A stretch of 64,000 nucleotides of DNA from positions 29,818 to 93,817 of the IMG/VR virus record IMGVR_UViG_3300018481_000019; one strand, written 5' to 3'. Source of the stretch: a virus. Under the pieces are notes generated by a model, which made no database searches, was not told the DNA's origin, and saw only the letters and a list, made by a program, of their open reading frames with translations. A program made the translations under genes and the position numbers. Positions 1 to 64,000 of this stretch are shown here, one piece after another. How positions within the stretch are numbered: the first letter of the stretch is position 1; the number at the start of each line of letters is the position of its first letter.

Positions 1-5
1 GAGTT

Positions 6-1874
6 TTGAAAAACGAGCAGCGCAAGGTTTTGAAGCCAATGCTCGGTGACAGTCCCAAGCTCCCCCAAGGATTGCTCGCCGCAGGAACCGACTCTCTGGT
101 GATTGGACTAACCCGAGATGGGTTGCTGTGGGAGGACGGGAAGTGGGTCGAGAATGACGAGATGTGGGGAGCCACCACTCCCCTCTCAGCCGATGATGTG
201 GCATTCGTCGCCCGAGCCTTCACTGAGGGCTGCGATTCGGTGTTGTTCCGGCCCTACTTCCCGTTGGCCTGGATTCCAGAAGAGCCGGTGGTTGCCGCTG
301 CGCCGGAGAAGCCCGCGGCTCCGTCGCCTTCCAAGCTCCCGCCGGGAGCCAAGCTGGTTGCCATTGTGGACGATCTGGACAAGAGCGCCGTTTTGGAATT
401 GATTGCTCTCGCGCCGGGGCCGGTACTGCTCCGCCGTCACGACGGCAATTGGTTTGAGGACGACGACTGGCTGATTCCACTGAGGTCGATTGATCCACCA
501 CCCATCGTGGTTTTGGAAAAGGACGTGGGCGACGACGTAATCAAGCAAGTCGATGAATCCACGAAGGGTATGGACTTTGTACCCAAGGTGGTCAAGTCGA
601 AGAAACTTCGTTCGTCGGCCTTCATGGAATTGGACGACACTCTCGGGCAGATCGAAGAGCAGTTGATTCTCCGAGCCGCCGTCACCCCGGAAGGGATCAA
701 GGGAACCGAAAAGCTGAAGCGGTACTGGACCGTGGGCGAAGGTGGACTTTTGAAAATCCGGTGGGGAACACCGGGATCGTGGACCCGTTGCCAGCGGCAT
801 CTCCGCAAATACATCGGGCCGAGAGCCGCCGGTTACTGCACCAATCTCTGTCAGCGAATGGGCGGGTTCGGGGTGGCTTGCCACGTCGGGGTGCGGGGCG
901 ATGCCGCTCCACTGATCGGAGTTGGCACCTACACCCCTGGCATGTTCAAGCTGAAGCCAGAGAAGGGTGGCAGGACTCCCTACGCCCGAGAGGACCGAAA
1001 GACCACCCGGACTCTCAGCGATGCCGAGATAGAGCAGCGTCGGGAAGCGGCACGGAAATCGGCGGAGGCTCGTCGCAAATCAACTTCCGAGAGCCGGTCT
1101 GAGGCATGGCGGAGTTCGTCCTTGTCTCAGAAGGTGAAAATGGCTGCGGCGATAGAACTCGCTGCCATTCGCCGCAAGGAAGAACTGCAATCTCTAATCA
1201 GAGGCACCGACGATCCGCTGAAGCGAGCGCAGTATCAGGGCGAGCTTGACGACATCAACAACATGCTCTCAGCCAAGGACGAATGGCTCCGCAATCAGAG
1301 ATACGACGAACTAAAATTGGCGGACAAGCAGATTGATGATGTTCAGAATCAGTTGGATCGGGTGCGGGAGGGTTTCAAAAGGCAGACCGATTCGCTCACC
1401 GAGCGGAGGAACGCTCTTGATCTTCAGATCGAAGCTGCCCGCAATGCGTCCAGCAAGGGCCGGGAATCCGCCCAAGCTGCCAATGAGCGGGAGCGAGCGG
1501 CAGTCGGTGATCTTCGCTCCGAAGCTGCATCACTGCGAGAGCGGGCGGCGAACACCACTTCTGAGGTTCAGCGAATTCAGTTGATGGATCAGGCGCGACG
1601 GCTCAGTGACGAAGCCGGGGTGAAGGAAGAGGGCATCAAGCGGTACTCGGATGCCAATGCCCAAACCATCGACAAGCTGGTGGCGCAGAGACGCGGGATC
1701 AGCACCCAGATCAGTGACATCAATTCCCAACGGACAAGGAAGGTCGCTGATATGAATGTCAATTTGAAAAAATTGCGGGACAAGCGCTCGGGCCTCACCA
1801 AGCAGTATCAGGATGCCTCCGAGTACCTACGCCGGAGTCGATCTACCGGAGCACCGGGGCAGTTCTTCATATGA
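6..1874 (+). CDS. Virion-associated coiled-coil protein (actinophage head region)
   Basis: 622 aa from a TTG start. The N-terminal ~200 residues are acidic with a Pro/Ala linker. A central segment (~235-310) with R-Y-W-T, I-R-W-G-T-P-G, T-R-C and a Cys/His-rich stretch (GYCTNLC, ACHVG) resembles a module I associate with actinophage head proteins. From ~330 to the end it is Lys/Arg/Glu/Gln-rich and predicted as long coiled coil. It overlaps the next gene by 4 bases and precedes the protease-like gene, so a scaffold or internal head role is inferred. No enzymatic motif is seen. Confidence 0.75.
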   Translation: MKNEQRKVLKPMLGDSPKLPQGLLAAGTDSLVIGLTRDGLLWEDGKWVENDEMWGATTPLSADDVAFVARAFTEGCDSVLFRPYFPLAWIPEEPVVAAAPEKPAAPSPSKLPPGAKLVAIVDDLDKSAVLELIALAPGPVLLRRHDGNWFEDDDWLIPLRSIDPPPIVVLEKDVGDDVIKQVDESTKGMDFVPKVVKSKKLRSSAFMELDDTLGQIEEQLILRAAVTPEGIKGTEKLKRYWTVGEGGLLKIRWGTPGSWTRCQRHLRKYIGPRAAGYCTNLCQRMGGFGVACHVGVRGDAAPLIGVGTYTPGMFKLKPEKGGRTPYAREDRKTTRTLSDAEIEQRREAARKSAEARRKSTSESRSEAWRSSSLSQKVKMAAAIELAAIRRKEELQSLIRGTDDPLKRAQYQGELDDINNMLSAKDEWLRNQRYDELKLADKQIDDVQNQLDRVREGFKRQTDSLTERRNALDLQIEAARNASSKGRESAQAANERERAAVGDLRSEAASLRERAANTTSEVQRIQLMDQARRLSDEAGVKEEGIKRYSDANAQTIDKLVAQRRGISTQISDINSQRTRKVADMNVNLKKLRDKRSGLTKQYQDASEYLRRSRSTGAPGQFFI

Positions 1875-2311
1875 GCTATTGGCTGCGTTTTGAAAACCAC
1901 CGTGAGCCGGTCGAAGTTGCCAGTGGATACGGTTTCAAGGCACCGAAATCGTGGGGCCGGATGCTCCGAATGGAGGAAGCAGATGATGTATCTGGTGGCG
2001 ATTGCTGCCCCGATTTGGAAAACGATCCCCTGGCGGACCTAGAGCGCCAGCTTCAGGATGAAGAATCCAAGCTCTCGGAGTTGATTGGCTCTACCGCCGA
2101 GATTCAAAAGGAAATCGGGAGGTACGACATCAGGATTCTCACTGCCAGTGGGAAGGACCGGCGGGCCATGCTCGCCAGCGCACGGTTTTTGAAAGTCCAA
2201 CAATTGCACGACATGGAAGCCCGGAACCAGACAGAGATAGACCGTCAGCGAGCAAGGGTCGCCAGTTTGCGAAGGCTACGATCCGAGAAGAGAAAGGACT
2301 TGTCGAAATGA
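1871..2311 (+). CDS. Small coiled-coil protein of the head cluster
   Basis: 146 aa. ATGA overlaps at both ends place it in one translationally coupled unit between the coiled-coil virion protein and the protease-like gene. Residues ~50-145 are heptad-like and charged; the N-terminal third is Trp/Gly-containing. No known family is recognised. It may partner the upstream coiled-coil protein. Confidence 0.75.
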   Translation: MSYWLRFENHREPVEVASGYGFKAPKSWGRMLRMEEADDVSGGDCCPDLENDPLADLERQLQDEESKLSELIGSTAEIQKEIGRYDIRILTASGKDRRAMLASARFLKVQQLHDMEARNQTEIDRQRARVASLRRLRSEKRKDLSK

Positions 2312-3225
2312 CCGATCTAGCTGGCGAACTTCTGCCAGACGGTGTGTATGAGGGCTATGCCGAATGGGGCATGGTGCGGGAGGACATCGGCGCGATTCTG
2401 GCGGCGGGGTTCCCGGTCAAGCCACCGAAGCAGTGGTTTGAGAATCCCAATTTCATGCGTCTCTCGCCATTGACCGTGGAAGGCTCGGGACAAGTGATGG
2501 GCCACGTCGCATCGTGGAAGCAGTCGCACATCGGCATGAGTGGATCGGTGCGCGCCCCCAAGTCGAAGTCGAAGTACGCCTTTTTTAAGACCGGCGTGGT
2601 GGAGACGGACGATGGTTCGTTCCAAGACGTAGGGCAGATCACTCTCACCGGGGGTCACGCCCCATTGGACGCGACCACCGCCGATGCCGTAGCCCACTAC
2701 GACAACACCGACTCCGCCGTGATGGACGTGAATGTCGGTGAGGATCGGTTCGGAATCTGGGTTGCCGGAGCGCTCCGTCCCAACGTTGACGAGACGAAGC
2801 TGCGAACGATTCGGGCTTCCTCCGTCTCCGGCGACTGGCGACCGATCAACGGTGGCTTGGAACTAGTCGCGGTGTGCGCGGTCAACGTTCCCGGCATTCC
2901 GATCCCCCGAGCCAAGATCGCATCGGGTGTCCCGATTGCCCTGGTTGCCGCCGGAGTGGAGCCGTTGGTCGATCTGGCTCTGGAAGAGAATCTCGGCCTC
3001 AGCATTGATGAAGAGATTCGGGCGGGGCTGAATGAGGTCTACGACCGTCTGGAAGCCATTGAGTCCAGGCCGGACATCACCATGACCGCCGCAGAGCGAC
3101 GTGACGCTATCTCTCAGGCGATCAATGACACCGCCACGGACAGAGAGGCTCGGGCCGAGTCACTCCGTAGGAACGTCCACAGGGACGCTTACGCCGCTTC
3201 TCTGCGGAGCCGAGTCCATTCGTGA
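2308..3225 (+). CDS. Capsid maturation protease-like protein
   Basis: 305 aa, ATGA overlap upstream and GTGA downstream. The core has features I associate with actinophage prohead protease-like proteins: G-H-V-A-S-W...S-H-I-G-M (~66-78), I-T-L-T-G-G-H-A, a H-Y-D segment, G-I-W-V-A-G-A, then A-S-S-V-S-G-D-W-R and L-E-L-V-A-V...V-N-V-P-G (~170-200). The C-terminal ~70 residues are a charged helix. By family analogy it cleaves scaffold/capsid during head maturation; catalytic residues cannot be assigned by eye. Residues 3-10 read DLAGELLP, a peptide shared with many other proteins here. Confidence 0.7.
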   Translation: MTDLAGELLPDGVYEGYAEWGMVREDIGAILAAGFPVKPPKQWFENPNFMRLSPLTVEGSGQVMGHVASWKQSHIGMSGSVRAPKSKSKYAFFKTGVVETDDGSFQDVGQITLTGGHAPLDATTADAVAHYDNTDSAVMDVNVGEDRFGIWVAGALRPNVDETKLRTIRASSVSGDWRPINGGLELVAVCAVNVPGIPIPRAKIASGVPIALVAAGVEPLVDLALEENLGLSIDEEIRAGLNEVYDRLEAIESRPDITMTAAERRDAISQAINDTATDREARAESLRRNVHRDAYAASLRSRVHS

Positions 3226-6179
3226 CCCAGAATCGGGCCAGGGCGGTGCCAAGCACCGCTCTGGTCGCTGCTCGCTCATGGGAAGCCGAGCTTCACCCGC
3301 GGGGCCGGGATGGGAAGTTCATCGAAAAGCTCGGCATGGTCAAGCTCTTCGACTTCGTCCATCCCCGCTCTAAGGAACAGATTTCAGAATCGACCGGCGT
3401 AGTCAAGAACATCTTTGGCGGCGACCGCATCATGGTGGAACTACCCGATGGGGTGACGGTCCCGGTCAAGTCCAACCAGATCGAATCGCTTGGCGAGAAG
3501 GCACGACTCACCCTGTATCGGGGTGAAGGCGATCTGGACAATCCGTCGTACTACACGCCGGAGTCAGGGGAAGCAGGGGGATGGTGGACGAGCGACCGTG
3601 ATGCGGCAGACCGATACGCCAAGGGTGTTCCTGGGGGGAAGGTCTACGAAATCGAAGTCGAAGGGTCAGAGGTAGAGCCAAGGGGTGCTCATTACTTCAT
3701 CTCTGACCCGACGGTTCGATCAAGGCGACGATTGACCGACTCCGGCGCTCTTTACCAAAACGAGAATTTCCTAGACACCGTCAAGCAAGTCGATGCCGCC
3801 GAATTCCACAAGGGATTCGCTGAAGCTCGCCAGGGTCGGTACGGAGCCTTCCTTAGTGATTTCGATGAAAGCCACTTCGCTCAGGAAAATGTCGATGTCT
3901 ACTCGGCGTTCGACGGGAAGGTGGGTGCGGCTCTCACTCGCCATGAGGACGGTCGAGTTGAAATCGGTTCCCTCTATGCCTTGGAGGGAGCGCCACCTAA
4001 AGCCGGGATCGACCTACTCCGATATTTACTGGACGAAAAAGGGGTCAATTGGCTCAACAACTTCGATGGGCCACTGACCGATATGTACGAAGCGAACGGG
4101 TTCAAGGTCGATACCTCTGATCCCTGGAACGAAGAGTATGCGCCGGATGGATGGGACTATGAGCGGTTTGACAATCCCGCATACATTACAATGTCCCGTA
4201 AAATGGAAAGACCTGTAAGGGGAGCAGCAAGTGGTAGAAGCATTGACACCGGAACAACTGGAACAGATTCGGACGAGTCTCTACGCCAAGACCGAAGCAC
4301 GGCTCGGCAAGGAATGGGTCGCGTCCCACCAAGAGTTGATGGACGAGCAGTTTCAGATGATGCAGGACTACGGGCTTCTGGACGAAGTCCTCTTGGAGCC
4401 GACGCTCTAACAGCATCGGTCAGAGTGGAGGCGATGCGCGCCTTCGTTCACAATCCGCACACGGTCTTGGTGTCTTTCACCGCCGCTGACTGGAACCCCG
4501 ACCTTCACCCGAGAGGTCACGACGGCAAGTTCATTGAGACGCTTGGCCTGATTCATCTCATTGATATGGCGGGCTTTCGCCACGGTCAGAGGGGCGACAA
4601 GCGGGTCCAGGGTCAAGTCCAAGAAATCATCCCCGACCCTGACGACCCCGGCAACCCGATCATTCGGGTGAAAATGACCGATCCCCGATGGGACGCTTCT
4701 GCATTCGGGGAGACATTCGATGCTCGGAGCTACCAAGTCTCGGCTCGGGAACCGGGCAAAGCGACGATTCCAAAAGAGCCAGTTGTCGATCTAGCGGGCG
4801 AACTGTTGCCTGACGAGCCTCCGTCAGTTACCCCCATAGCGACCGACCTTGTCCCGTCGATCACCGAATCCGACATCGGGGTTGGAATGGCTCTGGCTCC
4901 AATGGCGAAGCCTGGTGGGTGGGACGGGTTGTCGCCAGCGGCAAAGCAATCGTGGATCACGGATCAGATGCAGGCGGACCTCAGTGCGTTTCGGGGAGCG
5001 CCCACAGTTTTCAATTTGGAAAGCACTGATCCTGAAGTCGCATTCAATCTCGCCAACCGATACCGGGAGCTAACCGGCATCGACACGCCGACCGCGCTGT
5101 GGGTCGATGGGGTTGTCACCAACGCATCGGCTCATTTGATGAACGACGAATTGGTCAAGCCGACTTCAGCGATTGCCGTGGCCCATCCCGGCACCAAGCA
5201 CCCTGGCGGCATTGGCCCGATCACGAACCGCAAGGCCATAGTTTTGAATCAAGTTCACTTCCAAGACGACAAGACGTGGGCCAAAGAGAAGGCCATGAGT
5301 TCTGGCGGGTCGTTTCCCTGGTCGGTCGGCTCTACCCAAGGCGATTACACGGCGACGATGGTGCATGAGTTCGGACACCACCGGCAGTTCCGGTATCTGG
5401 CGGAGACGATGCTGGAAGCTGGTCAGCCGTTTTCAAAAGTGAGACATGCCGACGGTTTCGGCCTCATGCCGGATTCTTCTAATTGGCCCGAAGTCCAGGC
5501 GGCCCGGTATGAGATTCAAAAACTGGCTCCCTCTCAGTACGGGTTGAGCAAGTCTTCAGAGGCATTCGCTGAAGTGTGGGCCGGAGTTGTTACCGGCTAC
5601 GTCCCGATTTCACCTGAATTGCAATCTGCGTGGGACTCATGGCATCTCGGAATGGACATTCCCGGTCAGATGCCGCCGACTCGGTACACCCCCGACGAGC
5701 TTGTCGATTATGGATCACTCGCTCCCGAAGAGCTAGATGCGTATTGGGCTGAGGCTTCTGCCCTTTTGGAATTGCCGGGAATGCGTGAGCACTACCCCCA
5801 AACCGCTGCGCTCTACGACTCATGGGCCGCTGGAACGGTCTACGCCGAGTCCGACTTCGGGGAGCCGATTGAGTTCCCGAGCGAGAGCTTGGAACTTGAA
5901 CCAGCGTTGATGCAGGCTCGGTCGGTTCAGGAAATCAAGGCCACCAATTTTTCGGAAGTCGAATCCTTCATACGAGAAGCAGAGAAGACACAGGGCGGCG
6001 CGTGGTCGTTCTTCCCGACATTCGGCTCGGTAGACATAGTGCGAGCAGCAACACCGTCTCAAATTCCTGATGATTATTACAGCCCATCAAGTAACCGAAT
6101 TTTCTACAAGGGCAAGTGGCAGACTTTCACCCCGGCAGCAATTATCCGAGAGCAGAACAGAGGGATGGGGTCCGATTGA
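3222..6179 (+). CDS. Polyvalent virion protein: ART-like, GNAT-like and zincin metallopeptidase regions
   Basis: Formally a 985-codon ORF from a GTG (GTGA overlap). Two copies of a module LHPRGxDGKFIExLG start at about residues 24 and 428. After the first comes an ADP-ribosyltransferase-like fold (LYRGE, GGWWTSDRDAADRYA, VYEIEV; ~88-165) and a GNAT-like region ending around ITMSRKM (~190-326). After the second come DLAGELLP (523-530) and a metallopeptidase with HEFGHH (715-720) and a candidate third ligand in SEAFAEVWAG (~780). Residues ~337-397 look like an out-of-frame translation of a nested gene (4231-4410). The ORF may therefore be two proteins, the second starting near 4425/4434, with a frame disturbance near 4195-4216. 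Confidence 0.7.
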   Translation: MTQNRARAVPSTALVAARSWEAELHPRGRDGKFIEKLGMVKLFDFVHPRSKEQISESTGVVKNIFGGDRIMVELPDGVTVPVKSNQIESLGEKARLTLYRGEGDLDNPSYYTPESGEAGGWWTSDRDAADRYAKGVPGGKVYEIEVEGSEVEPRGAHYFISDPTVRSRRRLTDSGALYQNENFLDTVKQVDAAEFHKGFAEARQGRYGAFLSDFDESHFAQENVDVYSAFDGKVGAALTRHEDGRVEIGSLYALEGAPPKAGIDLLRYLLDEKGVNWLNNFDGPLTDMYEANGFKVDTSDPWNEEYAPDGWDYERFDNPAYITMSRKMERPVRGAASGRSIDTGTTGTDSDESLRQDRSTARQGMGRVPPRVDGRAVSDDAGLRASGRSPLGADALTASVRVEAMRAFVHNPHTVLVSFTAADWNPDLHPRGHDGKFIETLGLIHLIDMAGFRHGQRGDKRVQGQVQEIIPDPDDPGNPIIRVKMTDPRWDASAFGETFDARSYQVSAREPGKATIPKEPVVDLAGELLPDEPPSVTPIATDLVPSITESDIGVGMALAPMAKPGGWDGLSPAAKQSWITDQMQADLSAFRGAPTVFNLESTDPEVAFNLANRYRELTGIDTPTALWVDGVVTNASAHLMNDELVKPTSAIAVAHPGTKHPGGIGPITNRKAIVLNQVHFQDDKTWAKEKAMSSGGSFPWSVGSTQGDYTATMVHEFGHHRQFRYLAETMLEAGQPFSKVRHADGFGLMPDSSNWPEVQAARYEIQKLAPSQYGLSKSSEAFAEVWAGVVTGYVPISPELQSAWDSWHLGMDIPGQMPPTRYTPDELVDYGSLAPEELDAYWAEASALLELPGMREHYPQTAALYDSWAAGTVYAESDFGEPIEFPSESLELEPALMQARSVQEIKATNFSEVESFIREAEKTQGGAWSFFPTFGSVDIVRAATPSQIPDDYYSPSSNRIFYKGKWQTFTPAAIIREQNRGMGSD
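4231..4410 (+). CDS. Small nested gene, 59 aa, within the 3222-6179 ORF
   Basis: GTG start behind a good ribosome site (AAGGGGAGC, 6 bases upstream). The product begins MVEALTPEQLEQIRTSL and is a soluble, helical, acidic protein. Its codons have the G/C-rich third positions of real genes here, whereas the overlapping long frame is A/T-rich at third positions and encodes R/S/G/D low complexity. A TAA in this frame lies just upstream at 4216-4218. This looks like a genuine gene, either overprinted on the long ORF or separating two genes. Confidence 0.6.
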   Translation: MVEALTPEQLEQIRTSLYAKTEARLGKEWVASHQELMDEQFQMMQDYGLLDEVLLEPTL

Positions 6180-6180
6180 T

Positions 6181-6453
6181 ATGACCAGTGTGCTCACGCC
6201 GATGTGTTACTCCTGCCTTCATCTCCGCACCACGCTCCCCGACGGCAAGCTCCCCTGCGCTGCGTTTCCCTATGGAATCCCTGATGAAATTCTGGACGGG
6301 CAAACCGACCATCGACTGCCGGTGGAGGGCGACGACGGGATTGTCTTTGAGCAAGACCCGGACCTTCCCGAGCCTCCGTTCGATTCCTACCCGTTCGCAC
6401 AGGCGGTTGTCTCGTCGCTTAGGATGCGAGTGCATGGACGGCCAGACCTTTGA
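6181..6453 (+). CDS. Cys-containing small actinophage protein
   Basis: 90 aa starting MTSVLTPMCYSCLHLR, one base after the preceding TGA. CYSC near the N-terminus and C-A-A-F-P-Y-G-I-P...G-D-D-G-I-V-F-E resemble a small protein common near actinophage structural genes; function unknown. The C-terminal 30 residues are acidic and Pro-rich, then basic. Confidence 0.7.
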   Translation: MTSVLTPMCYSCLHLRTTLPDGKLPCAAFPYGIPDEILDGQTDHRLPVEGDDGIVFEQDPDLPEPPFDSYPFAQAVVSSLRMRVHGRPDL

Positions 6454-6649
6454 CTTTGGACCGCATAGACACAGACACGCCGACGGAAGAGAGTGCAAAG
6501 GCACCCTCCGGTATTACAGGGTGAAGGAAAAGCTGGTGCTCAGTCAACGGACATCTCATGTGGTTACCACCGTCAGTCAGTTTTCAAATCCCGACCTCAT
6601 GGCCCGATGCGACGAGTGCGGAATCGCGGGCGTACTAGTGGAGCGATAA
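6434..6649 (+). CDS. Small zinc-ribbon-like protein
   Basis: 71 aa starting MDGQTFDFGPHRHRHADG, overlapping the preceding gene by 20 bases. His-rich N-terminus, a lone Cys near residue 23 and CDEC near the C-terminus could bind one zinc. Its TAA is followed directly by the endolysin ATG (TAAATG), indicating coupling. Function unknown. Confidence 0.65.
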   Translation: MDGQTFDFGPHRHRHADGRECKGTLRYYRVKEKLVLSQRTSHVVTTVSQFSNPDLMARCDECGIAGVLVER

Positions 6650-7285
6650 ATGGCGAGCAGCACACAAGTCAGAACGTGGTGGTCGAAGTACCGCTGCCGA
6701 CCGGAGCGATTCGTGAAGGTGGCCTTCCCCGGCGACGGCAAGACGTGGCAACTCTCGGTTGCGTCTGAGTCGGCTCCGATCTGGCGAGCGGTTTCACAGA
6801 TCATGGCGAGCGAGCCGTATCTGTTTTTGGAAAGCGCGGGAGGCACCTACAACTGTCGTCCGCCGAGTCTCCATGCCTATGCCTTGGCTATCGACATCAA
6901 TCCGTCGAAGAACCCGTATCGGAATCCGCCGCGGCACAACTACCCGAGCACCTTCATTTCACGAATGGAGGGAATCAAGGCCAACGGCAAGCAAGCCGTT
7001 CAATGGGGCGGTCGGTGGCCCGCGGGGAATCCGCCAGACACGATGCACTGGCAGATCAACGTCGCACCGGCAGACGTGAAGAATGTCACTTGGGACAAGA
7101 ATGGAGATGAAGATATGGCGAACGGACCCAACGGAGAACCCAATTGGGACGAAGTTTCAGATTGGGCGCAAGCGGCATGGACCGACGCTCACAAAGCGGG
7201 GCTGCTCAATGAGAACTCCCACCCGAGAGACAGCCTGGAAGTCGAGCAGTTGATGGTCTACTTGAATCGGGCCAAGGTCATTTGA
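6650..7285 (+). CDS. Endolysin, M15 family (VanY/L-Ala-D-Glu peptidase type)
   Basis: 211 aa. Zinc peptidase signatures: S-L-H-A-Y-A-L-A-I-D-I-N (~75-86; His and Asp ligands) and G-G-R-W...D-T-M-H-W-Q-I (~121-138; third His). The family cleaves peptidoglycan cross-link or stem peptides. The C-terminal ~70 residues (W-D-E-V-S-D-W-A-Q-A-A-W-T-D-A) may be wall-binding. No signal peptide, so release would need a holin; a one-helix membrane protein follows with a TTGA overlap. Confidence 0.85.
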   Translation: MASSTQVRTWWSKYRCRPERFVKVAFPGDGKTWQLSVASESAPIWRAVSQIMASEPYLFLESAGGTYNCRPPSLHAYALAIDINPSKNPYRNPPRHNYPSTFISRMEGIKANGKQAVQWGGRWPAGNPPDTMHWQINVAPADVKNVTWDKNGDEDMANGPNGEPNWDEVSDWAQAAWTDAHKAGLLNENSHPRDSLEVEQLMVYLNRAKVI

Positions 7286-7422
7286 ATCCCTGGCTCGCCT
7301 TCGCTCTTGGAATGATCTTGGGCGCGGGCCTGCTCATGGGAATTAGTCTTGCCGTCGCTGCCGGAAGGGGCAGGGAATGGGAGGAAGGCCAGAAACCCCC
7401 CGATGATTCGGGGGGTTTCTGA
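7282..7422 (+). CDS. One-helix membrane protein after the endolysin (possible holin)
   Basis: 46 aa from a TTG that overlaps the endolysin stop (TTGA). One hydrophobic segment (residues ~4-29) and a short charged tail. Position suggests a holin or lysis accessory; sequence alone does not prove this. Its last ten codons are also the arms of a strong terminator hairpin. An internal ATG at codon 11 is an alternative start. Confidence 0.6.
   Translation: MNPWLAFALGMILGAGLLMGISLAVAAGRGREWEEGQKPPDDSGGF
7391..7420 (+). terminator. Hairpin terminator overlapping the end of the small lysis gene
   Basis: Perfect 11-bp stem AGAAACCCCCC / GGGGGGTTTCT with a 7-base loop, followed by a weak T-rich run. 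It lies inside the last codons of the preceding gene, so translating ribosomes could modulate it. Confidence 0.75.
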
Positions 7423-7490
7423 TTGGTTTAGGCCGATTGAGCGGCGGGTAGGGTCGGCGGAGTTGTCGCGGCCTCAGAAAAGAGGACGCA

Positions 7491-8441
7491 ATGAGACGAA
7501 CCGTCGCATTCCTTACCGCTGTGTTGGTAGTGATGTTGCTCTCTCTGACGGCTACCGCCCATCATCGACCGTGGCACACCCGCGGCACCACCACCACCAC
7601 AACTACAACTACCCGGCCCACGACTACAACTACCCGGCCCACAACTACAAGTACCACCCCCGCTGGCGCGTGCGACACCACACCCGATGGTGCGCCGAGC
7701 GGAGCATCCGTTCGTGGTCCCGCCACTATCACGACGAGCCAGACCATTTCCAATGTCGTCTTCGACGGCACTCACAGCGATGATTTAGTTCGGGTCTATG
7801 GCTCTCATGTGATTTTCAATCATGTGACATTCAGAGGAACCGGCACCGGCTCCACCGGACATACGGTGGAAGTGAAGCGGGGAGGCTCAGTCGAGATTCG
7901 TAATTCGCTTTGGAATGGTCAGCCCTCAGAAGACTCCATTCAGTTTGGCGGTCCCAATGGCGATCAGCACGCCGGTCACTCGGTAATTCGGTGCAGCACG
8001 ATTGGCGGCGCACCAGACGAAGATCACGCTGATTTCAAAGTGAGCCAACCGGGAGCGGTCGTGGACTTCATCGACAACCGTTTTGCCACGGTGCCGACGG
8101 GGGGAAGGACAATTCAAAACGACGGAAGCGTCGGTAGGCAGAACTTCATCCGCAACACCGGACTGGCAAACGTGCTTTTGGAAAACACCGTCGCTGGCTC
8201 TTTGGTCGGCAACAGCATTGGTCAGTTGTACGTCTACAACGCAAGGGATTGGCTGATTCAAGGGAACACCATCACCCGATTGCAGAACGGTGTAGCCGAT
8301 GGACGCAACCCGAGCGGCATCTTCTACCTAGCGAACACGATCAGTCAGTTCGTGTTTTATGGCGGGTCGTGTTGGGCGACCGGGAACTCGTTGGCCTTAT
8401 CCCAATGCGCGGTCGGCTCCCCTGGTTGGTATCCGAGATAA
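7491..8441 (+). CDS. Secreted beta-helix protein with Thr-rich linker
   Basis: 316 aa with a signal peptide (MRRTVAFLTAVLVVMLLSLTATA), a Thr-rich linker (~33-55), then repeated V/I-x-N/F-x strands typical of right-handed parallel beta-helices (~75-300). RBS AGAGGA. It lies between the lysis genes and a bidirectional terminator. A secreted beta-helix could bind or cut a surface polysaccharide; no catalytic residues were recognised. Confidence 0.75.
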   Translation: MRRTVAFLTAVLVVMLLSLTATAHHRPWHTRGTTTTTTTTTRPTTTTTRPTTTSTTPAGACDTTPDGAPSGASVRGPATITTSQTISNVVFDGTHSDDLVRVYGSHVIFNHVTFRGTGTGSTGHTVEVKRGGSVEIRNSLWNGQPSEDSIQFGGPNGDQHAGHSVIRCSTIGGAPDEDHADFKVSQPGAVVDFIDNRFATVPTGGRTIQNDGSVGRQNFIRNTGLANVLLENTVAGSLVGNSIGQLYVYNARDWLIQGNTITRLQNGVADGRNPSGIFYLANTISQFVFYGGSCWATGNSLALSQCAVGSPGWYPR

Positions 8442-8442
8442 C

Positions 8443-8469
8443 AGAAAGCCCCGAAAATCGGGGCTTTCT
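8443..8469. terminator. Bidirectional terminator between convergent units
   Basis: AGAAAGCCCCG-AAAAT-CGGGGCTTTCT: perfect 11-bp stem with A-rich and T-rich flanks on opposite strands. It ends the rightward beta-helix unit and the long leftward unit. Confidence 0.9.
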
Positions 8470-8542
8470 GATTCCACGGCCCACGGCCTTGTCTTAGCGA
8501 CTCACCGTGATTGTCCACTCTTCCGCGAAGCGCTTGGTCAGC

Positions 8543-8857
8543 TTATCGAATGTCGTCCACGGTCACAGGCTCAGATTTGGGCCAGAGCGTGTTGATGTGT
8601 TCGATTGCCTTCCAGAGAGCAGGCCATTGCTGGCGGTGACGGACGATCATCATGCGGTGGTATCTCGGATTCACGCCTTCGTCACGAATAGCCCTTACTA
8701 GTTCGGACACTGCTTCCGCTAATTCCGATGAAGATAGCTCCTGGCTTCCACTCGGGACATTGCTCGCCGCATACGGCATAAGAGATTCCTTGATGGAGGG
8801 CGCGGGAGTAGATGTAGAGGTCGATTCCGGTTCCACACCAGTAGCACCGTGGGTCAT
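8543..8857 (-). CDS. Small hypothetical protein, last gene of the leftward array
   Basis: 104 aa with ATGA overlap. The N-terminal 45 residues are Ser/Thr/Pro-rich and disordered; the C-terminal half (VSELVRAIRDEGVNPRYHRMMIVRHRQQWPALWKAI, described in part) is helical and ends VDDIR. Not recognised. Confidence 0.6.
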   Translation of the reverse strand: MTHGATGVEPESTSTSTPAPSIKESLMPYAASNVPSGSQELSSSELAEAVSELVRAIRDEGVNPRYHRMMIVRHRQQWPALWKAIEHINTLWPKSEPVTVDDIR

Positions 8858-9093
8858 TCTTGGAACCATCCTTCGTTCCTCTGAACGTCCTTCGCCCTTT
8901 CGATTTGCTCTTGCCGCCAGCGCCATTCGTGGGGGTTGAGGGGGCCGCGGGGGTCGGGGTCGTCAATGTCTCCGATGAATTGGGGTTGTCTCTGTCTCTT
9001 GGCGTAGTCAATTTTCTCCCACAGTTGAATCATTATGACGAGCAGTCCGCCCAGGATGCAGGCTATGGCGATGAACCACAAAAAGTCAGTCAT
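8854..9093 (-). CDS. Small membrane-anchored protein
   Basis: 79 aa starting MTDFLWFIAIACIL behind GGAGGA. One transmembrane helix (~3-24), then a basic/polar cytoplasmic-type tail rich in Arg, Gln and Asp-Pro. ATGA overlaps on both sides. Function unknown. Confidence 0.7.
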   Translation of the reverse strand: MTDFLWFIAIACILGGLLVIMIQLWEKIDYAKRQRQPQFIGDIDDPDPRGPLNPHEWRWRQEQIERAKDVQRNEGWFQE

Positions 9094-9251
9094 GTTTCCT
9101 CCGGTACTGCCGCCTTGTCGAGCCATTCCACCAGCTTGTCCAAATCAACCGACACAGAACCTACGCCTCCGGCAAGCTCGCGTAGCGAGTTTTGCAAGTC
9201 GGTGAGACTTATCCACTTCTCTTGGTGGAAGTTGACGTAGCGGAGTCTCAT
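9090..9251 (-). CDS. 53-aa hypothetical protein
   Basis: Starts MRLRYVNFHQEKWISL, with four-base ATGA overlaps at both ends. Soluble, with an amphipathic C-terminal helix (VDLDKLVEWLDKA). Not recognised. Confidence 0.7.
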   Translation of the reverse strand: MRLRYVNFHQEKWISLTDLQNSLRELAGGVGSVSVDLDKLVEWLDKAAVPEET

Positions 9252-9445
9252 TCCTTGGTCTGAGCGTCCTTGATTGCGAGCACGATCAAGTCAATACGTG
9301 ATAGCTCGGCGGCTTTGGCCCGTCCTGCGCTGGAACCGGAAGCAACTTGTGATCTGTCCGCTTCCTTGTAAATGCGCTCCCGCTGTGCTTGGAGCAGATC
9401 ATTCAGGTACTTGGCCTGGTGATCTTCGACGGTGATGATTTTCAT
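9248..9445 (-). CDS. 65-aa helical hypothetical protein
   Basis: Starts MKIITVEDHQAKYLNDLL; ATGA overlaps upstream and downstream. Entirely helical and charged, with a Ser/Ala/Gly loop in the middle. Not recognised. Confidence 0.7.
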   Translation of the reverse strand: MKIITVEDHQAKYLNDLLQAQRERIYKEADRSQVASGSSAGRAKAAELSRIDLIVLAIKDAQTKE

Positions 9446-9588
9446 TCCGTGCCTTCCGTGTCTGTGTCTGTGTCTGTTTCTTCTCGCCACCAGCGGAGCC
9501 GGTTGAACCCTTTGATCGCAAGGTCCGCTCCGACCCAACCAATGACCAGGGCCACGATTAGAATGGCCCATGACTCCCATCCGTCCAA
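9442..9588 (-). CDS. Small one-helix membrane protein
   Basis: 48 aa if started at TTG 9588, which has GGAGG five bases upstream; a longer in-frame extension exists but lacks support. One membrane segment (~7-27), a basic stretch, then an odd acidic tail of repeated Thr-Asp (TDTDTDTEGTE). Confidence 0.5.
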   Translation of the reverse strand: MDGWESWAILIVALVIGWVGADLAIKGFNRLRWWREETDTDTDTEGTE

Positions 9589-9626
9589 TCGGGCCTCCGA
9601 GTAGGGACGGCGATCATAGCGGGTTG

Positions 9627-9872
9627 CTACTCCGGTTTCACGTCGATCAATTTCATGTAGCTGAGACTCCACACCACGTAGCCGAGAACATCGTCCCAAA
9701 GCTCGTCGGGCATCTTTTGAATCAGCTTCCAGTAGTCGTGGGCTTCGGGATGATCGCTCCCTTTTCGGAAGGCGACGTGGATTCCCTCACCGAGAATCGA
9801 CTTCCATTCGTCCGGTGTGTACCGAGTGGGTTCTTCCTCTACCGATGATTTTCCGATGTCCATTTCACTCAT
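9627..9872 (-). CDS. 81-aa acidic hypothetical protein
   Basis: ATGA overlap with the upstream gene. Trp/Asp-rich and helical (PDEWKSILGEGIHVAF; MPDELWDDVLGYVVW). Not recognised. Confidence 0.65.
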   Translation of the reverse strand: MSEMDIGKSSVEEEPTRYTPDEWKSILGEGIHVAFRKGSDHPEAHDYWKLIQKMPDELWDDVLGYVVWSLSYMKLIDVKPE

Positions 9873-10285
9873 TCTCGTTCTCCGTTCTGTTGTCTGGCGA
9901 TCTTGCAGGCTTTTGAAATCGGGACCACCTTGGAACTCGGCCTTCCGGTCACGGTGTTGAACACCCGAGCCGTGGTCTTAGTTTCCCGAACCACGGCATA
10001 GGTCGGAAGCTCGGACGGCATCTCAGATTGAACAACGGGACAGTTGTAGGTTCCGGTTGGTCTGCCCCTGTTATTCGGAGCAAGGTTGGATAGCGCCTTG
10101 CCTCTAACCGACTCCATCTCGTCGGGGTCGGTGCTTGCCAGCAAAGCGGCTAGTTCCTCCGGCCCGATCTGCTCGGCTTGCCGTGCAGATACGGTGTTGA
10201 CACCCCACCACGTTTGATCGGTCGCACCCAATGATCGTTTGGCTCGGTAGTAGCCAGAGCCGCCAGATGGGTAGGCGTGGCTCAC
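9869..10285 (-). CDS. 138-aa hypothetical protein
   Basis: GTG start overlapping the previous stop (GTGA). Basic, with a C-terminal half resembling a small beta-domain (YAVVRETKTTARVFNTVTGRP) ending in a basic helix. It may bind nucleic acid, but no family is recognised. Confidence 0.65.
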   Translation of the reverse strand: MSHAYPSGGSGYYRAKRSLGATDQTWWGVNTVSARQAEQIGPEELAALLASTDPDEMESVRGKALSNLAPNNRGRPTGTYNCPVVQSEMPSELPTYAVVRETKTTARVFNTVTGRPSSKVVPISKACKIARQQNGERE

Positions 10286-10650
10286 AATGGAGCGCCCTGC
10301 GTCCAAGTCAGATCGAACCAATCTTCATCTTGGTAGCGGTCTTGTTGCAGACGAAAGTGCGCCGCCCACACCGCATAGAGCATTTTGTGGCGGTCGTCCT
10401 CACCCTTGTCGATGTTGTCTTTCACCGACTCGTAGTCGAGTTCGTATGCCTCTCGTTTGAGATAGTCCGCAACCACCGCTCTCGGAACTGTCTTGCGAAA
10501 GCGATAGTCGCTCCCGGCGAGTTCCTTGATGTCGTCGGGGCCAAAGGCATCGACCAAGTCCTCACGGACTCGGGACTTCACCATGAGGTACGCCGAGTTG
10601 TCCTTGTGCTTCACGATGGAGAAGAACCCATCCTTGGTGAAAATCCACAT
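10282..10650 (-). CDS. Conserved actinophage small protein (MWIFTKDGFFS type)
   Basis: 122 aa starting MWIFTKDGFFSIVKHKD; TGATG overlap upstream. The start, a YLMVKSRVREDL segment and a C-terminal YAVWAAHFRLQQDRY match a small family I recognise from actinophage genomes; its role is unknown. Confidence 0.75.
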   Translation of the reverse strand: MWIFTKDGFFSIVKHKDNSAYLMVKSRVREDLVDAFGPDDIKELAGSDYRFRKTVPRAVVADYLKREAYELDYESVKDNIDKGEDDRHKMLYAVWAAHFRLQQDRYQDEDWFDLTWTQGAPL

Positions 10651-10871
10651 CAGCTTTTCCTCAGAACCGCATTCATGGCGCTCTTGATCGTGTTCATCTG
10701 CTCCTGATAGGCGGCATCCCACTCTTTTGCGCTGGAACCGTCTGCCGCATCCGACCGGCGTAGCTTGGCCTGCCTGCCCTTTATCAAGTCGTACTGTCGG
10801 CTCAGAGCCGTGTCGATCATCCTGATTTCCAACTCAGTTAGTTTGACCGTCTTTGTTTTTGTGTCACTCAT
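10650..10871 (-). CDS. 73-aa helical protein
   Basis: Starts MSDTKTKTVKLTELEIRMID. The alternation T-E-L-E-I-R-M-I-D-T-A-L and a long charged helix suggest a small all-alpha protein. Coupled by TGATG to the downstream gene. Confidence 0.7.
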   Translation of the reverse strand: MSDTKTKTVKLTELEIRMIDTALSRQYDLIKGRQAKLRRSDAADGSSAKEWDAAYQEQMNTIKSAMNAVLRKS

Positions 10872-10883
10872 GTTTTCTCGCTT

Positions 10884-11147
10884 TCAGTCGTCGGTGGGTC
10901 GCCAAGCCTGGTTGACCCAAGCGTCCCATTCCATTGCTTGCTTCTCGGCCTGAGCCTTTTGCTCCTGCCAATATTTCAGTCGATAGCTGGCGATGGATAC
11001 CAGAGCATCCAGGGCCAGAATCACCACCATCCCAAGGACGAATATCCGAGATGGTGTGTAGTCGGTGAAGATCATTTTCAATGCAGTATAACCCCAAGCA
11101 AGGGTCAGTGCAACATTCACGATGATGCCAAGTTTGTTTCGGTTCAT
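10884..11147 (-). CDS. Small membrane protein with two helices
   Basis: 87 aa with membrane segments at ~5-25 and ~34-53, then a charged Lys/Gln/Trp-rich tail (~57-87). ATGA overlap with the upstream gene. Confidence 0.7.
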   Translation of the reverse strand: MNRNKLGIIVNVALTLAWGYTALKMIFTDYTPSRIFVLGMVVILALDALVSIASYRLKYWQEQKAQAEKQAMEWDAWVNQAWRPTDD

Positions 11148-12070
11148 ATGTCCTCCGGTAGTAGTTGGTCCGCCAGTGACGGCGGTTCGGACGTGTCGAT
11201 TGTGATTGGGAGAATCGCGTGCTCTTTCAAAACGGCAGCGAAGCTCTCTAGGGCTTCCGCCGCCTTTTCCATTCCCTCAGTCGCCTCTTTCAATCCGATG
11301 GATTCCTCCACCACTTCATCGAAGTCGTCGGGCTGCTCGGGAATGTCTTTCACCGCTGCTTCCATCGCAGCCAAGTCAGCCAGTTCACTCACCAAGAATT
11401 CAATCTTGGGAGATGGAGTTGAATCCAGATTCGCTATCGCCTCTTCGACGGTGGCAGCGTCGTACCAAAAGGAAGATGCGCCCTCCGGTGTTGAAATGGG
11501 GGCGGAGTCGGCGTAGATGCCGACTCCCAAGCCCTTCATCGCTTCGTCTTTGGTCGGGTAGGCCCACCCGTTGTTCTTGGCGCAAACCGGCCCGTACCCG
11601 GCGAAGATGCTCCGCTCGTCGGTCAGATGGGCGGCACAATTGATGCAGATGCCGTAGGTCTTGCCGAACTTGGCGGCTTCCTCAGCGGGCATCCGAGTGG
11701 CCTCACTCAGACCTTTCAGCCCCCGCTTGCCCTGGTACTCAAAGCCCCAGGCTCCGTCAATCTCTTTCAGGAAGGAAGCGACGACATGCCCGTTCCGAGT
11801 CCGGTAGACCTTGACCGCCACTCCCGTCTCGGGGGAGATGTGCATTCCCTCCGGCACGTCGGCGTAGACCGGCTTGGGCTTCTCGACCTTGGGCTGCGCC
11901 AGAAGCCATTCGATGCGCTTGCTGGCTTCCTGCTTGGTCATGGTGTCGGAAGCGACTTGGGCCTCAACGTGGGCCTTGACCTCCGGGGTGAGTGACCGCT
12001 GCTCTATGAGCGAGACGATGAAGGCGATCTGCTTCTCGGTTGCGTAGCTTTCGGGCGGGGAGTATGTCAT
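11144..12070 (-). CDS. Zinc-binding protein with TEKQ N-terminal helix domain
   Basis: 308 aa, first gene after a TTGCGT/TATAAT promoter. N-terminal Y-A-T-E-K-Q-I-A-F-I helical domain (~8-60). Middle zinc module G-I-C-I-N-C...G-Y-G-P-V-C (~141-165), of a type seen in phage and plasmid proteins that bind nucleic acid (DUF6011-like, from memory). Acidic helical C-terminal third. It ends SLADQLLPEDI, a version of the recurring L-A-x-x-L-L-P peptide. Confidence 0.65.
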   Translation of the reverse strand: MTYSPPESYATEKQIAFIVSLIEQRSLTPEVKAHVEAQVASDTMTKQEASKRIEWLLAQPKVEKPKPVYADVPEGMHISPETGVAVKVYRTRNGHVVASFLKEIDGAWGFEYQGKRGLKGLSEATRMPAEEAAKFGKTYGICINCAAHLTDERSIFAGYGPVCAKNNGWAYPTKDEAMKGLGVGIYADSAPISTPEGASSFWYDAATVEEAIANLDSTPSPKIEFLVSELADLAAMEAAVKDIPEQPDDFDEVVEESIGLKEATEGMEKAAEALESFAAVLKEHAILPITIDTSEPPSLADQLLPEDI

Positions 12071-12100
12071 AGGCGGTCCTTTCTCTTGCCTGACACTCTG

Positions 12101-12128
12101 ATTATAGCCCGCTGAAAATCTAACGCAA
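12101..12128 (-). promoter_or_regulatory. Promoter: TTGCGT-N16-TATAAT
   Basis: Minus-strand -35 TTGCGT and -10 TATAAT with 16 bases between them and ATTTTCA in the spacer, matching the phage promoter family. The -35 overlaps the stop codon of the upstream gene. The leader contains CAAGAGAAAGGACC. Confidence 0.85.
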
Positions 12129-12515
12129 ATCCAAATCCGAATTATTTGGAGAAATTTCGTGGGCGATCAATTGGCCCATCGCGTCCAGATCGTTCCAAGG
12201 AAGGTTTTTGAATTCCAGCACCATCGCCGTTGGGGGTTCCAACTCAGCCACGATGAACTTGGCTCCGTCGGAATATCCAAGGTCGATCAGCCAGCGCATC
12301 TCGGAATCGGATTCGGCCTCCATGAAGGACCGGCGTTCAACCGAGAGGTAGATCGGAAACAGAGAACTCTCGGTCACGTAGGCGTGGTAGCCCAAGTGAA
12401 CGAGAGTTCTCGCGAGTATGTACGCCTTGGCGGACGGGTCTTTCAAATCACCGATGGAGAGCCGGTAGACCATATCTGCCGCGGTAACGGCATTACTTGG
12501 CGGTCTTGCTGCCAT
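12120..12515 (-). CDS. 131-aa hypothetical protein
   Basis: Starts MAARPPSNAVTAADMVYRL, overlapping the upstream HTH gene by 23 bases. Globular alpha/beta with a Y-L-S-V-E-R-R-S-F segment and an acidic C-terminus. Its TAG lies in the -35 of the next promoter. Not recognised. Confidence 0.65.
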   Translation of the reverse strand: MAARPPSNAVTAADMVYRLSIGDLKDPSAKAYILARTLVHLGYHAYVTESSLFPIYLSVERRSFMEAESDSEMRWLIDLGYSDGAKFIVAELEPPTAMVLEFKNLPWNDLDAMGQLIAHEISPNNSDLDLR

Positions 12516-12783
12516 TGGTCTTGTAAGCACGCGGCTCGTATCCGATGGAAACGAGTGCTTGCTGCACCCAACCGATTGAGTAGCCGGTTATCTCGGCAAT
12601 CTCTTTCAGGGTGGCTCCGTTGTTCTTGGCGGTCATTGCCGCCTTGACGAGACGGCCCTTGGCGGAATCGACATCTCTTTCCAGCTTCGTGATGTTCGTT
12701 CGCTCACTCTTCAGCTTGGCGAATGCGTTCTCACGTCTGCCCTCTCGGGCTAGCTCGGCCTTGGTCTTGGTTTCAGTGGTCAT
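12493..12783 (-). CDS. Small helix-turn-helix regulator
   Basis: 96 aa starting MTTETKTKAELAREG, preceded by AAAGGGGG. Residues ~20-55 form a charged helix; ~55-85 contain a helix-turn-helix of sigma-region-4 type (ATLKEIAEITGYSIGWVQQAL). It likely binds DNA and is the best candidate in this stretch for a phage transcription regulator. It sits behind a weak member of the promoter family. Confidence 0.7.
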   Translation of the reverse strand: MTTETKTKAELAREGRRENAFAKLKSERTNITKLERDVDSAKGRLVKAAMTAKNNGATLKEIAEITGYSIGWVQQALVSIGYEPRAYKTNGSKTAK

Positions 12784-12808
12784 GTAGGTGTTCACCCCCT
12801 TTCGGTAA

Positions 12809-12836
12809 ATTGTAGTCCGCTTGAATCACTACCGCT
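12809..12836 (-). promoter_or_regulatory. Weak promoter-family member: AGCGGT-N16-TACAAT
   Basis: The 16-base spacer with ATTCA is retained, but the -35 departs from TTGCAT and the -10 is TACAAT. It precedes the helix-turn-helix gene, so a weaker or activator-dependent promoter is plausible. Confidence 0.5.
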
Positions 12837-12845
12837 AGGGGCAAT

Positions 12846-13478
12846 TCAAAACGGAGGTTTGTCGTCTCCGTCAGGGTCTTGGTCTTCGTCTAGCTTCGGG
12901 ATGGGCGGCGGTGCTTCCTCTTCCGCTGGTGGTTCCGCTGGCACCGGCAGAGGAACATCTGCACTTGCATCGTCGGTGTGCAGAGGTATCGGCGGTGGCG
13001 GAGGAACGTCGGCGGCAGTAGCGGCTCCGGCGAAATCGGGAGCGGGCGGAAGTTCGTCTTCACCCCCTGGTGGGTGCAAGCTCTTGACCTCAGTGCGAGT
13101 GTCACCTTCCCAATCGCGGTGTGACACATTGGCTACCACGGAACGGCCCACCATCAAACGAGCAAGGTCTTCCGGCGATGGGTTGTTGTCTCTGAGAAAT
13201 GCTTCTGTGAATCCGAGCGAGCGAAGCGCCCGGAGGAACATGCGGCGATGTCCCGGCTTGGATTCGTGATTTGGAAAAACGAGATTGTTCCAGAGGTACT
13301 CGTCGTCATACGGCCCACCGTCCACGACCAGCACCATTTCGATCATGGTCTTGCCGGTAGCGGCGGGCGATACCGTGGCTTCCTTCACCCGAGTCAGAAT
13401 CTTTCCAATGGGAATCAGATCAGCCGGTGCTCCGGTGGGGCTTGCCTCCCCCAAAATGTCGGACCAATTGAACGTCAT
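12846..13478 (-). CDS. Single-stranded DNA-binding protein (phage type)
   Basis: 210 aa. The N-terminal ~135 residues form a beta-rich domain (GKILTRVKEATVSP; IEMVLVVDGGPYDDEYLW) like phage SSB/DUF669 proteins. A long Pro/Ala/Asp/Glu linker ends in an acidic tip DGDDKPPF, the hallmark of SSBs that recruit partners. It overlaps the RecA-like ATPase by four bases, fitting a recombination/replication set with the nuclease and clamp nearby. Confidence 0.75.
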   Translation of the reverse strand: MTFNWSDILGEASPTGAPADLIPIGKILTRVKEATVSPAATGKTMIEMVLVVDGGPYDDEYLWNNLVFPNHESKPGHRRMFLRALRSLGFTEAFLRDNNPSPEDLARLMVGRSVVANVSHRDWEGDTRTEVKSLHPPGGEDELPPAPDFAGAATAADVPPPPPIPLHTDDASADVPLPVPAEPPAEEEAPPPIPKLDEDQDPDGDDKPPF

Positions 13479-14230
13479 GCGCTTCCTTCCTCTTCTGGTT
13501 CGATGTGCCGCATTGTCGGGAACACCGTTTCGATCATCTCTTCCAAGTGCGGGTCGTTCACGATGGGCGGTATCGCTCCGCCCAATCTCTGCCCTGCCTC
13601 AAACTGCGTGGTGCGTCGGGTGAGCAACCGGCGCTTCTCGACCAGCAAGTCGCTTCCAGGGTCCGACTCCAACTCGACGTAGAGATAGCCGGTCAGATCA
13701 AGGAAGTAGGGCATAACGTCCTGCAACTGACCCTGGACGAATGGCGACCACATGCCGTCCCGGTTGCGAGCCATTGCGGTGAGCACGATGCACTGCACCG
13801 GCTTGGTGGGGTGGACGGTCAAGTCCCTGATATCGCGGATCAGTCCGGCGACCTCACGGAAGGCATCGCCCCACTGTTGCAACTGCAACTGAGAGCGGCC
13901 CGAGATTCCTTCGATGTAGCGCTGTTGCAACTCGGAGATGGAATCCACGATGAAGGAATTGAAAGGGTGTCGCCCCGACGCGAGCCATTGGTACGCCTTC
14001 TGGACCGTGTCCCAATTCTTCGTCGGGACAACGGCGGTGTCCCACGTCCCGTCGTCTACGGGCGGCTCTTCCTTTGCCGGGTTCCAAGCAATCCGATTGA
14101 TGGGGAGGAATCGGGCTGCGGCCTCCACGTCCATGTAGAGACGTGGTGCGGGCGAAGTCACTGCCAGGGTGCTCTTGCCAGACTTGGAGGCTCCGTAGAT
14201 CAGGAATGAAATGCTTCGGTCTTCGCTCAT
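13475..14230 (-). CDS. RecA-like recombination ATPase (Sak4 type)
   Basis: 251 aa. Walker A GASKSGKST (~14-22), a beta-strand YMDVEAAARFLP, Walker B-like F-N-S-F-I-V-D-S-I-S-E-L (~90-101), and Q-C-I-V-L-T-A-M-A-R. Size and order fit phage Sak4-type single-strand annealing ATPases, here coupled to an SSB and next to a Cas4/RecB-like nuclease. Confidence 0.8.
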   Translation of the reverse strand: MSEDRSISFLIYGASKSGKSTLAVTSPAPRLYMDVEAAARFLPINRIAWNPAKEEPPVDDGTWDTAVVPTKNWDTVQKAYQWLASGRHPFNSFIVDSISELQQRYIEGISGRSQLQLQQWGDAFREVAGLIRDIRDLTVHPTKPVQCIVLTAMARNRDGMWSPFVQGQLQDVMPYFLDLTGYLYVELESDPGSDLLVEKRRLLTRRTTQFEAGQRLGGAIPPIVNDPHLEEMIETVFPTMRHIEPEEEGSA

Positions 14231-14250
14231 TCTCTCGCTCTCAGGTCAGG

Positions 14251-15120
14251 TCAAGATTCTGAATCACTATAACGATCATGTTTGCCCCCTGTGACGAACT
14301 TGACATTCAGATATTCCAGAGCCGCTTCCGGCGAATCATCAGCCAGAAGGCACGGCTTCCGATAGTCGCACCAGGCACAGTGTTGCCCCGGCGACGGGTA
14401 GTTGCTCTCTTCGTCAATGGCTCTCAGCATGTCAGTGACGATGCGTTCGATGTTGACGATTCGATTCGGAGTGGCGGTGGCGGTGCCGGGAATCGGGAAG
14501 CGATGAATCTCGGGGTAGCGCCCCTTGACCAAGATGGTGTTGGCGGCATGAGGCATCGGTTCGTCAGGGTTGGCGAGAGATTCGATCCCCATGTAGACGT
14601 GGTGCTGGTAGCTGTGCTCTAGCTTGGCCCTGGTCCCGTTGTCGAGCCGACCCACGGTTTTGAAATCGTTGAGCAAGAGGAAGCCCGAGTCCACGTAACG
14701 GAACTTCACATCGACCTTGCCCCGGAGCAGGACATCTCCACCGAGAATGGGAGCTTCGATCTGCTCTTCGACGGCGACCACTTCCAAGCCGTCGTCCTCA
14801 CCGGACTCGGCAATCCACTCGACGTAGCGCTCAATCAGCTTCCGACCGATCACGGTTTCCTTGTAGAGCGCGTCGATTTCCCACGGAGCGGCGGCATGGT
14901 CTTCCTGCCACGCCATATCCTTCGCTGAGAGAGCGTTGAATAGCCCTACGGGGTCGTCGGTGTGACCTCCGTACAAGAACTCCAAAGCCTTGTGAACTCG
15001 GCTTCCTAGCGCTCTTGCGCCGTGTCTGACCTCTGGCGGGTGGAAGTCGTGAACGTAGTTCCAGGCCCACAGCCGACGGCAAGTGAGGAAGTGGTCGATG
15101 TCCGAGAAGGTGAAGATCAT
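14251..15120 (-). CDS. Cas4/RecB-like PD-(D/E)XK exonuclease
   Basis: 289 aa from MIFTFSDIDHFL. An early Cys in F-L-T-C-R-R-L-W and a C-terminal C-A-W-C-D-Y-R-K-P-C form the four-Cys iron-sulfur site of Cas4/AddB-like nucleases. The catalytic core is visible as G-S-R-V-H-K-A-L-E, D-V-L-L-R-G-K-V-D and L-L-L-N-D-F-K-T. It likely resects DNA ends for the Sak4/SSB pair. Confidence 0.8.
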   Translation of the reverse strand: MIFTFSDIDHFLTCRRLWAWNYVHDFHPPEVRHGARALGSRVHKALEFLYGGHTDDPVGLFNALSAKDMAWQEDHAAAPWEIDALYKETVIGRKLIERYVEWIAESGEDDGLEVVAVEEQIEAPILGGDVLLRGKVDVKFRYVDSGFLLLNDFKTVGRLDNGTRAKLEHSYQHHVYMGIESLANPDEPMPHAANTILVKGRYPEIHRFPIPGTATATPNRIVNIERIVTDMLRAIDEESNYPSPGQHCAWCDYRKPCLLADDSPEAALEYLNVKFVTGGKHDRYSDSES

Positions 15121-15221
15121 TCTTGTGGGGGCCAAGGCCAGAAGTACCCGACGAGACACAGCACCACAATCTCGGTCACGAACCAGATCAGAAGAATGTG
15201 GCTTTTCAAAAAGTTGCTCAT
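15117..15221 (-). CDS. 34-aa single-helix membrane peptide
   Basis: MSNFLKSHILLIWFVTEI then VVLCLVGYFWPWPPQE. One membrane helix with a Trp/Pro-rich end. ATGA overlaps with both neighbours support it despite its size. Confidence 0.6.
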   Translation of the reverse strand: MSNFLKSHILLIWFVTEIVVLCLVGYFWPWPPQE

Positions 15222-15433
15222 ACCGGCACTGCCTCTCTCACTCGCTCGGGCCACAATTCAGACGGACAGCCGCAATCGGCTAGAGCCTTGGTCGCTTGAC
15301 CCATTGCGGTCCATCCCGCCAGCGGGTCGCCATTGTCTCGCAGACAGTGGGCTTTGAAAATTCCTAGCTCGGCTTCGATCATCCGAGCCTTGTGCTTGTT
15401 GGTCGAAGCGTGAGACAGACGTAAGAGATTCAT
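15218..15433 (-). CDS. 71-aa hypothetical protein
   Basis: Starts MNLLRLSHASTNKHKARM; ATGA overlap upstream. Helical and His/Cys-containing (FKAHCLRDNG; ALADCGCPSELWPERV). Not recognised. Confidence 0.65.
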   Translation of the reverse strand: MNLLRLSHASTNKHKARMIEAELGIFKAHCLRDNGDPLAGWTAMGQATKALADCGCPSELWPERVREAVPV

Positions 15434-15594
15434 TTGGTGGTGTTCGCAATGAGCATTTTCCAAAACTCCAAGGCCGCTGCCTCAGCGATCTTCACCGAGA
15501 ACCCGGCATCAATCATTTTGGCCTTGAATCCCGCCACCAACGCGACGACTCCCTCTGTCGCATCTGCCATTTGTGCAAAACTGTCAGTGTCCAT
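15430..15594 (-). CDS. 54-aa conserved small phage protein
   Basis: Starts MDTDSFAQMADATEGVVALVAGFK; all-alpha with FSVKIAEAAALEFWKMLI. The pattern A-x-E-x-A-A-L-E-x-W-x-x-L-I resembles small proteins seen in many actinophages. Function unknown. Confidence 0.65.
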   Translation of the reverse strand: MDTDSFAQMADATEGVVALVAGFKAKMIDAGFSVKIAEAAALEFWKMLIANTTK

Positions 15595-15769
15595 GCTGTT
15601 CCAATAGCCATTCGTGGTACTTGTCTCGCCACTGAATCGCGGCCTCTTGCCACCCTTCCGTCTTGTCCAGTCCATCCCATCCGGCGTTAGCGATGATGCC
15701 CCAGGCTTCGTAGAGCAAGCTACCTTCGATGCTGGTTTCTGACGGAACGGAATCTCGCTCACGCTTCAT
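15584..15769 (-). CDS. 61-aa small protein
   Basis: Starts MKRERDSVPSETSIEG, overlapping the clamp gene's stop by 11 bases. Trp-rich helical C-terminal half (EGWQEAAIQWRDKYHEWLLEQ). Not recognised. Confidence 0.65.
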   Translation of the reverse strand: MKRERDSVPSETSIEGSLLYEAWGIIANAGWDGLDKTEGWQEAAIQWRDKYHEWLLEQHGH

Positions 15770-16850
15770 CAGGCAACCTCACCGGCATCATTATGAATCG
15801 AACGCTCGGGTCTTTAGGACCGCTGATTCGGAACATGGTTTTCGGCTCGGAGAATCGAAGCTCAACTTCATCGCCGGTCAGCGATTGAATAACGGGGCGG
15901 AACAGATCGACATTCAGACCGATGGTGAGAGGGAGTCCGGGCCACTTGCCACTGATATGTTCCGAGCTATCGCCAAGCTCGGTGCGAGTGGCGAGTACGT
16001 CCGCCCCTGGTGCTTCCGCTTCCAATTTCAACCTCATGGGAAGGTGAAGCCCGGTGAGGACTTGCGCTCGGTCACAGGCGGCGAGCAGTTCTGACTTGTT
16101 GGTGGCGAAGACCCATCCGTCAACCTTGTCGTCGGTTTCCAAAATGGTTTTGTAGCTCGGGAATTTCTTGGAGCTACGAAGCGTGCTGATCGCATTTCGC
16201 CCCTGGCGAAAGGTGACTCGGTTCCGTTCCACCACCACTTCGACATCGCCACTTCCGGTCAGCACTTTTTCGGCATGGCGGAAGATGGTTGCGGGTATGA
16301 CTGCCGACTCGTCAAATTCAAAAACCACTCCGCTGTCGATCACTCCGATGCGGAATCCATCGGTGGTCACTATCTGCCCGTTCTCGGTTCCGTTTTCAAA
16401 AAGCACCAACTCGGCTTTGGGAACCGCCCCGAGATACCCGATGATCTGCGAGAGCCAATTGAGCGGGAGCTTGAAATCAGCCCGCTTCCTAATAGAGATT
16501 TCGGGAAAGGCGGTGGCATCGCCATACCGCAATTTGAATTTGGGTCCGTGCTCGCTCTTCAGTTCCACGGTCCCGTCACTGGCGGTCAAGGTGACTGCCC
16601 CGTCGGGCAAGGTGCGGACGGCCCGAGCAGTCTCCGGTGGAAGCAGGCTTTTGAAACCGGCTCCGGCTCCGACTTCAGCGCCGAACGCCGTCTTGATGGT
16701 GAGTGTTGAGTTGGTGCCAGTGAGAACTACCCATCCGTCAGTAAACATTTCCAAGTGAATCTGACGATAGGTGTCGATCTTGGAAGACAGGGCCAACTCG
16801 ACCTTGTCCAAAGCAGCGCTGAGTTCTTCCTGAGTAGTGACGAGTTTCAC
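15759..16850 (-). CDS. dnaN: DNA polymerase III beta-like sliding clamp
   Basis: 363 aa when started at GTG 16850 (AGGA eight bases upstream); a longer form from 16925 would overlap the preceding gene. The three-domain clamp fold is suggested by L-S-S-K-I-D...I-H-L-E-M-F, F-P-E-I-S-I-R, T-D-G-F-R-I-G-V-I, K-F-P-S-Y-K-T-I-L and the C-terminal M-M-P-V-R-L. Length matches bacterial DnaN (~365-400). A phage clamp would tether the family-A polymerase encoded at 32.9-34.7 kb. Confidence 0.85.
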   Translation of the reverse strand: MKLVTTQEELSAALDKVELALSSKIDTYRQIHLEMFTDGWVVLTGTNSTLTIKTAFGAEVGAGAGFKSLLPPETARAVRTLPDGAVTLTASDGTVELKSEHGPKFKLRYGDATAFPEISIRKRADFKLPLNWLSQIIGYLGAVPKAELVLFENGTENGQIVTTDGFRIGVIDSGVVFEFDESAVIPATIFRHAEKVLTGSGDVEVVVERNRVTFRQGRNAISTLRSSKKFPSYKTILETDDKVDGWVFATNKSELLAACDRAQVLTGLHLPMRLKLEAEAPGADVLATRTELGDSSEHISGKWPGLPLTIGLNVDLFRPVIQSLTGDEVELRFSEPKTMFRISGPKDPSVRFIMMPVRLPDEA

Positions 16851-16882
16851 AGTCTGAGTCCTGTCCGATTCAAGACGACTGA

Positions 16883-17104
16883 CTATACCGTCCGTAGAGA
16901 GCCGGGGTGCTGCCAGCGAAGCCATTCATCGGGGGTCATTCGGACCAGGGCGGAGCAAGCGCAATCGGGTTGGTGACACGCTCCCCGAGACTCAGAACTG
17001 ATCTTGATTCCGGCATGGGACAAATCGGGGTGGTAGCAGTTTCGACACCAAGCATGGCCGCCCATCGAAGAGCGGGCGATCACGAATTCAAGCGGCTCTT
17101 CCAT
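16883..17104 (-). CDS. Small Cys-rich protein upstream of the clamp gene
   Basis: 73 aa starting MEEPLEFVIARSSM. C-R-N-C...H, then C-H-Q-P-D-C-A-C suggests a two-site zinc-binding protein. Partly overlaps the upstream gene. Function unknown. Confidence 0.6.
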   Translation of the reverse strand: MEEPLEFVIARSSMGGHAWCRNCYHPDLSHAGIKISSESRGACHQPDCACSALVRMTPDEWLRWQHPGSLRTV

Positions 17105-17267
17105 CCGATAGCTCCAACTGGATTTTCTCAATCAATCGTTTCTCAGACACCGCTTCGTTCTTGTGCTCACGGTCGAGATGGGAGAAGGTGAGCACGCCCT
17201 CCAAGACCAGATATCGCTCATTGAGAAGACGACTCAGATAAGCACGATGGTTGCTTGGTAAGTTCAT
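17088..17267 (-). CDS. 59-aa hypothetical protein
   Basis: Starts MNLPSNHRAYLSRLLNERYL; ATGA overlap upstream. Helical and charged. Not recognised. Confidence 0.65.
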   Translation of the reverse strand: MNLPSNHRAYLSRLLNERYLVLEGVLTFSHLDREHKNEAVSEKRLIEKIQLELSDGRAA

Positions 17268-17512
17268 TCCCCGACCAACTCCCAATCTCGGTGTTCGATT
17301 GGTTCCAAGGTCACGTCCACTGGCGGACCTTTGACGATGTGGTCTTCATCGACTTTCAAAAGTGCGTCCGCCAGTGTGGGCCGGAAGGCTCCGCTCGGAA
17401 TCTCGACGGTGAGTTTGATCGCCACTTCTCCGCCGTGCAGGACCGGCACTCGCTTTTTCACCAGGCGAGAGACACCCCGCTCGTCGCATACCAAGTAGAC
17501 CGTTGACTTCAC
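17264..17512 (-). CDS. Conserved actinophage small protein (STVYLVCD type)
   Basis: 82 aa, GTG start with GTGA overlap and GGAGGAAC upstream. Begins M-K-S-T-V-Y-L-V-C-D-E-R-G-V and has a two-half beta-rich pattern (VAIKLTVEIPSGAF). A familiar actinophage family with no assigned role. Confidence 0.75.
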   Translation of the reverse strand: MKSTVYLVCDERGVSRLVKKRVPVLHGGEVAIKLTVEIPSGAFRPTLADALLKVDEDHIVKGPPVDVTLEPIEHRDWELVGE

Positions 17513-17631
17513 TGTTCCTCCCGTCTGCGCTTCTCGTTCATCTGTCTTACGGCGAGCACGATCATAAGCACAACCAATGTCCCGAGCGTGATTGCGATGC
17601 CGACAAGCATCCCCTGTGTGAATTCACTCAA
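17509..17631 (-). CDS. 40-aa single-pass membrane protein
   Basis: TTG start overlapping the transglycosylase stop (TTGA), with an internal ATG at codon 8. One membrane helix, then a basic tail MNEKRRREEQ. Coupled to the exported transglycosylase, so it may accompany it at the membrane. Confidence 0.6.
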   Translation of the reverse strand: MSEFTQGMLVGIAITLGTLVVLMIVLAVRQMNEKRRREEQ

Positions 17632-18293
17632 TGACACTCACCCCTGTTCCACGGCGACCAGTGACCCCAACCCCCATCATCGTAGAGCGCCTTGCTGATC
17701 GAAAGGTTGACATCGGGGTTGAAAAGATCGGATTCTGAATAACCGAACTTCCCGGCCCAACTCGGGAGCACTTGCATGAGTCCCGATGCGCCGGAACTTG
17801 AATTTTGAGCGTTGGGATTGCCGCCCGATTCGTGTTGCATGAGGCAGAGAGCAGTGTCGGCAAGCCCCGCTCCGAAGTAGGAAGTCACCAGGCCGCGCCA
17901 CTGTTCCACACCATCGCCCATACCGCTGTCTGCGGGCTGTTCCGGCTCTTCGCTTACCTCTGGCTCAGGCTCCGGTTCCGGCTCAGGAGCGGCCTCAGAA
18001 GCCGTCTCAGAGGCTTCCAAGGTCACTGGCTCGGAGACGATTGGCTCATGGCGAGTCTCCCGCATGACCTCCATCTCTTCTGCCGTCCGGTCCCGCTCGG
18101 TGACAATCGGGGGAGCGGGAATCGGGGGAGCGGGAATCGTGGATTCGGGAAGGACTGGTAGTCGAACGATTTGATGTCGGGAAGCCAAGATTGGCTCGGG
18201 ACTGATGTGATCGTCTGCCAAAAGAGAACTGCCACCGGCAATGCCGACGGCAGCGACGAACGTGGTGAGCGCAGCAATGATCGCTTGTCTCAT
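17628..18293 (-). CDS. Exported lytic transglycosylase
   Basis: 221 aa: an N-terminal signal/anchor (~1-26), a Pro/Glu-rich spacer with P-A-P-P-I repeats and an E-P-E-P run (~45-120), then an SLT/lysozyme-like domain with the catalytic Glu in M-Q-H-E-S-G-G-N-P-N-A (~155-165), G-L-M-Q-V and N-I/L-S-I-S-K-A-L-Y-D-D-G-G-W-G-H-W. It cleaves peptidoglycan glycan strands outside the membrane. Its place in the leftward early array, away from the endolysin, is unusual. Confidence 0.85.
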   Translation of the reverse strand: MRQAIIAALTTFVAAVGIAGGSSLLADDHISPEPILASRHQIVRLPVLPESTIPAPPIPAPPIVTERDRTAEEMEVMRETRHEPIVSEPVTLEASETASEAAPEPEPEPEPEVSEEPEQPADSGMGDGVEQWRGLVTSYFGAGLADTALCLMQHESGGNPNAQNSSSGASGLMQVLPSWAGKFGYSESDLFNPDVNLSISKALYDDGGWGHWSPWNRGECH

Positions 18294-18383
18294 GGATTTT
18301 CTCCTGATTGGGGATTGGGGGTTGTTCTCAGAGGCGTTTTAAGCCCCGTTTTGAAATGGGCCTGAACAACTAGGCCCGGAAAA

Positions 18384-18542
18384 TCAGCGTCGATCAGAGT
18401 AGTGGGCTTGGGGCAAGGGTTGTTCCCTGGTGCGAATCCAGTTGACAACCCATGAGATTCCAGCGACTACGGAAGCGAGCGCCCCGACGATCAGAGTGAG
18501 TCCGACCAGCACCACAAAGAAAGCGGCATTGACAAGCCACAT
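18384..18542 (-). CDS. 52-aa membrane protein
   Basis: MWLVNAAFFVVLVGLTLIVG and onward: one long hydrophobic helix (~1-30), then a basic tail. TGATG overlap with the upstream gene. Between it and 18293 there are ~90 bases with a small GGGCCT/AGGCCC hairpin (18357-18376) and one TTTTGAAA site. Confidence 0.65.
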   Translation of the reverse strand: MWLVNAAFFVVLVGLTLIVGALASVVAGISWVVNWIRTREQPLPQAHYSDRR

Positions 18543-18757
18543 CACTTGCTCAGATCATCGGGAAGCAAGGCGCGGACAAGGACGTTTTCCATGCGGGTCA
18601 CTTCCTCACTGAATCGCAAGAGGAAATTGAAAAGCGTTTCGTTCATCTCCGTGGAAGCTCGCAGCATCTTTTCAGCCGCTTCCGCCATTTGACTCGCGGC
18701 TCGCCGGATTCCTTCATCATCGACGTGAATCATTTTTCCATATTCACCAAACGTCAC
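18542..18757 (-). CDS. 71-aa helical protein
   Basis: GTG start with GTGA overlap. A charged, Met-rich all-alpha protein (ASQMAEAAEKMLRASTEM) ending A-L-L-P-D-D-L-S-K, which loosely echoes the recurring L-L-P peptide. Not recognised. Confidence 0.65.
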   Translation of the reverse strand: MTFGEYGKMIHVDDEGIRRAASQMAEAAEKMLRASTEMNETLFNFLLRFSEEVTRMENVLVRALLPDDLSK

Positions 18758-19041
18758 CCCTGCCCCTTTTGCTCTAGCCCGATGAATTCAAGACTCATTC
18801 CATTGGCATTGGCGATAGCTCGCATGTGGATGAAGATATCAGCCAGAGCTTCGTGCAGCTTGTCCGGTTCGTAGCCGTGCAGGGCGATGCCCGCCATGCC
18901 GTCGTCGGCGTAGAGCAGAGACACGTACCGATCACCCTCTTGTGACTCGGGGTGCAGTTGAGCAGCGTCATTCATCGCCCCGCCGATTCGGGTGAGCCGG
19001 TCCTGTGGCTTGTCGTGCGGGACGACGGGTTCTTTAGGCAT
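18754..19041 (-). CDS. Conserved small phage protein
   Basis: 95 aa starting MPKEPVVPHDKPQDRL. The C-terminal half (GIALHGYEPDKLHEALADIFIHMRAIANANG, described in part) matches a small protein widespread in actinophages. No function known. Confidence 0.7.
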   Translation of the reverse strand: MPKEPVVPHDKPQDRLTRIGGAMNDAAQLHPESQEGDRYVSLLYADDGMAGIALHGYEPDKLHEALADIFIHMRAIANANGMSLEFIGLEQKGQG

Positions 19042-19348
19042 CAATCAGGCTCTTGACAAGCAGACTCTTGATGTAGCCAACTCCCCAACCCAAGTTACGC
19101 CGACAATTGGAGCACTGGCGAAATCCACGATCAACAAGTTCGCCCCTGGCGGCGAGATGGGGTTCGCCCCAAGTGGGGTCGTCGTAACCGGGGGTGTGAT
19201 CGGAGATAGTCGAAAATCCGACCTGCCAGCAAAGCGGCTTGTCACCATCGACGGTGTCGTGCCAGATCAGACGATGTCCGTAGACCAGCACTTGCTCTTC
19301 TCGCCAGTTCTTCCAACCGAAAGTGACGAAACTCGGGTCCACGCTCAC
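19034..19348 (-). CDS. 104-aa protein with a C-x-x-C pair
   Basis: GTG start (GTGA overlap). Trp-rich, with a single CSNC near residue 83. Not recognised. Confidence 0.6.
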   Translation of the reverse strand: MSVDPSFVTFGWKNWREEQVLVYGHRLIWHDTVDGDKPLCWQVGFSTISDHTPGYDDPTWGEPHLAARGELVDRGFRQCSNCRRNLGWGVGYIKSLLVKSLIDA

Positions 19349-20004
19349 AGCAACCTACTTTCTACCTTGACCGATATCTGCCATGCCACACCGTTTTCGT
19401 CCACTGCAATCCGAGCGCCCTCTTGGGTTCGGGCGACAATTTTCAATCCGGTCCCTTCCTCCAAAGCCGAGTCGGGAATCGCGTTGGCGAGTTCGGGATT
19501 GATCGCTGGCGAGTCCTTGGGATTCGGGTTGTAGTAATAGACCCCTGGTGAAAGTCGCTCGACGTGAGGGTCGTCACGAACAAGGGCGACCAAGCTGGAA
19601 CTGATCTGCTTCCGAGTCAGCGTCATTTCAAATTGCTCGACCAGCTTGTTTGAAATGGCCTCAGTGGTGATGGGCTTGCCTTCGTTCCGAAGTATGGAAA
19701 CGACCTTGCCCTTCTGACCCGAGACTCGGTTGGTCACTGCGGTCACGTCTCCGGTATCGGATTCCAAATTGTCGGGCCGATAGGCGTACTCGCCGGGAGC
19801 AATCCGAATGATGCCGGTGTTCTCTCGGTCGCCCCGCAATTGAGAGAGGGTCGCTGAAATGCTGGTCGGCGGAGTCGTCTCTAGTTGCGGCTTCGCTTGC
19901 AAGTCCCGCATCGTCACGCCTTCTGGCGCGGCCTCTTCCACCAACCGCTTGATGGTGGTGACAAGAGACTCGCCTTGCCGCTGCTCTCGGTCTAGGTCTG
20001 TCAC
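19345..20004 (-). CDS. Double winged-helix DNA-binding protein
   Basis: 219 aa. Two winged-helix-like units: ~15-75 (MRDLQAKPQLETTPPTSISA, ending I-I-R-I-A-P-G-E-Y-A-Y) and ~92-160 (ITTEAISNKLVEQFEMTLTR, ending V-E-R-L-S-P-G-V-Y-Y-Y). Each ends in the same x-x-R-L/I-x-P-G-x-Y-x-Y wing, suggesting internal duplication. Probably a transcriptional regulator. Confidence 0.7.
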   Translation of the reverse strand: MTDLDREQRQGESLVTTIKRLVEEAAPEGVTMRDLQAKPQLETTPPTSISATLSQLRGDRENTGIIRIAPGEYAYRPDNLESDTGDVTAVTNRVSGQKGKVVSILRNEGKPITTEAISNKLVEQFEMTLTRKQISSSLVALVRDDPHVERLSPGVYYYNPNPKDSPAINPELANAIPDSALEEGTGLKIVARTQEGARIAVDENGVAWQISVKVESRLL

Positions 20005-20378
20005 TGATTCCTCCTGAATAGCTCTTCGTGAAGCAAGCCACGATGGTCGTTAGCTCCCTCCACCTTGTAGTTGCCGTCGTAGCGATACTGCCGGGACACC
20101 ATGCGGTAGCTGTATTCATTCCGTCCGTAACCGACGACGCATAAGTCGATGCGCTGAGTTTTGCATCGCTGGCAAGTGAGCACCCGAGCCGCATCGGGAT
20201 TCCAGGGGTGCCGTCTTGCTCTAGCTCGTAGATCGGTGTCAGCTTTGGCGACCGGCCCAACGTAACTCACCATCCAGGCGTGGCCGATAGTGCGGCATTC
20301 CAGAAAGGCTTCGTCGTACTCGGTGAGCCGACGGGCAACGTCAACGATTTCCTGCTCGTAGCTTGTCTCGGTCGTCAA
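20001..20378 (-). CDS. Small zinc-finger protein (CRTIGHAW type)
   Basis: 125 aa from a TTG start with GGAAGG nine bases upstream. C-R-T-I-G-H-A-W (~27-34) and C-Q-R-C (~68-71) match small actinophage zinc proteins; the basic C-terminal part is YxYR-rich. Likely binds nucleic acid. Confidence 0.65.
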   Translation of the reverse strand: MTTETSYEQEIVDVARRLTEYDEAFLECRTIGHAWMVSYVGPVAKADTDLRARARRHPWNPDAARVLTCQRCKTQRIDLCVVGYGRNEYSYRMVSRQYRYDGNYKVEGANDHRGLLHEELFRRNQ

Positions 20379-20409
20379 ATGTCTTGGCCTTCCGTCTAGG
20401 TGCGACAAT

Positions 20410-20622
20410 CTAGTCCGTTGAAATCTCTTTGGCGACTGATGTGCTGCGTGCGAGCTTGTCAGTGTGAATGAGCCGCACGCCCAAGTTTTCACAAGGTCGC
20501 ATTGGGTGGTCACGGAGCTTGCCGCCGCAAGAGGCACAGCGAATGATTCCGAGTCCTTTGAAATTGTGATCGCCGTAATGCTCATTGCGCTCGCCGTTCC
20601 GTTTGATCTTGTTGTTAGGCAT
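20410..20622 (-). CDS. 70-aa Cys/His-containing small protein
   Basis: Starts MPNNKIKRNGERNEH with TAATG overlap. C-A-S-C-G-G (~29-34) and a third Cys at ~44 suggest a zinc ribbon. Confidence 0.6.
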   Translation of the reverse strand: MPNNKIKRNGERNEHYGDHNFKGLGIIRCASCGGKLRDHPMRPCENLGVRLIHTDKLARSTSVAKEISTD

Positions 20623-21038
20623 TACTCGGGACCGAACCCGACTAGATGCCGGAGCACGTCACCAAAGCGGGCCTCATGCAATAGGCGACGACCATTTAAT
20701 TCGCCGCAGGCGCACTCTTCGATCTTGATGGAGATTCCGTAGTTGTGGTCCGAGTCATTGAACGTCCCGGCGAATTGGTCCCACTCGTCCTCACGAAGAT
20801 CGCTCCACTTCACGACCGAGCAGAGTTCATCCTCAGTCCCGCCGGGACGTAGGTGGTAGGTGGCCTCAAAGTCGTATGGCCCCCCGTAGTAGCCAGTGCG
20901 AGTGTCAATGTCGTCTCCGAGTGTCACCCATCCCCGCTCAATGACGTACTGCGCGACCGCGTCTTTGAATTGGTCTTGCCAAGTAGTTGTTGGCTTCTCC
21001 AATCCGTCAGCAAGTGCTTCCATCGCCCAATCGCTCAT
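20622..21038 (-). CDS. 138-aa acidic hypothetical protein
   Basis: ATGA overlap upstream and TAATG downstream. Mixed alpha/beta with C-A-C near residue 110 (KIEECACGEL). Not recognised. Confidence 0.65.
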   Translation of the reverse strand: MSDWAMEALADGLEKPTTTWQDQFKDAVAQYVIERGWVTLGDDIDTRTGYYGGPYDFEATYHLRPGGTEDELCSVVKWSDLREDEWDQFAGTFNDSDHNYGISIKIEECACGELNGRRLLHEARFGDVLRHLVGFGPE

Positions 21039-21208
21039 TCTTCCTCTTCTCCGGCAGGCTCGCCCTCACCGTCAGCGTGACGAGCGAGATGCCGTTCGAT
21101 TGCCTGCTCAAAGGTGGCAATCACTGTCCCGTTGGTCGAGTCCGGTGTTGTCCGGTGCGTCCCGTCGGGATAGTGAAGCCACTCGTCTCTCGGTGTTACG
21201 TTGGTCAT
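21035..21208 (-). CDS. 57-aa acidic-tailed protein
   Basis: Starts MTNVTPRDEWLHYPDGTH; its ATG overlaps the VWA gene's TAA (TAATG). Ends in E-E-E-E. Not recognised. Confidence 0.6.
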   Translation of the reverse strand: MTNVTPRDEWLHYPDGTHRTTPDSTNGTVIATFEQAIERHLARHADGEGEPAGEEEE

Positions 21209-23286
21209 TAGTACCTTCCCCGCTTGCTGGTGAATGCTTTGTCGAGAGCCTTGGAGATTTCATTCACCAAGACCATCGGGATTTCGTCTTTGCTCAGATG
21301 CCGCCAGTTGATTTCTACGCCCTCTGTGTTCTCAATCGACCGCTTCCGCTGATCGACCCACACAATCGCAACCCCGGCCTTGGCGAACTTGTCCATCCAG
21401 ATCGCCCGACGCTCTGGCTCAAAGGTGTTGACCAACTCGTTATCCGAGATGATTACGAGCACCTTGGCTGCGTCCGGTGTGCTGGTCAGTCCGAGTGCTC
21501 CGTCCAGAGCCGCCATTGCGATGTCGAACTCTTCGACTCCACCGTTGGCAGTCCGCTCCCGAACTTCGGATGGAACCTCACCAGGCTTTAACACCGCTTC
21601 GATGTAGGAGCCGAACGTGACCGCTGCGGTCTTGGCATTGATACGGTGGCCCGCCTTGCCCACGATGTAGGCGGCGCTGGCAACCATTCCCTGCGCCCAG
21701 GACATTGAGCCGGAAGTGTCGGTGGCGATTCCCACGACTGCCGGTGGGCCGAAAGCGTGCTTCCGCTTTTTGTCCACCCAAGGCTTCGCCGTGGTCATGC
21801 GACCCTGCGCCCGCTCCGCCGAGCGCCGTACTGCTTCCCGGCTCTTCAACCGTCCGGTGGGAATGTCGGTCAGAATCTTGGTGCCAGCGATGGTGGGAAC
21901 CATCATCGTCTCCAAGTGATTCGCCAGCTTGTTCGATGCCGCCACTTCCTGTGGAGTCGGCTTCCGCACGTTCCATGAGTGACCGTCGTAGTTCTGGTTT
22001 TTTTCAAAAACGTCTTTGACCGCCTTTCGCTGATCGGCAACGTCCATCATCGGAGTCTCGGTCAGCTTGTCGCTCTCGACCAGTTCGACAATGGCCTTGC
22101 GAAACGATGCCATGCCGTCGTCGGTGGCAACCGAAGTCTCGCCTTCGACTTCGACAACCGGCAGATCGTCAACGTCGGTGAATTCGCCTTCGCCCTCACC
22201 AGGCTCGTCCTCAGACTTGCCCTCACCGGCCTTGTCGGGCTTGCCCTTACCAGGCTTGTCGCCCTCACCCGTATCGTCGCCGTCGCCGTCGCCGTCGCCT
22301 TCGCCCTCTTCGCCGTCGTCGTCGCCCTCACCATCGGAGCCTTCACCGTCGGCCTCTTCGTCGTCGGACTCGTCGTCGGACTCGCCGCCGGAGCCTTCGC
22401 CCTTCTCGGACTTTTCCTTTTTGGTCTTGTGGCTGCAACCGCCTTCACCGTCGCCGCTGCCCCCATCATCACTCTTGATGTCCAGGGCTTCGTTCCACTG
22501 AACCGCCAGTTCGACCAGTCGATCAAACCCGTCGGTTCGGTGAGCGTCGGTTGCCATTGCTTCGTCGTAGATGTCGCTCAGTTCGTCCATCAGATCGTCG
22601 CCAAGGTGCGCCCTCAGTGCGTTGTCGATGGGAGCGAACTCTTCTGCCGTCAGCGTGCCAGCGGCAGTCCTCCCCTTGACCAGCGCCCAAACCGCCATTG
22701 CGTGACCCAAGCTCTCGTATTTCTCCGGTGTGTCAGCGAGCAGGATTTGGGCAATGGCCCTCAGATATTCCTTGACCCTGAATTTGGGTTGCTGCGGGTT
22801 GTGAGCATCGACCACCCGTTTTTCGATACGCCCTTCCTCAAAGATCATCAGTGTGTTGATGATTGCCGCCGGAGCCTTGAAATCTGCGCTCGCCCAATCC
22901 GAGTGCTTGGAGTGACCGCCCTCATGGAGCAGCAATCCGGCGAGCGCCTTGCGAACCCGGTTCACTTTCTTGGTTCCCTCATGGCTTCCGGCGTGCCGTG
23001 CCTTTTGAGAAACCCACCGTTCCAAGCCCGCCGCCGCGTTGACCAACTCAGTGTCGGTCGCACCGCTGGCTTTCAAAAACTCCCCGACGTGGAGGGTGAT
23101 GTCGGCGTATCCCGGCGTGTACCAACCCATCGCCGGAGCAGGACCGTCATTGGCATCGACCTTGACCAAGACCCCCCTGGAATCCGAGCGGACTCCCAAG
23201 GAATGCAGGGTTTCGTTCAGGCTGCTTTGCAGTGCCGTCCGCTGTGGGTCGGTGATGATGGGCGGCTTGACCGCTGTGGTGGTCAT
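21208..23286 (-). CDS. CobT-like VWA protein
   Basis: 692 aa starting MTTTAVKPPIIT (ATGA overlap, GGAGG upstream). The N-terminal half has L-L-H-E-G-G-H-S-K-H (~121), a zincin-like metal motif. The middle (~270-370) is a very acidic Gly/Glu/Asp linker, as in CobT. The C-terminal third is a VWA domain with MIDAS D-T-S-G-S-M-S (~520) and I-S-D-N-E-L. With the AAA protein at 23.8 kb it forms a chelatase-like AAA/VWA pair, here more likely a remodelling machine than a cobalt chelatase. Confidence 0.8.
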   Translation of the reverse strand: MTTTAVKPPIITDPQRTALQSSLNETLHSLGVRSDSRGVLVKVDANDGPAPAMGWYTPGYADITLHVGEFLKASGATDTELVNAAAGLERWVSQKARHAGSHEGTKKVNRVRKALAGLLLHEGGHSKHSDWASADFKAPAAIINTLMIFEEGRIEKRVVDAHNPQQPKFRVKEYLRAIAQILLADTPEKYESLGHAMAVWALVKGRTAAGTLTAEEFAPIDNALRAHLGDDLMDELSDIYDEAMATDAHRTDGFDRLVELAVQWNEALDIKSDDGGSGDGEGGCSHKTKKEKSEKGEGSGGESDDESDDEEADGEGSDGEGDDDGEEGEGDGDGDGDDTGEGDKPGKGKPDKAGEGKSEDEPGEGEGEFTDVDDLPVVEVEGETSVATDDGMASFRKAIVELVESDKLTETPMMDVADQRKAVKDVFEKNQNYDGHSWNVRKPTPQEVAASNKLANHLETMMVPTIAGTKILTDIPTGRLKSREAVRRSAERAQGRMTTAKPWVDKKRKHAFGPPAVVGIATDTSGSMSWAQGMVASAAYIVGKAGHRINAKTAAVTFGSYIEAVLKPGEVPSEVRERTANGGVEEFDIAMAALDGALGLTSTPDAAKVLVIISDNELVNTFEPERRAIWMDKFAKAGVAIVWVDQRKRSIENTEGVEINWRHLSKDEIPMVLVNEISKALDKAFTSKRGRY

Positions 23287-23717
23287 TCCGCCCTCCAAGT
23301 CTCGTCGTCAATCTTGCCGAACAGCCGGTTGTTCCGGGTGCCGCCGTCGTAGCGAGCGGTCGGCTTCTGCTTGGAGGCGATTGCCTCAATGTCGGACTCG
23401 GTCAACTGCACCAGTGTCGGGGTTCCCCGCATGACCGCTCCGATCTTGTCGGACTCGGACGATGCGATCAGCTTCCGCACTTGCTCTCGGGCATCGGCGT
23501 GGCTGAGGAAGGCGTACTCGGACCACCTTGCCTTTTTGCTGCCCCGCTCCCGCTGGTAGAGATAGACGTTGGGTCCGGTGAGGAACACTTGCACTTGGCT
23601 GTGAATTTGTTTTGAATCACGGTAGAACCGGACGTACTCGACGTGAAGCCCGTAGGCATCGACTCCGTCGTGTCGGTCGATTCTCTCCGCTTTGATTACT
23701 TTGGTTTCTGTGGTCAT
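23283..23717 (-). CDS. 144-aa protein in the AAA/VWA cluster
   Basis: Starts MTTETKVIKAERIDRHD after GAAAGGGGCGATGCCC, directly behind a promoter. Beta-rich N-terminal half (VEYVRFYRDSKQIHSQVQVF), helical C-terminal half. Coupled by ATGA to the VWA gene. Function unknown. Confidence 0.7.
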   Translation of the reverse strand: MTTETKVIKAERIDRHDGVDAYGLHVEYVRFYRDSKQIHSQVQVFLTGPNVYLYQRERGSKKARWSEYAFLSHADAREQVRKLIASSESDKIGAVMRGTPTLVQLTESDIEAIASKQKPTARYDGGTRNNRLFGKIDDETWRAE

Positions 23718-23755
23718 GGGCATCGCCCCTTTCTTGTCTTTGTCTGTCACTCAGG

Positions 23756-23783
23756 ATTATAGCGGGGTGTAATCGCTATGCAA
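23756..23783 (-). promoter_or_regulatory. Promoter: TTGCAT-N16-TATAAT
   Basis: Spacer contains GATTACA. Followed by the shared leader CTGAGTGACAGACAAAG, then AAAGGGG. It drives the 144-aa protein and the VWA gene from the gap after the AAA gene. Confidence 0.9.
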
Positions 23784-23799
23784 GTCCACCCCGCTCGTC

Positions 23800-24744
23800 T
23801 CAGAAGGTCAGAACCTTGGGAGACTTCCCGAACACCGACTTGATCGCCTCTTCGACGTATACCCGATCTTCGGGCCGACTCATGGAGACGAAGTTCTCCA
23901 AGGCGACATCTTCACCGAATGTCTCTTCGATGTTTTTGAAAGCGATCACTTCCCGCAACTGTGGCGGAGCAGAGACGATTCCCGACTCGGCCTTCTTGCC
24001 CAAGTTCCGTGCCACTTCCACGATGTTCGCTGGAACACCGAGCTTGGCTGCGATCTTCCAATCGGTCTGCATCTCGACGTGGACTGCGAACCGGCTCAGA
24101 AGGGCTTCCGACATCACCGCTCCCGGCACGTTCGGGTTGGTCGCTCCGAACACCAAGAACCCAGGCTTGGCAGAAACCTTGCCCCGGTCAGGGTTTGCCG
24201 TGACCGAGATTTCGTTTCGCCCGTCCATCAGTGAGTAGACCACCGACAATTGCCGTGGGTCGATCAGCGCAATCTCGTCAATGAGCAGAGGCCAACCGTT
24301 GTCGGCTGCGACCAGCGCCGGACCATCGACCCAAAGGTAGGTGCCGTCGGGCTGCTGGACGTAAGAGCCGATGAAGTCCGCTGCTTCCGTCTCAATGGAG
24401 CCGAGCACCGTGACGACGTTATCCAGAGCCGCTTCGACCAAGGCGGTCTTGCCGGTTCCGGGCGGGCCGTAGAGCAGGAGGCTCAGTCCCTTGTCGTAGC
24501 TCGTCTCCACAAAGGCCACGTCCTGAAACGTGGAGTCGCCCACCTTGACCGTTCTCGGCAAGTACGCCTCACCGTTGGGCCGCTGGTAGGACTTGTGCAG
24601 TGGCTTGATTGCCTTGACCGACTCGACGGCGGGTGCCGACGGCTCGGTTTTGCCAGAAACGAATTCCTTCCCTGGCACGTATGTTTTGAGTAGATCAGCG
24701 TCGAATCGTTTCAGCGCCGAGTCTGTTTCCAAGAGAACACTCAT
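23800..24744 (-). CDS. CobS/MoxR-like AAA ATPase
   Basis: 314 aa starting MSVLLETDSALK behind AAAGAAAGGAAG. Walker A L-L-Y-G-P-P-G-T-G-K-T-A (~91-102), Walker B W-P-L-L-I-D-E-I, sensor 1 F-G-A-T-N-P-N, and L-L-S-R-F-A-V as arginine-finger segment. It resembles CobS/MoxR ATPases that work with VWA partners, and such a partner lies just downstream. A longer GTG form reaching to 24789 would begin at the transcription start; the ATG has the better ribosome site. Confidence 0.85.
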   Translation of the reverse strand: MSVLLETDSALKRFDADLLKTYVPGKEFVSGKTEPSAPAVESVKAIKPLHKSYQRPNGEAYLPRTVKVGDSTFQDVAFVETSYDKGLSLLLYGPPGTGKTALVEAALDNVVTVLGSIETEAADFIGSYVQQPDGTYLWVDGPALVAADNGWPLLIDEIALIDPRQLSVVYSLMDGRNEISVTANPDRGKVSAKPGFLVFGATNPNVPGAVMSEALLSRFAVHVEMQTDWKIAAKLGVPANIVEVARNLGKKAESGIVSAPPQLREVIAFKNIEETFGEDVALENFVSMSRPEDRVYVEEAIKSVFGKSPKVLTF

Positions 24745-24790
24745 TGGCTCACTTCCTTTCTTTGTTGCCGTTGTTGTTTCCACAGTCACG

Positions 24791-24818
24791 ATTATAGCGC
24801 CGTGAAATTGGAATGCAA
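24791..24818 (-). promoter_or_regulatory. Promoter: TTGCAT-N16-TATAAT (overlaps an upstream stop codon)
   Basis: Spacer contains AATTTCA. The TAA that ends the upstream gene (24792) lies within TATAAT, so the promoter is built into the last codons of that gene. It drives the AAA ATPase. Confidence 0.9.
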
Positions 24819-25166
24819 ATCGTAGATGCCACTGGCTTCCGCTTCATCAGCGCCGCGCATGGCTTCGTCCATCTCCCGCTCCCATTTCTGACCCTCCGCC
24901 GATTCGTCGCGGTGCATCTCGGCGGCGACCATCATGGCTTCCAGGGGAGTCGAGAAGGTTCCAATTTCCCGGTCCCAAGGGTCAATGTAGGAACCGCCCC
25001 ACTCGCTGAGATGGAAGTCTCCGGTGTCGGTGTCGTGATCGACTCGGAAGGTGCCTCCCGAGTAGTTGCTTTCAAAGGCGACCCAACCGAAGTCGCCGGG
25101 ACCGAGCGTGTGGATATTGATGTCCTCAGTCCAATGGAGTCCAAAGTGCTTTCGTTTCTCGGTCAT
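24792..25166 (-). CDS. 124-aa hypothetical protein
   Basis: Starts MTEKRKHFGLHWTEDIN; ATGA overlap upstream. N-terminal beta-domain with Trp/Gly (FGWVAFESNYSGGTFRVDHD), C-terminal acidic helix. Its final codons double as a promoter. Confidence 0.7.
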   Translation of the reverse strand: MTEKRKHFGLHWTEDINIHTLGPGDFGWVAFESNYSGGTFRVDHDTDTGDFHLSEWGGSYIDPWDREIGTFSTPLEAMMVAAEMHRDESAEGQKWEREMDEAMRGADEAEASGIYDLHSNFTAL

Positions 25167-25555
25167 ATCAGCCTCCTAGCCAGTGAGCCGCGGGACTCTT
25201 TGAGGAACCAGGCAATCCACTCTTTCTGTTTCTCGGCCTCTTCCGCCAGACGACCTCCTGTGCCGTACACGTCGCCTTGCAGTCGGGTGTAGAACGCTTT
25301 GATCGGACGGAGCGCCTTGTCGATTTCGGCTTCCGTGACATCGACTGGCTCCCACCGATCAACGCTTGTGAGAAGAGTTTGGAGATTCTTCGCTGCGTTC
25401 GATGGGACGTTCCATACATGCCACCCGTCGCTGTTCCGATTGGTGAAGGCGGCAAGCCGGTCGAGAACCATCGCACCGTCGTAGAGATTTGGAGTCTCGG
25501 GATTTTTGAATCGACGTAGAGCCTCTTCGATGTCCCACTCATTCATCCAACTCAT
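25163..25555 (-). CDS. 130-aa hypothetical protein
   Basis: Starts MSWMNEWDIEEALRRFK; ATGA overlaps on both sides. Helical with a Trp-rich centre; ends in a basic helix. Not recognised. Confidence 0.65.
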   Translation of the reverse strand: MSWMNEWDIEEALRRFKNPETPNLYDGAMVLDRLAAFTNRNSDGWHVWNVPSNAAKNLQTLLTSVDRWEPVDVTEAEIDKALRPIKAFYTRLQGDVYGTGGRLAEEAEKQKEWIAWFLKESRGSLARRLI

Positions 25556-25779
25556 ATCAATTTCGCCCTCTCTGCCAGCAACTTGTCTACGGCAACCTTG
25601 CGGGATTTGATTGCTCCGTTGGTCGGGCCTTGCCAATCACCGATGGTCAGTGAGTACGTCCAGGGCCAGCCGGTCAGTCGGGGAGTCGGGTTCTTTCCGA
25701 CCACGCCTAGCTCTTCGCCGGTATCCCCGTCTGTCACGACGTAGGTGTTGCCACCGAAGTTGTGGAGTTTGATGTTCAT
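25552..25779 (-). CDS. 75-aa hypothetical protein
   Basis: Starts MNIKLHNFGGNTYVVTDGD after AGGAGGT. A small beta-rich N-terminus, then a basic segment and helix. First gene behind the 25.8-kb promoter. Confidence 0.7.
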   Translation of the reverse strand: MNIKLHNFGGNTYVVTDGDTGEELGVVGKNPTPRLTGWPWTYSLTIGDWQGPTNGAIKSRKVAVDKLLAERAKLI

Positions 25780-25822
25780 AGGCGGACCTCCTGTCCTGTC
25801 TGTGTCTTGTCTGTCACTCAGA

Positions 25823-25850
25823 ATTATAGCGTCCTGAAATTGCAATGCAA
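25823..25850 (-). promoter_or_regulatory. Promoter: TTGCAT-N16-TATAAT
   Basis: Spacer contains AATTTCA; leader TCTGAGTGACAGACAAG, then AGGAGGT. It lies immediately after the Fic gene's stop and serves the three genes at 25.78-24.79 kb. Confidence 0.9.
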
Positions 25851-25852
25851 AC

Positions 25853-26329
25853 TCAGGACGCTACTTTCCAAAAGTCCGGTGGGACTGCGAGCCTGCGTGG
25901 AGCAAGCGCTCCCCGATGGGCATTCCAGAGGATTGCCCCGATTCGTCCGTTGCCGTCAGCGAACGGATGAATCTCTTGGAACCGCTTGTACCACTCGTCG
26001 GCGCTCAGGGTGTCCCAAGCATCGACCAGCAATTCGATCTGCCGGGGAACCTCCCGCCAGGAAACTCCCCTTTCAAATCTGTCACCGACCACGACATCGC
26101 GATTGCGATAGCCGATGGGGTCATTGGTGCGTGGCTCCACGATGCTCGCCAGTTTTTGAATCTTCTCGACTGTGGGCGGGAGCACAACATCGCTCCACTT
26201 CTCCCAATCAATGAACTCGTCGTAGGCGTAGCCCCAACCGGCGACCAACCAGGCGACCGACATCTCGCCGCTCTTCTGGCGCTCGCACTCGGCAGCGGCC
26301 CATTCGACAACGTCTTTCCATGCGTTCAT
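25853..26329 (-). CDS. Fic-domain protein
   Basis: 158 aa starting MNAWKDVVEWAAAE. The Fic active-site motif is complete: H-P-F-A-D-G-N-G-R (~120-128), preceded by a helix with W-D-T-L-S-A-D-E-W-Y-K-R-F-Q-E-I. Fic enzymes move AMP (or other phosphate-containing groups) onto proteins. No (S/T)xxxE(G/N) inhibitory helix was obvious, and no separate antitoxin was identified. As an early protein it could modify a host target; the real activity is unknown. Confidence 0.85.
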   Translation of the reverse strand: MNAWKDVVEWAAAECERQKSGEMSVAWLVAGWGYAYDEFIDWEKWSDVVLPPTVEKIQKLASIVEPRTNDPIGYRNRDVVVGDRFERGVSWREVPRQIELLVDAWDTLSADEWYKRFQEIHPFADGNGRIGAILWNAHRGALAPRRLAVPPDFWKVAS

Positions 26330-26547
26330 GTTTTCTCCCTTACGATTTGCCACGCCTCATATTCGATGGTGATTGGTTCGTCGGCGGCGAGAAAGTGCCG
26401 CATCAAATCTCGGGCGGGTCGATGATCGACCGCTATCCAAACCTTCGTGGCCCCGAGCAGATCATCTTCGATGCCCCGGTTGATTTCAAAAGTCCAGATG
26501 GTGCCGTGATCTTCGTACTTCCCGGTGAGTTCTCCGGCGAATGTCAT
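26326..26547 (-). CDS. 73-aa protein upstream of the Fic gene
   Basis: Starts MTFAGELTGKYEDHGTIW; ATGA overlap with the Fic gene. A small alpha/beta protein. Being coupled to Fic it could be a partner or inhibitor, but no inhibitory motif is evident. Confidence 0.65.
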   Translation of the reverse strand: MTFAGELTGKYEDHGTIWTFEINRGIEDDLLGATKVWIAVDHRPARDLMRHFLAADEPITIEYEAWQIVREKT

Positions 26548-26549
26548 GG

Positions 26550-26936
26550 TCACAATCCCTCCCGATCTGCGTATTCGACTTCCTCTTGGGTGTGCTCCAA
26601 GTCCCACGGACCCCAATGCCCGTAGGTGACGCAATTCAAAAACGCTTCCTGCGGTTCGTAGATCACGACTTCGTCCGGGTCGATTTTCCCGAGCTTGTAA
26701 TACATGACCTTGGGCATGGTGACTTCCCTGCCGTTCGATGGGTCGATCACAACCGGGATTGAAAAGCCGTCAATCTCTTCTGCGGTTTCGACCCAGGCGT
26801 GGATGAACCTCATGCCTTCGATGTCACCCTGCCCTGTCGGGTAGCCGTGGACGATCTGATAGCTGTCCTGCTCTTCCTTGGGCTTGTCCATGACGAACTT
26901 CACCGCTGCGTCGAAGCAGTCGCCGCCGGTAGCCAT
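26550..26936 (-). CDS. Conserved phage protein (RFIHAW type)
   Basis: 128 aa starting MATGGDCFDAAVKFVMD (TAATG overlap). The order D-C-F-D-A-A...I-V-H-G-Y-P-T-G-Q-G...M-R-F-I-H-A-W-V-E, with Cys, His and Asp in a papain-like sequence order, is a conserved phage/bacterial family. A cysteine-peptidase-like fold is possible; function unproven. Confidence 0.65.
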   Translation of the reverse strand: MATGGDCFDAAVKFVMDKPKEEQDSYQIVHGYPTGQGDIEGMRFIHAWVETAEEIDGFSIPVVIDPSNGREVTMPKVMYYKLGKIDPDEVVIYEPQEAFLNCVTYGHWGPWDLEHTQEEVEYADREGL

Positions 26937-27127
26937 TACCTCAGTCCCATTTCGTACAAGCACGATTCGCACGTCGGCAAGTCGGTGACTTCGGCGTACC
27001 GTGGGTCGGCAACTTCGTTGCATGGTGAGTAGCCGTAGGCCACATCGCTCACTGCGTTGCGCTCGCAATACTCAACGGGCGGCAGCTTCCAGACAACACC
27101 AGGGCTGCGCCAAGGTGGGGTGCTCAT
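26936..27127 (-). CDS. 63-aa Cys-containing protein
   Basis: Starts MSTPPWRSPGVVWKLPP; C at ~21 and ~36 and C-E-S-C (~53-56) suggest one zinc site. ATGA and TAATG overlaps at its ends. Confidence 0.6.
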   Translation of the reverse strand: MSTPPWRSPGVVWKLPPVEYCERNAVSDVAYGYSPCNEVADPRYAEVTDLPTCESCLYEMGLR

Positions 27128-27273
27128 TTGCCCTGCAATTCGTAGGTGACGACCAGCAAAGCAGCCATAGCTTCCCGAGCCTCACGGACCTTGCCGGTCT
27201 TGGTGCATTCGGTCCACTGGCGAACCAGGGCTTCCCGCTTGGTTCTGAGTTCCATTATCTGTCTTGATGTCAT
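27124..27273 (-). CDS. 49-aa helical small protein
   Basis: MTSRQIMELRTKREALVRQW and onward: a charged helical hairpin. It starts after GAAAGGGATGATGCCC behind a family promoter and overlaps the next gene as ATGA. Confidence 0.65.
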   Translation of the reverse strand: MTSRQIMELRTKREALVRQWTECTKTGKVREAREAMAALLVVTYELQGK

Positions 27274-27309
27274 GGGCATCATCCCTTTCTCTTGTCTGTG
27301 TCACTCACA

Positions 27310-27337
27310 ATTATAGCGTCGTGAAATTAGATTGCAA
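27310..27337 (-). promoter_or_regulatory. Promoter: TTGCAA-N16-TATAAT
   Basis: Spacer contains AATTTCA; leader TGTGAGTGACACAGACAAG. It overlaps the last codons of the upstream 80-aa gene and drives the genes at 27.27-25.85 kb, including Fic. Confidence 0.9.
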
Positions 27338-27569
27338 ATCCTTCGGGGGCGGACGGCGGCTTCTCGCCAGTCTCCGGGTGCTCTTTGGTGATGGTTCCCC
27401 AAGGGACGTAGAACGATTCCTCCGTTCCGTCGAGCACGACCAGTTTGTTGCGGCTCCCCTGTGTCGCGGTGATGAAGGTGGCGGAAGCGGTCACGCCCTC
27501 ATAAGTGACGAATATCCGGTCGCCCCTCCTGCACGTCGGGCCGAACTCAGGAATGGTGGTGGTGGTCAA
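27327..27569 (-). CDS. 80-aa beta-rich small protein
   Basis: TTG start overlapping the upstream stop (TTGA). Thr-rich start, C-R-R-G-D-R-I-F-V-T-Y-E and F-Y-V-P-W-G-T-I strands suggest a small beta-barrel. Its 3' end carries a promoter. Confidence 0.6.
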   Translation of the reverse strand: MTTTTIPEFGPTCRRGDRIFVTYEGVTASATFITATQGSRNKLVVLDGTEESFYVPWGTITKEHPETGEKPPSAPEGFAI

Positions 27570-27748
27570 GCGAACGCTCCGGCAGGGGCGAACGTGGGGA
27601 ACGACCGGCTCGCGGCGGAGGCAACGGCCCGGACACAAGAGACGCAGACGGTGACGACTGCTCCCCATCCGGTAGATGTTCGTGCGGTTTTGACTGTCTC
27701 AGTCGGTGGTTTGGGAGTGGCGCACTCGGCGCAAGTGGCTTCGCTCAT
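27566..27748 (-). CDS. 60-aa zinc-ribbon protein
   Basis: MSEATCAECATPKPPTE, with C-A-E-C (~6-9) and C-V-S-C (~35-38): a clear two-knuckle zinc ribbon. AGAAAGGACC upstream, behind its own promoter. Confidence 0.7.
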   Translation of the reverse strand: MSEATCAECATPKPPTETVKTARTSTGWGAVVTVCVSCVRAVASAASRSFPTFAPAGAFA

Positions 27749-27780
27749 GGCGGTCCTTTCTCTTGGGGGGAACACTCAGA

Positions 27781-27808
27781 ATTATAGCTTGGTGTAATTG
27801 CTATGCAA
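27781..27808 (-). promoter_or_regulatory. Promoter: TTGCAT-N16-TATAAT
   Basis: Spacer contains AATTACA; leader TCTGAGTGTTCC. It stands between a terminator and the zinc-ribbon gene, so it begins a new transcription unit. Confidence 0.9.
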
Positions 27809-27858
27809 TTCTGATTAGTGGAAAATTTCCCACTCTTGGTAAGGACCGTTTTGAGAAC

Positions 27859-27903
27859 GAAGAAACCCCCCGGAGGTTGGCAGACCAGGCGGGGGGTTTC
27901 TTC
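27859..27903. terminator. Terminator ending the upstream leftward unit
   Basis: Perfect 14-bp stem GAAGAAACCCCCCG / CGGGGGGTTTCTTC around a 17-base loop. Ends transcription from the genes at 28-29.9 kb and insulates the next promoter. Confidence 0.85.
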
Positions 27904-27920
27904 CGTCGTGCGTCGAGAGG

Positions 27921-28217
27921 TTAGCCGGTTTCGGCGGGCTTGCGCTCTCGGAGTGCTTCGATGTGTGAGATTGCGATTTGCTCGGCAGTGACTTGCTTCA
28001 CTTCTCCGTAGCGATAGAGCCACGCCTCCTGAGCCGCTTCCTTCCACTCTTCCTTGTAGATGGATAGAATGTCGAGCAGATGGTCAAGGTCGAGTGCCGC
28101 CGTCTCTCGGTACTTGTCACGGAAGTAGTTCTGTTCCTCCCACCGACCCTTACCAAACCGTCTGTCGAAGCAATCCTTCGCCAGCGCTTCGATCAGCTTT
28201 TCACGAAGCTCGCTCAT
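27921..28217 (-). CDS. 98-aa helical protein
   Basis: MSELREKLIEALAKDCFDRR: all-alpha and charged, with Trp/Tyr-rich middle (YFRDKYRETAALDLDHLLDI). Not recognised. Last gene before the 27.9-kb terminator. Confidence 0.7.
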   Translation of the reverse strand: MSELREKLIEALAKDCFDRRFGKGRWEEQNYFRDKYRETAALDLDHLLDILSIYKEEWKEAAQEAWLYRYGEVKQVTAEQIAISHIEALRERKPAETG

Positions 28218-28332
28218 AGTGCATCTCCATCTCGGTCAAGTCGATTTCGTGGTCGTGACCCTGGCAGACCCAACGGTCGTGGGTGCCGCCGTCCTCAGTG
28301 ATTTTCCAGCATGTGTTGTTGTCTTCGCTCAT
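28201..28332 (-). CDS. 43-aa acidic protein
   Basis: MSEDNNTCWKITEDGGTHDR and onward; contains Cys and His (WVCQGHDHEID). ATGA overlap with the upstream gene; it overlaps the downstream gene by 17 bases. Confidence 0.55.
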   Translation of the reverse strand: MSEDNNTCWKITEDGGTHDRWVCQGHDHEIDLTEMEMHYERAS

Positions 28333-28568
28333 GTCTTCTCTCTTTCTTTTTGAAAACCGCCCACTATGGGAATGGGCGTTCCGTCTCTGGATTTGACCCG
28401 AGACAAGTGATACTCCCCGCACTGGTCACAGACGTAGCTATGGAGTAGCCACCCATGTTCCTCCTGTTTTCGGAGGCGGGCCTGTTCCGCCATGTGCTCG
28501 GTGGGGTAGTGATTCTTGGTTCTGCATGACTGCGTTCTGAATCTTGGCGGTATCAAGAGCAACCTCAT
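28329..28568 (-). CDS. Small zinc-finger protein
   Basis: 79 aa. The pattern C-R-T-K-N-H-Y-P-T-E...A followed by Y-V-C-D-Q-C-G-E-Y-H-L-S is a common actinophage zinc protein: an early Cys/His, then CxxC and HL. Probably binds nucleic acid. Confidence 0.7.
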   Translation of the reverse strand: MRLLLIPPRFRTQSCRTKNHYPTEHMAEQARLRKQEEHGWLLHSYVCDQCGEYHLSRVKSRDGTPIPIVGGFQKEREKT

Positions 28569-28569
28569 T

Positions 28570-28857
28570 TCAGAGAACTTTCATTTCGTGAGTCAACACA
28601 ATCGGTCGGTATGTCACTTTGTAGTGGGTGTGGTGTTCTCGGCAGTCTCCATCGCAAAGTCTTTCGACTGACTTGTAAGCGAGATTCCCGTCCGATGCAA
28701 GGTTGAGAACCATTGCGTAATTCTGAGCATGGTCTTCGTCAAAGAACTCAGCGATGGGACATTCGCCCTCCGTGGTGTTGTGCTCGGACATCGGCTTGTC
28801 GTGAAGCGTCACGACCCACCCACCGATCAGATCATTGGATTGGGCGTAGTAGGTCAC
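28570..28857 (-). CDS. 95-aa Cys/His-rich protein
   Basis: GTG start overlapping the upstream stop (GTGA). C-D-G-D-C-R-E-H-H-T-H-Y (~68-80) suggests metal binding at a beta-hairpin. Not recognised. Confidence 0.6.
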   Translation of the reverse strand: MTYYAQSNDLIGGWVVTLHDKPMSEHNTTEGECPIAEFFDEDHAQNYAMVLNLASDGNLAYKSVERLCDGDCREHHTHYKVTYRPIVLTHEMKVL

Positions 28858-29024
28858 TCTTCCTCCAAGGTGAGCTTCACCGTCTCACCGGGAACGAGAG
28901 GGCGCATCACCGCCACCGGAACCCCGGCGTGATAGATGATGAACGACTCCCCGGCTTTGAGCCGGTCCATGTATTCCTTGCCCTTGCGTGAGAGCAGGGA
29001 CCAATTGGCGTAGGTGAGGTTCAT
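28854..29024 (-). CDS. 56-aa Phd-like small protein
   Basis: MNLTYANWSLLSRKGKEYMD and onward. The pattern Y-M-D-R-L-K-A-G-E-S-F-I-I-Y-H-A-G-V-P-V-A-V-M-R-P resembles the N-terminal half of Phd/YefM antitoxins. No neighbouring toxin pairs with it obviously, so the label is tentative. ATGA overlap upstream. Confidence 0.6.
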   Translation of the reverse strand: MNLTYANWSLLSRKGKEYMDRLKAGESFIIYHAGVPVAVMRPLVPGETVKLTLEEE

Positions 29025-29380
29025 TCCTCTTCACCGCCTCCGCCGGTCACGGCATTGATCGCGTCGATCATGGCATCAACCCGAGCCACATCATCGGCAT
29101 TGAGAGTTTGCAGGGAAGTGAATATCGGCATCCCGTTGATTCCTCTCGGACCCGCCTTGTGCATCCATTCAAAAATCATGCCGTGCGACCCGCCCTCTTC
29201 GGTCGGCTCCAAGAGCTTGACCAAGTCGTCAATGGCGGGCTTGTCCATGAAGGCGAGCGGCATGAACACCATCGTCATTAGATTCGGGTCAGGAAGCATC
29301 CGGTCACAGAACACCGAGCCGGACATCAGGCCGAGAGCGATGTCACGGATTGACTTGTCGCTTTTTGAAACGTAGGTCAT
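29021..29380 (-). CDS. 119-aa hypothetical protein
   Basis: MTYVSKSDKSIRDIALGLMS and onward; Met-rich alpha/beta with a poly-Gly, poly-Glu end. ATGA overlaps on both sides. Not recognised. Confidence 0.65.
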   Translation of the reverse strand: MTYVSKSDKSIRDIALGLMSGSVFCDRMLPDPNLMTMVFMPLAFMDKPAIDDLVKLLEPTEEGGSHGMIFEWMHKAGPRGINGMPIFTSLQTLNADDVARVDAMIDAINAVTGGGGEEE

Positions 29381-29583
29381 TCGTGCCACGCTTCCTTGAT
29401 CTTGCTCCAAGCGTTCTCCATCGCTCGTCCGACCGCCGTGTCACGGCGACTCGGCGCTGTGATTTGCTCGTAGGTGTCGGTCTGCCAATGGCTGATCGCT
29501 TCACCAAGAGCTTTGAACTGTGGCTCGGTCAGAGTGATGGTGATGGTCCGCTGCTTGCGTCGAGTCGGTGGTGCAATTTTCAT
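29377..29583 (-). CDS. 68-aa helical basic protein
   Basis: MKIAPPTRRKQRTITITLTE and onward; a beta-strand (ITITLTEPQFKALGEAI) followed by helix resembles ribbon-helix-helix proteins, so DNA binding is possible. Confidence 0.6.
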   Translation of the reverse strand: MKIAPPTRRKQRTITITLTEPQFKALGEAISHWQTDTYEQITAPSRRDTAVGRAMENAWSKIKEAWHE

Positions 29584-29855
29584 GGCACGACCCTGTCGAA
29601 TTCCTCTGGCAGTTCCAGAACCAAGTATCTCTTTAGAGCGTTTCTCTTGTTCGGCTCATAGTCGAGCACGTCCCATTCCCAACCGCCGTGCTCGTCCTTG
29701 AAGTCGATGGTCTTCTCCCCGACGACTTGACCGCCAAGGCTCTCGGCCACGGCGACGATGTCGAAGATGGTGGTGGGTCGTCCGTAGAACATGGCATCGG
29801 CTTCGACACCGGCTCGCAGTTCGTGGATAGTTTTGACTGTGTCTTTCGGTTTCAT
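29580..29855 (-). CDS. 91-aa hypothetical protein
   Basis: MKPKDTVKTIHELRAGVEAD and onward; alpha/beta, with W-E-W-D-V-L-D-Y near the middle, ending in D-R-V-V-P. ATGA overlaps both ends. Confidence 0.6.
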   Translation of the reverse strand: MKPKDTVKTIHELRAGVEADAMFYGRPTTIFDIVAVAESLGGQVVGEKTIDFKDEHGGWEWDVLDYEPNKRNALKRYLVLELPEEFDRVVP

Positions 29856-29947
29856 AGGTGCCTCTCTTTGATTAGGTATCTCAATCCGGCTCCGAGATGT
29901 GCGAGCAGATGCCACACACCACGGACCAAGTCTCGGAGGAATTTCAT
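29852..29947 (-). CDS. 31-aa amphipathic peptide
   Basis: MKFLRDLVRGVWHLLAHLGA then GLRYLIKERHL. A cationic amphipathic helix; ATGA overlaps with the helicase gene and the next gene. Possibly membrane-active or an assembly peptide. Confidence 0.5.
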   Translation of the reverse strand: MKFLRDLVRGVWHLLAHLGAGLRYLIKERHL

Positions 29948-31710
29948 TTTGAAAGCATCTCCATCAAGTCCTTGTCTCGCAAGACTTCCTGCGCTCGTTT
30001 TTCCTTCGATGAAAGTCGGGCCAACTGGCCTTCCTCCACCGTATCTTCGACCAAGTAGTCAACGTACCGAACGGTTTCGTGCTTCTCGGAGCCGATTCGA
30101 TGCACCCGATCTTCGGCTTGGGTGTGGACCGTGTAACTCCACGACCGGACCAGGCGGACCATCGTGCTCGCTGCGGTGAGCGTGATTCCCTCACCCCCGG
30201 CTCGGGTCAGGAGGATGAACGGGACTTCGCCTTTTTGAAAGGACTCCATCGCCGCTTCCCGATCTTCCCCGGTGACATCGCCGGTAATCATGGTGTAGCC
30301 GATCTTGGCCTTGGTCATGGCTCCGGCGGCTAGCTCCAAGAGCTTGCGGGAGTCCGAGAACACGACGACTTGCTGCCCGTCATAATCCCCGTCGAGCACG
30401 TCTTCCATGAACGAATCGACCTTCGGTGAGTTCTTCGCGTCCATGTGGAAGACACCCTCTGTGTCGATGTGACCGGCGGCGTTGGCGATCTGCACCAAGC
30501 GACCGGCCTTTTCCAAAACCGAGCCGACGGCAATCACGTCTTCCCCGTCCAGTGTCGATGCGAACATTCGCTTTTCGACATCGTCGTACAGCTTGCGGTG
30601 CTTCGCCGGGAGCGTGACCCATCTCGTCTCGTAAATTTTCTCGGGAAGGAAGGGCAGTGCCGCTTCCTTGGTGATACGGCGAGAGCGAGCGTCAAGGTTC
30701 CCAAAGAACTCGTCGGCCCGTCCGGGGTTGATGCCAAGGATTTCCCGAGCGCCCCAATAGTTGAACGTGACATTGCAGTACCGCTCTATGAATCCGGTCT
30801 TCACCGGGTACTCGTCGGGTGCGATGAAGCGGAGCAGGGACCAAAGGTCTTCCGGCGTGTCCTGAATCGGGGTGCCGGTCAGACCGATGATGTTGTCCGC
30901 TTCCTTGGCGAGATGCCACAGCGCCCGAGTCCGCTTCGACTTCGGGTTCTTGATGCGGTGAGCTTCGTCAGCGATCAGAGTTTTGAAAGCGATCTTCTGC
31001 AACGGGCCGTCGGTCTTCTCGGCCTCCGTCAGCTTCACCGTCGGGAAGGGAGCGTGACGGCTCCGCAAGCGGGCGGTGTCATAAGAGATGATGTAGAAAT
31101 CGGCAATCTCAGCGAGCAGGGCATCGACCACCATCGGGCTTCCTTCCACGATCTGCACGGTGGCACCGGGGAAGAATCCTTTGATTTCAGTACGCCATGT
31201 TCGGAGCATGGACTTGGGAGCCACGATCAGAACCGGGAAGATGTCTTTGCCGTCCGTGGCGGACTCCCCGGCGAGAGCGGACAGGCCAGCTAGAGCAGTA
31301 CGGGACTTGCCCGCTCCCGTCTCGTCAAAGAACAAGTAGCGACCGGCGACTCGGATTAGCTCGGCACCAACCTTCTGATACGGGTACAACTCAGCGAATC
31401 CAGGTAGTGTCAAATCTTCGATGTGTGCGGGCGGTTCCTCAATGAGACTGCGAAGTGCGCGGAGATACGCCTTAGTTGCGCCGGTTTTCTTGCCCCATGC
31501 GGTGAGCACGTCACCAAGAACAAGGTCAGCGCCGAACTCTTCACGGAGCGCAAGTGCGGAGGGCCATGAGAGCGGGACGGTCCAGACTCGGTTGTCGGCA
31601 TCCCACTTGGCACCGGGAACAGCCTTGACACTTTCTTTGAGTCTGAAATCCGTTTCTACGACGATGCGACCGGGATGGGAGTCTCGGTAGATTTCAGCTT
31701 TGGTCTTCAT
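29944..31710 (-). CDS. SNF2-family DNA helicase/translocase
   Basis: 588 aa. N-terminal HARP-like domain (F-R-L-K-E-S-V-K-A-V-P-G-A-K-W-D; ~22-75), then SNF2 motifs: I F-D-E-T-G-A-G-K-S-R-T (~129), II I-A-D-E-A-H-R (~245), III G-L-T-G-T-P-I-Q-D, and V/VI I-L-L-T-R-A-G-G-E-G-I...Q-A-E-D-R-V-H-R-I-G. Such SMARCAL1-like helicases are common in phage replication modules and remodel or anneal DNA at forks. Confidence 0.9.
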   Translation of the reverse strand: MKTKAEIYRDSHPGRIVVETDFRLKESVKAVPGAKWDADNRVWTVPLSWPSALALREEFGADLVLGDVLTAWGKKTGATKAYLRALRSLIEEPPAHIEDLTLPGFAELYPYQKVGAELIRVAGRYLFFDETGAGKSRTALAGLSALAGESATDGKDIFPVLIVAPKSMLRTWRTEIKGFFPGATVQIVEGSPMVVDALLAEIADFYIISYDTARLRSRHAPFPTVKLTEAEKTDGPLQKIAFKTLIADEAHRIKNPKSKRTRALWHLAKEADNIIGLTGTPIQDTPEDLWSLLRFIAPDEYPVKTGFIERYCNVTFNYWGAREILGINPGRADEFFGNLDARSRRITKEAALPFLPEKIYETRWVTLPAKHRKLYDDVEKRMFASTLDGEDVIAVGSVLEKAGRLVQIANAAGHIDTEGVFHMDAKNSPKVDSFMEDVLDGDYDGQQVVVFSDSRKLLELAAGAMTKAKIGYTMITGDVTGEDREAAMESFQKGEVPFILLTRAGGEGITLTAASTMVRLVRSWSYTVHTQAEDRVHRIGSEKHETVRYVDYLVEDTVEEGQLARLSSKEKRAQEVLRDKDLMEMLSK

Positions 31711-31864
31711 CGTTTCTCATTTCCACACTGACTACTTCGACAATGTTCTCCCGTTGTCTGTCTCGGGCATACGCCTTGGCTCGCATCTCAGCGACCCGCC
31801 CATCGAAAACGCGTTCGATCAACTCGTCTCCCTTGCGAACGGTGACTACCCACTCAGCTTGCAT
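31694..31864 (-). CDS. 56-aa hypothetical protein
   Basis: MQAEWVVTVRKGDELIERVF and onward; beta-strand then basic helix (RAKAYARDRQREN). It overlaps the start of the helicase gene and the end of the upstream gene; AAGAGAGG is upstream. Confidence 0.6.
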   Translation of the reverse strand: MQAEWVVTVRKGDELIERVFDGRVAEMRAKAYARDRQRENIVEVVSVEMRNDEDQS

Positions 31865-32030
31865 CGGGCCTCTCTTCCTCATAGCCGTCGAACCAACCAT
31901 CGCCTGCGGTGTCTTCCCGACGGCAGTGGGTTTGGGCCTCTTCCAGAGTCAGGCCGGTGGCAACGACCTCAGCCTTGCCAGCTTCGTCCCGTCGGAATCG
32001 AATGATTTTGTATGTCTTGTCTGTGCTCAT
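31854..32030 (-). CDS. Conserved actinophage small protein (GLTLEEAQ type), leaderless
   Basis: 58 aa. Y-K-I-I-R-F-R-R-D...G-L-T-L-E-E-A-Q-T-H-C-R-R-E-D-T, then G-W-F-D-G-Y-E-E, is a widespread small actinophage family of unknown role. Its ATG lies 7 bases after TATAAT, so the mRNA is predicted to be leaderless, a mode common in Actinobacteria. Confidence 0.8.
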   Translation of the reverse strand: MSTDKTYKIIRFRRDEAGKAEVVATGLTLEEAQTHCRREDTAGDGWFDGYEEERPDAS

Positions 32031-32037
32031 GTGTCTG

Positions 32038-32065
32038 ATTATAACGGGCTGTAATTGTTATGCAA
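32038..32065 (-). promoter_or_regulatory. Promoter: TTGCAT-N16-TATAAT, leaderless start
   Basis: Spacer contains AATTACA. The ruvC stop (TAA at 32058) overlaps the -35. Transcription is predicted to begin at or next to the ATG of the 58-aa gene. Confidence 0.9.
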
Positions 32066-32465
32066 GTCTCATTCTGCGTTCGGCTAGTAGGGCGTGGCGG
32101 AGGGCATCCCGAGCATGGGGTCCGGTCACGGATCGGAACAGGCCAAGCTCGCGGAGATGCTCATTGGTGAAGGCATTCTTGGCATCGGCGGCGGGTTGCA
32201 GAGTGAAGGGAATCCGCCAGCGATGCGATAGGTACATGGCGATACCGGTCACGTACAGTGCCTCCGGTTGCCGACTCAGTTTCACCGACCGTGCGGTAAT
32301 GAAGTAACGCTCTATGGCAACGGCATCGGCTCTTGGCATGAAGCCTTCCAAAATTCCGTCACCGAGCAGTTCATCAAAGGTCAGTTCGGTGTAGTCGAGC
32401 ACTCGGCTGTGTTCGACTAGACAGAGTCCGGTGGTGCCGCCGGGGTCGATGCCAAGCGTTCTCAC
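32058..32465 (-). CDS. RuvC-like Holliday junction resolvase
   Basis: 135 aa from GTG 32465 (GTGA overlap with the HNH stop). RNase H-fold motifs: L-G-I-D-P-G-G-T-T-G (first Asp), A-I-E-R-Y-F (Glu) and H-A-R-D-A-L-R-H-A-L (final Asp). It would resolve recombination junctions before packaging. Confidence 0.85.
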   Translation of the reverse strand: MRTLGIDPGGTTGLCLVEHSRVLDYTELTFDELLGDGILEGFMPRADAVAIERYFITARSVKLSRQPEALYVTGIAMYLSHRWRIPFTLQPAADAKNAFTNEHLRELGLFRSVTGPHARDALRHALLAERRMRLA

Positions 32466-32935
32466 CGACGGTTGGCCCGCTGCTCCGTCGGTGTCGCCCA
32501 CCGGCAGTTCCCAGGCTCGTAGTTGCCGTTGGGGTCAATGCGATCAAGTGAGTAGTAGGCCACTCGGCTTGTCCAGTCTTCGGGACTAGGCGGACGTTCA
32601 CCAACATCAGCGATGAAGTTTTTGAATCCACCATGCCCTAACCAATGTTCGCTCACTCTGATCCCGCGACCGCCGTAGTCCATGAAGTCCTTGATGTTTG
32701 GATTGAGGCATCGGTCGAGCATCGCCCGATAGACCCGATAGAGAGGATGGTTGTTCTCAGGGGAGTTGCACTTGCTACTTGCTCCATTCCTCAAATTGTC
32801 CGCAAAGACAATTACAGAGTTTCCGCATTCACACCGGCACAGCCACCGAACCTTGTGATACTTCCCACCATTCTCCGCTCTGGTTATCGCAGTCAATCGT
32901 CCAAACTTTTGCCCGGTCAGATCATTGACTCTCAT
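32462..32935 (-). CDS. AP2/HNH homing endonuclease-like protein
   Basis: 157 aa. N-terminal D-L-T-G-Q-K-F-G-R-L and C-R-C-E-C-G-N zinc module (~33-40); middle H-P-L-Y-R-V-Y-R-A-M-L-D-R-C-L-N-P-N and Y-G-G-R-G-I-R-V; C-terminal S-L-D-R-I-D-P-N-G-N-Y-E-P-G-N-C-R-W-A-T. This is the usual layout of free-standing HNH/AP2 endonucleases of phages. Its place between polA and ruvC suggests insertion by homing. Confidence 0.85.
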   Translation of the reverse strand: MRVNDLTGQKFGRLTAITRAENGGKYHKVRWLCRCECGNSVIVFADNLRNGASSKCNSPENNHPLYRVYRAMLDRCLNPNIKDFMDYGGRGIRVSEHWLGHGGFKNFIADVGERPPSPEDWTSRVAYYSLDRIDPNGNYEPGNCRWATPTEQRANRR

Positions 32936-34662
32936 AGATCAGCCCATGTTTTTCCCGGTCCTGAAATGGAAGCTGTCAGCGGCACCATTAGATCGGTGTG
33001 CGTCATAGAGGCAAGCATCACCCGCTTGGCCTCTTCGACGTACTTCTCGGGAATAGAAAGCAACACTTCATCGTGAACGGGGATCAGCATGTAATCCTCC
33101 ATCCCGGCGTGACCGAGAGCGAGCAGGGATCGCTTTAGGTATTCGGCAGCAGCGCCTTGAATCTTGAAGTTGGTCGCGGCATACAGGGTGGCGGGGTCAA
33201 CGGGCAAGAACCGGCCTCCGAGAGTCATAACCCCGCCGGTTGCTCGGGCCTCTCGTTCGATGGTCTTTTGCAAATGGAACAGAGCGGGGTAGGACTCCCT
33301 CACTCCCATCTTGACTTCCGCCATGCGCTCAGTTGGGACACCGGCTCGCACCGCCATTGTCTCAATTCCAGCACCGTACAATTGCGAGTACCAATAGGTC
33401 TTCGCCATGTTGCGCCGGGTGTCGGACTTTTCGATGGTGGGGTCTTTGAAAATCTCCCGAGCAGTCTGAAGGAAGAAATCACCGCCAGCGAAAGCCTCAC
33501 CGAGCGCCTTGTCTCCGGCGAGCGATGCAGCGATGCGGAGTTCGATCTGCTCGTTATCGACCGACATCAGCACTTCATCTTCTCGCAGGGGGAGCACGGC
33601 TTGTCGAACCAACCGGGACTCGGGGTCGGAGTTGGGCTTGGGCAGAGTTTGTAGCGCCGGGGAACGGATGCTCATGCGTCCGGTGCGAGCGGCAACGGTG
33701 TCGATGGAAGGATGGATGATTCCATCGTGATTGAAAGTGAGGAAGTTGGCGAAGTAGGTGGAAGCCAACTTCTCGGTCTTGCGTACCCGCATTACCGAGC
33801 GGGCTACGTTGGCTGAGTCCCGGTCGCCGTAGGCCACGATCTTTTCCAGCGTCGGCTTATCGACGGCGATACGTCCCTTCTCGGTGCGCTTGGTGAGCAG
33901 CGAGCGGTCGGTGTTGGTGATGAACCAGCGGCCTAGCTCGTCGGGACTTGCCAGATTCACAATGCCCCGGTACGAGAGCTTCAGACCTTCAGCCTCCGAA
34001 CTGAGTTCAGCGAATTTCATTCGTGAGAAATCGCCGTCGATCCTCATGCCGTTGTGCTCCATCTGATTCGATAGCGAACGGACTCCCATCTCCAAGTCGT
34101 AGACCGGCGACTGAATCACTCTTTGAATCTCGGGTAGCTCGTAGATGCGGCTTGTCAGGATCACGTCGAGTGCGGCGTAGTAGAGATAGGTTTCAAAGTC
34201 GATGGGAATGTCCTGCCACCCCCACTTCTGCTTCGCCATTGCCTTTTTCAAATCTTCCTCCGCACCCCCATCGGACCCGAGCAGTCTCCGAGATGCAGCC
34301 TTCAGCCCTGCCGGTTCGGTGGGGTAGGCGATTCGTAGGGCGATCATGGTGTCGTCCAGTTTTCGCCAGGGAAGTTCGACTCCATGAACTGCCAGCGCAG
34401 GCACGTCGTAGGCAGTGTTGTGGATAACGAAGGGGCCGGAGTGCTTTTCAAAAACCCAATTGAAAAGACCGGGCCACTGGTCGAGTCTCGCGAGCCAAGC
34501 GAAGTCCGGTGAACCAATCTGAATCAGGCGTACCGAGAAGTCGTGGGCATGGAAGTCGAGTCCGGTGGTTTCCGTATCGACCGAGATGTAGGGACGGTGA
34601 GCTAGCCAGTCGGTGAAGTCGGCAACATCGTCACCGGATTGAATCAGCCGGTACAGGCTCAT
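32932..34662 (-). CDS. polA: Family A DNA polymerase with 3'-5' exonuclease
   Basis: 576 aa, lacking the 5' nuclease. Exonuclease motifs: V-D-T-E-T-T-G (~30), I-H-N-T-A-Y-D, Y-Y-A-A-L-D-V. Polymerase motif A is M-S-V-D-N-E-Q-I-E-L-R, an unusual D-N-E for the common D-Y-S; motif B R-R-N-M-A-K-T-Y-W-Y-S-Q-L-Y-G; motif C V-H-D-E-V-L. The residue matching E. coli Phe762 is Tyr, as in T7. The stop overlaps the HNH start as ATGA. Confidence 0.9.
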   Translation of the reverse strand: MSLYRLIQSGDDVADFTDWLAHRPYISVDTETTGLDFHAHDFSVRLIQIGSPDFAWLARLDQWPGLFNWVFEKHSGPFVIHNTAYDVPALAVHGVELPWRKLDDTMIALRIAYPTEPAGLKAASRRLLGSDGGAEEDLKKAMAKQKWGWQDIPIDFETYLYYAALDVILTSRIYELPEIQRVIQSPVYDLEMGVRSLSNQMEHNGMRIDGDFSRMKFAELSSEAEGLKLSYRGIVNLASPDELGRWFITNTDRSLLTKRTEKGRIAVDKPTLEKIVAYGDRDSANVARSVMRVRKTEKLASTYFANFLTFNHDGIIHPSIDTVAARTGRMSIRSPALQTLPKPNSDPESRLVRQAVLPLREDEVLMSVDNEQIELRIAASLAGDKALGEAFAGGDFFLQTAREIFKDPTIEKSDTRRNMAKTYWYSQLYGAGIETMAVRAGVPTERMAEVKMGVRESYPALFHLQKTIEREARATGGVMTLGGRFLPVDPATLYAATNFKIQGAAAEYLKRSLLALGHAGMEDYMLIPVHDEVLLSIPEKYVEEAKRVMLASMTHTDLMVPLTASISGPGKTWADL

Positions 34663-34682
34663 GGTGCTCCGTCTTGTCTGGG

Positions 34683-35372
34683 TCAGAGGGATCGGAAGCT
34701 GCCGCCCCGAACAGCAAGCCAGTTCTCCATTGCTCCGGTTAGCCGCCCTGCTCCCACCAATTGCGGGCTATCAAGCGTCTGCCAGAGCAAGTCTAATTCA
34801 TCGGGGGATGCGCCCGACGATGCGAACCCGTACTCATGCCAGTTGTCCTTGGCTTCGTAGAGCACCAGCTTGCGAAGCTCCCGGTCTGGTTTACATATAG
34901 CTAAAGCCGACGGATCGACAGGGCCGATGTAGTGCCGCCAACGGGTGAGCGGTTCAGCTTCCAGTTCCCGGCTGCGAGCCAGCGTGGACAGACTGTCCGG
35001 TGACATTGACTTGATTGAGGTAATGGCCTGCCGATGAATGTTGTCGAACAGAGAGGGCGAACCAATGATGTCGTCGTGCCGCCCTGGTTCAACAATCATG
35101 GTCACTCCGCCCCGGCTCGCCAGGAACAATTCCATGAGCTTGAAATCCAGGCTCAGATCAGGAGTGTCGTCTTCGATCAACTCTCGCCAGTGGTGGTGGA
35201 AGGTGACAAGGTGCTGCCCGATCCCCGGCTTGTAACTGCCGATGTCACTGGCGAAGAGGGATTCTGGATCGGACTCTCTGGTCTTGACTCTTTCAAAATC
35301 GACACGGCGGAATAGCTCATTGGTGTAGTTGTCGATTGCGAAGTCACTGGCTCCGGTGAGCACGATCAGCAT
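34683..35372 (-). CDS. 229-aa hypothetical protein
   Basis: Starts MLIVLTGASDFAIDNY; its ATG overlaps the upstream TAA. Mixed alpha/beta; V-T-M-I-V-E-P-G-R-H-D-D and G-P-V-D-P-S-A-L-A-I-C are distinctive. The start resembles a nucleotide-binding strand but lacks a P-loop Lys. Placed between polA and the DUF5662-like gene; a nucleotide-metabolism role would be a guess. Confidence 0.65.
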   Translation of the reverse strand: MLIVLTGASDFAIDNYTNELFRRVDFERVKTRESDPESLFASDIGSYKPGIGQHLVTFHHHWRELIEDDTPDLSLDFKLMELFLASRGGVTMIVEPGRHDDIIGSPSLFDNIHRQAITSIKSMSPDSLSTLARSRELEAEPLTRWRHYIGPVDPSALAICKPDRELRKLVLYEAKDNWHEYGFASSGASPDELDLLWQTLDSPQLVGAGRLTGAMENWLAVRGGSFRSL

Positions 35373-35836
35373 TAGAGCCAGCCGAAGTGCCGTGCCGTGC
35401 TTTCCAAAATGGCGACAAGTTGATCGGACATCTCAAAGCGATCCTTGTTGATCTTCAGGCTCCGCTCCAAGTTGCCGTCCTCATGGCGCTCGGTTGCGGC
35501 CTTCCAATCAGCCAGCATTTCGACAAGGTCGATCAGGGTCATGCCGTCGATGCCCTCTTCGTGGTGCTCGGGATGGTGACGATTGTTGGCGTAGTGGTGC
35601 TCCAAACCGGCCTGCATCTCAACTAGTAACTGGTGATACTCCGGTGAGCCATAGGTCGAGTGCCGGAGCTTGGGGGTGTATTCGTCAAAGAACGCAAGCT
35701 CGGGCGGCTGTGTCTTCGATGCGTCGTGCTCACGGCTCCGGTCGTCTAGCTCTTCGATCAGCGGAATCAGAAGTTCTCGCACCCGAATCGCATGTTCGAT
35801 GGTGTCGTTCCGGCTGTCGTAGTTGTCAGTCTTCAT
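35372..35836 (-). CDS. DUF5662-like His-rich helical protein
   Basis: 154 aa starting MKTDNYDSRNDTIEHA. H-H-Y-A-N-N-R-H-H-P-E-H-H (~93-105), followed by M-T-L-I-D-L-V-E-M-L-A-D-W-K-A-A, is the pattern of the phage DUF5662 family. The His cluster suggests a metal site (HD-like). Function unknown. Confidence 0.75.
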   Translation of the reverse strand: MKTDNYDSRNDTIEHAIRVRELLIPLIEELDDRSREHDASKTQPPELAFFDEYTPKLRHSTYGSPEYHQLLVEMQAGLEHHYANNRHHPEHHEEGIDGMTLIDLVEMLADWKAATERHEDGNLERSLKINKDRFEMSDQLVAILESTARHFGWL

Positions 35837-36230
35837 CGTCGTGTCTGTGTTTTGAAAGCATGTGGCGGCGGAGGTCTTGGAACGAACGGTGGCAGTGCGG
35901 GCAGACACCGGCCTCCGCTTTCTCCACCTTGGCTTTGAGCTTGGTGGCTACACCTTTCAGCGCACGGTTGGATCGCTCCGATGCGTCGAGTTGGTCACGG
36001 ATCGCGGCGGCTCTGGCTTCGGCTCGTTTCGCTTTTTCTTCTGCCCGCTTCGCCCTTTCAGCGTCAGTGATTCCCTCAAACCATTGGTTGTGTCCGCTCG
36101 GACAGTAAAACTCATGCCGGTCTGAGCGCCGTCGTTCCTCAAAGTCCTTGGTGATAGCGAACATCATGTGGCACGACGCACAGTGAATCGTGACCAGCGT
36201 TTCTTTTTCGGTGACTGTAAATGAACTCAC
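35826..36230 (-). CDS. Zinc-finger/coiled-coil protein
   Basis: 134 aa, GTG start (GTGA). N-terminal Cys pair C-A-S-C plus C/H (~17-46), a long Lys/Arg/Ala/Glu coiled coil (~55-108), then a C-terminal C2H2-like finger C-P-H-C-H-R-S-F...H-M-L-S-K-H. Similar finger proteins are common in phages; probably binds nucleic acid. Confidence 0.7.
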   Translation of the reverse strand: MSSFTVTEKETLVTIHCASCHMMFAITKDFEERRRSDRHEFYCPSGHNQWFEGITDAERAKRAEEKAKRAEARAAAIRDQLDASERSNRALKGVATKLKAKVEKAEAGVCPHCHRSFQDLRRHMLSKHRHDDED

Positions 36231-36721
36231 GAAATCCTTTCGACCCGGTAGGCGGCGTTGATTGCTTCGTCAATGGCGGCGACGTTTTCCAAGAGTTCGA
36301 TTGAGATGCGGGGGAGGTGCCTGGACCCGTCTCGTTTTCGATAGAGCGCGGCGACTATCTCATGGGGGTCGGTGGCGATGGTGGCCCAATAGCGGGCTTC
36401 CTCCACAAGTAGCTTGGTGAAGTCGTATTCGCTCGGGACACATTGGTCGAATTCAAAACCAGTGTCGGGGTCTTCGCCGGGATATGCCTCTTGGAAGCGG
36501 GGAATGTCGCCAAGGATTCGGGGGCATCCCGGCATGTGGAGCATGATTGACATGCCGAGCTTTTCCAAAACGTAGCTCCCGCCGCTGGTTCGGAATAGCT
36601 GAAGCTCGGTCCAGCGGGGAGACTCAGGCCGACGGGAGGACACCTTGCCGAGATGCCGACCCTCAAACGTAATCAGTCGCGCCCCGTCCCTCACTTGGAA
36701 TTCGCCAAACGTCACACTCAA
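36227..36721 (-). CDS. 164-aa hypothetical protein
   Basis: TTG start (or GTG two codons in), GTGA overlap downstream. Begins S-V-T-F-G-E-F-Q-V and ends in a helical Ala/Glu segment. Could be a host-function or tail-assembly protein; not recognised. 36722-36765 holds no gene. Confidence 0.55.
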   Translation of the reverse strand: MSVTFGEFQVRDGARLITFEGRHLGKVSSRRPESPRWTELQLFRTSGGSYVLEKLGMSIMLHMPGCPRILGDIPRFQEAYPGEDPDTGFEFDQCVPSEYDFTKLLVEEARYWATIATDPHEIVAALYRKRDGSRHLPRISIELLENVAAIDEAINAAYRVERIS

Positions 36722-36765
36722 TGTCTTGCCCGTCGTCAGTTGGGGAATTGCCTACGCTACCGCAC

Positions 36766-37029
36766 CTACGGCGCATCGTCCTCTTCGTCGTCCTCTTCGT
36801 CCCATCCGATTGCTAAGTCAAACTTGGTCATTTCCAGCAAGCCCACGATCTGCTCCATGTGGGGAAGCGGTTCGCCGTGAACGTGACGGAGTCGAGTCAG
36901 TGTCCCGTCAGCTTGGAGCACTTCGATAACGGTGATTCCGTAGAGCGGCATATCGGTTTCCAAAACACCGACCAGGGCCGCCGCCACGTCGAGTGAGCTT
37001 TTGATTTCGTGCTGGTGCTCGTCGCTCAC
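36766..37029 (-). CDS. 87-aa acidic hypothetical protein
   Basis: GTG start overlapping the upstream stop. Alpha/beta with an acidic C-terminus (DEEDDEEDDAP). Last gene of the neck cluster. Confidence 0.65.
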   Translation of the reverse strand: MSDEHQHEIKSSLDVAAALVGVLETDMPLYGITVIEVLQADGTLTRLRHVHGEPLPHMEQIVGLLEMTKFDLAIGWDEEDDEEDDAP

Positions 37030-37457
37030 ATCGCCTCTTCCAGAGCATCGCTGAGGAATGGCTGCGCTTGTTGTCCGGGGTGGCGGACCTTATGGAAGGC
37101 GACGACTCGGCCTTTCTTGTGCCAGAAGAACGTGAGCCGGGGAGCGGTCTTTGGGACGATGGTGTGGGGGTTGGTCCCTTGATGCACGTACAGAGCGTGC
37201 TTGGGAACGGCAATTACCCGGCCTTCCAGTTCCTTGTTGTGCCGCCCACGTTGCGGTCGGATAGCTCCCTGCAATCGTCCGGTCGAGTAGTTGATCCCGG
37301 TGGCATTGTGCGGGAACTTCCCCGGTCCCGGTGCCATAGAGATAGCGATGCCGGTGGTTTGCAAGGTCTTCCGGTAGATGTATTTCCCTACGTCGCCCTT
37401 CCATGAGCGAGTGAGTTCATACATCGCGATGGGGTTGGCAACATAGACAACCGCCAC
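37026..37457 (-). CDS. Head-tail/tail completion protein (HK97 gp10-like)
   Basis: 143 aa from GTG 37457 (overlapping the upstream TAG). A-L-Y-V-H-Q-G-T-N-P-H-T-I, L-T-F-F-W-H-K-K-G-R and V-R-H-P-G-Q-Q-A-Q-P-F-L-S-D-A-L are the hallmark of the HK97 gp10 family, which joins head and tail. Confidence 0.8.
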   Translation of the reverse strand: MAVVYVANPIAMYELTRSWKGDVGKYIYRKTLQTTGIAISMAPGPGKFPHNATGINYSTGRLQGAIRPQRGRHNKELEGRVIAVPKHALYVHQGTNPHTIVPKTAPRLTFFWHKKGRVVAFHKVRHPGQQAQPFLSDALEEAM

Positions 37458-37780
37458 TAGACCCGCTCTTTCAAATCCTTGACCAAGTCAGACTTGCCGA
37501 GCGCCCTTGCTCGTTTCTTGATGTGGCGAACAACGGGTGCTCGGTTCTTGGCGCGGCCTATGGCCTGAATCGCCTTTTTCAAATCGGCTACATCTTTGAT
37601 GGGGTAGCTCCCATCCTTCATCGCCCATCCCTTTTTCTTCGCTTCCTTGCGGTGCTCGGTGTTCCAATAGGACGTGGCGGTTCCCACCAAGCTCGGGTGG
37701 CTAGATCGTTCTCGGGTATCTCGGAGCGTGTAGTGCATCGGGATTCGGTCTTCCCAGAACTGAAGATCGCTGTGACTCAT
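37457..37780 (-). CDS. Small virion-cluster protein with DGSYPI motif
   Basis: 107 aa, ATGA overlap. D-G-S-Y-P-I-K-D-V-A-D-L-K-K-A-I-Q-A-I-G-R-A-K, then H-I-K-K-R-A-R-A-L-G, is a conserved segment often fused to actinophage head or protease proteins; here it stands alone. Confidence 0.7.
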   Translation of the reverse strand: MSHSDLQFWEDRIPMHYTLRDTRERSSHPSLVGTATSYWNTEHRKEAKKKGWAMKDGSYPIKDVADLKKAIQAIGRAKNRAPVVRHIKKRARALGKSDLVKDLKERV

Positions 37781-38214
37781 GGGACTCCAATCGTCAATTG
37801 CAGGCTGCTAATCGCAAGCCCTCCGGTGTTGGCGAATCCGATTGAAAAGTCCTTTGCCCAATAGGGGTCGATGGACAAGACCCAACTCCACAGACAGTCA
37901 GCGTCCTTGTCGGTTTGCGCCGAGATGCGCTTGACCTCTTCGACGTTCTCCGTGCCGTCGTCCTCCATCTCGTAAGCACAGTCTCGGGACAGAGCGATGA
38001 TGAAGGTTCCCACTTGTATGTATCCGCACTTGCCGCCTTGCTCGTCAAAGAGCGGAGTGGCATCGACACTGGAAGCGGCAGCGATCAGGGATTCGCAAGA
38101 GATAACCATGTCACCCGTTTTTGAATACGACACTTTGGGGATCGCCACTCCGCAAGCCACGGCGTATTCCTCAAAGTCCTTTCGGAGATGATCGGCGTAT
38201 TCCAGAGGGGTCAT
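37777..38214 (-). CDS. 145-aa neck/tail hypothetical protein
   Basis: ATGA overlaps on both sides within the neck cluster. Mostly beta (TPLFDEQGGKCGYIQVGTFI). Possibly a tail terminator by position between a connector-like and a gp10-like gene. Confidence 0.6.
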   Translation of the reverse strand: MTPLEYADHLRKDFEEYAVACGVAIPKVSYSKTGDMVISCESLIAAASSVDATPLFDEQGGKCGYIQVGTFIIALSRDCAYEMEDDGTENVEEVKRISAQTDKDADCLWSWVLSIDPYWAKDFSIGFANTGGLAISSLQLTIGVP

Positions 38215-38984
38215 GCCTCACACCCGATCTGCTCGGACCACACTCGCCGTCCGTGGTTGAGCGGGTCGATAGCTCGGCCTCCCGGCACCCCACGGCGAGC
38301 AATCGTGATCCATGAGTCGATACGGGAGATGCCGACAAGTCCCTTGTCCATGAAGGTCTGAGGATCAAGGATCGTCCACGACACACCTTGCCGAACGATG
38401 GACGTGACCCGCTCGGGAAGGTTGCACTTTTCACCAAGGAATGCCTTGCCATATTCGGTCGAGAGATAGAGAGTCGCGGCCTTGGCTCCCGGCGGGAGAT
38501 TGTCACCGATGGTGTATTCGACGGCGACTCGCTTGGGGCAACCACACCCATTGGAGTTGGTGCGCCAATCGAAGAACGGAACGCCGTGCATGTGGGAAGA
38601 CCCACCACAGTCACCGCCGCAAATTGAAATCTTGTGCTCGGTGGTCCGGCAGTAGGCAAGGTCTTTTGAATCGGCATCGCAATTGTGCAATGTCGAGACG
38701 GAGTCGATGGTCTGGATCGGAGTGCGGGTGAGATTGAGCAGGCAACCCCTGGTTTCAAAAACCTCTCGCCAGCATTCAACCCCGTGATAAAACCCGTTGG
38801 TCAGTTGGTCGAGAACCCACGTCGCTTCCTGCACGATCCCGGTGGCTTGCTCTTCGGTCAGCGTGGGGAACAACTCCATGAGGACGGAGGGGTCGATCCA
38901 CATGGGATCGTCGGGAGCGGCGGGCGGAGCGGGCGGAGCGTTCGTTACGTCAAACGCTGAAGAGAACGCTCGGGAAAAGCTCAT
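38211..38984 (-). CDS. Head-tail connector-like protein
   Basis: 257 aa with ATGA overlaps. An N-terminal helical region (~25-80: LFPTLTEEQATGIVQEATW) like gp6-type connectors, then a Cys/Gly-rich insert (C-G-G-D-C-G-G, N-G-C-G-C-P; ~108-135) and a beta-rich end. The Cys-rich insert is unusual and may bind metal. Confidence 0.6.
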   Translation of the reverse strand: MSFSRAFSSAFDVTNAPPAPPAAPDDPMWIDPSVLMELFPTLTEEQATGIVQEATWVLDQLTNGFYHGVECWREVFETRGCLLNLTRTPIQTIDSVSTLHNCDADSKDLAYCRTTEHKISICGGDCGGSSHMHGVPFFDWRTNSNGCGCPKRVAVEYTIGDNLPPGAKAATLYLSTEYGKAFLGEKCNLPERVTSIVRQGVSWTILDPQTFMDKGLVGISRIDSWITIARRGVPGGRAIDPLNHGRRVWSEQIGCEA

Positions 38985-39433
38985 GCCAGTGAGACAACTG
39001 CCGTGATCGTCACTGGATCATTGTTGGCGGGAGCAGCACCGACAACTTCCACTACCGCAATGGGAAGCTCCCGATAGATGCCAAGGTCAACGATGGGTCC
39101 GGTGACATCGGCAACCAGCTTTGTCCCGCCTGTCGTGGCAACCCAGATACGTGTCTTCGCTTCGTCGTCTCCTACCAAGTTGAAAGTCGGGGAAGCCCCT
39201 TCATCGGCAATCTCTGAAACCCACAGCTTCGTCGCTGTCATATCCCATGACGTGTCAGTCCTCACCCGTCCGGTTGCGGGAGTGGCGGAGGTTGTCCACT
39301 TGTAGGCAAAGGCTTGACCCATCGTGTTACCGGCTCGGTTGAAAAGCTCGGTGACGATGGTTTGCAAATCGTCAGCGTCGATAGCTCCTGCGTCGTTGTC
39401 GGGGATCAGGGCGAGTAGTTCTTCAAGCGTCAT
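38981..39433 (-). CDS. Virion surface/decoration-like protein
   Basis: 150 aa. N-terminal T-L-E-E-L-L-A-L-I-P-D-N...I-D-A-D-D-L-Q-T-I-V-T-E-L resembles the start of phage fibre-like proteins; the rest is beta-rich (ATKLWVSEIADEGASPTFNL). Probably a virion appendage. Confidence 0.6.
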   Translation of the reverse strand: MTLEELLALIPDNDAGAIDADDLQTIVTELFNRAGNTMGQAFAYKWTTSATPATGRVRTDTSWDMTATKLWVSEIADEGASPTFNLVGDDEAKTRIWVATTGGTKLVADVTGPIVDLGIYRELPIAVVEVVGAAPANNDPVTITAVVSLA

Positions 39434-39677
39434 GGGGGATCGTTGCCGGTGGGCCGGGTATGTCGGTGCGGACGTGGCTGTTGAATTCCAACTGCGACAT
39501 CAGTTCCACGATTCTCATTTCAAGCTCATGGTTCCGATTTGAAAATGCAGTGATGGTGTTTCCCTGAAGCATGACCAAGTGCTCTAGTTCCAAGATGCGA
39601 ATGGTCTTTTCGTCAGCCTCCGCCTGAGAAATCGTGGAGTCGTCCGTCTCTGTCTCTGGCTGTTCGTTCTCGTTCAT
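39423..39677 (-). CDS. 84-aa coiled-coil protein near fibre genes
   Basis: MNENEQPETETDDSTISQAE and onward; acidic start, then heptads (RILELEHLVMLQ; HELEMRIVELMSQL). Likely a trimeric coiled coil or small fibre accessory. ATGA overlap with the fibre gene. Confidence 0.65.
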   Translation of the reverse strand: MNENEQPETETDDSTISQAEADEKTIRILELEHLVMLQGNTITAFSNRNHELEMRIVELMSQLEFNSHVRTDIPGPPATIPHDA

Positions 39678-40588
39678 GTGGCGACCTTAGTTTCCAGGGC
39701 GTTGACCCGAGCGGCTAACCACTGCACTGCCATGAGCAGCGGAACGATCAACCCTTCATAGGCGACCGTGTCCACCACGCCGGTTTCGGCATCGGCAAAG
39801 GTGAACTCGGGGGCCGTTTCAAAAACCTCTTCAGCGATCAATCCGATGTGGGTGTCTTCACCGTCTCGTTCGATCCGTGACTTGTAGTTGACCGGACGGA
39901 GCGCGAGCAGCCGTTCGATGTAGCTCGGGTCTGCGTCTTCGATGTCCTTTTTGAAACGACGGGACGATGTCTGTCGCAAGAACTCAGCGCCGCTTCCCAC
40001 CTTCCAAGCGGGGAGCGAGCCAGACGTGGTGTCGGTGCCGGGGCCGAGCATGTTGCCCCGGAAGGTGGCTTGACCTTCCACGTTGAATCCACCGCCGTTG
40101 ATAACCAGTCCGCCGGTGAGAGTGCCGCCGGTGAGCCGGAGGTAGTTGGCATCGGCTACTTCCAGATATTGATTGTGGGCGTGAGCGGTCCCGCCAACCA
40201 CCGTCACGGTCATGGTCATATCGGCATTGCCTCTGACATTCACCGAGCCGGTGGCATCGCCGGTGAGGGTCAGCTTCCTTGTCGTCGTCCACATTGGGAC
40301 GTGGTCGTGTCCGTGAGTTGACGGGGGGAAGGTGGTCGGCTTGCCGGGAAGGGTGCTCCACACCACGGCTCCCACCTTGCCGTCCACGTATTGCTTGTGA
40401 GTCGCGTCGTCAGCACTGGTGGGCGAGCCGAGTCCACTGATCCGGTTTCCGCCCATGTTGACCAAGCCGATGAAAGTGCCGCCCTGCTTGGGCATGAGCG
40501 ATTCCGACATCGCTCGCAATGCCGCCGGGACATCGGCGGGGTCAGCGTATGAGGGGAGGGTCACTCCGTCTATGACAATCGGCGGCAC
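39674..40588 (-). CDS. Tail fibre/appendage with S74 chaperone domain
   Basis: 304 aa from GTG. Collagen-free beta fibre repeats (~35-200: L-T-G-D-A-T-G-S-V, L-R-L-T-G-G-T-L-T-G-G-L), then an intramolecular chaperone of S74 type: S-S-R-R-F-K-K-D-I-E (~210-219, Ser nucleophile), L-R-P-V-N-Y-K, H-I-G-L-I-A-E-E-V, and a terminal helix V-N-A-L-E. S74 domains trimerise and then cut themselves off. Confidence 0.85.
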   Translation of the reverse strand: MPPIVIDGVTLPSYADPADVPAALRAMSESLMPKQGGTFIGLVNMGGNRISGLGSPTSADDATHKQYVDGKVGAVVWSTLPGKPTTFPPSTHGHDHVPMWTTTRKLTLTGDATGSVNVRGNADMTMTVTVVGGTAHAHNQYLEVADANYLRLTGGTLTGGLVINGGGFNVEGQATFRGNMLGPGTDTTSGSLPAWKVGSGAEFLRQTSSRRFKKDIEDADPSYIERLLALRPVNYKSRIERDGEDTHIGLIAEEVFETAPEFTFADAETGVVDTVAYEGLIVPLLMAVQWLAARVNALETKVAT

Positions 40589-40628
40589 GTCAAGTCCTCT
40601 CGGTCACGAACCAAGACAGTAATGAGCG

Positions 40629-40650
40629 GGGAGCACCCGTAGGTGCTCCC
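40629..40650. terminator. Hairpin after the tail-tube gene
   Basis: GGGAGCACC-CGTA-GGTGCTCCC, a perfect 9-bp stem in the 72-base gap between the tail-tube-like and fibre genes. No T-run follows, so it may be an attenuator or processing site. Confidence 0.6.
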
Positions 40651-40660
40651 AACTCAATTG

Positions 40661-41701
40661 TCATGCCTTGGAGACTGTGTCGGTGCTGTCGGTCCACGTT
40701 CCGGCAACGTTTTGCCAGATCGCGTATTCGGTTCCGCCGTCGTCGTAGAACGCCGCACTGTCGTTAGCGGGCAATCCCGCTGGCGGGGTAGTGCCGGGAT
40801 CGACTGTGACGATATCCACGTCCGGTGGAATCGGTGTGATATCGACTGCCGAATCGACCCAACTTCCCGCACGGACAATCCACACCGAACCATCGTCGCT
40901 GGTGACGATGATCGACCCGTCGGGTGCTCCCGTCGGGCCAGCGATGGGAGCGGTTCCCATTCCGGCTGTCGGGGTATCAACGTCCAACTCCGGGTTCAGC
41001 GTGTTCTCTTCGTCAGCGGGCCACTCGTTGCCGTCGCCGGGTGTGCCTTCGGCCCAACCGAATGCTGGCAGAGCAGCGGTGCGGACGTAAGAGAATGGAT
41101 TCTCCAACGCTTCCTTGTACGTGACCCAACTGTCGTCCACGTTGTTCGGGTTGAGTCCAGTGGGAACGAGCGCTGCGTTGCCGAGCGCTTGTCCTGTGAA
41201 CTCATTGGTGAGCGCCGAGTTTCCAAACTCACGGTCGCCTTCGTAGCGCACTTTCACGTAGGGGAAAACCCAATGCCAATACGGTTGTCCCGCGGCAGGC
41301 TTTCCGCCCACGTTGGCGGTTGACCAAATCTCAATCGCGACGGGGTTGCCGACCACCGAACCCACGACGGGTGAGGTATAGCCGACCACGTTTCCGTTTT
41401 CGTCAAGAATGATCTTTCCGCCTGCGAGCAAGGCTGCGGCTTCGGGATCGGGCGCACATAGAGCAAGGCTGAAATTCAGCCGCTTCAGTGTGTCGTCCGC
41501 CTTCCATGAGATACACACTCCGCCGTCGGCTCGCTTCTCTGCAATCTCGTCGCCTTCCTCAAACTCGGGCGAGAAGGTTGCGGAGATGAAACCGCGGGTG
41601 GTGAGGATCGGGAAGTCCGGGTCAATCGACCCGTCCGTGTTGAGACGGGTAATCCGAATCGCATTGCCCATTACCGACGACGCTCCGTCTCTATGAGCCA
41701 T
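40661..41701 (-). CDS. Major tail protein-like (tail tube)
   Basis: 346 aa. Begins G-N-A-I-R-I-T-R-L-N...F-I-S-A-T-F-S-P-E-F-E-E-G-D-E-I-A-E-K, as in actinophage tail tube proteins, with F-P-Y-V-K-V-R-Y and E-F-T-G-Q-A (~165-190). A Pro/Asp/Thr-rich C-terminal extension (~235-346) with a small beta-domain probably decorates the tail surface. Confidence 0.75.
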   Translation of the reverse strand: MAHRDGASSVMGNAIRITRLNTDGSIDPDFPILTTRGFISATFSPEFEEGDEIAEKRADGGVCISWKADDTLKRLNFSLALCAPDPEAAALLAGGKIILDENGNVVGYTSPVVGSVVGNPVAIEIWSTANVGGKPAAGQPYWHWVFPYVKVRYEGDREFGNSALTNEFTGQALGNAALVPTGLNPNNVDDSWVTYKEALENPFSYVRTAALPAFGWAEGTPGDGNEWPADEENTLNPELDVDTPTAGMGTAPIAGPTGAPDGSIIVTSDDGSVWIVRAGSWVDSAVDITPIPPDVDIVTVDPGTTPPAGLPANDSAAFYDDGGTEYAIWQNVAGTWTDSTDTVSKA

Positions 41702-41729
41702 TTGAAAATCTCCTTCCTATGGCTGTCAT

Positions 41730-41760
41730 GGGTGAGCGGGTTTTGAAAACCCGCTCACCC
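41730..41760. terminator. Perfect 15-bp hairpin with TTTTGAAAA at its apex
   Basis: Left arm 41730-41744 and right arm 41746-41760 are exact complements around a single G. The apex is the phage-wide TTTTGAAA word. It lies between the capsid and tail-tube genes and probably acts as a terminator or processing hairpin tuning their ratio. Confidence 0.8.
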
Positions 41761-41770
41761 GGAGCGTCAT

Positions 41771-43792
41771 TCATGCGATGGTGACTGCGCCGCCAACGCC
41801 GCCCTTGGTCTTCACGGCCAGTGTGCCGGTGTAGCTCCACAGTCCGTCCGCCACGCCAGTCCCAGGACCGATGTAGGCCAAAGCCTCAAACGTCTCAGTG
41901 AAGGTGCAGTAGCGGTTGGTCTGAATGTCTTCCTTCGTCCGAACCACGCCAAGGTCGAGCGACCCACCGTCGAGACGGAGGAAAGCGCCAGTGGCATAGA
42001 GGATGAAGTCGAACGTGACGGGGTACGCATTCTTCGCTGCGAACCCGCCGCCGGGAGTCAGACCGTCGAGTGACCAAACGGCATCGACGTTGAAGTCGCT
42101 GAACCATCCATCGACTTCTGATGCACTGGTGTTGAGCGCATCGTCGCCGGGAGCCTGGAACGTGAGGTCCGCTGCCATTGCATCCCGAACCCAATTCGGA
42201 GCGATGAAGGTCAGTGGGGTCGTCTGCGAGAGACGGTTGTTCCAACGGAACTCCTGAGCGGCAATCCGAATCGCCTTCAGTGTGTCCCGCGACGTGCCAA
42301 GCACAGTGGTTCCGGCGGCACCGACACTGGTGGAAGCACCCTTCATTATGCCGAGAATCCATTCCTCAGCCATGCGTGCTTGCTGCACCAGGGCGAAATC
42401 CGTGTTGGCTCTGATCCACTCGGGGTATGCCCGCTGGTGGAGGTTGGAGAAACACAGACCCATTGTCAGTGCGACCAACTCGGCCTCACCGTTCACGCCA
42501 CACTCCACATCGAAGAATGGCTTCAGAGCGGGGTCCAGATCATCGGGTGCCACGCCGCCTGTCACCGCGGCCAGTGCCATATCGGTTCCAGTCACGGCGG
42601 CTTCGTCGGGATCGCCTGGGGTCCACACGCTCACACCGCGGGGATTCACTGCGGTAGGCCGCATGATCGACGGTGGGCGGGTGAAGATGATCCCTCCCCG
42701 ATCCGCATTGAACGTCGGGATCGAACTAGCGACGGGCCGGTCGGTTGTCCCGATGGTCGGCACGTCATAGATCGGCACCTTGGGCGCGCACCATCCGGCG
42801 GCGACCAGGGCTTCCCGAGTCAAGTTGGCGGGATCGGAAATCAACTGGCGCACCTTGCGCGCATTCCCGATGGTGTCTGAGGATGAAAGCGTCTGATCCT
42901 CTGTCGGCTCGTTCCGGTTGCGAATCGACGCGACGAGAATGTGCTCCCCGTCTCCGGCGATGCCGCGAATCGAATTGACCTTGGCGGCAAAGGCTTCCGC
43001 CACTCCATCCAAATCGGTCAACTCTGACCCTGCGGTGTAGCCGGGGATATCGCCGCCAGCGAGAATGACATTGGGACGCTCGGCAGGTGCGGCGCTCGGA
43101 GCGTTCTCTGCCGGAACGTCCGATGCCGTGACTTCGATGTCCACGGAATTGTTCTCCTGTTCGGTTGTGGCGGAAGCAGTCTCGGGAGCAGGCTCGCCTT
43201 CGGCGGGCGGTTGCTCTTCCTCCGGTGCTGGCTCCCCTTCGGGTGCTGGCTCTGCGGGCTGCTCTTCCGGTGCTGGCTCGGACGCGGGTTCCGCTGGTGC
43301 GGGTTCCGGTTCCGGCGCTGGCTCGGCAGGCGGCTCTTCGGGAGCGGGTGCGGGAGCAGGCTCGGCGGGCGGCTCGGGCTGAGGCTCGGGCTGTGGCTCG
43401 GCGGGCGGCTCGGGTGCTGGCTGTTGCTCTGCTTGCGGAGCGGGAGCGGCTTCGCCTGGTGGCGTACCGATCTGTGATTCCGGCGATTCGGCACCTAGTC
43501 CTGTGGCGGCGACGGGGGTAACCGTCGCGTCCGTGGCTCCACTTGTCGTGGTGGTCGCACTGGCGGCTGCCGGTACTTCCTCTGCGGGTGCTTCCGCTGG
43601 TGCGCCAGTCTCGGAGCGGCGGGTCTTCTCGGCGCGGACTTCATCAAGTCCGTCAGCGAGATTTTGCATTGCGTCAACGTCACCGGCTTCGTCGGCGGCA
43701 TCGAACGCTGCGACCATCTCCTGCTCTAGCGCGTCCAACTCTTCGTCGGAAAGATCAGGCAACGTCGAAAGACGCTCTGTGAAATCCTCCAT
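41771..43792 (-). CDS. HK97-like major capsid protein with scaffold-like N-terminus
   Basis: 673 aa. Residues 1-60 are a charged coiled coil (delta/scaffold-like). ~70-215 is a Pro/Glu/Ala linker of P-A-E/P-E-P repeats. From ~225 on come E-loop, A-domain and P-domain-like segments (F-D-V-E-C-G-V-N-G; A-R-M-A-E-E-W-I-L-G-I-M; L-T-F-I-A-P-N-W-V-R-D; E-T-F-E-A-L-A-Y). The HK97 core starts about one third in. The linker is odd: it may be cut on maturation. Confidence 0.8.
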   Translation of the reverse strand: MEDFTERLSTLPDLSDEELDALEQEMVAAFDAADEAGDVDAMQNLADGLDEVRAEKTRRSETGAPAEAPAEEVPAAASATTTTSGATDATVTPVAATGLGAESPESQIGTPPGEAAPAPQAEQQPAPEPPAEPQPEPQPEPPAEPAPAPAPEEPPAEPAPEPEPAPAEPASEPAPEEQPAEPAPEGEPAPEEEQPPAEGEPAPETASATTEQENNSVDIEVTASDVPAENAPSAAPAERPNVILAGGDIPGYTAGSELTDLDGVAEAFAAKVNSIRGIAGDGEHILVASIRNRNEPTEDQTLSSSDTIGNARKVRQLISDPANLTREALVAAGWCAPKVPIYDVPTIGTTDRPVASSIPTFNADRGGIIFTRPPSIMRPTAVNPRGVSVWTPGDPDEAAVTGTDMALAAVTGGVAPDDLDPALKPFFDVECGVNGEAELVALTMGLCFSNLHQRAYPEWIRANTDFALVQQARMAEEWILGIMKGASTSVGAAGTTVLGTSRDTLKAIRIAAQEFRWNNRLSQTTPLTFIAPNWVRDAMAADLTFQAPGDDALNTSASEVDGWFSDFNVDAVWSLDGLTPGGGFAAKNAYPVTFDFILYATGAFLRLDGGSLDLGVVRTKEDIQTNRYCTFTETFEALAYIGPGTGVADGLWSYTGTLAVKTKGGVGGAVTIA

Positions 43793-43983
43793 TGGAGAAT
43801 CCTCTTTCCTGAATAGCGGTCATTTTCTGACTCGTCTGTGTCAAAGGAAAGAGGTACGTCGCTGCATAGCTCGGTCGCTCTTGCTGGTCCGACCATACAA
43901 CCACGGCCTTTCAAAAAGCAAGTGGCTAGTGTCGTGGCCCTGTCCCGAGTTGGTCTTGTACCTCTGACTCGGGGTAGGGACTA

Positions 43984-44017
43984 GAAAGAGGGAGCCGAGA
44001 AATCGACTCCCTCTTTC
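43984..44017. terminator. Terminator 1 upstream of the capsid gene
   Basis: GAAAGAGGGAGCCGA / TCGACTCCCTCTTTC, near-perfect, T/A-rich ends. 43793-44130 contains no gene: only this hairpin, a second copy, and a 16-base direct repeat (43907-43922 and 44021-44036). Confidence 0.8.
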
Positions 44018-44074
44018 GATTCAAAAAGCAAGTGGTGGGGTAGGAGAAAACTCACTCACTCCCAGAGTGACCAC

Positions 44075-44108
44075 GAAAGAGGGAGCCGGTCATTCGGCTC
44101 CCTCTTTC
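44075..44108. terminator. Terminator 2 after the surface-protein gene
   Basis: GAAAGAGGGAGCCG-GTCATT-CGGCTCCCTCTTTC, perfect 14-bp stem. Together with terminator 1 it isolates the capsid unit from the LPFTG gene. The stem is of the same family as the 53.58-kb terminator. Confidence 0.85.
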
Positions 44109-44130
44109 TTCGCGCGTACTGGACTGTCCG

Positions 44131-45441
44131 TCAGCGTGAGTCTATGCGACCCTTCCGTGTCGTGGCGAGTACCACCAGGCCAAGCAAGCCGAGAGCGCCC
44201 GCCAGGAATGCCAAGGGCTTGATCGGAATGTCGGTGCCGGTGAACGGCAGTATCCCGTCTTCAGGACTCGGCGTGCTCGGAACCAATCGTGGTGTGGTCG
44301 GTGTGACCGGGTTCTCCGGGTTGGCACACTCCGATGATTCCGGTGGGTAGGTGATGAATGCGGTGGCGGTCGGGTTGACCGTGTAGGTGAGGTTGATTCC
44401 CTCACGCAAGAACTCGTCGCTCGGGTCACGGACCCACAGCCCATCGTCGGTGAGAATCCAACCAGGCACGTCGTCTATCGACCCGTCGGCGTTGACACTG
44501 GTGCCGGGGAAGAGCAGATCGACCGTCGTGTTCGGCTCGTAGACAAGAGCCTGCGTGGACACCACGTTCCCATTCACGTCAGCCATTGTCAGCGTGCCGG
44601 TCTGTCCCGCCAGTTCGGGGAAGGTGTTCTGAAACTCAATGCGAATGGTCGGCACTTCAGCCACGCAAACCGTCGTTGCCGCACCGAACACGAACGGTAC
44701 TGTGGTTGTCGTCTCGCCAGGGACCGTCGTGGAGCCAGGGACCGTCGTGGTCGTGGTCGTCTCGCCGGGTAGCGTCGTGGTGGTTGTGGTTGGCCCCAAC
44801 GGTGTCAAGCAAGTGTCCGACGCAAAGGCTCCGGTTTGAGCGTTCACGGCGAGAATCAAAAGCAGGACTCCCGGCGGGAGAACGTCGGCAAGGTCTTGCA
44901 CTGTCTCGTAGGGCCGACCGGCGATGATTGCCAAGGCGATGATCGCATTCACTCCGCCCAACTCTTCCAACTCGACTTGCGGCGCGGTGTTGACATCGAC
45001 GCAGAACTGAGTCGGTGTCGGCGGAGCAGTCGTGGTCGTGGTCGGTTGGGTCGTCGTCGTGGTCGGTTGAGTGGTCGTAGTCGTCGGCTGTGTGGTGGTT
45101 GTCGTCGTGCTCGTCGTGGTGCTGGTAGTGCTGGTGGTTGACGTAGACGTGGTCGTGGTGGGACAAGGTCCGAAGATGTCCTCTTCGTGACCGGCTCTCG
45201 GTGTGCCGTTTTCAAAAAAGTGACCGGCTTGTCCGAAGATCGCCACCCACGGCAAATTCAGTTCTACGAAATGTTCGGTGCCTGCCAGTCCGGTGAAATG
45301 GCAGATCGTGAAATGCTCCGGTGGTCTGGTTGTTTCATCGACGGTGGGCAATGTCGTCTCGGTAGTTCCCATTGCCACCATTGGCAGCGTCATTGCAAAT
45401 AGCAACGCCAACACCGAGACGGCAGCAAGTGCCTTTCTCAT
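44131..45441 (-). CDS. Secreted, sortase-anchored HhH surface protein (LPFTG)
   Basis: 436 aa with GGAGGAAG upstream. Signal peptide (~1-25); a Cys/His module with I-C-H-F-T-G...G-H-E-E-D-I-F-G-P-C (~48-95); Thr-rich linker (~96-145); a helix-hairpin-helix pair of ComEA type, D-V-N-T-A-P-Q-V-E-L-E-E-L-G-G...I-I-A-G-R-P-Y (~152-190); a second Thr linker; a beta domain (~250-370); then L-P-F-T-G (398-402), a membrane helix and an R-K-G-R-I-D-S-R tail. By family it would be exported and joined to the host wall by sortase. Confidence 0.85.
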   Translation of the reverse strand: MRKALAAVSVLALLFAMTLPMVAMGTTETTLPTVDETTRPPEHFTICHFTGLAGTEHFVELNLPWVAIFGQAGHFFENGTPRAGHEEDIFGPCPTTTTSTSTTSTTSTTTSTTTTTTQPTTTTTQPTTTTTQPTTTTTAPPTPTQFCVDVNTAPQVELEELGGVNAIIALAIIAGRPYETVQDLADVLPPGVLLLILAVNAQTGAFASDTCLTPLGPTTTTTTLPGETTTTTTVPGSTTVPGETTTTVPFVFGAATTVCVAEVPTIRIEFQNTFPELAGQTGTLTMADVNGNVVSTQALVYEPNTTVDLLFPGTSVNADGSIDDVPGWILTDDGLWVRDPSDEFLREGINLTYTVNPTATAFITYPPESSECANPENPVTPTTPRLVPSTPSPEDGILPFTGTDIPIKPLAFLAGALGLLGLVVLATTRKGRIDSR

Positions 45442-45616
45442 TCTTCCTCATTCTTCCTCCGATAGACGGCACTTCTCTTTTCCCCGAAAGCGCCAAGAAC
45501 GAAAAGACTACTCTGTGAAAAAGCGAATACCACCCTTGTCTCCGGGGAAGAGCAAAGGTGGCATTCGCTGGTGTCGAGATTCGCAGACTGGCTTGGGAGT
45601 CACAAGCACCGCTACG

Positions 45617-45716
45617 AAAAATCCGGCGAGAGAATTCCCAACTGATTCGTGTCTGCGTGAGAGGTCCGAAGACCTAACCGAGACTCCGCCTCTGTCGGGA
45701 ATCCAACTCGCCGGAC
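45617..45716 (-). ncRNA. Predicted promoter-driven small structured RNA
   Basis: About 100 nt. Closing stem TCCGGCGAG/CTCGCCGGA (9 bp), then GGATTCCC/GGGAATTC (8 bp with one wobble), and an inner AGGTC-TTCG-GACCT hairpin. TTTTT follows the closing stem. The 5' end fits +1 of a TTGCAT-N16-TATGGT promoter. No ORF lies in it; a tRNA fold (no proper T-arm) was rejected. Function unknown. Confidence 0.65.
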
Positions 45717-45721
45717 GTGGA

Positions 45722-45749
45722 ACCATAGCGGTTCCCACCGGGAATGCAA
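45722..45749 (-). promoter_or_regulatory. Promoter for the small RNA: TTGCAT-N16-TATGGT
   Basis: Exact -35 and spacing of the phage promoter family, but -10 TATGGT and no ATTWCA in the spacer. The -35 lies inside an inverted repeat CCGGGAAT/ATTCCCGG (45738-45762), a candidate operator. Nearby, 45767-45799 is another hairpin (12 bp, one mismatch) after the upstream gene. Confidence 0.65.
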
Positions 45750-45802
45750 ATGAGATTCCCGGTTTTCTCGGGCGCTCCGTAAGCCAGGGAGCACCCGAGA
45801 GA

Positions 45803-46249
45803 TTAGCTACTCAGGGTTTCGACCACTTCCAACATCGTCTTCACGGATTCATAGACCTTGGGAATTGCCTTCTCCGCCACGGTCGCATCCTTCTGCGCGG
45901 CAATGGCTACCGCTTCGACACTGTCGTTATGTACCCGAGTCTGTGTGTCTTTCCGACGGGGAACTACTGCTTCCCGACGTTCCATAGGTGACGGTGTCGA
46001 GTTCCGCTTGTACCCGTTGGCATAGACCGGGTTGGTGACGTAGAGCTTGTTGTCCTCCGCCAATTCCAATCGGGCTTGCCGGTCCCAATCCCCTACCGCA
46101 ACCGTGTGTTTGCTCCGCTTGAATCTCGGTAACGCCGATTCCAAGTAGGTCACTATCTCGCCACGGTTGGCGAACGACTGGCCTCCCATGTAAGCCGTCC
46201 GCAACTCGTCAATCGCCGCACGACCAAAGGTCGATCTGGCTTTCTTCAT
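45803..46249 (-). CDS. 148-aa basic/helical hypothetical protein
   Basis: Starts MKKARSTFGRAAIDELRTAY after CAGGAGG and a leader GCGGACAGACACAGAC like those of the promoter family. Basic N-terminal half, variable Arg/Ser/Pro linker and a C-terminal helix (KVYESVKTMLEVVETL). Possibly DNA-binding. Confidence 0.65.
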   Translation of the reverse strand: MKKARSTFGRAAIDELRTAYMGGQSFANRGEIVTYLESALPRFKRSKHTVAVGDWDRQARLELAEDNKLYVTNPVYANGYKRNSTPSPMERREAVVPRRKDTQTRVHNDSVEAVAIAAQKDATVAEKAIPKVYESVKTMLEVVETLSS

Positions 46250-46288
46250 TCGTTCCTCCTGTTTCCAGTCTGTGTCTGTCCGCACGTC

Positions 46289-47119
46289 CTAGAGCAATTC
46301 CTCCACGGTTTTGCCCGCACTTGAAAGTCCGTCTTCGATCAGAGCTACGGCGACTCCGAGCTTGTGCTGCACCTTGGCGATGTCAGCAATCACTTCCGCG
46401 ACCACGGCTTCTGCCGACGGGACACTGCCCTTGCGGAGTAGCCGACTGAATGTCTCGGCCTTCTCCACCACTCCATCGACGGCTGTGTCGGCCTTGTCGA
46501 TAGCAAGCGGTAGCTCGGTGAGAATCCCGATGGTGTCGAGAGCGCCCAACTCCCGCGTCTTGCGGGGAGGTCGAGCCGCTTTCTCTTCGTACATATCGGC
46601 GGCAGAACTGAAGGTGGCTCGGTCGTCACTCACCACGTCAGCGACAATCTCCGGTTCGACTTCGACCAGTTTCTTGATCGCCGTCTTGCGCTGCGCCGGA
46701 GTCATTGTCTCCACGGCTCGTTCGATCTGCTCCGGTGAAGACCCAGGCTCCACCCGAACCCGCTTCCGAACTTCGTCATTGTCGGACGGCGGGAATCCAA
46801 TAGTGGGCAGCTTCACCGTGGCTCCTGGCTTGATGTCGGTGTCGCCCTTCCCCTCTTCCCACGCTTGGCGATAGGACCGGACGGTGTCCGGCTTGGTCAG
46901 ACCATTGATGCCGAGCTTGGCGAACTGGACTGTGCTGAGAGTATTGCCGGGTTCGGCAATTCTTTTGGGCTGTCCAGGCTTGTCGTGTCCATGAGTGAAG
47001 GCATAGACGATTGCCGCCCGCTCCCAACCCTTTGCCGTGAGTAGCGAGTCAATGCCATTGAGGGCATCGGTCGCTTTCTTGATCGTGGTCGGTATGACCA
47101 CTGTGGTTGGTCGTGTCAT
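46289..47119 (-). CDS. HTH-like DNA-binding protein next to the primase
   Basis: 276 aa. N-terminal helices G-W-E-R-A-A-I-V-Y-A-F-T...F-A-K-L-G-I-N-G-L-T-K-P-D-T-V-R-S-Y-R-Q-A-W (~31-92) look like a DNA-binding helix bundle; then a linker and a C-terminal helical region (~135-276). Replication initiator or regulator roles are both possible. Confidence 0.65.
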   Translation of the reverse strand: MTRPTTVVIPTTIKKATDALNGIDSLLTAKGWERAAIVYAFTHGHDKPGQPKRIAEPGNTLSTVQFAKLGINGLTKPDTVRSYRQAWEEGKGDTDIKPGATVKLPTIGFPPSDNDEVRKRVRVEPGSSPEQIERAVETMTPAQRKTAIKKLVEVEPEIVADVVSDDRATFSSAADMYEEKAARPPRKTRELGALDTIGILTELPLAIDKADTAVDGVVEKAETFSRLLRKGSVPSAEAVVAEVIADIAKVQHKLGVAVALIEDGLSSAGKTVEELL

Positions 47120-47440
47120 TCAGTCCTCCGTGTCGAGTAGGTGAGGGTGCGTTTCAAAAATGCCCATGCTCTCTTCAATGTCGAGCATGAGCCAATCGGA
47201 TTCAGTGAGTTTGAAATCCTCATTGAATGCCGCTCGCATCTGGTCGAGAATGTGAAGCAGGCCGGGGTCTTTCAAACCGTAGGTCGAGTAGGTGAGGTCG
47301 ATTGCTTTGAGCAAGACCATGCCGTCTCGTATCGCGTCGTGCTCCACCGCCACTTCCAATGCGGCAATCATGCTGTCGATCAACATTCTCGCTTCGTCGG
47401 GCGAGCGGTCGCTGAAAAATCCCTTTGATTCATTGGTCAA
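47120..47440 (-). CDS. 106-aa acidic helical protein
   Basis: TTG start preceded by AAGGACG. All-alpha acidic protein (DEARMLIDSMIAALEVAVEH; W-L-M-L-D-I-E-E-S-M). Not recognised. The 73 bases before the primase gene's stop hold no gene. Confidence 0.55.
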   Translation of the reverse strand: MTNESKGFFSDRSPDEARMLIDSMIAALEVAVEHDAIRDGMVLLKAIDLTYSTYGLKDPGLLHILDQMRAAFNEDFKLTESDWLMLDIEESMGIFETHPHLLDTED

Positions 47441-47513
47441 AAGCGTCGTCCTTGTCTGGGTCTGGCTACTGCGTGCCAGATGCTAGCCGGAGCTTTCAAA
47501 ATTTCAAGCTGTG

Positions 47514-50087
47514 TCAAACGTGTCTCGGCATGGTGGCGATGATCCACTCCGGCTTGCGCCCACGTCCGGTTCCCACCGTTCCGGTTTCCTCTTTCCAGAT
47601 GTGGACAAACCCGGCTCGGCTGAGACGGGCAAGGGCGGCGTTCATCTGCTCGGTGGTGCGGTGATAGCCGAACGCTTTTGAAAGCCCGCTGCGGGTGGTT
47701 GGCTCGGTGGGGTGCTCACGCACCGCGGACAGGATTTCATTGGCGACATCTGACCGTGTCACTCCGCCGAACAGGGCTTGCACCGTGTCTTCTGAGTATT
47801 GCGCCCAAGCCAAGCCCGCTTCGTAGTCGCCCATCCTGATTTCATCCGACCCATCGACCACGGCATAGATCAAAGCGGTGCGGAGAACGTGCGCCGTCTG
47901 TCGGGAAATCATGGCCCCGAGACTCCCCGCTTCGACACCCTTGCGGCGGAGTACCGGATAGTCGGTGCGCCGCCAGCGCTCGGCTACCTCTTTTGAAAGC
48001 GTCACGGAGCGAGTCGATGATCCGCCATAGGCAGTGAACTCACCGGCGAACTTGATCTTGGTGGCGATGTCGGCAAGGGCTTCGGTATCGACGTGTCCGC
48101 CGTCGGGCAGAATGACATCGTCGGTGTCGGTGTAGACCCAAGTGAAGCGATTGCCTAGCCCATCGGTGGTGGACAGTTTTGAAAAGTGGGCCTGCAACTC
48201 GGTGGGAGTGATAGCTGCGCTGATTGCTAGATGGTGATTGCTACTCACCTTGCTTCTCGCCGCTGCCGTCGAGTAGCGGAGCGGGGAAGACTGGTCGTAG
48301 GCATCTCGGAGCAATGGGCTGAGGATGGAATTCTCATAACCCATCGGCCCGAGCAGGCTCCCTAGCTCTTCATAGAGCAGGGTGACCCGCTGGTCTTCCC
48401 GGCCTGATTTCAGACTGCCGGTTTTTGAATCGTAGACCGGGTCGGCCAAGTCCAGAATGATCGCTTGGCCCGAGCCGAAACCATTGAGGCAGTTGCCGTC
48501 AACAAACCCCGGCTCCAATAGCTCAAAGAACTTTTTCACAACCCTGAATGCGGTGCTCTTCCGCCCGAGTCCGGTGGGCGCAACCAGGCACCAGAACATA
48601 TTGGCGCTGTGCTCCACGTCGCCGTGGACAAACCTCACGCCTCTGCCGAGCACGGTGCCGAGCACCGGGATCAGCACCGAGCCAATCGACGGAATCGGGG
48701 CTTCTGATGCCCCGTCGTAGATGCGGAGCACTTCCCCGATGTTGCCGTGGAACACGGCGGAGTCGAGCTTGGGCGCTTCCCCGATCAGATCGCCTTCCCG
48801 ATAGAGACGGCGGTTGACCGGCAAGGTGAATCCCTCTTCGACCCATGTTGGGATTGGCGGTGGCTTGGGTGGCTCGCCGCTGGTGGCCTCTTCCCAATCG
48901 GGTTCCAGCTTGGGGTCGTACTCGGCCTTGGCGGGCTTGGGTTCCTTGGCGGCGGGCCGCGCCATATGGGTTCCATCTGGGTCGGGGGGAGCCGTTTTGG
49001 AATCGCTTTCCAAATCGGGCGGGTTGGTCGGTGTTAAAGCTGGCTTTTCCTCAACTGGTTGCTCGGTTTTTGTTTCCGAGTCCGAGATGTCCGGCGGTGG
49101 CGGGACTTCGTCCGGGTCGGGCGGCGGCTCTGGTGGCTCGTAGTCGTAAAGCCCCTTGTCCGAGCGCATGTTGATGATTTCAACGTCGTAGTAGCCACTG
49201 AGAATCTTGGTGGCGGCCCCTTCCCACATGCTCTTGTAATCGGCTTCCCGCTGTGCGGTGTAGCGCTTGTGCGGATTTTCACTGATGTCCCGCCATTCCT
49301 GATAGGTGTCTTCGATTTGGAGAAAGGCGTCTTGCGCCGGGTAGAAACCGGCTGCGGATTCAATGGCGGCTTGCAGAATCACGTCTCGGGCGGCTTGGCG
49401 GCGGTGCATCCCGGCCTTGACCTTGTTGGGGAAGGTGTCGGTGGTGACACGGTCCAAAAACGCCTGCCCGATGGTGCCTTCAAGGTCGCTGGTGTCGTAG
49501 CTGGCGAAGAACGTGGGGAGTGGATCGTGCGGATCGAATTCGATTGCCGGTGGGCTGCCGGGGATGCCGCGGGTGGGCGGCGGCGTAGACGGAACCATGC
49601 CAAGGTCGAATAGCTCAACCAGCTTGGCGGGTACATCTGCAATCTCCCGGTCGATCAGATCGGTGTCCGGCGAGCAGACAACGTATCCGCCGGTTGCTTT
49701 GATGTCGCCGCCGGGGATGGGCCTGCCGGTGCAGACGCCGCGGTAGTAGTAGTGCGGTTGGCCCTTGGTGAGACTCATAATCTCTAGGGTCGGATGCTCT
49801 TTCAAAACTGCGAGCAGTGCAGTCGGTGTCGCTTCCGGGGTGTCGATGTCCACCACGCACAAAGCGCTCTTGCCGCAATCGACGCCGATGTAGGCGCTGC
49901 CTCCTGCCAGCTTCCAATGACGGCGGATTGCTTCCGGGTCTTGGGTGGAAACCTCTTGCCAGTTCTTGCCATGCGTGATCGGACGTTTATCTGAATTCAC
50001 CGGAAAGACAAAGGCGTCGAGCTTGGCGGCGACCTTGATTGCGAAGTCGGCTCGGACGGGTTCGGTGCGGTGGGTGGGCATGGTCAC
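47514..50087 (-). CDS. Prim-pol primase fused to a DUF3987-like helicase
   Basis: 857 aa. N-terminal bifunctional primase-polymerase: V-F-P-V-N-S-D-K-R-P-I (~28-38), G-V-D-C-G-K...C-V-V-D-I-D-T (catalytic Asp pair), Q-P-H-Y-Y-Y-R-G and T-G-G-Y-V-V-C-S-P. A long Pro/Glu linker (~315-400) follows, then a helicase/ATPase core with C-L-V-A-P-T-G-L-G-R-K-S-T (~500) and V-T-L-L-Y-E-E-L-G-S (Walker B-like). A C-terminal winged helix (Q-M-N-A-A-L-A-R-L-S-R-A-G-F-V-H) ends it. The main replication initiation/priming protein of this phage. Confidence 0.85.
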   Translation of the reverse strand: MTMPTHRTEPVRADFAIKVAAKLDAFVFPVNSDKRPITHGKNWQEVSTQDPEAIRRHWKLAGGSAYIGVDCGKSALCVVDIDTPEATPTALLAVLKEHPTLEIMSLTKGQPHYYYRGVCTGRPIPGGDIKATGGYVVCSPDTDLIDREIADVPAKLVELFDLGMVPSTPPPTRGIPGSPPAIEFDPHDPLPTFFASYDTSDLEGTIGQAFLDRVTTDTFPNKVKAGMHRRQAARDVILQAAIESAAGFYPAQDAFLQIEDTYQEWRDISENPHKRYTAQREADYKSMWEGAATKILSGYYDVEIINMRSDKGLYDYEPPEPPPDPDEVPPPPDISDSETKTEQPVEEKPALTPTNPPDLESDSKTAPPDPDGTHMARPAAKEPKPAKAEYDPKLEPDWEEATSGEPPKPPPIPTWVEEGFTLPVNRRLYREGDLIGEAPKLDSAVFHGNIGEVLRIYDGASEAPIPSIGSVLIPVLGTVLGRGVRFVHGDVEHSANMFWCLVAPTGLGRKSTAFRVVKKFFELLEPGFVDGNCLNGFGSGQAIILDLADPVYDSKTGSLKSGREDQRVTLLYEELGSLLGPMGYENSILSPLLRDAYDQSSPLRYSTAAARSKVSSNHHLAISAAITPTELQAHFSKLSTTDGLGNRFTWVYTDTDDVILPDGGHVDTEALADIATKIKFAGEFTAYGGSSTRSVTLSKEVAERWRRTDYPVLRRKGVEAGSLGAMISRQTAHVLRTALIYAVVDGSDEIRMGDYEAGLAWAQYSEDTVQALFGGVTRSDVANEILSAVREHPTEPTTRSGLSKAFGYHRTTEQMNAALARLSRAGFVHIWKEETGTVGTGRGRKPEWIIATMPRHV

Positions 50088-50118
50088 TAGGAGCTAGTCC
50101 TTGGCGGCTTTTTGAAAG

Positions 50119-50553
50119 TCATGGGAGCCAGATGGATTTGATGCGGGTGGCGGTAACCACGTCCGCGAAGACCTCCGGGTAGACGGCTTCCAGCTTGGCT
50201 CGGTTGATCGAAGACCTTACGGAGACTCGTAAGGTCGCCGCCACCTGGCCGCTGGCGGTGAAAACCTGACTCTCGCCGGTGGATTCAAGGTGGTCGAGGA
50301 TGATTCTTCTCACCGCTTCCTCTTCGGTTTCGATGCTTTTGCGGGCGGCTCTTAGCTCTCCGAGACGGCGGGCATATTCGGCAATGCTGCCAATGGCGGT
50401 TGCGGTTGGTTCCGGCTCTGGGATTGGTTCGGGGTCTATGGGAGCGGGGTGTGCGGGTGCGGCTCCGGCCCCGATGTAGTCGGGGTCGGTGGTGACGTGC
50501 GGGCTGTCTTCTCGGTCTGGTGGGCCTGGTGGAGCGGGCGGCTCATAGGTCAT
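50119..50553 (-). CDS. Gp157-like small coiled-coil protein
   Basis: 144 aa. Pro/Asp/Glu-rich N-terminal half, then I-A-E-Y-A-R-R-L-G-E-L-R-A-A-R coiled coil and a C-terminal S-S-I-N-R-A-K-L-E-A-V-Y-P-E-V-F-A-D-V-V. This end resembles Gp157-like siphovirus proteins. It is first in the leftward primase unit, downstream of the control region. Confidence 0.65.
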   Translation of the reverse strand: MTYEPPAPPGPPDREDSPHVTTDPDYIGAGAAPAHPAPIDPEPIPEPEPTATAIGSIAEYARRLGELRAARKSIETEEEAVRRIILDHLESTGESQVFTASGQVAATLRVSVRSSINRAKLEAVYPEVFADVVTATRIKSIWLP

Positions 50554-50713
50554 GCGGACTAACTCCGTCTTCGTGGGCGGGTGGGCCTCTCACCGTAGCT
50601 GGTGGGAACGGCGGTGTCGCTTGGTCTGGGGGATTGCTAGCGGGAGATTTCGCGGACTTTCCAATGCCGATGAATTGGAATGGGTTTTGGGAATTGCAGG
50701 GTAATTCCTGTGA

Positions 50714-50729
50714 TCGAACGGACGTTTGG
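50714..50729. promoter_or_regulatory. SOS-box-like palindrome 1
   Basis: TCGAACGGACGTTTGG: one half-site perfect, other with one change. Matches CGAAC-RNRY-GTTCG, the Gram-positive/actinobacterial LexA pattern. Confidence 0.6.
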
Positions 50730-50733
50730 GGGA

Positions 50734-50745
50734 GAACAGATGTTC
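50734..50745. promoter_or_regulatory. SOS-box-like palindrome 2
   Basis: GAACAGATGTTC, followed by GA. Both GAAC/GTTC halves are perfect and the centre AGAT fits RNRY. Confidence 0.7.
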
Positions 50746-50783
50746 GACAAAACCTATTCTTCTGCGGGTTTTGCGACCGATGG

Positions 50784-50795
50784 GAACGGGTGTTC
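50784..50795. promoter_or_regulatory. SOS-box-like palindrome 3
   Basis: GAACGGGTGTTC followed by GG; centre GGGT fits RNRY. Confidence 0.65.
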
Positions 50796-50919
50796 GGGTG
50801 GACTTAATTCTGACCTGGGAATGTCTTGGCTCGGGGCTGAGGGGGGCGGAGCTAATTGGGAACTTGGTCAGATTTGAAAGAATCCCTGCTGGTGATTGGC
50901 GAAAAGCCTGATTTCCGAA

Positions 50920-51066
50920 TTAATTGGGGTACCCCCTATACCTCTTGAATTCGACGGAACCCTCACAACTTCCTTTGAGAGAGAGTTTTTATTAATGATT
51001 CATTGAGTTTTTTGAATTCTTCTGCAAGGTTTACGACGGGTGTAGGTATAGGGGGTACTCAAATTA
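50920..51066. repeat. 24-base inverted repeat flanking an AT-rich patch
   Basis: 50920-50943 and the reverse complement of 51043-51066 match at 22 of 24 positions (both contain TACCCCCTATACCT). The 99 bases between include an AT-rich run around 50985-51020, the most AT-rich stretch I saw in the window. Candidate origin or site-specific element. Confidence 0.75.
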
Positions 51067-51141
51067 AGTCGTTTGAAGGGGTCTGAATTCTTCTGCAAGG
51101 GGGTGTGGGTAGTCGTAACGGGTGCAGAGTATTGGCCCAAA

Positions 51142-51157
51142 TCGAACATATGTTCGG
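51142..51157. promoter_or_regulatory. SOS-box-like palindrome 4 (best match)
   Basis: TCGAACATATGTTCGG: one base from the full 16-base actinobacterial LexA consensus TCGAAC-N4-GTTCGA. Confidence 0.75.
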
Positions 51158-51450
51158 GGGGTGGAGACGCTGGTGGCCCGATCCCCGCCTGCAACGGAGC
51201 CAATTACTCTGCAACCCCCCCTCTGAGGGTGTCGTAAAACTTGCAGGGTAATTCCTGAGAGGGTGGTTGGTGAGAGCGAACGGGTGGCTCGGTAGGCTCG
51301 GCGCTGCCAGGGTCGGTCTGCCCCCCTTGTCCATCCTCCCGGTTGCGCCAGGGGGAACGGACGGGCTGACTCTGGCTGAGTCTTCTGGGCTGAAGATGCT
51401 TTTGAAAAGTGCTCTGACCTGGGCCTTTGGCCTACTGTCAAACCCTTCAG

Positions 51451-51596
51451 CCTCAACGGAGCACTAGTCCCACTCACTGTCGAGAGGGTGTTGATGCTGT
51501 GGGGCTGTGCTTCTCGCTGACCTCAACGGAGCCGTTTTTGAAAGGGGCCGTCTTCGATCTGCCCCTCACTGGGGAACTCCGCTGGCCTCAACGGAG
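51451..51596. repeat. Three direct repeats CCTCAACGGAG
   Basis: Copies begin at 51451, 51521 and 51586 (spacing 70 and 65), each preceded by a CAG/CTGA/CTGG-type context. TTGCAGGGTAATTCCTG also repeats at 50694-50710 and 51241-51257. Iteron-like, or regulator sites. Confidence 0.65.
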
Positions 51597-52092
51597 AGGT
51601 TTTGGGGGGTAGGTTGCTGGGCTGCTCACTCTCGCTGTTTTTGAAACTGGCACGTCCTGGCCCGCCGGGTATGCCCCCATGCCAACCCTGCATTGTCAAG
51701 TGGCTGTGCTCACCCCCTTCCCCCTTGCCAATACCCAGGCAGTGTGTTGGCTCTTAGCTGTGCTGTGCTCTGACACTTTCCCCTTTTTGAAAAGTTGCCT
51801 CTGCCTCTGAGTTGCCTCTTCACTGCCTGACTCTTGCCTCTTCAGCTTGTGACTCTTGCCCTGCCCTGATCCCTGACCTCTGATGCTGTGCTCCCTGACT
51901 CTGTGAGAATTATTCGTGGGTGCAAGCGGTCTTTGGGTGGTGAGGCTGGCCGATTCCAAAACTCCGTCTCCGTCACCGCCTGTGCGGAAGGTGGGACTGG
52001 TCGCGTCGAGAAAAGTTGGACCGGGTACGTCGTATCTAGGGGATGCCCCGCTCACAGACCAAGGCTTCGGGTGAGGGGGTACACTTCAGAAA

Positions 52093-52602
52093 ATGTGCAG
52101 AGTTGATGGTTGCCCCTTCCCAATCCTGATTAAGAAACACTCCCTCTGTTCAGCCCACTATCAACGCTTCTGGAAGTACGGCGACCCAATGAGCTTCATG
52201 CCGATCCGAACCGGGAAGACGGCTTACGAAATTGTGATGGAGCGCACACGTCCACCAAGACCAGACGAACCCAAGGACTGTTTGATCTACACCGGCCCCA
52301 CCAAGAACGGCGGTTACGGAGTCTTACAATTCGACAATCGGAAACTCCGAGCACATCGAGTCGTAATGGAACATCACAACGGTCCTTCCGCCCAAGACGT
52401 TCTTCACTCCTGCGACTACAAGCCCTGCGTCAACATCGACCACTTGCGATACGGCGACTACTCCGACAACTATGAGGACCGAGTTTTGAATCGGGGAGAA
52501 TCCACTCGTCTTTGCGAAGTCCCACTCTGCACTCGCAAGCACGCTGCCAAAGGCATGTGCCAGATGCACTATCTCCGAGAGTTGAGAAGATCGACCAAGT
52601 GA
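52093..52602 (+). CDS. HNH endonuclease with flanking zinc modules
   Basis: 169 aa. The HNH core is V-L-H-S-C-D-Y-K-P-C-V-N-I-D-H-L-R-Y-G-D (~98-117), preceded by R-A-H-R-V-V-M-E. Cys/His modules at both ends, C-R-V-D-G-C...C-S-A-H-Y-Q-R-F-W-K-Y-G and C-E-V-P-L-C...C-Q-M-H-Y-L-R-E-L, are related to each other. Free-standing homing-type nuclease or a packaging-linked HNH; first rightward gene after the control region. Confidence 0.8.
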   Translation: MCRVDGCPFPILIKKHSLCSAHYQRFWKYGDPMSFMPIRTGKTAYEIVMERTRPPRPDEPKDCLIYTGPTKNGGYGVLQFDNRKLRAHRVVMEHHNGPSAQDVLHSCDYKPCVNIDHLRYGDYSDNYEDRVLNRGESTRLCEVPLCTRKHAAKGMCQMHYLRELRRSTK

Positions 52603-52614
52603 GACAATCCCCCC

Positions 52615-52821
52615 ATGAGACTTGTCCTGGCTCTAGTCGCCACGGCCCTTGCCATAGCTGCGCTCTGGATCGCATCTGACCCCCGTACCTCTCAGAACGG
52701 CTATCACCGCAAACGACACAGATACCAAGAGCCAACTTACAAAAGGTGGGCCGTGGTCTACACCCTGCTCGCAGCCAGCTTCGCAATCCTTGCCGCCTTC
52801 TGGCCTCAGTTGACCCAATGA
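52615..52821 (+). CDS. 68-aa membrane protein with two helices
   Basis: MRLVLALVATALAIAALWIA and onward. Membrane segments at ~2-20 and ~45-64 with a basic loop between (HRKRHRYQEPTYKR). Followed by an ATAGTTC/GAACTAT hairpin (~52827-52844). Confidence 0.65.
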   Translation: MRLVLALVATALAIAALWIASDPRTSQNGYHRKRHRYQEPTYKRWAVVYTLLAASFAILAAFWPQLTQ

Positions 52822-52885
52822 CTCAATAGTTCTGAGGAACTATTCAAGCCGTCCATAATTCGGACGATAATCCCCCCAAGAAAGA

Positions 52886-53001
52886 GTGAAGGCTCTGACG
52901 GTCGCCCGTCTGAATCGGCGGGTGGCGGTCTTATACCTTTCTTCTGCCACCCGGCTCACTGTGGGGGTTTCGGGCAGGCGGGCGGCTCTCAGAGCCTTCA
53001 C
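52886..53001 (+). ncRNA. Structured leader RNA before the Ltp-like gene
   Basis: Nested stems: P1 13 bp perfect (52886-52898 with 52989-53001), P2 10 bp with one G-U (52903-52912 with 52975-52984), P3 8 bp perfect (52919-52926 with 52946-52953). It ends 21 bases before the ATG and leaves AAAGGGG free. A possible -10 GATAAT lies at 52866-52871. Could be a cis-regulator or a stable small RNA; no known riboswitch is recognised. Confidence 0.65.
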
Positions 53002-53022
53002 ACCAAACAGAAAGGGGTCAAC

Positions 53023-53550
53023 ATGACTTCAGACACACAGGCTCCCACCGAGCCAACCAAGACCAAGAAACCCATCTACAAGCGAGTGTGGTTCATCGCC
53101 GGAGCCGGAATCCTGGCTATCACCATCGCCGCCAATGCAGGCGGAGGAAGCGCCCCGGCTACCTACGAAGAGGTTGCGGCTTCACGACCGACGACCACCA
53201 CCAATGCCAACGGCGGCGGCGGCGAGACGCAAGCTCCGGCCCCGACCACTGCACCGGCTCTCACCCGAGCACAGGAGAATGCAATCGGCAGTGCCGAGTC
53301 CTACTTGGATTTCAGTGCTTTCAGTCGGAGCGGATTGATCGGTCAGTTGGAGTACGAAGAGTATTCCACCGCCGATGCCACCTTTGCAGTGGACTCGCTC
53401 AACGTCGATTGGAACGAGCAGGCGTACAAGAGCGCCGAGCAGTATTTGGACTTCTCGTCCTTCTCTGCCGGGGAACTTCAAGACCAGTTGGAGTTTGAGG
53501 GTTTCACTCCCTCCCAAGCCGCCTACGGAGTGTCCAAGACCGGCCTCTAG
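53023..53550 (+). CDS. Ltp-like superinfection exclusion protein
   Basis: 175 aa. Short cytoplasmic start, one membrane helix (~22-41), Thr/Gly/Pro linker, then two repeats of the Ltp/host cell surface-exposed type: A-I-G-S-A-E-S-Y-L-D-F-S-A-F-S...L-I-G-Q-L-E-Y-E and A-Y-K-S-A-E-Q-Y-L-D-F-S-S-F-S...L-Q-D-Q-L-E-F-E. Ltp of Streptococcus phage TP-J34 blocks incoming phage DNA. Anchored outside the membrane, this protein likely protects the infected cell. Confidence 0.85.
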   Translation: MTSDTQAPTEPTKTKKPIYKRVWFIAGAGILAITIAANAGGGSAPATYEEVAASRPTTTTNANGGGGETQAPAPTTAPALTRAQENAIGSAESYLDFSAFSRSGLIGQLEYEEYSTADATFAVDSLNVDWNEQAYKSAEQYLDFSSFSAGELQDQLEFEGFTPSQAAYGVSKTGL

Positions 53551-53581
53551 CCAACCGCCAACCCAGGCCAAGAGGCCCGAG

Positions 53582-53609
53582 AAAGGGAGCCGAGAAATCG
53601 GCTCCCTTT
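53582..53609 (+). terminator. Terminator after the Ltp-like gene
   Basis: AAAGGGAGCCGA-GAAA-TCGGCTCCCTTT with a T-run. Perfect 12-bp stem, same family as the 44-kb terminators. Confidence 0.9.
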
Positions 53610-53613
53610 TGAG

Positions 53614-53641
53614 TTGCATTAGATTTCAAACCAGTTATAAT
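53614..53641 (+). promoter_or_regulatory. Promoter: TTGCAT-N16-TATAAT (rightward)
   Basis: The only family member found on the plus strand; spacer contains GATTTCA. It opens the run of small genes at 53.7-57.3 kb, with leader CAGAGCAGACCAAGACC and AAAGGA. Confidence 0.9.
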
Positions 53642-53675
53642 CAGAGCAGACCAAGACCAAGAAAGGAACATGCCC

Positions 53676-53894
53676 ATGACCAGACAACACTTTGAGATGG
53701 TGGCGAACACCATCTGGACTGCAATCGCGCAGGCCAAGTTGAATAAATCCTCTACCGACCATTACGTCGATCACTACATCGACGGCATCACCGACGTTGC
53801 GGAACGCCTTGCCGACAAATTCATCGAAACCAATCCCCGCTTCGACCGCGCCCGCTTCATGGATGCCGCTCTCAACGGCGGATTACTGCCCTGA
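53676..53894 (+). CDS. Conserved small protein (NPRFDRARF type)
   Basis: 72 aa starting MTRQHFEMVANTIW; AAAGGA lies eight bases upstream (an ATG two codons earlier is too close). H-Y-I-D-G-I-T-D-V-A-E-R-L-A-D-K-F...N-P-R-F-D-R-A-R-F-M is a well-known actinophage small protein. Ends G-G-L-L-P, a loose form of the recurring tail peptide. Confidence 0.75.
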   Translation: MTRQHFEMVANTIWTAIAQAKLNKSSTDHYVDHYIDGITDVAERLADKFIETNPRFDRARFMDAALNGGLLP

Positions 53895-54304
53895 TGCCAC
53901 TGATGAACGAACCCCCGGCTCCGCTCACCGCCGAGAAACTCAATGACGTGGCATGGGCGCTCGACGCTCTGACCAAAGTGAGTCGGTCACTGCTAGAGCC
54001 AATCGCCGCAGCCGGTGAACAGGACACACTCCATCTCACCGAAGTCACGGTGGAAGTGACCATGCACGGCGAGCCGATCAGTCCCGAAGATGCTCGGACA
54101 CTCTTGGAGTGGCTCGACGGCGACGAGATGCAGAACGATCTTCGGGCGGAGGCAAAGCGGCGGGAGACGCGGTCATTCGACTTCCCATACGACGACATAC
54201 GGCGGGCAGTGACGAATGCTCTGTTCGACCATGAGTCACCACAAGATCAAACGAATGTCATTGTGGAGAAGGTGCGTCAGATCATGGTGGAGGAATCCGA
54301 ATGA
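53894..54304 (+). CDS. 136-aa hypothetical protein
   Basis: Starts MPLMNEPPAPLTAEKL (TGATG overlap). Helical; contains L-T-E-V-T-V-E-V-T-M-H-G-E-P strands. Not recognised. Confidence 0.65.
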   Translation: MPLMNEPPAPLTAEKLNDVAWALDALTKVSRSLLEPIAAAGEQDTLHLTEVTVEVTMHGEPISPEDARTLLEWLDGDEMQNDLRAEAKRRETRSFDFPYDDIRRAVTNALFDHESPQDQTNVIVEKVRQIMVEESE

Positions 54305-54564
54305 GCGCTGAACTACACCGAGCCGAGCTAGAGGTTGTCCTACGGGACCAGTTCGACAACATCGGATACGGACACGCCGCCGCCACCAATGACGACATTC
54401 TCAGAGAGCTTGAAATCACCGACGAGATGGTGCAGTTGCTAGCTGGCCTCTTGTCCACGATTCCGATACAGCCGTCGAAGATGCACCCCGAGCACATGAT
54501 CGAAACGGCTCGGGTGGCATTGGAGATGCTCGTTCGGAGCGCCGACGGAGGGGAAGAGGAATGA
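54301..54564 (+). CDS. 87-aa acidic helical protein
   Basis: MSAELHRAELEVVLRDQFDN; ATGA overlaps at both ends. All-alpha. Not recognised. Confidence 0.65.
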   Translation: MSAELHRAELEVVLRDQFDNIGYGHAAATNDDILRELEITDEMVQLLAGLLSTIPIQPSKMHPEHMIETARVALEMLVRSADGGEEE

Positions 54565-54806
54565 CCGGAACCTTGCTGACTCTGCCGGTGACAACCGACA
54601 AGATGATCGACCGTGCAATTGCCAAAGCCGACGAATTGCTGGTGGACTACGAGACGGGCTACTGCACCTATGACGGGTGGGGAATCCGACAGTGCTGCGC
54701 CGCTTGGAGTCCAGCGGTTCGTCTCAACATCATGGACCGCTCAGAGCTAGACCAGGCCGTTCGACAAATCGTGACTGCGGCATTGGCAGGGGAGGAAGAG
54801 GAATGA
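54561..54806 (+). CDS. 81-aa protein with a C-C pair
   Basis: MTGTLLTLPVTTDKMIDRAI; contains Y-C-T-Y-D-G-W-G-I-R-Q-C-C. Overlap ATGA. Not recognised. Confidence 0.65.
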   Translation: MTGTLLTLPVTTDKMIDRAIAKADELLVDYETGYCTYDGWGIRQCCAAWSPAVRLNIMDRSELDQAVRQIVTAALAGEEEE

Positions 54807-55093
54807 GCAGGGAAGCAGACGTGACCGAACCGAGAACCAAGTTGGGCGGGTGGAACTACCGGCTGATCGTGACCGTGAATGACAACGGCGACACCGATAT
54901 GGAAGTCCATGAGGTCTATTACTCAGAGAACGGCGTACCCGATTCGTGGACGATTGAGCCGGTCGAGTTTGGTGGGGAGTCGGTCGAAGAGGTTGCCCGC
55001 GCCCTGACCCAAGCTGCCGCTGACGTGCTCGCTCAACCGCCGCTCATTGAGAAGGATGGAATCCTCACCGAGTATGAAGGGCCGGGAGCGTGA
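54803..55093 (+). CDS. 96-aa hypothetical protein
   Basis: MSREADVTEPRTKLGGWNYR after GGAGGAAGAGG. Beta-rich (NYRLIVTVNDNGDTDMEVHE), then an Ala-rich helix. N-terminal strand order resembles the 58.3-59.8-kb paralogs. Confidence 0.65.
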   Translation: MSREADVTEPRTKLGGWNYRLIVTVNDNGDTDMEVHEVYYSENGVPDSWTIEPVEFGGESVEEVARALTQAAADVLAQPPLIEKDGILTEYEGPGA

Positions 55094-55506
55094 ACATGGC
55101 GGGGAACACCGAATGGGAAACCAGTGCCGATTCGATTCGGGAGCGTCATTGTGTCACTTGCGATCACACCGGCTACTCGCATTTCTACGACCGGCTCGGC
55201 AACTTGGCGGAGTGCCATGTATCGGCCTGCAAATGCCTGCTCTTCTCCGACCCGACCGGGCTATCTCCCACTGAGATTGACACGATGATGTCGCAGTGTT
55301 GGGACGAAGATGCCGATGCGATCATTCACAACATCGCTGCCTTGATCGCCGGATTGCAAGTGCCGATATCTCTTGGCATGGGCCGTGATGGGGTTCTCGG
55401 GACTGCCGCCGAGCCGTGGCATGAGCTATTCAACGTCGTGGGCGGAGGATGGTGTACCACGGAGGAAATCGAATCCCGACTGCGGGAAAGGCTCACTCCG
55501 AGATGA
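55090..55506 (+). CDS. 138-aa Cys-containing protein
   Basis: GTG start with GTGA overlap (an ATG lies two codons later). C-V-T-C (~21-24) and C-x-x-x-x-C (C-H-V-S-A-C-K-C; ~43-50) make a zinc site; the rest is helical. Confidence 0.65.
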   Translation: MNMAGNTEWETSADSIRERHCVTCDHTGYSHFYDRLGNLAECHVSACKCLLFSDPTGLSPTEIDTMMSQCWDEDADAIIHNIAALIAGLQVPISLGMGRDGVLGTAAEPWHELFNVVGGGWCTTEEIESRLRERLTPR

Positions 55507-55685
55507 AGCCGGAATGGGTGACCGCTGGCACCCGAGCGCCGTTTCGGATTCTGTTTTGGAGTGAGCATGAGGAAGCTCTGGCCTGGGTTTTTGAAAACGG
55601 CGGAACCATCGCCCGTATCCCCGACCACGTTGACGGCACAGGCCGTGGCTACGTGTGGGGCCAATCACAGGAGGAAGAGGAATGA
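55503..55685 (+). CDS. 60-aa hypothetical protein
   Basis: MKPEWVTAGTRAPFRILFWS; ATGA overlap. Aromatic-rich alpha/beta; acidic EEEE end that also encodes the next ribosome site (GGAGGAAGAGG). Confidence 0.65.
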   Translation: MKPEWVTAGTRAPFRILFWSEHEEALAWVFENGGTIARIPDHVDGTGRGYVWGQSQEEEE

Positions 55686-55885
55686 TGAAGCTCAGTGACA
55701 TTGATGTGTTCTACACCAATGACGACGATGGAATTCATTTGCTGTGCAATGTCTGTTCGTGGGAAACCACGATTCCAGGGAACGAAGCCGATCTGGACAC
55801 TGTGCTGGACACAGGCCGGGGTGATGAGCACTGGCGGAAGCACAGTGAGAATTGGACCGAGTCTGAGGACGAAGAGCAGTCGTGA
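55682..55885 (+). CDS. 67-aa acidic protein
   Basis: MMKLSDIDVFYTNDDDGIHL; contains L-L-C-N-V-C-S-W. Overlap ATGA. Not recognised. Confidence 0.65.
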   Translation: MMKLSDIDVFYTNDDDGIHLLCNVCSWETTIPGNEADLDTVLDTGRGDEHWRKHSENWTESEDEEQS

Positions 55886-56136
55886 ATTTACAAGAGGCTA
55901 TAAACGAAGTCGAGTTCCGTATCTCGGACGAGATTGAGGACTGGCACCACTACGAAGTAGACAAGGTGCTGGCGACCCACGCTATCAAGGCGGCTGACTT
56001 CCCCAACGCCGATCAGATGGTGGAACTGGCCCAAGTCATTCACACCGCCCAAGACGAGCACGGATTGAAAACCCGGCACGACATTGGGCTGATCGTCGGG
56101 GAGGCGATACGTCAAATGTTGAGGGAGCCGGAATGA
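55882..56136 (+). CDS. 84-aa helical protein
   Basis: GTG start (GTGA). M-N-L-Q-E-A-I-N-E-V, His-rich helix (W-H-H-Y-E-V-D-K-V-L-A-T-H). Not recognised; resembles the next gene product in composition. Confidence 0.65.
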   Translation: MNLQEAINEVEFRISDEIEDWHHYEVDKVLATHAIKAADFPNADQMVELAQVIHTAQDEHGLKTRHDIGLIVGEAIRQMLREPE

Positions 56137-56393
56137 CCTTGACCGATGCCCTGGCGAAACATGCAGCCGGAACACATAGCCCGAAGGACATTCACGACCA
56201 CATCATTCCGGCGGCTCAATGGGCTGCCGACTTCCCGACCGACGGACAAGTAGAAGCAACAGCCGTCGTGTTTTATCACTCGGGGCAAATAGAGGGCGAC
56301 CCGGAGTGGCCCGACTTGGTCGAATGGGTGCAAGAGGAATACCGAACGACTGCTCGGGCTGCGTTGGAGACGGTACGTTATGCCCAAGATTGA
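56133..56393 (+). CDS. 86-aa hypothetical protein
   Basis: MTLTDALAKHAAGTHSPKDI; ATGA overlap. D-F-P-T-D-G-Q-V-E-A-T-A-V-V echoes D-F-P-N-A-D-Q-M-V-E-L-A-Q-V in the preceding protein, suggesting the two are diverged duplicates. Confidence 0.65.
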   Translation: MTLTDALAKHAAGTHSPKDIHDHIIPAAQWAADFPTDGQVEATAVVFYHSGQIEGDPEWPDLVEWVQEEYRTTARAALETVRYAQD

Positions 56394-56616
56394 ACCGCCC
56401 CGCAAACACACGCCGGGAACTTGCTGGCTGACCCGTTGTGAGAATCCGCCCGAGTGGGAGAACGGCATTTGCGATTTTCACCTATCGGTGGTCTGCACCG
56501 CTTGTGGTGATCGGGTCCGAGCGCATCACGGCTCCCATCCCATCGTCTGTATTCCGTGCGGCCACGCAGAGGGCCGAAAAAAGCGAGCACCACGAATCCT
56601 GGGGATAGCGGCATGA
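56380..56616 (+). CDS. 78-aa zinc-binding protein
   Basis: MPKIEPPRKHTPGTCWLTRC; four Cys pairs: C-W-L-T-R-C, C-D-F-H, C-T-A-C-G, C-I-P-C-G-H. Two zinc sites, probably a nucleic-acid-binding small protein. 14-base overlap with the upstream gene. Confidence 0.7.
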   Translation: MPKIEPPRKHTPGTCWLTRCENPPEWENGICDFHLSVVCTACGDRVRAHHGSHPIVCIPCGHAEGRKKRAPRILGIAA

Positions 56617-56807
56617 CGACCCAAGACTGGCTCGGACTTTCAGTGCTTTTGAATTTCACCTTCATCGCCGCCATAGCCGGGATACTTCGCGGGCGGTGGT
56701 TGGCACGGCCCATTGATGAAGAGGCTCGACATTTGGAAATCGAAGCTGCCGAGATGCGGGGCATGGCGAGAGGGATAGCTTGGGGCAAGGACTACGAGAA
56801 TGAGTGA
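56613..56807 (+). CDS. 64-aa membrane protein
   Basis: MTTQDWLGLSVLLNFTFIAA: one membrane helix (~7-26), then a helical cytoplasmic tail. ATGA overlap. Confidence 0.65.
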   Translation: MTTQDWLGLSVLLNFTFIAAIAGILRGRWLARPIDEEARHLEIEAAEMRGMARGIAWGKDYENE

Positions 56808-57048
56808 GCACTATCGGCCCGTCGGCAAGCGCACCGATGCTCGGGTGCTAGCTCAGGGCTACTACTGCATGACGTGTGGTGAAAGCGGATTGAACATGAT
56901 GGGGATTGGACACGGACACGGAACCGATCTTTCTCGGTGCAAGCCGAATCCCGAGCTTGTCCATCGGCTTGCCATTGTCAATAGCCCGACGTGGGAAGAG
57001 GATATGAAGCACTTCACGTCCAGCTTGGCCGACGAGCTTTTGCCATGA
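56800..57048 (+). CDS. 82-aa protein ending SLADELLP
   Basis: MSEHYRPVGKRTDARVLAQG; Y-Y-C-M-T-C-G-E-S-G and C plus His-Gly-His-Gly (G-I-G-H-G-H-G) suggest zinc binding. The last residues are S-L-A-D-E-L-L-P, the same as in a leftward gene at 59336. The tail's CCATGA overlaps the next start. Confidence 0.7.
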   Translation: MSEHYRPVGKRTDARVLAQGYYCMTCGESGLNMMGIGHGHGTDLSRCKPNPELVHRLAIVNSPTWEEDMKHFTSSLADELLP

Positions 57049-57338
57049 TCGGTGAGTCCATCCCCGAAGCCGAGCGCCAGCTTGTGACCTTCATTCCGCA
57101 CGCTCCGAAGAACATGGAGCTTGGTGAGCGACTTGCGTGGCGGGCGGGCTATCGGGCAGCGCTGAAATTGCTTGGCAGTGAGTCACGGATTTATTGGTGC
57201 GAGAAACACACGTCCACTTCCCCCGCTATGCGTTCGACGTGTGACTACGCCCGCTGGAAGGGCTACGACGGCCCGCCCAATGAATGCGAGCTTGTCTCTT
57301 GCTCGGTCGTGACCGGGGCGGTAGATTGGCCGCAATAG
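57045..57338 (+). CDS. 97-aa Cys-containing protein
   Basis: MIGESIPEAERQLVTFIPHA; helical start (A-W-R-A-G-Y-R-A-A-L), then Y-W-C-E-K-H...C-D-Y-A...C-E-L-V-S-C: a zinc-binding C-terminal half. Last gene of the rightward run. Confidence 0.65.
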   Translation: MIGESIPEAERQLVTFIPHAPKNMELGERLAWRAGYRAALKLLGSESRIYWCEKHTSTSPAMRSTCDYARWKGYDGPPNECELVSCSVVTGAVDWPQ

Positions 57339-57341
57339 AAT

Positions 57342-57435
57342 GGAACCAGGCCACAGACCATGCCTGGACCGAGAGAAGCAATATGAAGGCTTCCCTCTCG
57401 GTAGCTAGCTCGGGCGCAAGGTGTGGCCTGGTTCC
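57342..57435 (+). ncRNA. Predicted structured RNA with alternative pairing
   Basis: P1 is a perfect 14-bp stem (57342-57355 with 57422-57435). Inside is CCGAGAG-AAGC...GCTT-CC-CTCTCGG (57369-57401). The left arm of P1 can instead pair locally (CCAGGC at 57346-57351 with GCCTGG at 57362-57367), so two mutually exclusive folds exist, as in attenuators. A terminator follows directly. Confidence 0.6.
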
Positions 57436-57436
57436 G

Positions 57437-57467
57437 AAAAGGCCGGTGGGGAATCCGCCGGTCTTTT
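57437..57467 (+). terminator. Terminator following the structured RNA
   Basis: AAAAGGCCGGTGG/CCGCCGGTCTTTT with a T-rich tail; 13 bp with two G-U pairs. Ends the small-gene run. Confidence 0.8.
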
Positions 57468-57541
57468 CTTATGGACTACGGTGGGTGGTGATTCCGGGTT
57501 GGTGACCCCCCCATCCAACGCTCGGAACCACAGGGAGTAGG

Positions 57542-57805
57542 CGACCGGCACTGCCCCTCTTCCCCTGAGAGACGGGCCACAGGGCCGGTCGTCTGCTTTG
57601 GCCCATGAAAGAACCGGAGTCTTGCGGCTCCGGTTCTTTGTCCCATTCCCCCACGGCACCCGTCTCGGACTACTTCCAACGTCTGAGTCGAATACCCCTC
57701 TTTCCCGATTCGACCGCAGCCGAATCAGAACCAAGCGAACGCCGTTGACTCCCCTACCAACGGCGTTCGACTCGTCCGAAGCTGGAACTAGGAGGGACCA
57801 GCTTC
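57542..57805. other. Array of hairpins in a convergent gap
   Basis: No gene is seen from 57339 to 57915. Besides the RNA above: CGACCGGC/GCCGGTCG (57542-57549, 57584-57591), AAAGAACCGGAG/CTCCGGTTCTTT (57608-57639, a strong bidirectional terminator), GAACGCCGTTG/CAACGGCGTTC (57737-57768), GAAGCTGG/CCAGCTTC (57778-57805). About one hairpin per 60-70 bases is more than a convergent junction needs. No tRNA fold was convincing. Confidence 0.65.
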
Positions 57806-57915
57806 GATGCCCACCCCCACGGCACTTGACCGCAGTGGCTTGTAAAGCCTAATCGCTGTAAAATTGGCGGTGGGGTTTAATCGTCTGAAAATATGTAGCG
57901 ACAATTTTCCCACTC

Positions 57916-58311
57916 TCACTCGGGGAGCAAGTCTGAGAGCATGGCATAGCCCCGGTTCATTTTCTCCAACTTGACCGCCCCGAGCAACAAGCGGATTCGG
58001 ATTAGCAATCGTCTCCGGCAGTGGCCGGGGCTAATGCAGTGAACGGAATCGTCGTAGGGGAAGTAGGCGACACCGAATGCCGGGTGCTCTGCCACGACCT
58101 TGTCAGAGGGTACGAAACCGCACCAATCGCATTTCTTGTAAGGGAGTTCGTAAGTCCAGTACGGCTCCGGGTGGAGGAACTCGCTCTTGACGATGCCTGC
58201 TCCGTCTGTGACAACGATGTGGGCGTGGTCGCCGTGAGCGTCGGCGGTTTCGCTCTCTCGGGTCCAACGCTCCATGAATCGCTTTCGGTATTCGCCGTGT
58301 ATGTCGCTCAT
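57916..58311 (-). CDS. Zinc-binding protein ending the paralog operon
   Basis: 131 aa starting MSDIHGEYRKRFMERW (ATGA overlap). C-D-W-C-G-F-V-P (~75-82) and H-C-I-S-P-G-H-C (~105-112) make a two-part zinc ribbon; W-T-Y-E-L-P-Y-K-K precedes. Ends M-L-S-D-L-L-P-E, again with the L-L-P tail. Confidence 0.75.
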   Translation of the reverse strand: MSDIHGEYRKRFMERWTRESETADAHGDHAHIVVTDGAGIVKSEFLHPEPYWTYELPYKKCDWCGFVPSDKVVAEHPAFGVAYFPYDDSVHCISPGHCRRRLLIRIRLLLGAVKLEKMNRGYAMLSDLLPE

Positions 58312-58574
58312 GGCAGGAGATAGGTGTCCAGATCGCGGGGAACGGTCTTGGGAACGCAGCCACCGTTTCTTCGGATGGAGTCCCACAGTTTCTTGTAGCG
58401 CTGATAGGCGCTTTCAAAATCAGTGTGAGCACTGAGGCGATAATTCCTCCCGGTGTATTGCCAGCCGCCGTCCTTGGTTTTCATCCCGGCCTTTCCGACC
58501 ACGATGAAGAAATCATCTTCGGCTTGCACTTCGGCTTCGATGATTACGGCGGTTTGGAAACGCTGAACGCTCAC
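58308..58574 (-). CDS. Tandem paralog E, L-L-P tail
   Basis: 88 aa, GTG start (GTGA). Beta-strands A-V-I-I-E-A-E-V and F-F-I-V-V-G, then Y-R-L-S-A-H-T-D-F-E-S-A-Y-Q-R-Y, and the end P-R-D-L-D-T-Y-L-L-P. Aligns along its length with the four genes upstream. Confidence 0.75.
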   Translation of the reverse strand: MSVQRFQTAVIIEAEVQAEDDFFIVVGKAGMKTKDGGWQYTGRNYRLSAHTDFESAYQRYKKLWDSIRRNGGCVPKTVPRDLDTYLLP

Positions 58575-58813
58575 GACAGCAAGTCCTTCCACGGTTCACG
58601 TTCTCCGAAGAGCGCCAGCGGGACCACCTTCATTGGATTGAGGATGCTCAGTGTTTCTTGATAAGCGGTTATGGCTTTCCTGGCATCTGTCCGGGTCGGA
58701 TACCGATTGAGAATGTAACGCTCGCCGTCGGCGGCTTCCCCGATGATTGCATAGGGCTGAAAGAGATAGCCTTCTAGGAAGAGACGCACCATGATGATTT
58801 CAACCGTCGTCAC
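58571..58813 (-). CDS. Tandem paralog D
   Basis: 80 aa from GTG (GTGA). T-T-V-E-I-I-M-V-R-L-F-L-E-G...Y-A-I-I-G-E-A, Y-P-T-R-T-D-A-R-K-A-I-T-A-Y, ending W-K-D-L-L-S. The most diverged member, with a weak form of the tail peptide. Confidence 0.7.
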   Translation of the reverse strand: MTTVEIIMVRLFLEGYLFQPYAIIGEAADGERYILNRYPTRTDARKAITAYQETLSILNPMKVVPLALFGEREPWKDLLS

Positions 58814-59094
58814 GGCAGGAGGTAGTCCGGTAGATCGTAGGGAACGGTACGAATGAAAGGTCGGAGCTTCCCGGTGTCGTGAAGCCGGTCGTGGTAGCGC
58901 ATTCTCCGCTTGGCTGCATCGTCGTGGTGGGAATGGACGCTGAGAAGATATTCGTTCTCTGTTGCCCACCAACCCATCTCGGAACCTTCCGGCGCTTTAT
59001 ATCCTGAGTTGCCGAACACCGCCCAACTGCCGCCGGGGAGCACCTTGATGAAGACTCGGACGATGTAAACCTGTTTTGAAAGTGTGTCGCTCAT
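58810..59094 (-). CDS. Tandem paralog C, L-L-P tail
   Basis: 94 aa. V-Y-I-V-R-V-F-I-K-V...W-A-V-F-G-N-S-G, Y-L-L-S-V-H-S-H-H-D-D-A-A, ending P-Y-D-L-P-D-Y-L-L-P. ATGA/GTGA overlaps on both sides. Confidence 0.75.
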   Translation of the reverse strand: MSDTLSKQVYIVRVFIKVLPGGSWAVFGNSGYKAPEGSEMGWWATENEYLLSVHSHHDDAAKRRMRYHDRLHDTGKLRPFIRTVPYDLPDYLLP

Positions 59095-59339
59095 GGCAGG
59101 AGATACTCAAAGAGATGCCGACGGACTCCGCGGGGGAAAGTTTTGTGAGAGTGAATTCGTTCTTGGTAGTGGTTCAGTGATTCCACGGCCTCTTCGTGCG
59201 TGTTCTTGATTGCGATGATGTAGCGGTAGTCATTGAGAACGGTCCAATCATCGGCATAGCCGAGTATCCACCACTCGCCGTCATGCTCGACCAGTGCGAC
59301 GGCAACGATTCTCACTGTTTTGTAAAGATGGTCGCTCAT
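59091..59339 (-). CDS. Tandem paralog B, L-L-P tail
   Basis: 82 aa starting MSDHLYKTVRIVAVAL. W-W-I-L-G-Y-A-D-D, A-I-K-N-T-H-E-E-A-V-E-S-L-N-H-Y-Q-E-R-I, F-P-R-G-V-R-R-H-L-F-E-Y-L-L-P. Closest to paralog A (shared K-T-V-R-I, T-H-E-E-A-V, F-P-R). Confidence 0.75.
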   Translation of the reverse strand: MSDHLYKTVRIVAVALVEHDGEWWILGYADDWTVLNDYRYIIAIKNTHEEAVESLNHYQERIHSHKTFPRGVRRHLFEYLLP

Positions 59340-59539
59340 GGCAATAGCTCGTCGGCTAGGGACGGCGCACACAAAACCATTGGTGGGTCGGTCTTGTGCA
59401 TCCAAACTGACTTGTGACCGCCCCGATGGTCGGGGGTGGAAAGAACGTGGAGCTTGATGTCCTCACCACAGAAGTTGCAGACCGGGGGCCATTTCACCAT
59501 GTCAACATCGGACCCTTTGCGGGGAGTGGCTTGTTTCAT
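59336..59539 (-). CDS. Zinc-ribbon small protein ending SLADELLP
   Basis: 67 aa starting MKQATPRKGSDVDMVKW. V-C-N-F-C-G-E-D-I...K-S-V-W-M-H-K-T-D...C-A-P-S-L-A-D-E-L-L-P. Parallels the 59799 gene (C-V-N-C-G-Q-R-I...A-W-V-H...C...L-S-A-E-L-L-P), so the two zinc proteins are likely duplicates interleaved with the paralog family. Confidence 0.75.
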   Translation of the reverse strand: MKQATPRKGSDVDMVKWPPVCNFCGEDIKLHVLSTPDHRGGHKSVWMHKTDPPMVLCAPSLADELLP

Positions 59540-59802
59540 TTCAAAAGCTCGCTGCTCAAATCCCAAACATGGACCCACCGGGGAAAGGACGGTTCGTCGG
59601 AACCGATGCCGTGGAAGTAGTAGCGGTAGCTGGCTACGGCCTCTTCGTGGGTGTCGTGTTGGGTGAGAACGTGTCGTGTTGCGCCGGAGTCCATGCTCGA
59701 CTTGCCGTTGTACCCGACGACGACGTATCTCTTCGCAGCCGTGACATCGACTTCGATCTGCGCCCATTCGATACGGACGGTTTTCATTCCGTTGACCCTC
59801 AC
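59536..59802 (-). CDS. Tandem paralog A
   Basis: GTG start at 59802 overlapping the upstream stop (an ATG lies five codons in). M-K-T-V-R-I-E-W...Y-V-V-V-G-Y-N-G, Q-H-D-T-H-E-E-A-V-A-S-Y-R-Y-Y, F-P-R-W-V-H-V-W-D-L-S-S-E-L-L-K. First member of the five-gene family in transcription order. Confidence 0.7.
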   Translation of the reverse strand: MRVNGMKTVRIEWAQIEVDVTAAKRYVVVGYNGKSSMDSGATRHVLTQHDTHEEAVASYRYYFHGIGSDEPSFPRWVHVWDLSSELLK

Positions 59803-60005
59803 GGCAATAGCTCTGCGCTCAGATCACGGACGATGCAGTCTTGGGTGCGAAAGATGGTGCGTCGGTCAGAGTGGACCCAGGCGTATTCCTCCACTCCACC
59901 TGAAATGCTGGTTATCACTCCATGAATGCGTTGCCCACAGTTGACGCAAATGTCGTGATACGGGACGAACGGAGGCGCACCGATAGTGGTTTCGGCTTTG
60001 GTCAC
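59799..60005 (-). CDS. Zinc-ribbon small protein ending DLSAELLP
   Basis: 68 aa, GTG start (GTGA). H-D-I-C-V-N-C-G-Q-R-I, then A-W-V-H-S-D-R-R and C-I-V-R-D-L-S-A-E-L-L-P. Duplicate of the 59336 product. Confidence 0.7.
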   Translation of the reverse strand: MTKAETTIGAPPFVPYHDICVNCGQRIHGVITSISGGVEEYAWVHSDRRTIFRTQDCIVRDLSAELLP

Positions 60006-60100
60006 GCTGGACCCGGACCCACGATCACGATGCCTTGGGTTTGGAGGATTTCAAGAACGGCATCGCAGTAGGCGACCCCGAGTACGCATTCACAATTCAT
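60002..60100 (-). CDS. 32-aa Cys-containing peptide
   Basis: MNCECVLGVAYCDAVLEILQ then TQGIVIVGPGPA. Three Cys in the first 12 residues. ATGA overlap upstream and GTGA downstream. Confidence 0.5.
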   Translation of the reverse strand: MNCECVLGVAYCDAVLEILQTQGIVIVGPGPA

Positions 60101-60336
60101 GGTGTGTCCTTTCTCTCGGCGGCATCGCAAAGATCAACAAATCCGTTGAACGACCGGAGGCACTTGTCACAGGGTCGGGTGACGGCAGTGATTCTCTGAG
60201 CCTGGTCGGTGAGCTTGGGACCACAGAGGAAGTGATGCCCGTTGGCAGTGTTCGGAGTTCTTTTGATTTTGGTTCTCCGGTTGAGAACGACGTGGTCGGT
60301 CCCGTTGACCCGGAAGAGATGGGCGTTGAGGTTCAT
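60097..60336 (-). CDS. 79-aa zinc-type small protein
   Basis: MNLNAHLFRVNGTDHVVLNR after CAGGAG, first gene behind the 60.4-kb promoter. H-H-F-L-C-G and P-C-D-K-C-L-R-S-F suggest one zinc site; Lys/Arg-rich. Confidence 0.65.
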   Translation of the reverse strand: MNLNAHLFRVNGTDHVVLNRRTKIKRTPNTANGHHFLCGPKLTDQAQRITAVTRPCDKCLRSFNGFVDLCDAAERKDTP

Positions 60337-60367
60337 GGGCATCTCCTGTCTGTGTCTTGCACTAAGA

Positions 60368-60395
60368 ATTATAGCCCATTTGAAATGGAATGCAA
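60368..60395 (-). promoter_or_regulatory. Promoter: TTGCAT-N16-TATAAT
   Basis: Spacer contains ATTTCAA; leader TCTTAGTGCAAGACACAGACAG, described as TCTTAGTGCAAG then ACACAGAC. Drives the leftward paralog operon (60.3-57.9 kb). From 60396 to 60557 I see no gene. Confidence 0.9.
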
Positions 60396-60557
60396 ATTCT
60401 TTGGAACTCCCGGTGGAGCGTGGCGATCAGTGCATCCGGTGTCCGCTCTCGCGGGTGGCGTTGGCCTTCTCCCGACCGGGGGTTCTGTGTTGTATGTCGC
60501 GAACGAGCGCAGAAACGAAAGCGATTTCCGAAAGAAATTTCCACTACGCTCTCACCC

Positions 60558-60719
60558 ATGCCGGTAGACACAGAACTGACCGAAATCAAGCTCGACCGAA
60601 TCCACGAAATCTTCATGGAAAACGGATTCAAAGGTGGGCCGGATGAAGCTCGCCGGATCGGGCAGGAGATTCTCGACGTGGTCGAAATGCTCGACTCTGA
60701 GGCGGACGAAGAGCAGTGA
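60558..60719 (+). CDS. 53-aa acidic helical protein
   Basis: MPVDTELTEIKLDRIHEIFM and onward: E-N-G-F-K-G-G-P-D-E-A-R-R-I-G-Q-E-I. Acidic C-terminus. First rightward gene before the MuF cluster. Not recognised. Confidence 0.6.
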   Translation: MPVDTELTEIKLDRIHEIFMENGFKGGPDEARRIGQEILDVVEMLDSEADEEQ

Positions 60720-60970
60720 GTGAAGACACCATCCGGCAGATCGACAAGACGCTCGACGTGCTCTACAAGGTGGAGAGGATGATGCAGGCCGAAGCCGATA
60801 TGAATGCCACCAAGCATCTTGCCGATGTGGTGAGGCCGGTTCCTCTGGCGGCATTGGTGTCGTCGCTGATCGGTGATTTGGAAGCGTGGCGGGGGCGAGA
60901 AGAGCCAAGAGATGCAATTGGCACGCTTGGCAAAATTGCCAGGGGCGAGTTCACCGTGAAGTCCGAGTGA
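60716..60970 (+). CDS. 84-aa helical protein
   Basis: GTG start (GTGA). S-E-D-T-I-R-Q-I-D-K-T-L-D-V-L-Y-K-V: all-alpha. Overlaps neighbours at both ends. Not recognised. Confidence 0.65.
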   Translation: MSEDTIRQIDKTLDVLYKVERMMQAEADMNATKHLADVVRPVPLAALVSSLIGDLEAWRGREEPRDAIGTLGKIARGEFTVKSE

Positions 60971-61155
60971 GGTCCGCCCAACTTGCGCTCGCCTACTTGG
61001 GCGGGGCGCTGCTTCTGCTCTCGACCATTCTCTTCACCACCAACGCTTCTGACACGGCGGTCACTTTTGCGGTTATCTTTGCAATAGCAGGATTGGTCGT
61101 CGTCGCTGCACTCGGGGCGATCATCATTTACGAAGCCCGAAGGACGGGAACATGA
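60967..61155 (+). CDS. 62-aa membrane protein with two helices
   Basis: GTG start (GTGA). Hydrophobic segments ~4-23 and ~30-54, then a basic end E-A-R-R-T-G-T. Coupled to the MuF gene by ATGA. Could be a holin-like or injection-site protein. Confidence 0.6.
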   Translation: MRSAQLALAYLGGALLLLSTILFTTNASDTAVTFAVIFAIAGLVVVAALGAIIIYEARRTGT

Positions 61156-63716
61156 CCACGCGGCAAGCGGAGCCGGTCACAGCGGAGCAAGTTCAGGAGC
61201 TTCCCCGAGATGTGTCACCGTATTTACAAGCCCTGGTACTCGCCTATCTTGCCTCCGGCGGTGAGGACTCAGAGCAGACCAACCGCCGAGCGGTCCTTTT
61301 CCGCAAGGCTCTTGCTGCCGCTGCCCTTGGCGCGTTCCTGTTCCGTGACCGGGACAAGGATGCCACCGTCGATATCGACTTCACCGAAACTGCCGAGCCT
61401 TTCACCGCCGCGGTGAAGGAATCGGTGAATGACTATCTAGCTCGGGACGATGAGGGTCGGGATTCAAAAACGGATTCCAAGTTTGCCGAATCGGTCGCCA
61501 GCACCCTTTCCACCGGCGCAGCCAATCGACTCACCCTGGAAGTTCTCAACCAACTCGACCCGGACGGCACCGCTTACAAAAAGCTGTGGCTAACTCGGGG
61601 CGACGAGAAGGTCCGTCTCTCACACCGGGAGCTTCATGGCCGCACTGCCAGCGTCGGGGAGCCTTTCAAAAAGGGGCTGAACTATCCCGGCGATCCCACC
61701 GCTCCGCTGGACGAGCGGATCAACTGCCGGTGCTTCCTTTTCGCAGTCCCGTCGGACAAGGACACCGAGACTGCCAACGCCTTTGAACCGGCTGATCTGA
61801 CCACCGCTTTCGCCGCCAGCGCCACCCTTCACGTCCTCACTGCCGGAGACACATTGCGGCGGCTGATAAATCTTGCGCCCTGGCTATGGCAACCGCGGGA
61901 TTCGATTGGTCGGTGGGTCGAAGTGGGCGACATTATGAATGCCCCTGGTTCGTCGGGAAAGGGCCGGGAGAACGGGCGAGTGGTCGAAGTCATTGGGAAG
62001 AACCGGGTTCGTTTGGAAAGTCTCCGCTTCCCCGGTCGCACATGGGACGTGGATTCTCGGGACACCGCACAGCAATTTTTCAAGGGGCGGCTCGGGATGG
62101 ACGACAGACCGACCTTGCCCCATCTTCAGCCGATTCCCACTCCCAAGGCCCGCGGTCTTCCGCCGGAGTTTGGGGAACTGACCCCGGAGATTCCAAATCG
62201 TCCGGTAGAGCGCGAGCTTCGCACGCCGGTCTATGGCCTGGATCAGCAAGTGGCGGGCGCTCCCATTTTTGAAAGCGATGAACTGACTCCCGGCAAGGTC
62301 GTGGTGGTGGAGTCCAAGTCCAAGCCGGGAACCTTCCGACACATGGTTGTGGACGAAGTCGGTGAGGACGGCAACACGGTTCTCTTGCTCTACCCGCCCG
62401 AGCCACGGCGCAAGTCGGCAGAGGCGACTTACCAGGGACCGCATGGGCAATTTGAATACAACCGGGTCTTCCAGTTGCAGTCTCCGTCGGCTCGCCAGGA
62501 AGTCTTTTTGAATGAAGGCGTGCTTTACGAACCGGCTGATCCTGACTTGGCGCAAGAGGTCACCGAGCGTATGGATATGGGCCGATACGGTTTTGCAAAT
62601 CCGTACTGGTTCAGTAGCACAGAAGACGCATTCAAACAGGGAGGCGCTCGCACGGACTGGAACCCAGAACGCAAGGAATTGCACGACAAGATAATTCAGG
62701 AGACTTTCGACGCGGCACTGGTCGCGGACGGGCCACCGATCTTCTACCTCATGGGTGGCGGGCCTGCATCGGGAAAGAGCACGATGCTGGAAGCCGAGTT
62801 GGTGCAAGTCCCGACCGGCAATGGCGCGATTCAAGTCAATGCCGACGACATCAAGTTTGAAATCCCTGAGTTCATCGGGTTACTGGAAGCCAATGAGAAG
62901 AACGCCGCTCAGTTCGTGCATGAAGAGTCCTCAGACATCTCGGGCCGGATGGTTCGGGAAGCCCCACTCGACAAGCACATCGTCATGGACGGGGTTGCTG
63001 ACAAGGGCGCGGGCGCGGTGCTCAGTCGATTGGAAACCGCTCGGAAGCGGAACATGAGGATCGTCGCCAACTACGCCACCCTCCCAACCGATATGGCGAT
63101 CCGGCTCGCTGACGAGCGTGGTGCTGTGACGGGTCGGTACGTTCCCCATCCCTTTATCGAAAAGACGCACGCCGATGTGGTCGATACCTTTTTCGATCTG
63201 GCGAAGGGCGGCGTGATCCATGAGATGTGGCTGTGGAACAATGAGATTTTCAGAGAGCCGCGACTGATCTTCAGTCAAGTGGACGGGGTTTCCAAGATTC
63301 ACGATGAAGCTCTGCTCTTGGAATTTCTGAACAAGAGCAAGACCAAGCGACACACGATGGAAAGCGTCGTCGCCATGACTGACAGTGGTTTCGCCTTCCC
63401 GCCCGCGCCGCCGTATCTGCCGCCGACGCCGACACCGCCGGGGGCGATTCTGCCGGAGGTATCCGGTGTAGCTGGTGAAGTGCCAGCGAGTTTGGCGGCG
63501 GCAGGATTGGAGGCCGTCGTGGAGGACGGGTATTGGAATCTGGACTACGACACGATGGAGCGAGCGGCAATCGAAGTCTCCGCCGAGATGCGCGGTTCGG
63601 TGGGTCCATCCCGGCTCCCCGACGATGATCCTCAGATCAACGCTTTCAAGGAAGCGCTGCGGGCTGAGTTCGCCGCCAACCCCGACCGGCAGTATTGGTT
63701 GCCGAACAATCCGTGA
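61152..63716 (+). CDS. MuF head protein fused to a zeta-toxin-like kinase
   Basis: 854 aa. N-terminal helices, then a MuF domain (~145-194: L-W-L-T-R-G-D-E-K-V-R-L-S-H...Y-P-G-D-P-T-A-P...I-N-C-R-C). At ~250 W-Q-P-R-D-S-I-G-R-W-V-E-V-G recalls the L-H-P-R-G-x-D-G-K-F-I-E modules at 3.3 and 4.5 kb. The C-terminal part holds a P-loop G-G-G-P-A-S-G-K-S-T (~535-544), V-N-A-D-D-I-K and D-K-H-I-V-M-D-G-V-A, as in zeta/PezT kinases of UDP-sugars or nucleotides. Such MuF-toxin fusions are packaged effector candidates. Confidence 0.8.
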   Translation: MTTRQAEPVTAEQVQELPRDVSPYLQALVLAYLASGGEDSEQTNRRAVLFRKALAAAALGAFLFRDRDKDATVDIDFTETAEPFTAAVKESVNDYLARDDEGRDSKTDSKFAESVASTLSTGAANRLTLEVLNQLDPDGTAYKKLWLTRGDEKVRLSHRELHGRTASVGEPFKKGLNYPGDPTAPLDERINCRCFLFAVPSDKDTETANAFEPADLTTAFAASATLHVLTAGDTLRRLINLAPWLWQPRDSIGRWVEVGDIMNAPGSSGKGRENGRVVEVIGKNRVRLESLRFPGRTWDVDSRDTAQQFFKGRLGMDDRPTLPHLQPIPTPKARGLPPEFGELTPEIPNRPVERELRTPVYGLDQQVAGAPIFESDELTPGKVVVVESKSKPGTFRHMVVDEVGEDGNTVLLLYPPEPRRKSAEATYQGPHGQFEYNRVFQLQSPSARQEVFLNEGVLYEPADPDLAQEVTERMDMGRYGFANPYWFSSTEDAFKQGGARTDWNPERKELHDKIIQETFDAALVADGPPIFYLMGGGPASGKSTMLEAELVQVPTGNGAIQVNADDIKFEIPEFIGLLEANEKNAAQFVHEESSDISGRMVREAPLDKHIVMDGVADKGAGAVLSRLETARKRNMRIVANYATLPTDMAIRLADERGAVTGRYVPHPFIEKTHADVVDTFFDLAKGGVIHEMWLWNNEIFREPRLIFSQVDGVSKIHDEALLLEFLNKSKTKRHTMESVVAMTDSGFAFPPAPPYLPPTPTPPGAILPEVSGVAGEVPASLAAAGLEAVVEDGYWNLDYDTMERAAIEVSAEMRGSVGPSRLPDDDPQINAFKEALRAEFAANPDRQYWLPNNP

Positions 63717-64000
63717 GCATCGCTGACACGGTCACTGAGGCTCCGCCCACTTTCAAAGAGTGGCTCGCCGCCTTTGACGATGGGTCCGGCGAAGTCCATG
63801 AGTTCTGGGAACTGGCTCGACTGCTCGACCCGGCTCCAAGTGAGTACGCATTCAAGGACTACGTCAAGCTGATCCCTGACAAAAAGCTAGACCTCTTCCT
63901 CCGAGCGGAGGCAGCATGGAAGACCGAAATGGCGGCACATTCCGCTACTCGGAAATCGCTCGGGCTAGAGACGGTTACACCGGAGCAGCACCTAGCCCGA
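63713..64000 (+). CDS. Partial head-cluster protein (runs off the window)
   Basis: GTG start with GTGA overlap to the MuF stop; 96 codons are present, no stop. Acidic and helical (F-K-E-W-L-A-A-F-D-D-G; F-W-E-L-A-R-L-L-D-P-A-P). Not recognised. Confidence 0.6.
   Translation, partial: MSIADTVTEAPPTFKEWLAAFDDGSGEVHEFWELARLLDPAPSEYAFKDYVKLIPDKKLDLFLRAEAAWKTEMAAHSATRKSLGLETVTPEQHLAR

Follow-up and report, generated by a model that had tools for sequence, protein, structure and literature searches.

A phage gene for a predicted wall-anchored protein with a ComEA-like helix-hairpin-helix domain

What does a tailed phage gain from a protein that appears to be built for the outside of the cell, and does the helix-hairpin-helix (HhH) domain of this protein bind DNA? 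These questions are raised by a gene in a 64,000-nucleotide stretch of DNA (the window; positions 29,818 to 93,817 of IMG/VR virus record IMGVR_UViG_3300018481_000019). The preliminary description of the gene had proposed a DNA-binding protein fixed to the surface of the infected cell, which could trap incoming phage DNA or act at entry.

The window is part of a 93.8-kb viral record, which is linear and possibly partial. Judging from its genes for major head and tail proteins, a terminase, a portal, a tape measure protein, a primase, and a DNA polymerase, the record is a tailed phage, and the protein is phage-encoded as previously stated. An integrase was not found in the record. A GenBank search with the capsid protein matched 847 phage records, and the ten commonest organism names among them (841 of the 847) all refer to actinobacterial hosts. 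By this measure, the host is an actinobacterium. Towards its N terminus, the major capsid protein (41771-43792, minus strand) contains a long stretch rich in Pro, Glu, and Ala; its match to phrog_777 begins only at residue 159.

Layout of the gene and its product

The gene is a complete open reading frame with a stop codon and coding-type codon use (score 57.9), and its product has 436 amino acids. From the N to the C terminus, the product consists of a signal peptide, a domain with two cysteines, a Thr-rich linker, the HhH domain, a second Thr-rich linker, an Ig-like domain, and a tail with LPFTG, a membrane stretch, and basic residues (Table 1). The signal peptide, the linkers, and the tail had all been reported from the first reading, and each was found again: the signal peptide was read from the sequence as Sec-type, both linkers are present, and the sorting signal is complete, with LPFTG at residues 398-402, a tail hydropathy of 2.58, and TRKGRIDSR at the end. 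We consider it very probable that the protein is displayed on the cell wall. No sortase exceeded the cut-off in any of the 32 phage records, including that of the window; therefore, a host enzyme would have to anchor the protein. A Foldseek search with the model of the C-terminal domain gave weak matches only (best E 2.7e-3, glycoside hydrolases), and, thus, "Ig-like" denotes a general class and not a relative.

The gene is likely a unit of its own, bounded by hairpins that are likely terminators. A simple scan of 43700-46400 for sigma-70-like promoters, the only type covered, did not reveal any.

Table 1. Features of the gene, its product, and its flanks (window positions)
Feature	Position	Strand	Basis
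Gene for the predicted wall-anchored protein	44131..45441	-	ORF, codon usage
Signal peptide, residues 1-25, without a lipobox Cys	45367..45441	-	Read from the sequence
N-terminal two-Cys domain FTICHF...GPCP, residues 40-94	45160..45324	-	88-89% identity with L003/L002
Thr-rich linker 1, residues 95-145, 69% Thr	45007..45159	-	Translation
ComEA-type helix-hairpin-helix pair, residues 147-211, Cys147 and Cys211 at its ends; GhG hairpins lost	44809..45003	-	Profile, phmmer, model
Thr-rich linker 2, residues 213-250	44692..44805	-	Translation
C-terminal domain, residues 251-378, beta-rich, Ig-like (model pLDDT 85)	44308..44691	-	Common to 27 distinct phage proteins and actinobacterial LPXTG proteins
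Cell-wall sorting signal, residues 398-436: LPFTG, hydrophobic stretch, basic tail	44134..44250	-	Sequence
Upstream of the gene, strong hairpin with UUUUU after it; likely terminates the preceding operon	45522..45569	-	MFE -33.1 kcal/mol, z -7.05
Perfect 14-bp inverted repeat directly after the gene; likely terminator region	44075..44108		z -5.36
Second inverted repeat (20 bp) of similar sequence, before the capsid gene	43979..44022		z -5.60

Relatives in phages and in bacterial chromosomes

IMG/VR scans identified the same architecture (N-terminal domain, HhH, and LPFTG) in one other virus, represented by two contigs (L002 and L003). Identity between the window protein and that of L003 is 89% in the N-terminal domain, 71% in the HhH domain, and about 40% in the C-terminal domain, as if the parts had been exchanged separately. 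The nearest relative of the window protein, also phage-borne, shares only 60% identity with it, which indicates that the line has long been kept in phages. An HhH-LPXTG protein of another build occurs in two further viral contigs (L042/L088 and L043/L089). The four phage neighborhoods of HhH-LPXTG genes differ: the window gene sits between a primase operon and the capsid gene, that of the L003 virus (L087) between tail-fiber and endolysin genes, that of L088 between a primase-polymerase and a terminase, and that of L089 near an integrase. A search for LPXTG plus HhH in phages had been suggested at the outset, along with the statement that no described phage protein has this layout. The statement held for 50,697 GenBank phage records, in which three queries did not reveal a relative (the window protein as query reached only two fragments, at E=2), and searches of the open-access literature on phage LPXTG or HhH-LPXTG proteins did not find a description of the layout. 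In IMG/VR, the viruses above carry HhH-LPXTG proteins.

The C-terminal domain was found at 29 loci in IMG/VR. When L002 and L021 (copies of the L037 and L020 proteins, respectively) and L028 (identical to L026) were left out, 26 proteins remained, which together with the window protein form a family of 27 distinct members. In other members, the HhH domain is replaced by other two-Cys domains. A second Thr/Pro-rich protein is encoded in four family contigs (L013 at 8117-10156, L025, L027, and L019), 0.5-7 kb from the first; three of these proteins have 662-679 amino acids and one has 376, and that of L013 starts like a signal peptide.

The family differs in its C-terminal endings. A sorting motif, a membrane stretch, and a basic or charged tail are present in 10 of the 27 members. 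The other 17 (L010, L013, L014, L016, L017, L020, L023-L027, L029, L030, and L032-L035) lack a membrane stretch: exactly one residue follows LPxT (16 members) or LVPT (one member) before the stop, and after LPxT it is one of R, A, L, V, E, and G. To our knowledge, a conserved terminal LPxTx stop motif has no known meaning. A check of three frames behind these stops did not reveal a frameshift or read-through to a membrane segment, except for a possible membrane stretch behind L017. Small membrane ORFs directly follow the stops in L017 (downstream of 3923) and L033 (downstream of 8438, a separate ORF), which may reflect chance, the next gene, or a split anchor. A lipobox is present in nine of the 27 members, seven of which also have the full C-terminal tail (L012, L015, L018, L019, L022, L031, and L036), while L023 and L033 combine it with an LPxTx-type or LVPTx end. 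Judging from these motifs, a lipobox and a sorting tail would tether the seven proteins at both ends.

A genome scan with the two-member alignment of the whole protein gave 37 stretches, none of which was confirmed, and did not find a chromosomal relative of the N-terminal domain. When the HhH alignment was used in a second genome scan, 42 loci were obtained, and one HhH-LPXTG protein (L086) was identified among the 20 loci for which ORFs were read. Nine hits (L072, L076, L077, and L079-L084) were a long protein that, by eye, resembles the alpha subunit of DNA polymerase III. The L086/L096 protein of Micromonosporaceae has an LPVTG motif and a Cys-bracketed HhH domain, and its gene adjoins those for EF-Ts, a UMP-kinase-family protein, and ribosome recycling factor, which indicates a chromosomal location.

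The HhH profile matched 244 of 296 Actinomycetes genomes. Among the five best (E <= 8e-13), four contained LPxTG proteins that were read whole, and one contained a protein with masked stretches; the matches examined after these five (L101 and L102) were ComEA-type. The chromosomal LPXTG proteins (L086/L096, L097, L098, and L099) resemble the window protein in their signal peptide, extracellular domain, linker, and LPxTG-membrane-basic tail, and share with it the HhH pattern CVD[VI]NTA...RPF..DL...LC. In contrast to the window protein, they are chromosomal, have Arg at the position of Geobacillus ComEA Lys166 and some Lys or Arg in the second motif, carry another N-terminal domain, and have neither a Thr-rich stalk nor an Ig-like C-terminal domain.

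In Acidimicrobiia, 97 of 395 genomes matched the HhH profile at E up to 1e-6. An HhH-LPXTG twin was not found among the nine of the 15 best loci that were read (all except L122, L124, L125, L127, L128, and L129), which encode ComEA-type, membrane, secreted nuclease-like, and pilin-like proteins. One Acidimicrobiia ORF (L121, 382-1686, plus strand) encodes a secreted protein that, by eye, resembles an HNH-type nuclease; it also has a Thr-rich region and a C-terminal Cys-bracketed HhH domain, and would thus be a case of the same HhH subtype on an enzyme. The C-terminal domain of the window protein occurs in five of the 395 Acidimicrobiia genomes, in which all six matches have a sortase-type tail, and two of these proteins share an mreB/Mur-ligase neighborhood. 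We considered this domain as a mark of an Acidimicrobiia host; however, it is not exclusive because nine of the 296 Actinomycetes genomes carry it (four of the 20 matches were read, all four of which were LPXTG proteins). Based on these matches, actinobacterial surface proteins are the source of the modules in the phage protein, and its architecture is not unique to phages: Cys-bracketed HhH domains are also found in chromosomal LPXTG proteins of Actinomycetes.

The helix-hairpin-helix domain

In hmmscan, Pfam HHH_3 (PF12836) matched the window protein at E 5e-5 with 23.7 bits, which falls short of the curated cut-off of 27; in the genome search, the match reached 27.1 bits, just above this cut-off. 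In phmmer, the ComEA-related Thermus protein 2duy was reached at E 9e-4, and ComEA and PsbU were weaker. An AlphaFold model of the domain built from five homologs (pLDDT 80) has four helices, in which the two helix-hairpin-helix motifs stand in the ComEA arrangement. The top Foldseek match was 2duy (E 0.06, with an rmsd of 0.9 across 47 columns), and VIA-align gave Z 7.9 for Geobacillus ComEA (8dss) and Z 7.8 for 2duy, with 57 residues aligned; Tex (Z 5.8) and PsbU (Z 4.3 at most) were lower. The HhH assignment is not a chance match, and, according to the model, the fold is ComEA-like. The ComEA-like HhH pair of the preliminary description was thus upheld by structure prediction, the check that had been proposed for it.

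DNA binding is a different matter. In Geobacillus ComEA, hairpin backbone contacts and lysines hold DNA, and replacement of Lys166 with Ala abolishes binding (PMC9747964). Both GhG hairpins are retained in each of seven ComEA domains compared, whereas neither is in the window protein, which has GGVN and PPGV in their places. The second motif of the window protein, LPPGVLLLILAVNAQTGAFASDTC, does not contain Lys or Arg, while all seven ComEA domains have at least one basic residue in the second motif along with both hairpins. Ile168 occupies the position of Lys166, a loss that also speaks against DNA binding; however, Lys is also absent there in all seven actinobacterial ComEA domains compared, and, thus, its loss is not discriminating and is weak as proof. 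Negative charge was dropped as an argument against DNA binding because the net charges of the seven ComEA domains range from -9 to +1 and because equal acidity with few Lys and Arg was seen in 75 of 2253 windows taken from other phage proteins. With the hairpins and basic residues gone, we rejected DNA binding, the default for an HhH domain, as the main reading; it is not supported by the residues of this domain, and the DNA-binding role assigned earlier was not borne out.

The DNA-facing side of the domain has changed to hydrophobic residues, which suggests a protein partner. A precedent for the use of this fold is PsbU, an extrinsic protein of photosystem II, in which an exported ComEA-like HhH fold serves in protein packing and not in DNA binding. 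PsbU matches the window protein at a Pfam E of 0.078; however, its setting is unrelated and it has no wall anchor. ComEA shares the VNTA motif and the fold with the window protein, and differs from it in its GhG hairpins, basic DNA-contact residues, and oligomerization domain (PMC9747964). The window protein, unlike ComEA, has a C-terminal sorting-signal anchor. Protein binding by extracellular HhH domains is known: in ComE1 of Pasteurellaceae, the HhH motifs bind fibronectin type III modules as well as DNA (PMC2601033).

Possible roles at the surface of the infected cell

The reading that we favor, tentatively and at somewhat less than even confidence, is an accessory cassette that alters the surface of the infected cell, with exclusion of other phages as its leading use. 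The gene would be a moron-like cassette, namely, a captured host surface-protein gene between replication genes and the capsid gene; hairpins on both sides and a differing place among phages, which are moron-type features, are present. The phage protein may be exported by Sec and joined to peptidoglycan by the host sortase, and would then stand out on long Thr-rich, probably glycosylated stalks. The ComEA-fold domain would not be a DNA clamp and most likely binds a protein since it has lost the hairpins and basic residues that face DNA, and its second helix is hydrophobic. The benefit would most likely go to the infecting phage, which remodels the surface of its own cell, and competing phages may be excluded by a protein contact that blocks adsorption or injection, in the manner of Ltp and CwpV.

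Exclusion leads because the same phage holds a second surface gene, the product of which belongs, by its domains, to the Ltp superinfection exclusion family. This gene (53023-53550, plus strand) encodes an N-terminal membrane segment, a Thr/Pro-rich linker, and two PF07553 repeats (E 3e-26). Ltp stalls ejection via the tape measure protein, and the repeats of Ltp from TP-J34 act on that protein (PMC11480721, PMC3952083). Similar to the window protein, Ltp places phage-encoded, helical, DNA-binding-like domains outside the cell on a flexible tether and acts on the tape measure protein, not on DNA; however, it is a lipoprotein or transmembrane protein, and a profile search did not find PF07553 repeats in the wall protein. 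CwpV of Clostridioides difficile is also wall-bound, a repeat protein of the cell wall that blocks phages after adsorption (PMC4737114); it is host-encoded and phase-variable and has other domains, for which the window protein shows no match. The link between the wall protein and exclusion is circumstantial because PF07553 occurs in only one of the 32 family records, that of the window, many of the records being fragments, and because the tape measure protein of this phage does not have a distinct positive charge at its C terminus (net -4 for residues 901-1000 and +4 for the last 18), so that an Ltp-type electrostatic bite on it is not supported. By analogy with these systems, exclusion as the main role is possible but somewhat doubtful.

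The nearest rival to exclusion is that the protein is an adhesin or aggregation factor, which makes infected cells stick to cells, surfaces, or matrix, and thereby benefits the spread of the phage or the survival of the cell while leaving other phages unaffected. Modular two-Cys and Ig-like domains on Thr-rich stalks are an adhesin build, and the chromosomal LPXTG homologs presumably serve the cell and not the phage. The fibronectin binding of ComE1 described above (PMC2601033) also points in this direction. However, a Pfam profile search did not match the wall protein to an adhesin family, and 17 of 27 family members, in which the sorting signal lacks its membrane segment, may be lost from the wall. 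We regard adhesion as rather unlikely.

The earlier description had named a host gene picked up and not expressed as the finding that would speak against it. That the gene is a recently acquired host surface gene unused by the phage is improbable. Its HhH and C-terminal modules have homologs in actinobacterial chromosomes, so that this part of the objection stands, but the frame is intact with coding-type codon use, hairpins flank the gene, HhH-LPXTG genes are also found in three other phage contexts, the C-terminal domain is shared by 27 distinct phage proteins, and the nearest relative is both distant and phage-borne. An intact, hairpin-flanked gene of a theme that recurs in unrelated phages does not resemble a dead passenger.

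The DNA trap originally suggested, in which superinfection is blocked by the capture of incoming phage DNA on the wall-bound HhH domain, is very improbable: with DNA binding not supported (no GhG hairpin of two, a second motif free of Lys and Arg, and Ile at the Lys166 position), the trap is not supported either. Moreover, tailed phages normally deliver their DNA via the tail, without exposing it at the wall. The ComEA fold itself is in favor of a trap, as is the action of ComEA on DNA outside the membrane (PMC9747964).

A virion or entry protein that engages the wall is the least probable reading because, although the gene adjoins the capsid gene in the window and lies near tail genes in L087, and Ig-like domains are of a type common on virions, the product has a Sec signal peptide and a complete sorting signal, hairpins separate its gene from the capsid gene, and no PHROG family matched it. 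It is probable, although slightly less so than wall display, that the protein is an accessory and not a virion protein.

The known examples of surface proteins made by phages are mainly those of pathogen lysogens and small exclusion lipoproteins. SasX of staphylococci, a prophage-borne, sortase-anchored LPXTG protein and a colonization factor of lysogens, is likewise a phage-carried surface protein with a sortase anchor, but its domains differ from those of the window protein. We speculate, with more doubt than for the cassette itself and as a rather unlikely extension of it, that uncultured actinobacterial phages share a modular Thr-rich surface-protein family, the 27 members of which coat the infected cell by three attachments: a full LPXTG signal, a lipobox with LPXTG, and a short signal of LPxT plus one residue that is read by a sortase or a partner. 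The tip of the window coat would then be a ComEA fold turned into a protein binder. If true, a modular sortase-dependent family in environmental actinobacterial phages would be a wider way to rebuild the cell exterior during infection; such a family, made of host surface-protein parts, was not found in the 50,697 GenBank phage records searched. The LPxTx endings raise a question about sorting signals, and the window protein bears on whether a fold from DNA uptake has been reused as an exclusion or adhesion module.

Follow-up and report, generated by a model that had tools for sequence, protein, structure and literature searches.

Four palindromes that lie inside a 442-bp stretch of a phage control region are well supported, by their match to known sites, as LexA boxes of the actinobacterial type. 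The cluster is real and strongly non-random. The phage carries no recognisable repressor or integrase, and it probably lets the damage alarm of its host time its multiplication. The analysed window is a 64,000-nucleotide stretch that covers bases 29818-93817 in a virus record of 93,817 bp, and the first-pass annotation had reported the palindromes at window positions 50714-51157. All four are present there.

For a view of the whole genome, the remaining 29.8 kb was added and the record was joined. The record ends (1-320 and 93500-93817) repeat about 320 bp with few mismatches, an imperfect overlap. Because the first and last ~320 bp are nearly identical, we take the ~93.5-kb genome to be essentially complete and either circular or circularly permuted. 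A simple codon model called 116 genes on the joined record. Leftward genes form a block between 50.55 and 8.85 kb. A rightward block starts at ~53.0 kb and continues across the contig ends as far as 8.44 kb, apart from a small leftward patch at 57.9-59.8 kb. These two blocks diverge at 50554-53022, a 2.47-kb noncoding stretch that is by far the longest in the genome and is interrupted solely by an HNH endonuclease gene (52093-52602). This divergent region is home to all four boxes, which are noncoding and not scattered. The genes that frame it are as follows.

50119-50553, minus strand: first gene of the leftward operon, 144 aa, no assigned function
47514-50087, minus strand: primase/polymerase with a Prim-Pol N-terminus; PHROG DNA primase/helicase
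53023-53550, plus strand: Ltp-type lipoprotein of the superinfection-exclusion family, the first clear rightward gene past the HNH gene

Ltp-type superinfection-exclusion lipoprotein genes are frequent cargo of temperate phages. Three further features of the window were recorded. An odd CT-rich noncoding stretch that repeats CCTCAACGGAG and TTTTTGAAA lies at 51334-51950, between the LexA-box region and the HNH gene. An 854-aa protein (61152-63716, plus strand) joins a Mu F-like head-protein domain to a Zeta-toxin-like kinase domain. A gene beside the capsid gene, at 44131-45441 on the minus strand, encodes a protein predicted to be secreted, in which Thr-rich linkers and an HHH_3 motif accompany a C-terminal cell-wall anchor of the LPFTG type. 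The window had no Rfam match.

The boxes had been described as clustering upstream of the leftward primase unit, and they do lie in the control region that precedes the primase operon. Scores are in bits, from the matrix described below.

50714-50729, no strand assigned: LexA-type box L1, TCGAACGGACGTTTGG, score 17.2, genome rank 3, full fit to CGAACRNRYGTTYG
50732-50747, no strand assigned: LexA-type box L2, GAGAACAGATGTTCGA, score 17.9, genome rank 2
50782-50797, no strand assigned: LexA-type box L3, GGGAACGGGTGTTCGG, score 12.8, genome rank 5, the weakest
51142-51157, no strand assigned: LexA-type box L4, TCGAACATATGTTCGG, score 23.2, genome rank 1, the strongest

The first-pass annotation also had all four cores fitting CGAAC-RNRY-GTTCG. 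This is correct for the fourth core, CGAACATATGTTCG, which fits completely, but not for the other three. The L1 core, CGAACGGACGTTTG, matches the looser pattern CGAACRNRYGTTYG that most actinobacterial lexA promoters have, and the L2 and L3 cores (AGAACAGATGTTCG and GGAACGGGTGTTCG) lack the 5' C. The L2 core GAACAGATGTTYGA is also found in Nocardia/Rhodococcus lexA promoters. Real lexA boxes are typically TCGAACACATGTTTGA and TCGAACAGATGTTTGA, which makes both the GTTTG in L1 and the AGAT at the centre of L2 ordinary variants. At lexA loci of the Mycobacteriales type, a box of this kind was upstream in every case (80 of 80), and 79 of the 80 were perfect to CGAACRNRYGTTYG. Across the phylum (n = 70), 37 lexA upstream regions had a perfect box and 14 had one with a single mismatch, compared with 0 and 1 in shuffled controls.

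A LexA matrix was built from 51 lexA-promoter boxes sampled across Actinomycetota. The training boxes score 15.2-23.2 bits (median 19.6), on a matrix that is sharper than an unbiased one because these boxes were chosen with a one-mismatch limit. L4, L2 and L1 fall inside this range of real lexA promoters and L3 falls below it. L4 ties with the top training lexA promoter, and its flanks and ATAT centre match too. A whole-genome scan with an actinobacterial LexA matrix, the check proposed when the palindromes were first noticed, ranked the four sites 1, 2, 3 and 5. The rank 4 site, at 31803 inside a gene, is the sole other site above 12.8.

Could chance or base composition have clustered such palindromes with no LexA function? 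The genome-wide total is what such an account would predict: the exact form GAAC-N4-GTTC (GAACNNNNGTTC) occurs five times in the 93,817-bp genome compared with ~2 expected, which is unremarkable. Three of these five fall within 422 bp of one noncoding region. Palindromes at the same density elsewhere would have spoken against the cluster, and related phage DNA favours it instead: 1.32 Mb of it holds 12 sites scoring at least 12.7, never two within 450 bp. The expectation at that density is 0.004 sites per 442 bp, and four in 442 bp has a Poisson P of ~1e-11. This value and the top matrix ranks of the four sites refute chance clustering as a statistical explanation, and we regard a cluster devoid of LexA function as extremely improbable.

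The boxes are embedded in an origin-like region, a feature absent from the first-pass annotation. Its elements are listed here.

50895-51094, no strand assigned: most AT-rich 200 bp of the genome (41% GC compared with 57%), a candidate unwinding element, located between L3 and L4
50694-50711, minus strand: iteron-like repeat, partial copy, touching L1
50754-50777, plus strand: iteron-like repeat, degenerate copy, between L2 and L3
51014-51037, plus strand: iteron-like repeat GAATTCTTCTGCAAGGTTTACGAC
51085-51100, plus strand: iteron-like repeat GAATTCTTCTGCAAGG
51231-51254, minus strand: iteron-like repeat GAATTACCCTGCAAGTTTTACGAC
50916-50943, no strand assigned: left arm of an inverted repeat, 28 bp, 89% complementary to its partner at 51044-51071
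51044-51071, no strand assigned: right arm of the inverted repeat, 28 bp, with the arms 100 bp apart

Around the AT-rich core there are thus five copies of the ~24-bp repeat GAATTCTTCTGCAAGGTTTACGAC. Three are partial or degenerate, and nothing else in the genome matches the two full ones at comparable identity. Together, an AT-rich core, iterons and an inverted repeat upstream of a primase look like the anatomy of an iteron-type origin. With three boxes to the left of the core and one to its right, the array could cover the core as well as each outward direction. No DnaA boxes were found near the region, the genome's only two being at 34419 and 47600. Scans of the region for sigma-70 promoters (by consensus) and for intrinsic terminators found none above chance; the boxes lie upstream of the primase operon, yet the consensus scan located no early promoter there. 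PafBC-type RecA-NDp promoters were also sought, and none was found.

Which protein would bind the boxes? The earlier statement that no integrase or CI-type repressor is encoded now holds for the whole, essentially complete genome, as far as recognisable families go. Six-frame searches of the genome found no S24 peptidase, HTH_3/XRE domain, tyrosine or serine recombinase (integrase or resolvase) or ParA, and Pfam and PHROGs scans found no repressor among most of the called proteins. A LexA mimic made by the phage had been raised as an alternative to host LexA. We made LexA and LexA-HTH HMMs from collected lexA genes, full-length and HTH-only, and searched with filters off; no such mimic was found (best E 0.62). 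With no recognisable phage repressor, LexA homologue or mimic, host LexA is the best candidate binder. Host LexA acting at these predicted operators is the most economical reading, and we favour it with moderate confidence. Regarding the host, the nearest relatives of the major capsid protein and of DNA polymerase A are in actinobacterial phages, and the lineages of the nearest Ltp relatives carry LexA-type boxes at lexA, as seen in two genomes with 58% identical Ltp proteins. As further host clues, tRNAs were sought and none was found, and the LPXTG-like protein had no match in genome contigs.

We then turn to paired boxes across IMG/VR. At least 120 IMG/VR stretches contain a pair of GAACRNRYGTTC boxes spaced 25-55 nt apart, compared with 16 for the control palindrome CAAGRNRYCTTG, which makes paired LexA-type boxes at least 7-fold commoner than a matched control. 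Among the matches listed, 46 loci pack four to nine boxes into 600 bp. The families beside the arrays, again among the matches listed, include helicases, DNA methylases, DnaB, RuvC and terminase, and neither S24 nor HTH_3 is among the 25 commonest of them. Seven loci among the matches listed encode proteins of 70-115 aa that match only the LexA DNA-binding domain (the N-terminal HTH), with no peptidase.

L259, 7803-8066: LexA-HTH-only protein
L281, 2386-2691: LexA-HTH-only protein
L283, 7994-8257: LexA-HTH-only protein
L331, 2-220: LexA-HTH-only protein
L413, 833-1177: LexA-HTH-only protein
L265, 1959-2207: LexA-HTH-only protein
L399, 4612-4866: LexA-HTH-only protein

These proteins sit ~1 kb from the paired boxes, and in L413 the gene overlaps them. 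No LexA-HTH-only protein was found in 1.46 Mb of control loci. They are candidates for non-cleavable LexA mimics like gp6 of phage GIL01. The excess of boxes and the HTH-only proteins support the view that such arrays are true viral LexA-type operators. The survey also supports a picture in which some viruses add a peptidase-less LexA mimic and the present phage does not. Separately, near-perfect CGAACATATGTTCG-type boxes number 10-21 per 11-15 kb in six viral contigs of 35-38% GC (L274, L295, L292, L267, L249 and L332). The majority of these boxes are intergenic, as in a genome-wide distributed LexA-box or stoperator-like system, and L274 and L295 are mutually related.

The survey bears on a different binder, a phage repressor or initiator of an unrecognised family, for which the likeness to LexA boxes would be convergence or mimicry. 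Mimicry does occur, given the short LexA-HTH proteins encoded near or overlapping the paired boxes of other viral contigs, and most genes near the box region of the present phage have no known family (Pfam and PHROGs). Yet the genome encodes no LexA, S24 or HTH_3 homologue, and L4 equals the best lexA promoter down to its flanks and ATAT centre, which exceeds what a generic operator needs. We therefore consider such a binder unlikely.

If host LexA is the binder, the four palindromes would be its operators in the divergent control/origin region of this tailed phage of actinobacteria. As long as the cell is undamaged, dimers of LexA would occupy the strong boxes L4, L2 and L1 plus the weaker L3. 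Bound LexA would silence the leftward early operon, the gene at 50119-50553 and then the primase, and would probably hinder an initiator at the interleaved iterons and the AT-rich core. Upon DNA damage, RecA would trigger LexA self-cleavage and the region would be freed. Early transcription and replication would then begin. The weak point of this scheme is persistence. Neither an integrase nor ParA was found, so once silenced the genome would need to be kept as a circle that replicates itself or stays in a carrier state. We infer that LexA binds and represses, that damage releases it and that the region is an origin. As a biological role for the boxes, this scheme makes a good and testable proposal.

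A broader version can be stated. Early transcription and origin firing may both be handed to host LexA, through boxes interleaved with iterons, in a complete tailed actinophage that has no repressor or integrase. The phage may further belong to a wide and mostly undescribed group of viruses in which arrays of LexA boxes, sometimes joined by peptidase-less LexA mimics, take the place of a CI-type switch. We advance this version tentatively, and it may well claim too much.

The same boxes could instead serve a virulent phage as a LexA sponge or timing device, in which phage copies titrate LexA and raise SOS genes, or LexA briefly delays replication. The genome does look lytic, since it encodes its own DNA polymerase A, clamp, helicase, Sak4-like protein and exonuclease and has no integrase. 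However, there are just four sites, all in one control/origin region, a location that titration would not require, and the weaker L3 would contribute little to a sponge. We judge this use of the boxes quite improbable.

Conservation was examined in relatives. Single-sequence scans found no close relatives of the primase, polymerase or capsid, and the phage collection held no DNA-level match to 44000-56000. A profile search with the capsid reached relatives at 35-48% identity. The 19 capsid-relative records, searched whole, contain six GAACRNRYGTTC in total, none clustered, and the box cluster is not conserved in the virion-related phages reached.

If host-LexA control is true, damage control by host LexA with no phage repressor would extend from a small Bacillus tectivirus to large tailed actinophages, and the operator would be fused with a replication origin. 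Uncultured integrase-free actinophages, which are usually filed as virulent, would gain a testable damage-dependent switch. The IMG/VR survey suggests that the layout recurs, so "no integrase, no repressor" would be an unsafe sign of a purely lytic phage.

The closest known system is GIL01, a Betatectivirus of Bacillus thuringiensis, in which host LexA with the co-repressor gp7 is the proven lysogeny repressor (PMC4551915, PMC6182141). GIL01 carries LexA-type boxes (CGAAC-N4-GTTCG) where its replication genes come under early control, encodes no repressor of the usual kind and does not integrate (PMC4551915, PMC6182141, PMC9700832), a layout that the present phage probably shares. GIL01 has a linear 15-kb tectivirus genome that replicates by protein priming, whereas the genome described here is that of a 93.5-kb tailed actinobacterial phage. 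GIL01 also carries gp7, the LexA co-repressor, and gp6, a truncated LexA homologue, and no LexA homologue was found here. Unlike those of GIL01, the boxes of the present phage surround an origin-like region.

The LexA motif of Streptomyces venezuelae is tCGAAC-N4-GNNCGa, and some of its prophage genes are LexA targets (PMC9380542). The actinobacterial SOS box, in lexA promoters and in the S. venezuelae regulon, is the same palindrome, with the RNRY centre and GTTYG variants. Those boxes are single, in host gene promoters, whereas here four lie in one viral control region. PSOSP predicts damage-dependent induction from the presence of a LexA box in a prophage promoter (PMC12527982); its prophages are chromosomal and are found next to a host lexA, whereas the present genome has no integrase. 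The Streptomyces tectiviruses WheeHeim and Forthebois are temperate, and a scan with an actinobacterial LexA matrix found no sites in them (PMC6950372), in contrast to the present phage. The stoperators of cluster A mycobacteriophages are many scattered sites in one orientation, whereas the palindromes here are confined to one 442-bp region. Lambda-type CI/S24 immunity places a gene for an HTH and S24-peptidase repressor beside its operators, and the present phage has none. LexA-controlled phages are already known, and the proposed layout would be a variant of them, with boxes embedded in an origin-like region of a tailed actinophage.

Follow-up and report, generated by a model that had tools for sequence, protein, structure and literature searches.

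A recurrent, mostly C-terminal octapeptide on several protein families of an actinobacteriophage-like virus and its possible role as a docking motif

Tagged genes in the window

The stretch of DNA analysed here, in the following called the window, has a length of 64,000 nucleotides and forms the right-hand part of a viral record of 93.8 kb. The closest matches of this phage among cultured phages are actinobacteriophages, and its capsid maturation protease is about 44-53% identical to those of Arthrobacter, Gordonia and Microbacterium phages. Using a simple custom script, supplemented by two genes added by hand, we called 122 proteins (27,253 amino acids). At 61152-63716 (+) a MuF domain is fused to a zeta toxin domain, as is also the case in L124 and L125. 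In the relative, the MuF-zeta gene runs on into a homolog of the leftmost gene of our record (L002:30-728), so that the 93.8 kb record is probably a circularly permuted, near-complete genome.

We found that an octapeptide of the form [D/S]-L-x-x-[E/Q/Y]-L-L-P is present in eight proteins of this phage. Its copies, together with degenerate and tag-like ends and the promoter of the small genes, are given below in window coordinates.

2314-2337 (+): DLAGELLP, residues 3-10 of the capsid maturation protease (2308-3225)
4788-4811 (+): DLAGELLP, residues 523-530 of the polyvalent protein (3222-6179)
11156-11179 (-): SLADQLLP, followed by EDI, C-terminus of the DUF6011 protein (11144-12070)
57022-57045 (+): SLADELLP, C-terminus of a CxxC protein (56800-57048)
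57919-57942 (-): tag-like MLSDLLPE with a spacing different from that of the motif, end of a CxxC protein (57916-58311)
58311-58334 (-): DLDTYLLP, C-terminus of a beta-domain protein (58308-58592)
58574-58597 (-): decayed EPWKDLLS, C-terminus of a beta-domain paralog (58571-58813)
58813-58836 (-): DLPDYLLP, C-terminus of a beta-domain protein (58810-59094), a low-confidence tail in the AlphaFold2 model
59094-59117 (-): HLFEYLLP, C-terminus of a beta-domain protein (59091-59339)
59339-59362 (-): SLADELLP, C-terminus of a small CxxC (zinc-ribbon-like) protein (ORF 59336-59767, likely start within 59554-59515)
59539-59562 (-): degenerate DLSSELLK, C-terminus of a beta-domain protein (59536-59787)
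59802-59825 (-): DLSAELLP, C-terminus of a small CxxC (zinc-ribbon-like) protein (59799-60005)
60368-60396 (-): sigma70-like promoter TTTGCA-17-TATAAT ahead of the minus-strand small-gene operon

A first-pass annotation of this DNA had listed a number of such ends, and all of them are present as quoted. Two entries of that list, GGLLP (53676) and LSDLLPE (57916), nevertheless fall outside the motif and may be chance matches or decayed copies.

The same annotation regarded the carriers as unrelated proteins of different folds. Indeed, at least five families bear the tag, namely the beta domain, the zinc ribbons, the DUF6011 protein, the capsid maturation protease and the polyvalent zincin protein. 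However, the five beta carriers are paralogs: 58308, 58810 and 59091 are related by BLAST (E 4e-8 and 4e-4), and 59536 and 58571 are weaker paralogs that can be aligned with them. A second and looser group consists of the CxxC proteins 59799 and 59336, possibly together with 56800. Toxin-like proteins, which had also been proposed, were not found among the carriers. In the polyvalent protein the HEFGH region and an ART-like N-terminal sequence were read by eye, no Pfam family passing its cut-off.

In an AlphaFold2 model of good confidence (pLDDT 84.8), the beta domain consists of three strands followed by a helix and one further strand. The tag lies outside the modelled domain, and the last five residues (90-94) have a pLDDT below 50, a tail confidence that is indirect evidence of disorder. 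The model of the CxxC protein was too poor for use (pLDDT 57.7). A fold search with the beta model against the PDB gave only weak matches, to PriB and SSB (E 0.2 or worse), and the viral library returned only uncharacterised proteins (E 0.05 or worse), so that these matches were set aside as evidence; no relatives of the tested carriers were found among defence systems or solved structures. Where examined, the tag is located in tails or linkers that are predicted or apparently disordered.

It could be argued that the tag reflects common descent only, that is, one expanded paralogous family plus chance. The five beta paralogs and the loose similarity of the CxxC carriers would agree with this. 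However, no domain was detected that connects the protease, the polyvalent protein and the DUF6011 protein with the beta or CxxC carriers or with each other, and within the tag the x positions have diverged while the fixed positions have not. We therefore consider an origin by descent alone improbable.

Frequency and conservation of the peptide

The pattern L..[EQYD]LLP occurs in nine of the 122 proteins, compared to a mean of 0.154 and a maximum of 3 in 2,000 residue shuffles. Six copies form the exact C-terminus (shuffle mean 0.001), one lies near the C-terminus, one is internal and one is N-terminal. Since the motif was defined post hoc from the same data, these shuffle odds are overstated, and for this reason we give most weight to the relatives as a control. 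A search over the encoded proteins of the phage and its relatives, as advised in the first-pass annotation, bore out the enrichment: only one of 1,046 ORFs from related phage loci (369,667 amino acids) contains the pattern, and none carries it at the C-terminus. Relaxing the pattern to L..[EQYD][LIVMF][LIVM]P added no further protein of the phage, which indicates that the motif is sharp. Moreover, a search for common C-terminal patterns that made no use of the motif ranked L...LLP first in this phage, and the same search in G003, G004 and G010 gave nothing above shuffles. The octapeptide motif on the phage proteins is real.

The conservation resides in the peptide and not in the DNA. Across 12 copies of the tag, Leu-6 is encoded by five different codons, with a third-position information of 0.04 bit, whereas the second positions of the tag Leu codons carry the full 2 bits (2.0). 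The two SLADELLP copies use TCC in one case and AGC in the other for the serine; they are thus not recent copies of the same DNA, and recent DNA copying was rejected as a source of the tags.

The comparison with close relatives covers a single relative, represented by contigs of 7-9 kb (L005/L106 and L125), in which the capsid maturation protease is 84% identical. The polyvalent ortholog (L106) has DLSKELLP at the same site, in a proline-rich linker that is otherwise diverged; among the codons for D, L, E, L, L and P there are five changes, all of them synonymous, whereas the residues at both x positions have been replaced. The DUF6011 ortholog ends in PLRMELLPEDLS, compared to SLADQLLPEDI in our phage. 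Here the ELLP tail is kept, and L..xLLPED has been preserved through synonymous changes in a C-terminal region that otherwise differs. In the protease ortholog the N-terminal tag is absent. Hence, two of the three testable orthologs retain the peptide and one does not. Judged from these substitutions, selection on the tag acts at the level of the peptide.

The copies in the protease and the polyvalent protein could also be understood if a peptidase of the phage or the host recognised or cleaved the tag; candidates would be the maturation protease, the zincin domain or a host C-terminal degron pathway. One copy is at the N-terminus of the maturation protease and another is in the Pro-rich linker upstream of the zincin-like HEFGH region, both places where self-processing is expected, and it has been proposed that the zincin domains of polyvalent proteins process polyvalent proteins (PMC5512222). 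However, the majority of copies form the exact C-terminus, so that cleavage there would take off a few residues at most. The major head protein, the portal and the other large polyvalent proteins lack the tag, as does the nearest protease ortholog. A peptidase site is accordingly judged very improbable.

In more distant homologs the tag is absent, so that the test on orthologs gives a mixed result overall. It is missing from the polyvalent linkers of G003, G004 and G010, with a gap at the motif in the G003 alignment, and the G003 DUF6011 ortholog ends in DELPEEE. The sole homolog found for 56800, in another phage (L129, 51% identity across residues 7-61), likewise has an end without the tag. 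Together, this suggests that the tag is a lineage-specific addition, which would have been gained, or lost elsewhere, independently of the domains that bear it. Viral contigs, scanned with 59799, 57916 and the primase-polymerase, yielded no relatives of the small genes. A relative of the tagged operon was likewise not found, and cultured phages gave no match to 56800, 58810 or 59799. With a degenerate DNA pattern describing DLxxELLP at coupled gene ends, we obtained 12 single matches, compared to a rough chance expectation of 14.

Fixed hydrophobic positions, free x positions, a location in flexible tails or linkers and an occurrence on unrelated proteins are the usual signature of a docking motif. 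The description as a portable short linear motif, made in the first-pass annotation, agrees with the peptide-level selection, the disordered location, the several unrelated carriers and the lineage-specific gain. From these sequence features, we consider it likely that the tag is a docking motif for one common partner. It would probably form a two-turn amphipathic helix with D/S as N-cap, Leu 2, 6 and 7 on one face and Pro as a helix stop, and such a helix would bind one groove on the common partner.

Overlapping gene ends

The exact C-terminal copies all overlap the start of the downstream gene, with the sequence CCATGA or CCGTGA. The tails might therefore be by-products of translational coupling, in that an RNA signal upstream of the overlapping start happens to read ELLP. 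Other tails of the phage do resemble Shine-Dalgarno sequences: a second repeated C-terminal tail, (G)EEEE, is found at coupled junctions of 54301-54564, 54561-54806, 55452-55685, 21035-21208 and 29021-29380 and, in contrast to the LLP tag, appears to be a Shine-Dalgarno sequence (such as GGAGGAAGAG) read as codons.

However, the Leu codons of the tag vary freely, the internal and N-terminal copies are away from junctions, and none of the other coupled junctions (n=59) ends in LL[PKS]. The strong anti-Shine-Dalgarno pairing of a Shine-Dalgarno-derived tail is not seen at the tagged junctions, where pairing is weaker than at the others (median -2.6 versus -8.0 kcal/mol, P 0.0025). Thus, it had been correctly remarked in advance that coupling explains only the final Pro codon and the stop. 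The only junction of the tagged family with a strong Shine-Dalgarno site is that of 58571, and there the tag has decayed to WKDLLS. Based on eight junctions, we infer that the tag competes with the ribosome-binding signal rather than arising from it. An origin of the tails as coupling by-products is largely refuted and hardly credible.

Candidate partners of the tag

The segment containing the sigma70-like promoter is also present in the relative (L125, 1-330), where it lies ahead of a different first gene (MNLNAHLF.. in the window and MSYTFTMPKTF.. in L125). This suggests that the promoter-led site is a cassette site for variable genes. A promoter scan showed no excess over shuffles, and the conservation in L125 is the better evidence for the promoter. 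Its position ahead of the small tagged genes suggests that they may be expressed early. The DUF6011 gene is located among replication genes.

The C-terminal tip of bacterial SSB is a disordered, acidic-hydrophobic docking peptide, and it resembles the tag in its disordered C-terminal location and in the docking role that is likely for the tag. The protein encoded at 12846-13478 (-), a probable phage single-stranded DNA-binding protein with a PHROG match of unknown function, ends in such an SSB-like acidic tip, DPDGDDKPPF. This protein's own tip, DDKPPF, is unlike the tag, and an SSB-type tip was rejected as the identity of the tag.

For the partner of the docking motif, an early intracellular hub has to be weighed, i.e., a host protein or a DNA-bound phage protein such as a beta-type sliding clamp, on which the injected polyvalent effector, the DUF6011 protein of the replication block and the promoter-driven small proteins would all dock. 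The two conserved carriers are an effector of the injected type and a protein encoded among replication genes, the small carriers lie behind a conserved sigma70-like promoter, and the phage has a beta clamp gene whose product ends in the canonical MPVRL. In T4, short peptides mediate the docking of gp33, gp55, ligase and polymerase on gp45; linkers connect these peptides to unrelated proteins of the phage, and a hydrophobic patch binds them (PMC7892883). The tag shares this linker-joined arrangement. Unlike in T4, however, the polymerase of our phage (family A, 32932-34662) is untagged, while a capsid protease and a virion-type effector are tagged.

The phage helicase and exonuclease lack the motif as well, and it is not obvious why a capsid maturation protease should interact with a hub of this kind. 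The sliding clamp had been named as a possible partner in the first-pass annotation; this idea finds no sequence support, since [DS]Lxx[EQY]LLP does not fit the bacterial clamp-binding consensus QL[SD]LF (PMC9690074) or a close variant of it in a scan of the phage, and the clamp consensus was rejected as the identity of the tag. An intracellular hub is a serious rival to prohead targeting, but we regard it as rather unlikely.

The likeliest partner may be a protein of the prohead interior, i.e., a scaffold, core or major head protein. The maturation protease, the polyvalent ADP-ribosyltransferase/zincin-like effector, the DUF6011 protein and the variable proteins of 60-95 residues would then be enclosed in the head and subsequently injected into the next host. 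We favour prohead targeting because the tagged set of protease, effector and small proteins parallels that of T4. The distribution over the late genes also agrees with this, the tag being confined there to the maturation protease and one polyvalent effector and missing from portal, major head, terminase and tail proteins. The T4 prohead core contains the protease gp21, the ADP-ribosyltransferase Alt and small variable internal proteins, and a CTS of ten residues suffices to bring IPIII into the head, the propeptides of the other IPs being inferred to act likewise (PMC9026906, PMC5694885). Similar to the CTS of IPI, IPII, IPIII and Alt, the tag is a common peptide of about ten residues on several dissimilar passengers of one phage, including small variable proteins and an ADP-ribosyltransferase effector; in both cases the passengers are lineage-specific, and the T4 protease also enters the core (PMC9026906, PMC5694885). 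In contrast, the CTS is found at the N-terminus and is cleaved off by the gp21 protease, whereas the tag, known from sequence alone, has six exact C-terminal copies and one N-terminal copy.

A second parallel is provided by encapsulins, HK97-fold shells that capture cargo via C-terminal peptides (PMC8346489). As in encapsulins, the tag is short, mostly C-terminal, sometimes N-terminal, and found on unrelated proteins (PMC8346489), although the reported peptides (e.g. of the TVGSL type) differ in sequence and encapsulins are cellular compartments. Phage and shell targeting peptides are thus known already, and the tag would add a mostly C-terminal phage counterpart.

Several observations count against the prohead. 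The protease ortholog that is 84% identical is untagged, the small genes have a sigma70-like promoter, and the DUF6011 gene belongs to the replication region. The tag is also absent from three further large proteins that are probably part of the virion (838, 2136 and 854 amino acids). Moreover, internal proteins of the T4 type are described as basic, whereas the tagged small proteins are near neutral (median pI 6.2), being less acidic than other small proteins of the phage (P 0.02) but not basic. Overall, by analogy with T4, a docking motif that directs its carriers to the prohead interior is a possible reading with a little less than even chances. More tentatively, an encapsulin-like, mostly C-terminal cargo-loading peptide might fill the head with protease, multidomain effector and variable small host-takeover proteins, so that the tag would label injected genes.

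Most small genes of actinobacteriophages have no known role, and a portable tag offers a way to group such genes from their sequence. If head targeting is true, the tag would predict injected proteins and could be used to load reporter proteins into such heads. Even with another hub as partner, it would tie at least five unexplained gene families to one interaction.

The major head protein (41771-43792), a candidate docking shell for the tag, and the major tail protein (40661-41671) are both encoded on the minus strand, at a large distance from the portal, protease and terminase genes, a division of the head genes that is unusual. Finally, a segment around LHPRG(H/R)DGKFI is present in two copies in the polyvalent protein 3222-6179 (+) and again in other large virion-region proteins; its other bearers, in this phage and relatives, include the loci L003:5980-8496 and L003:8489-14899.
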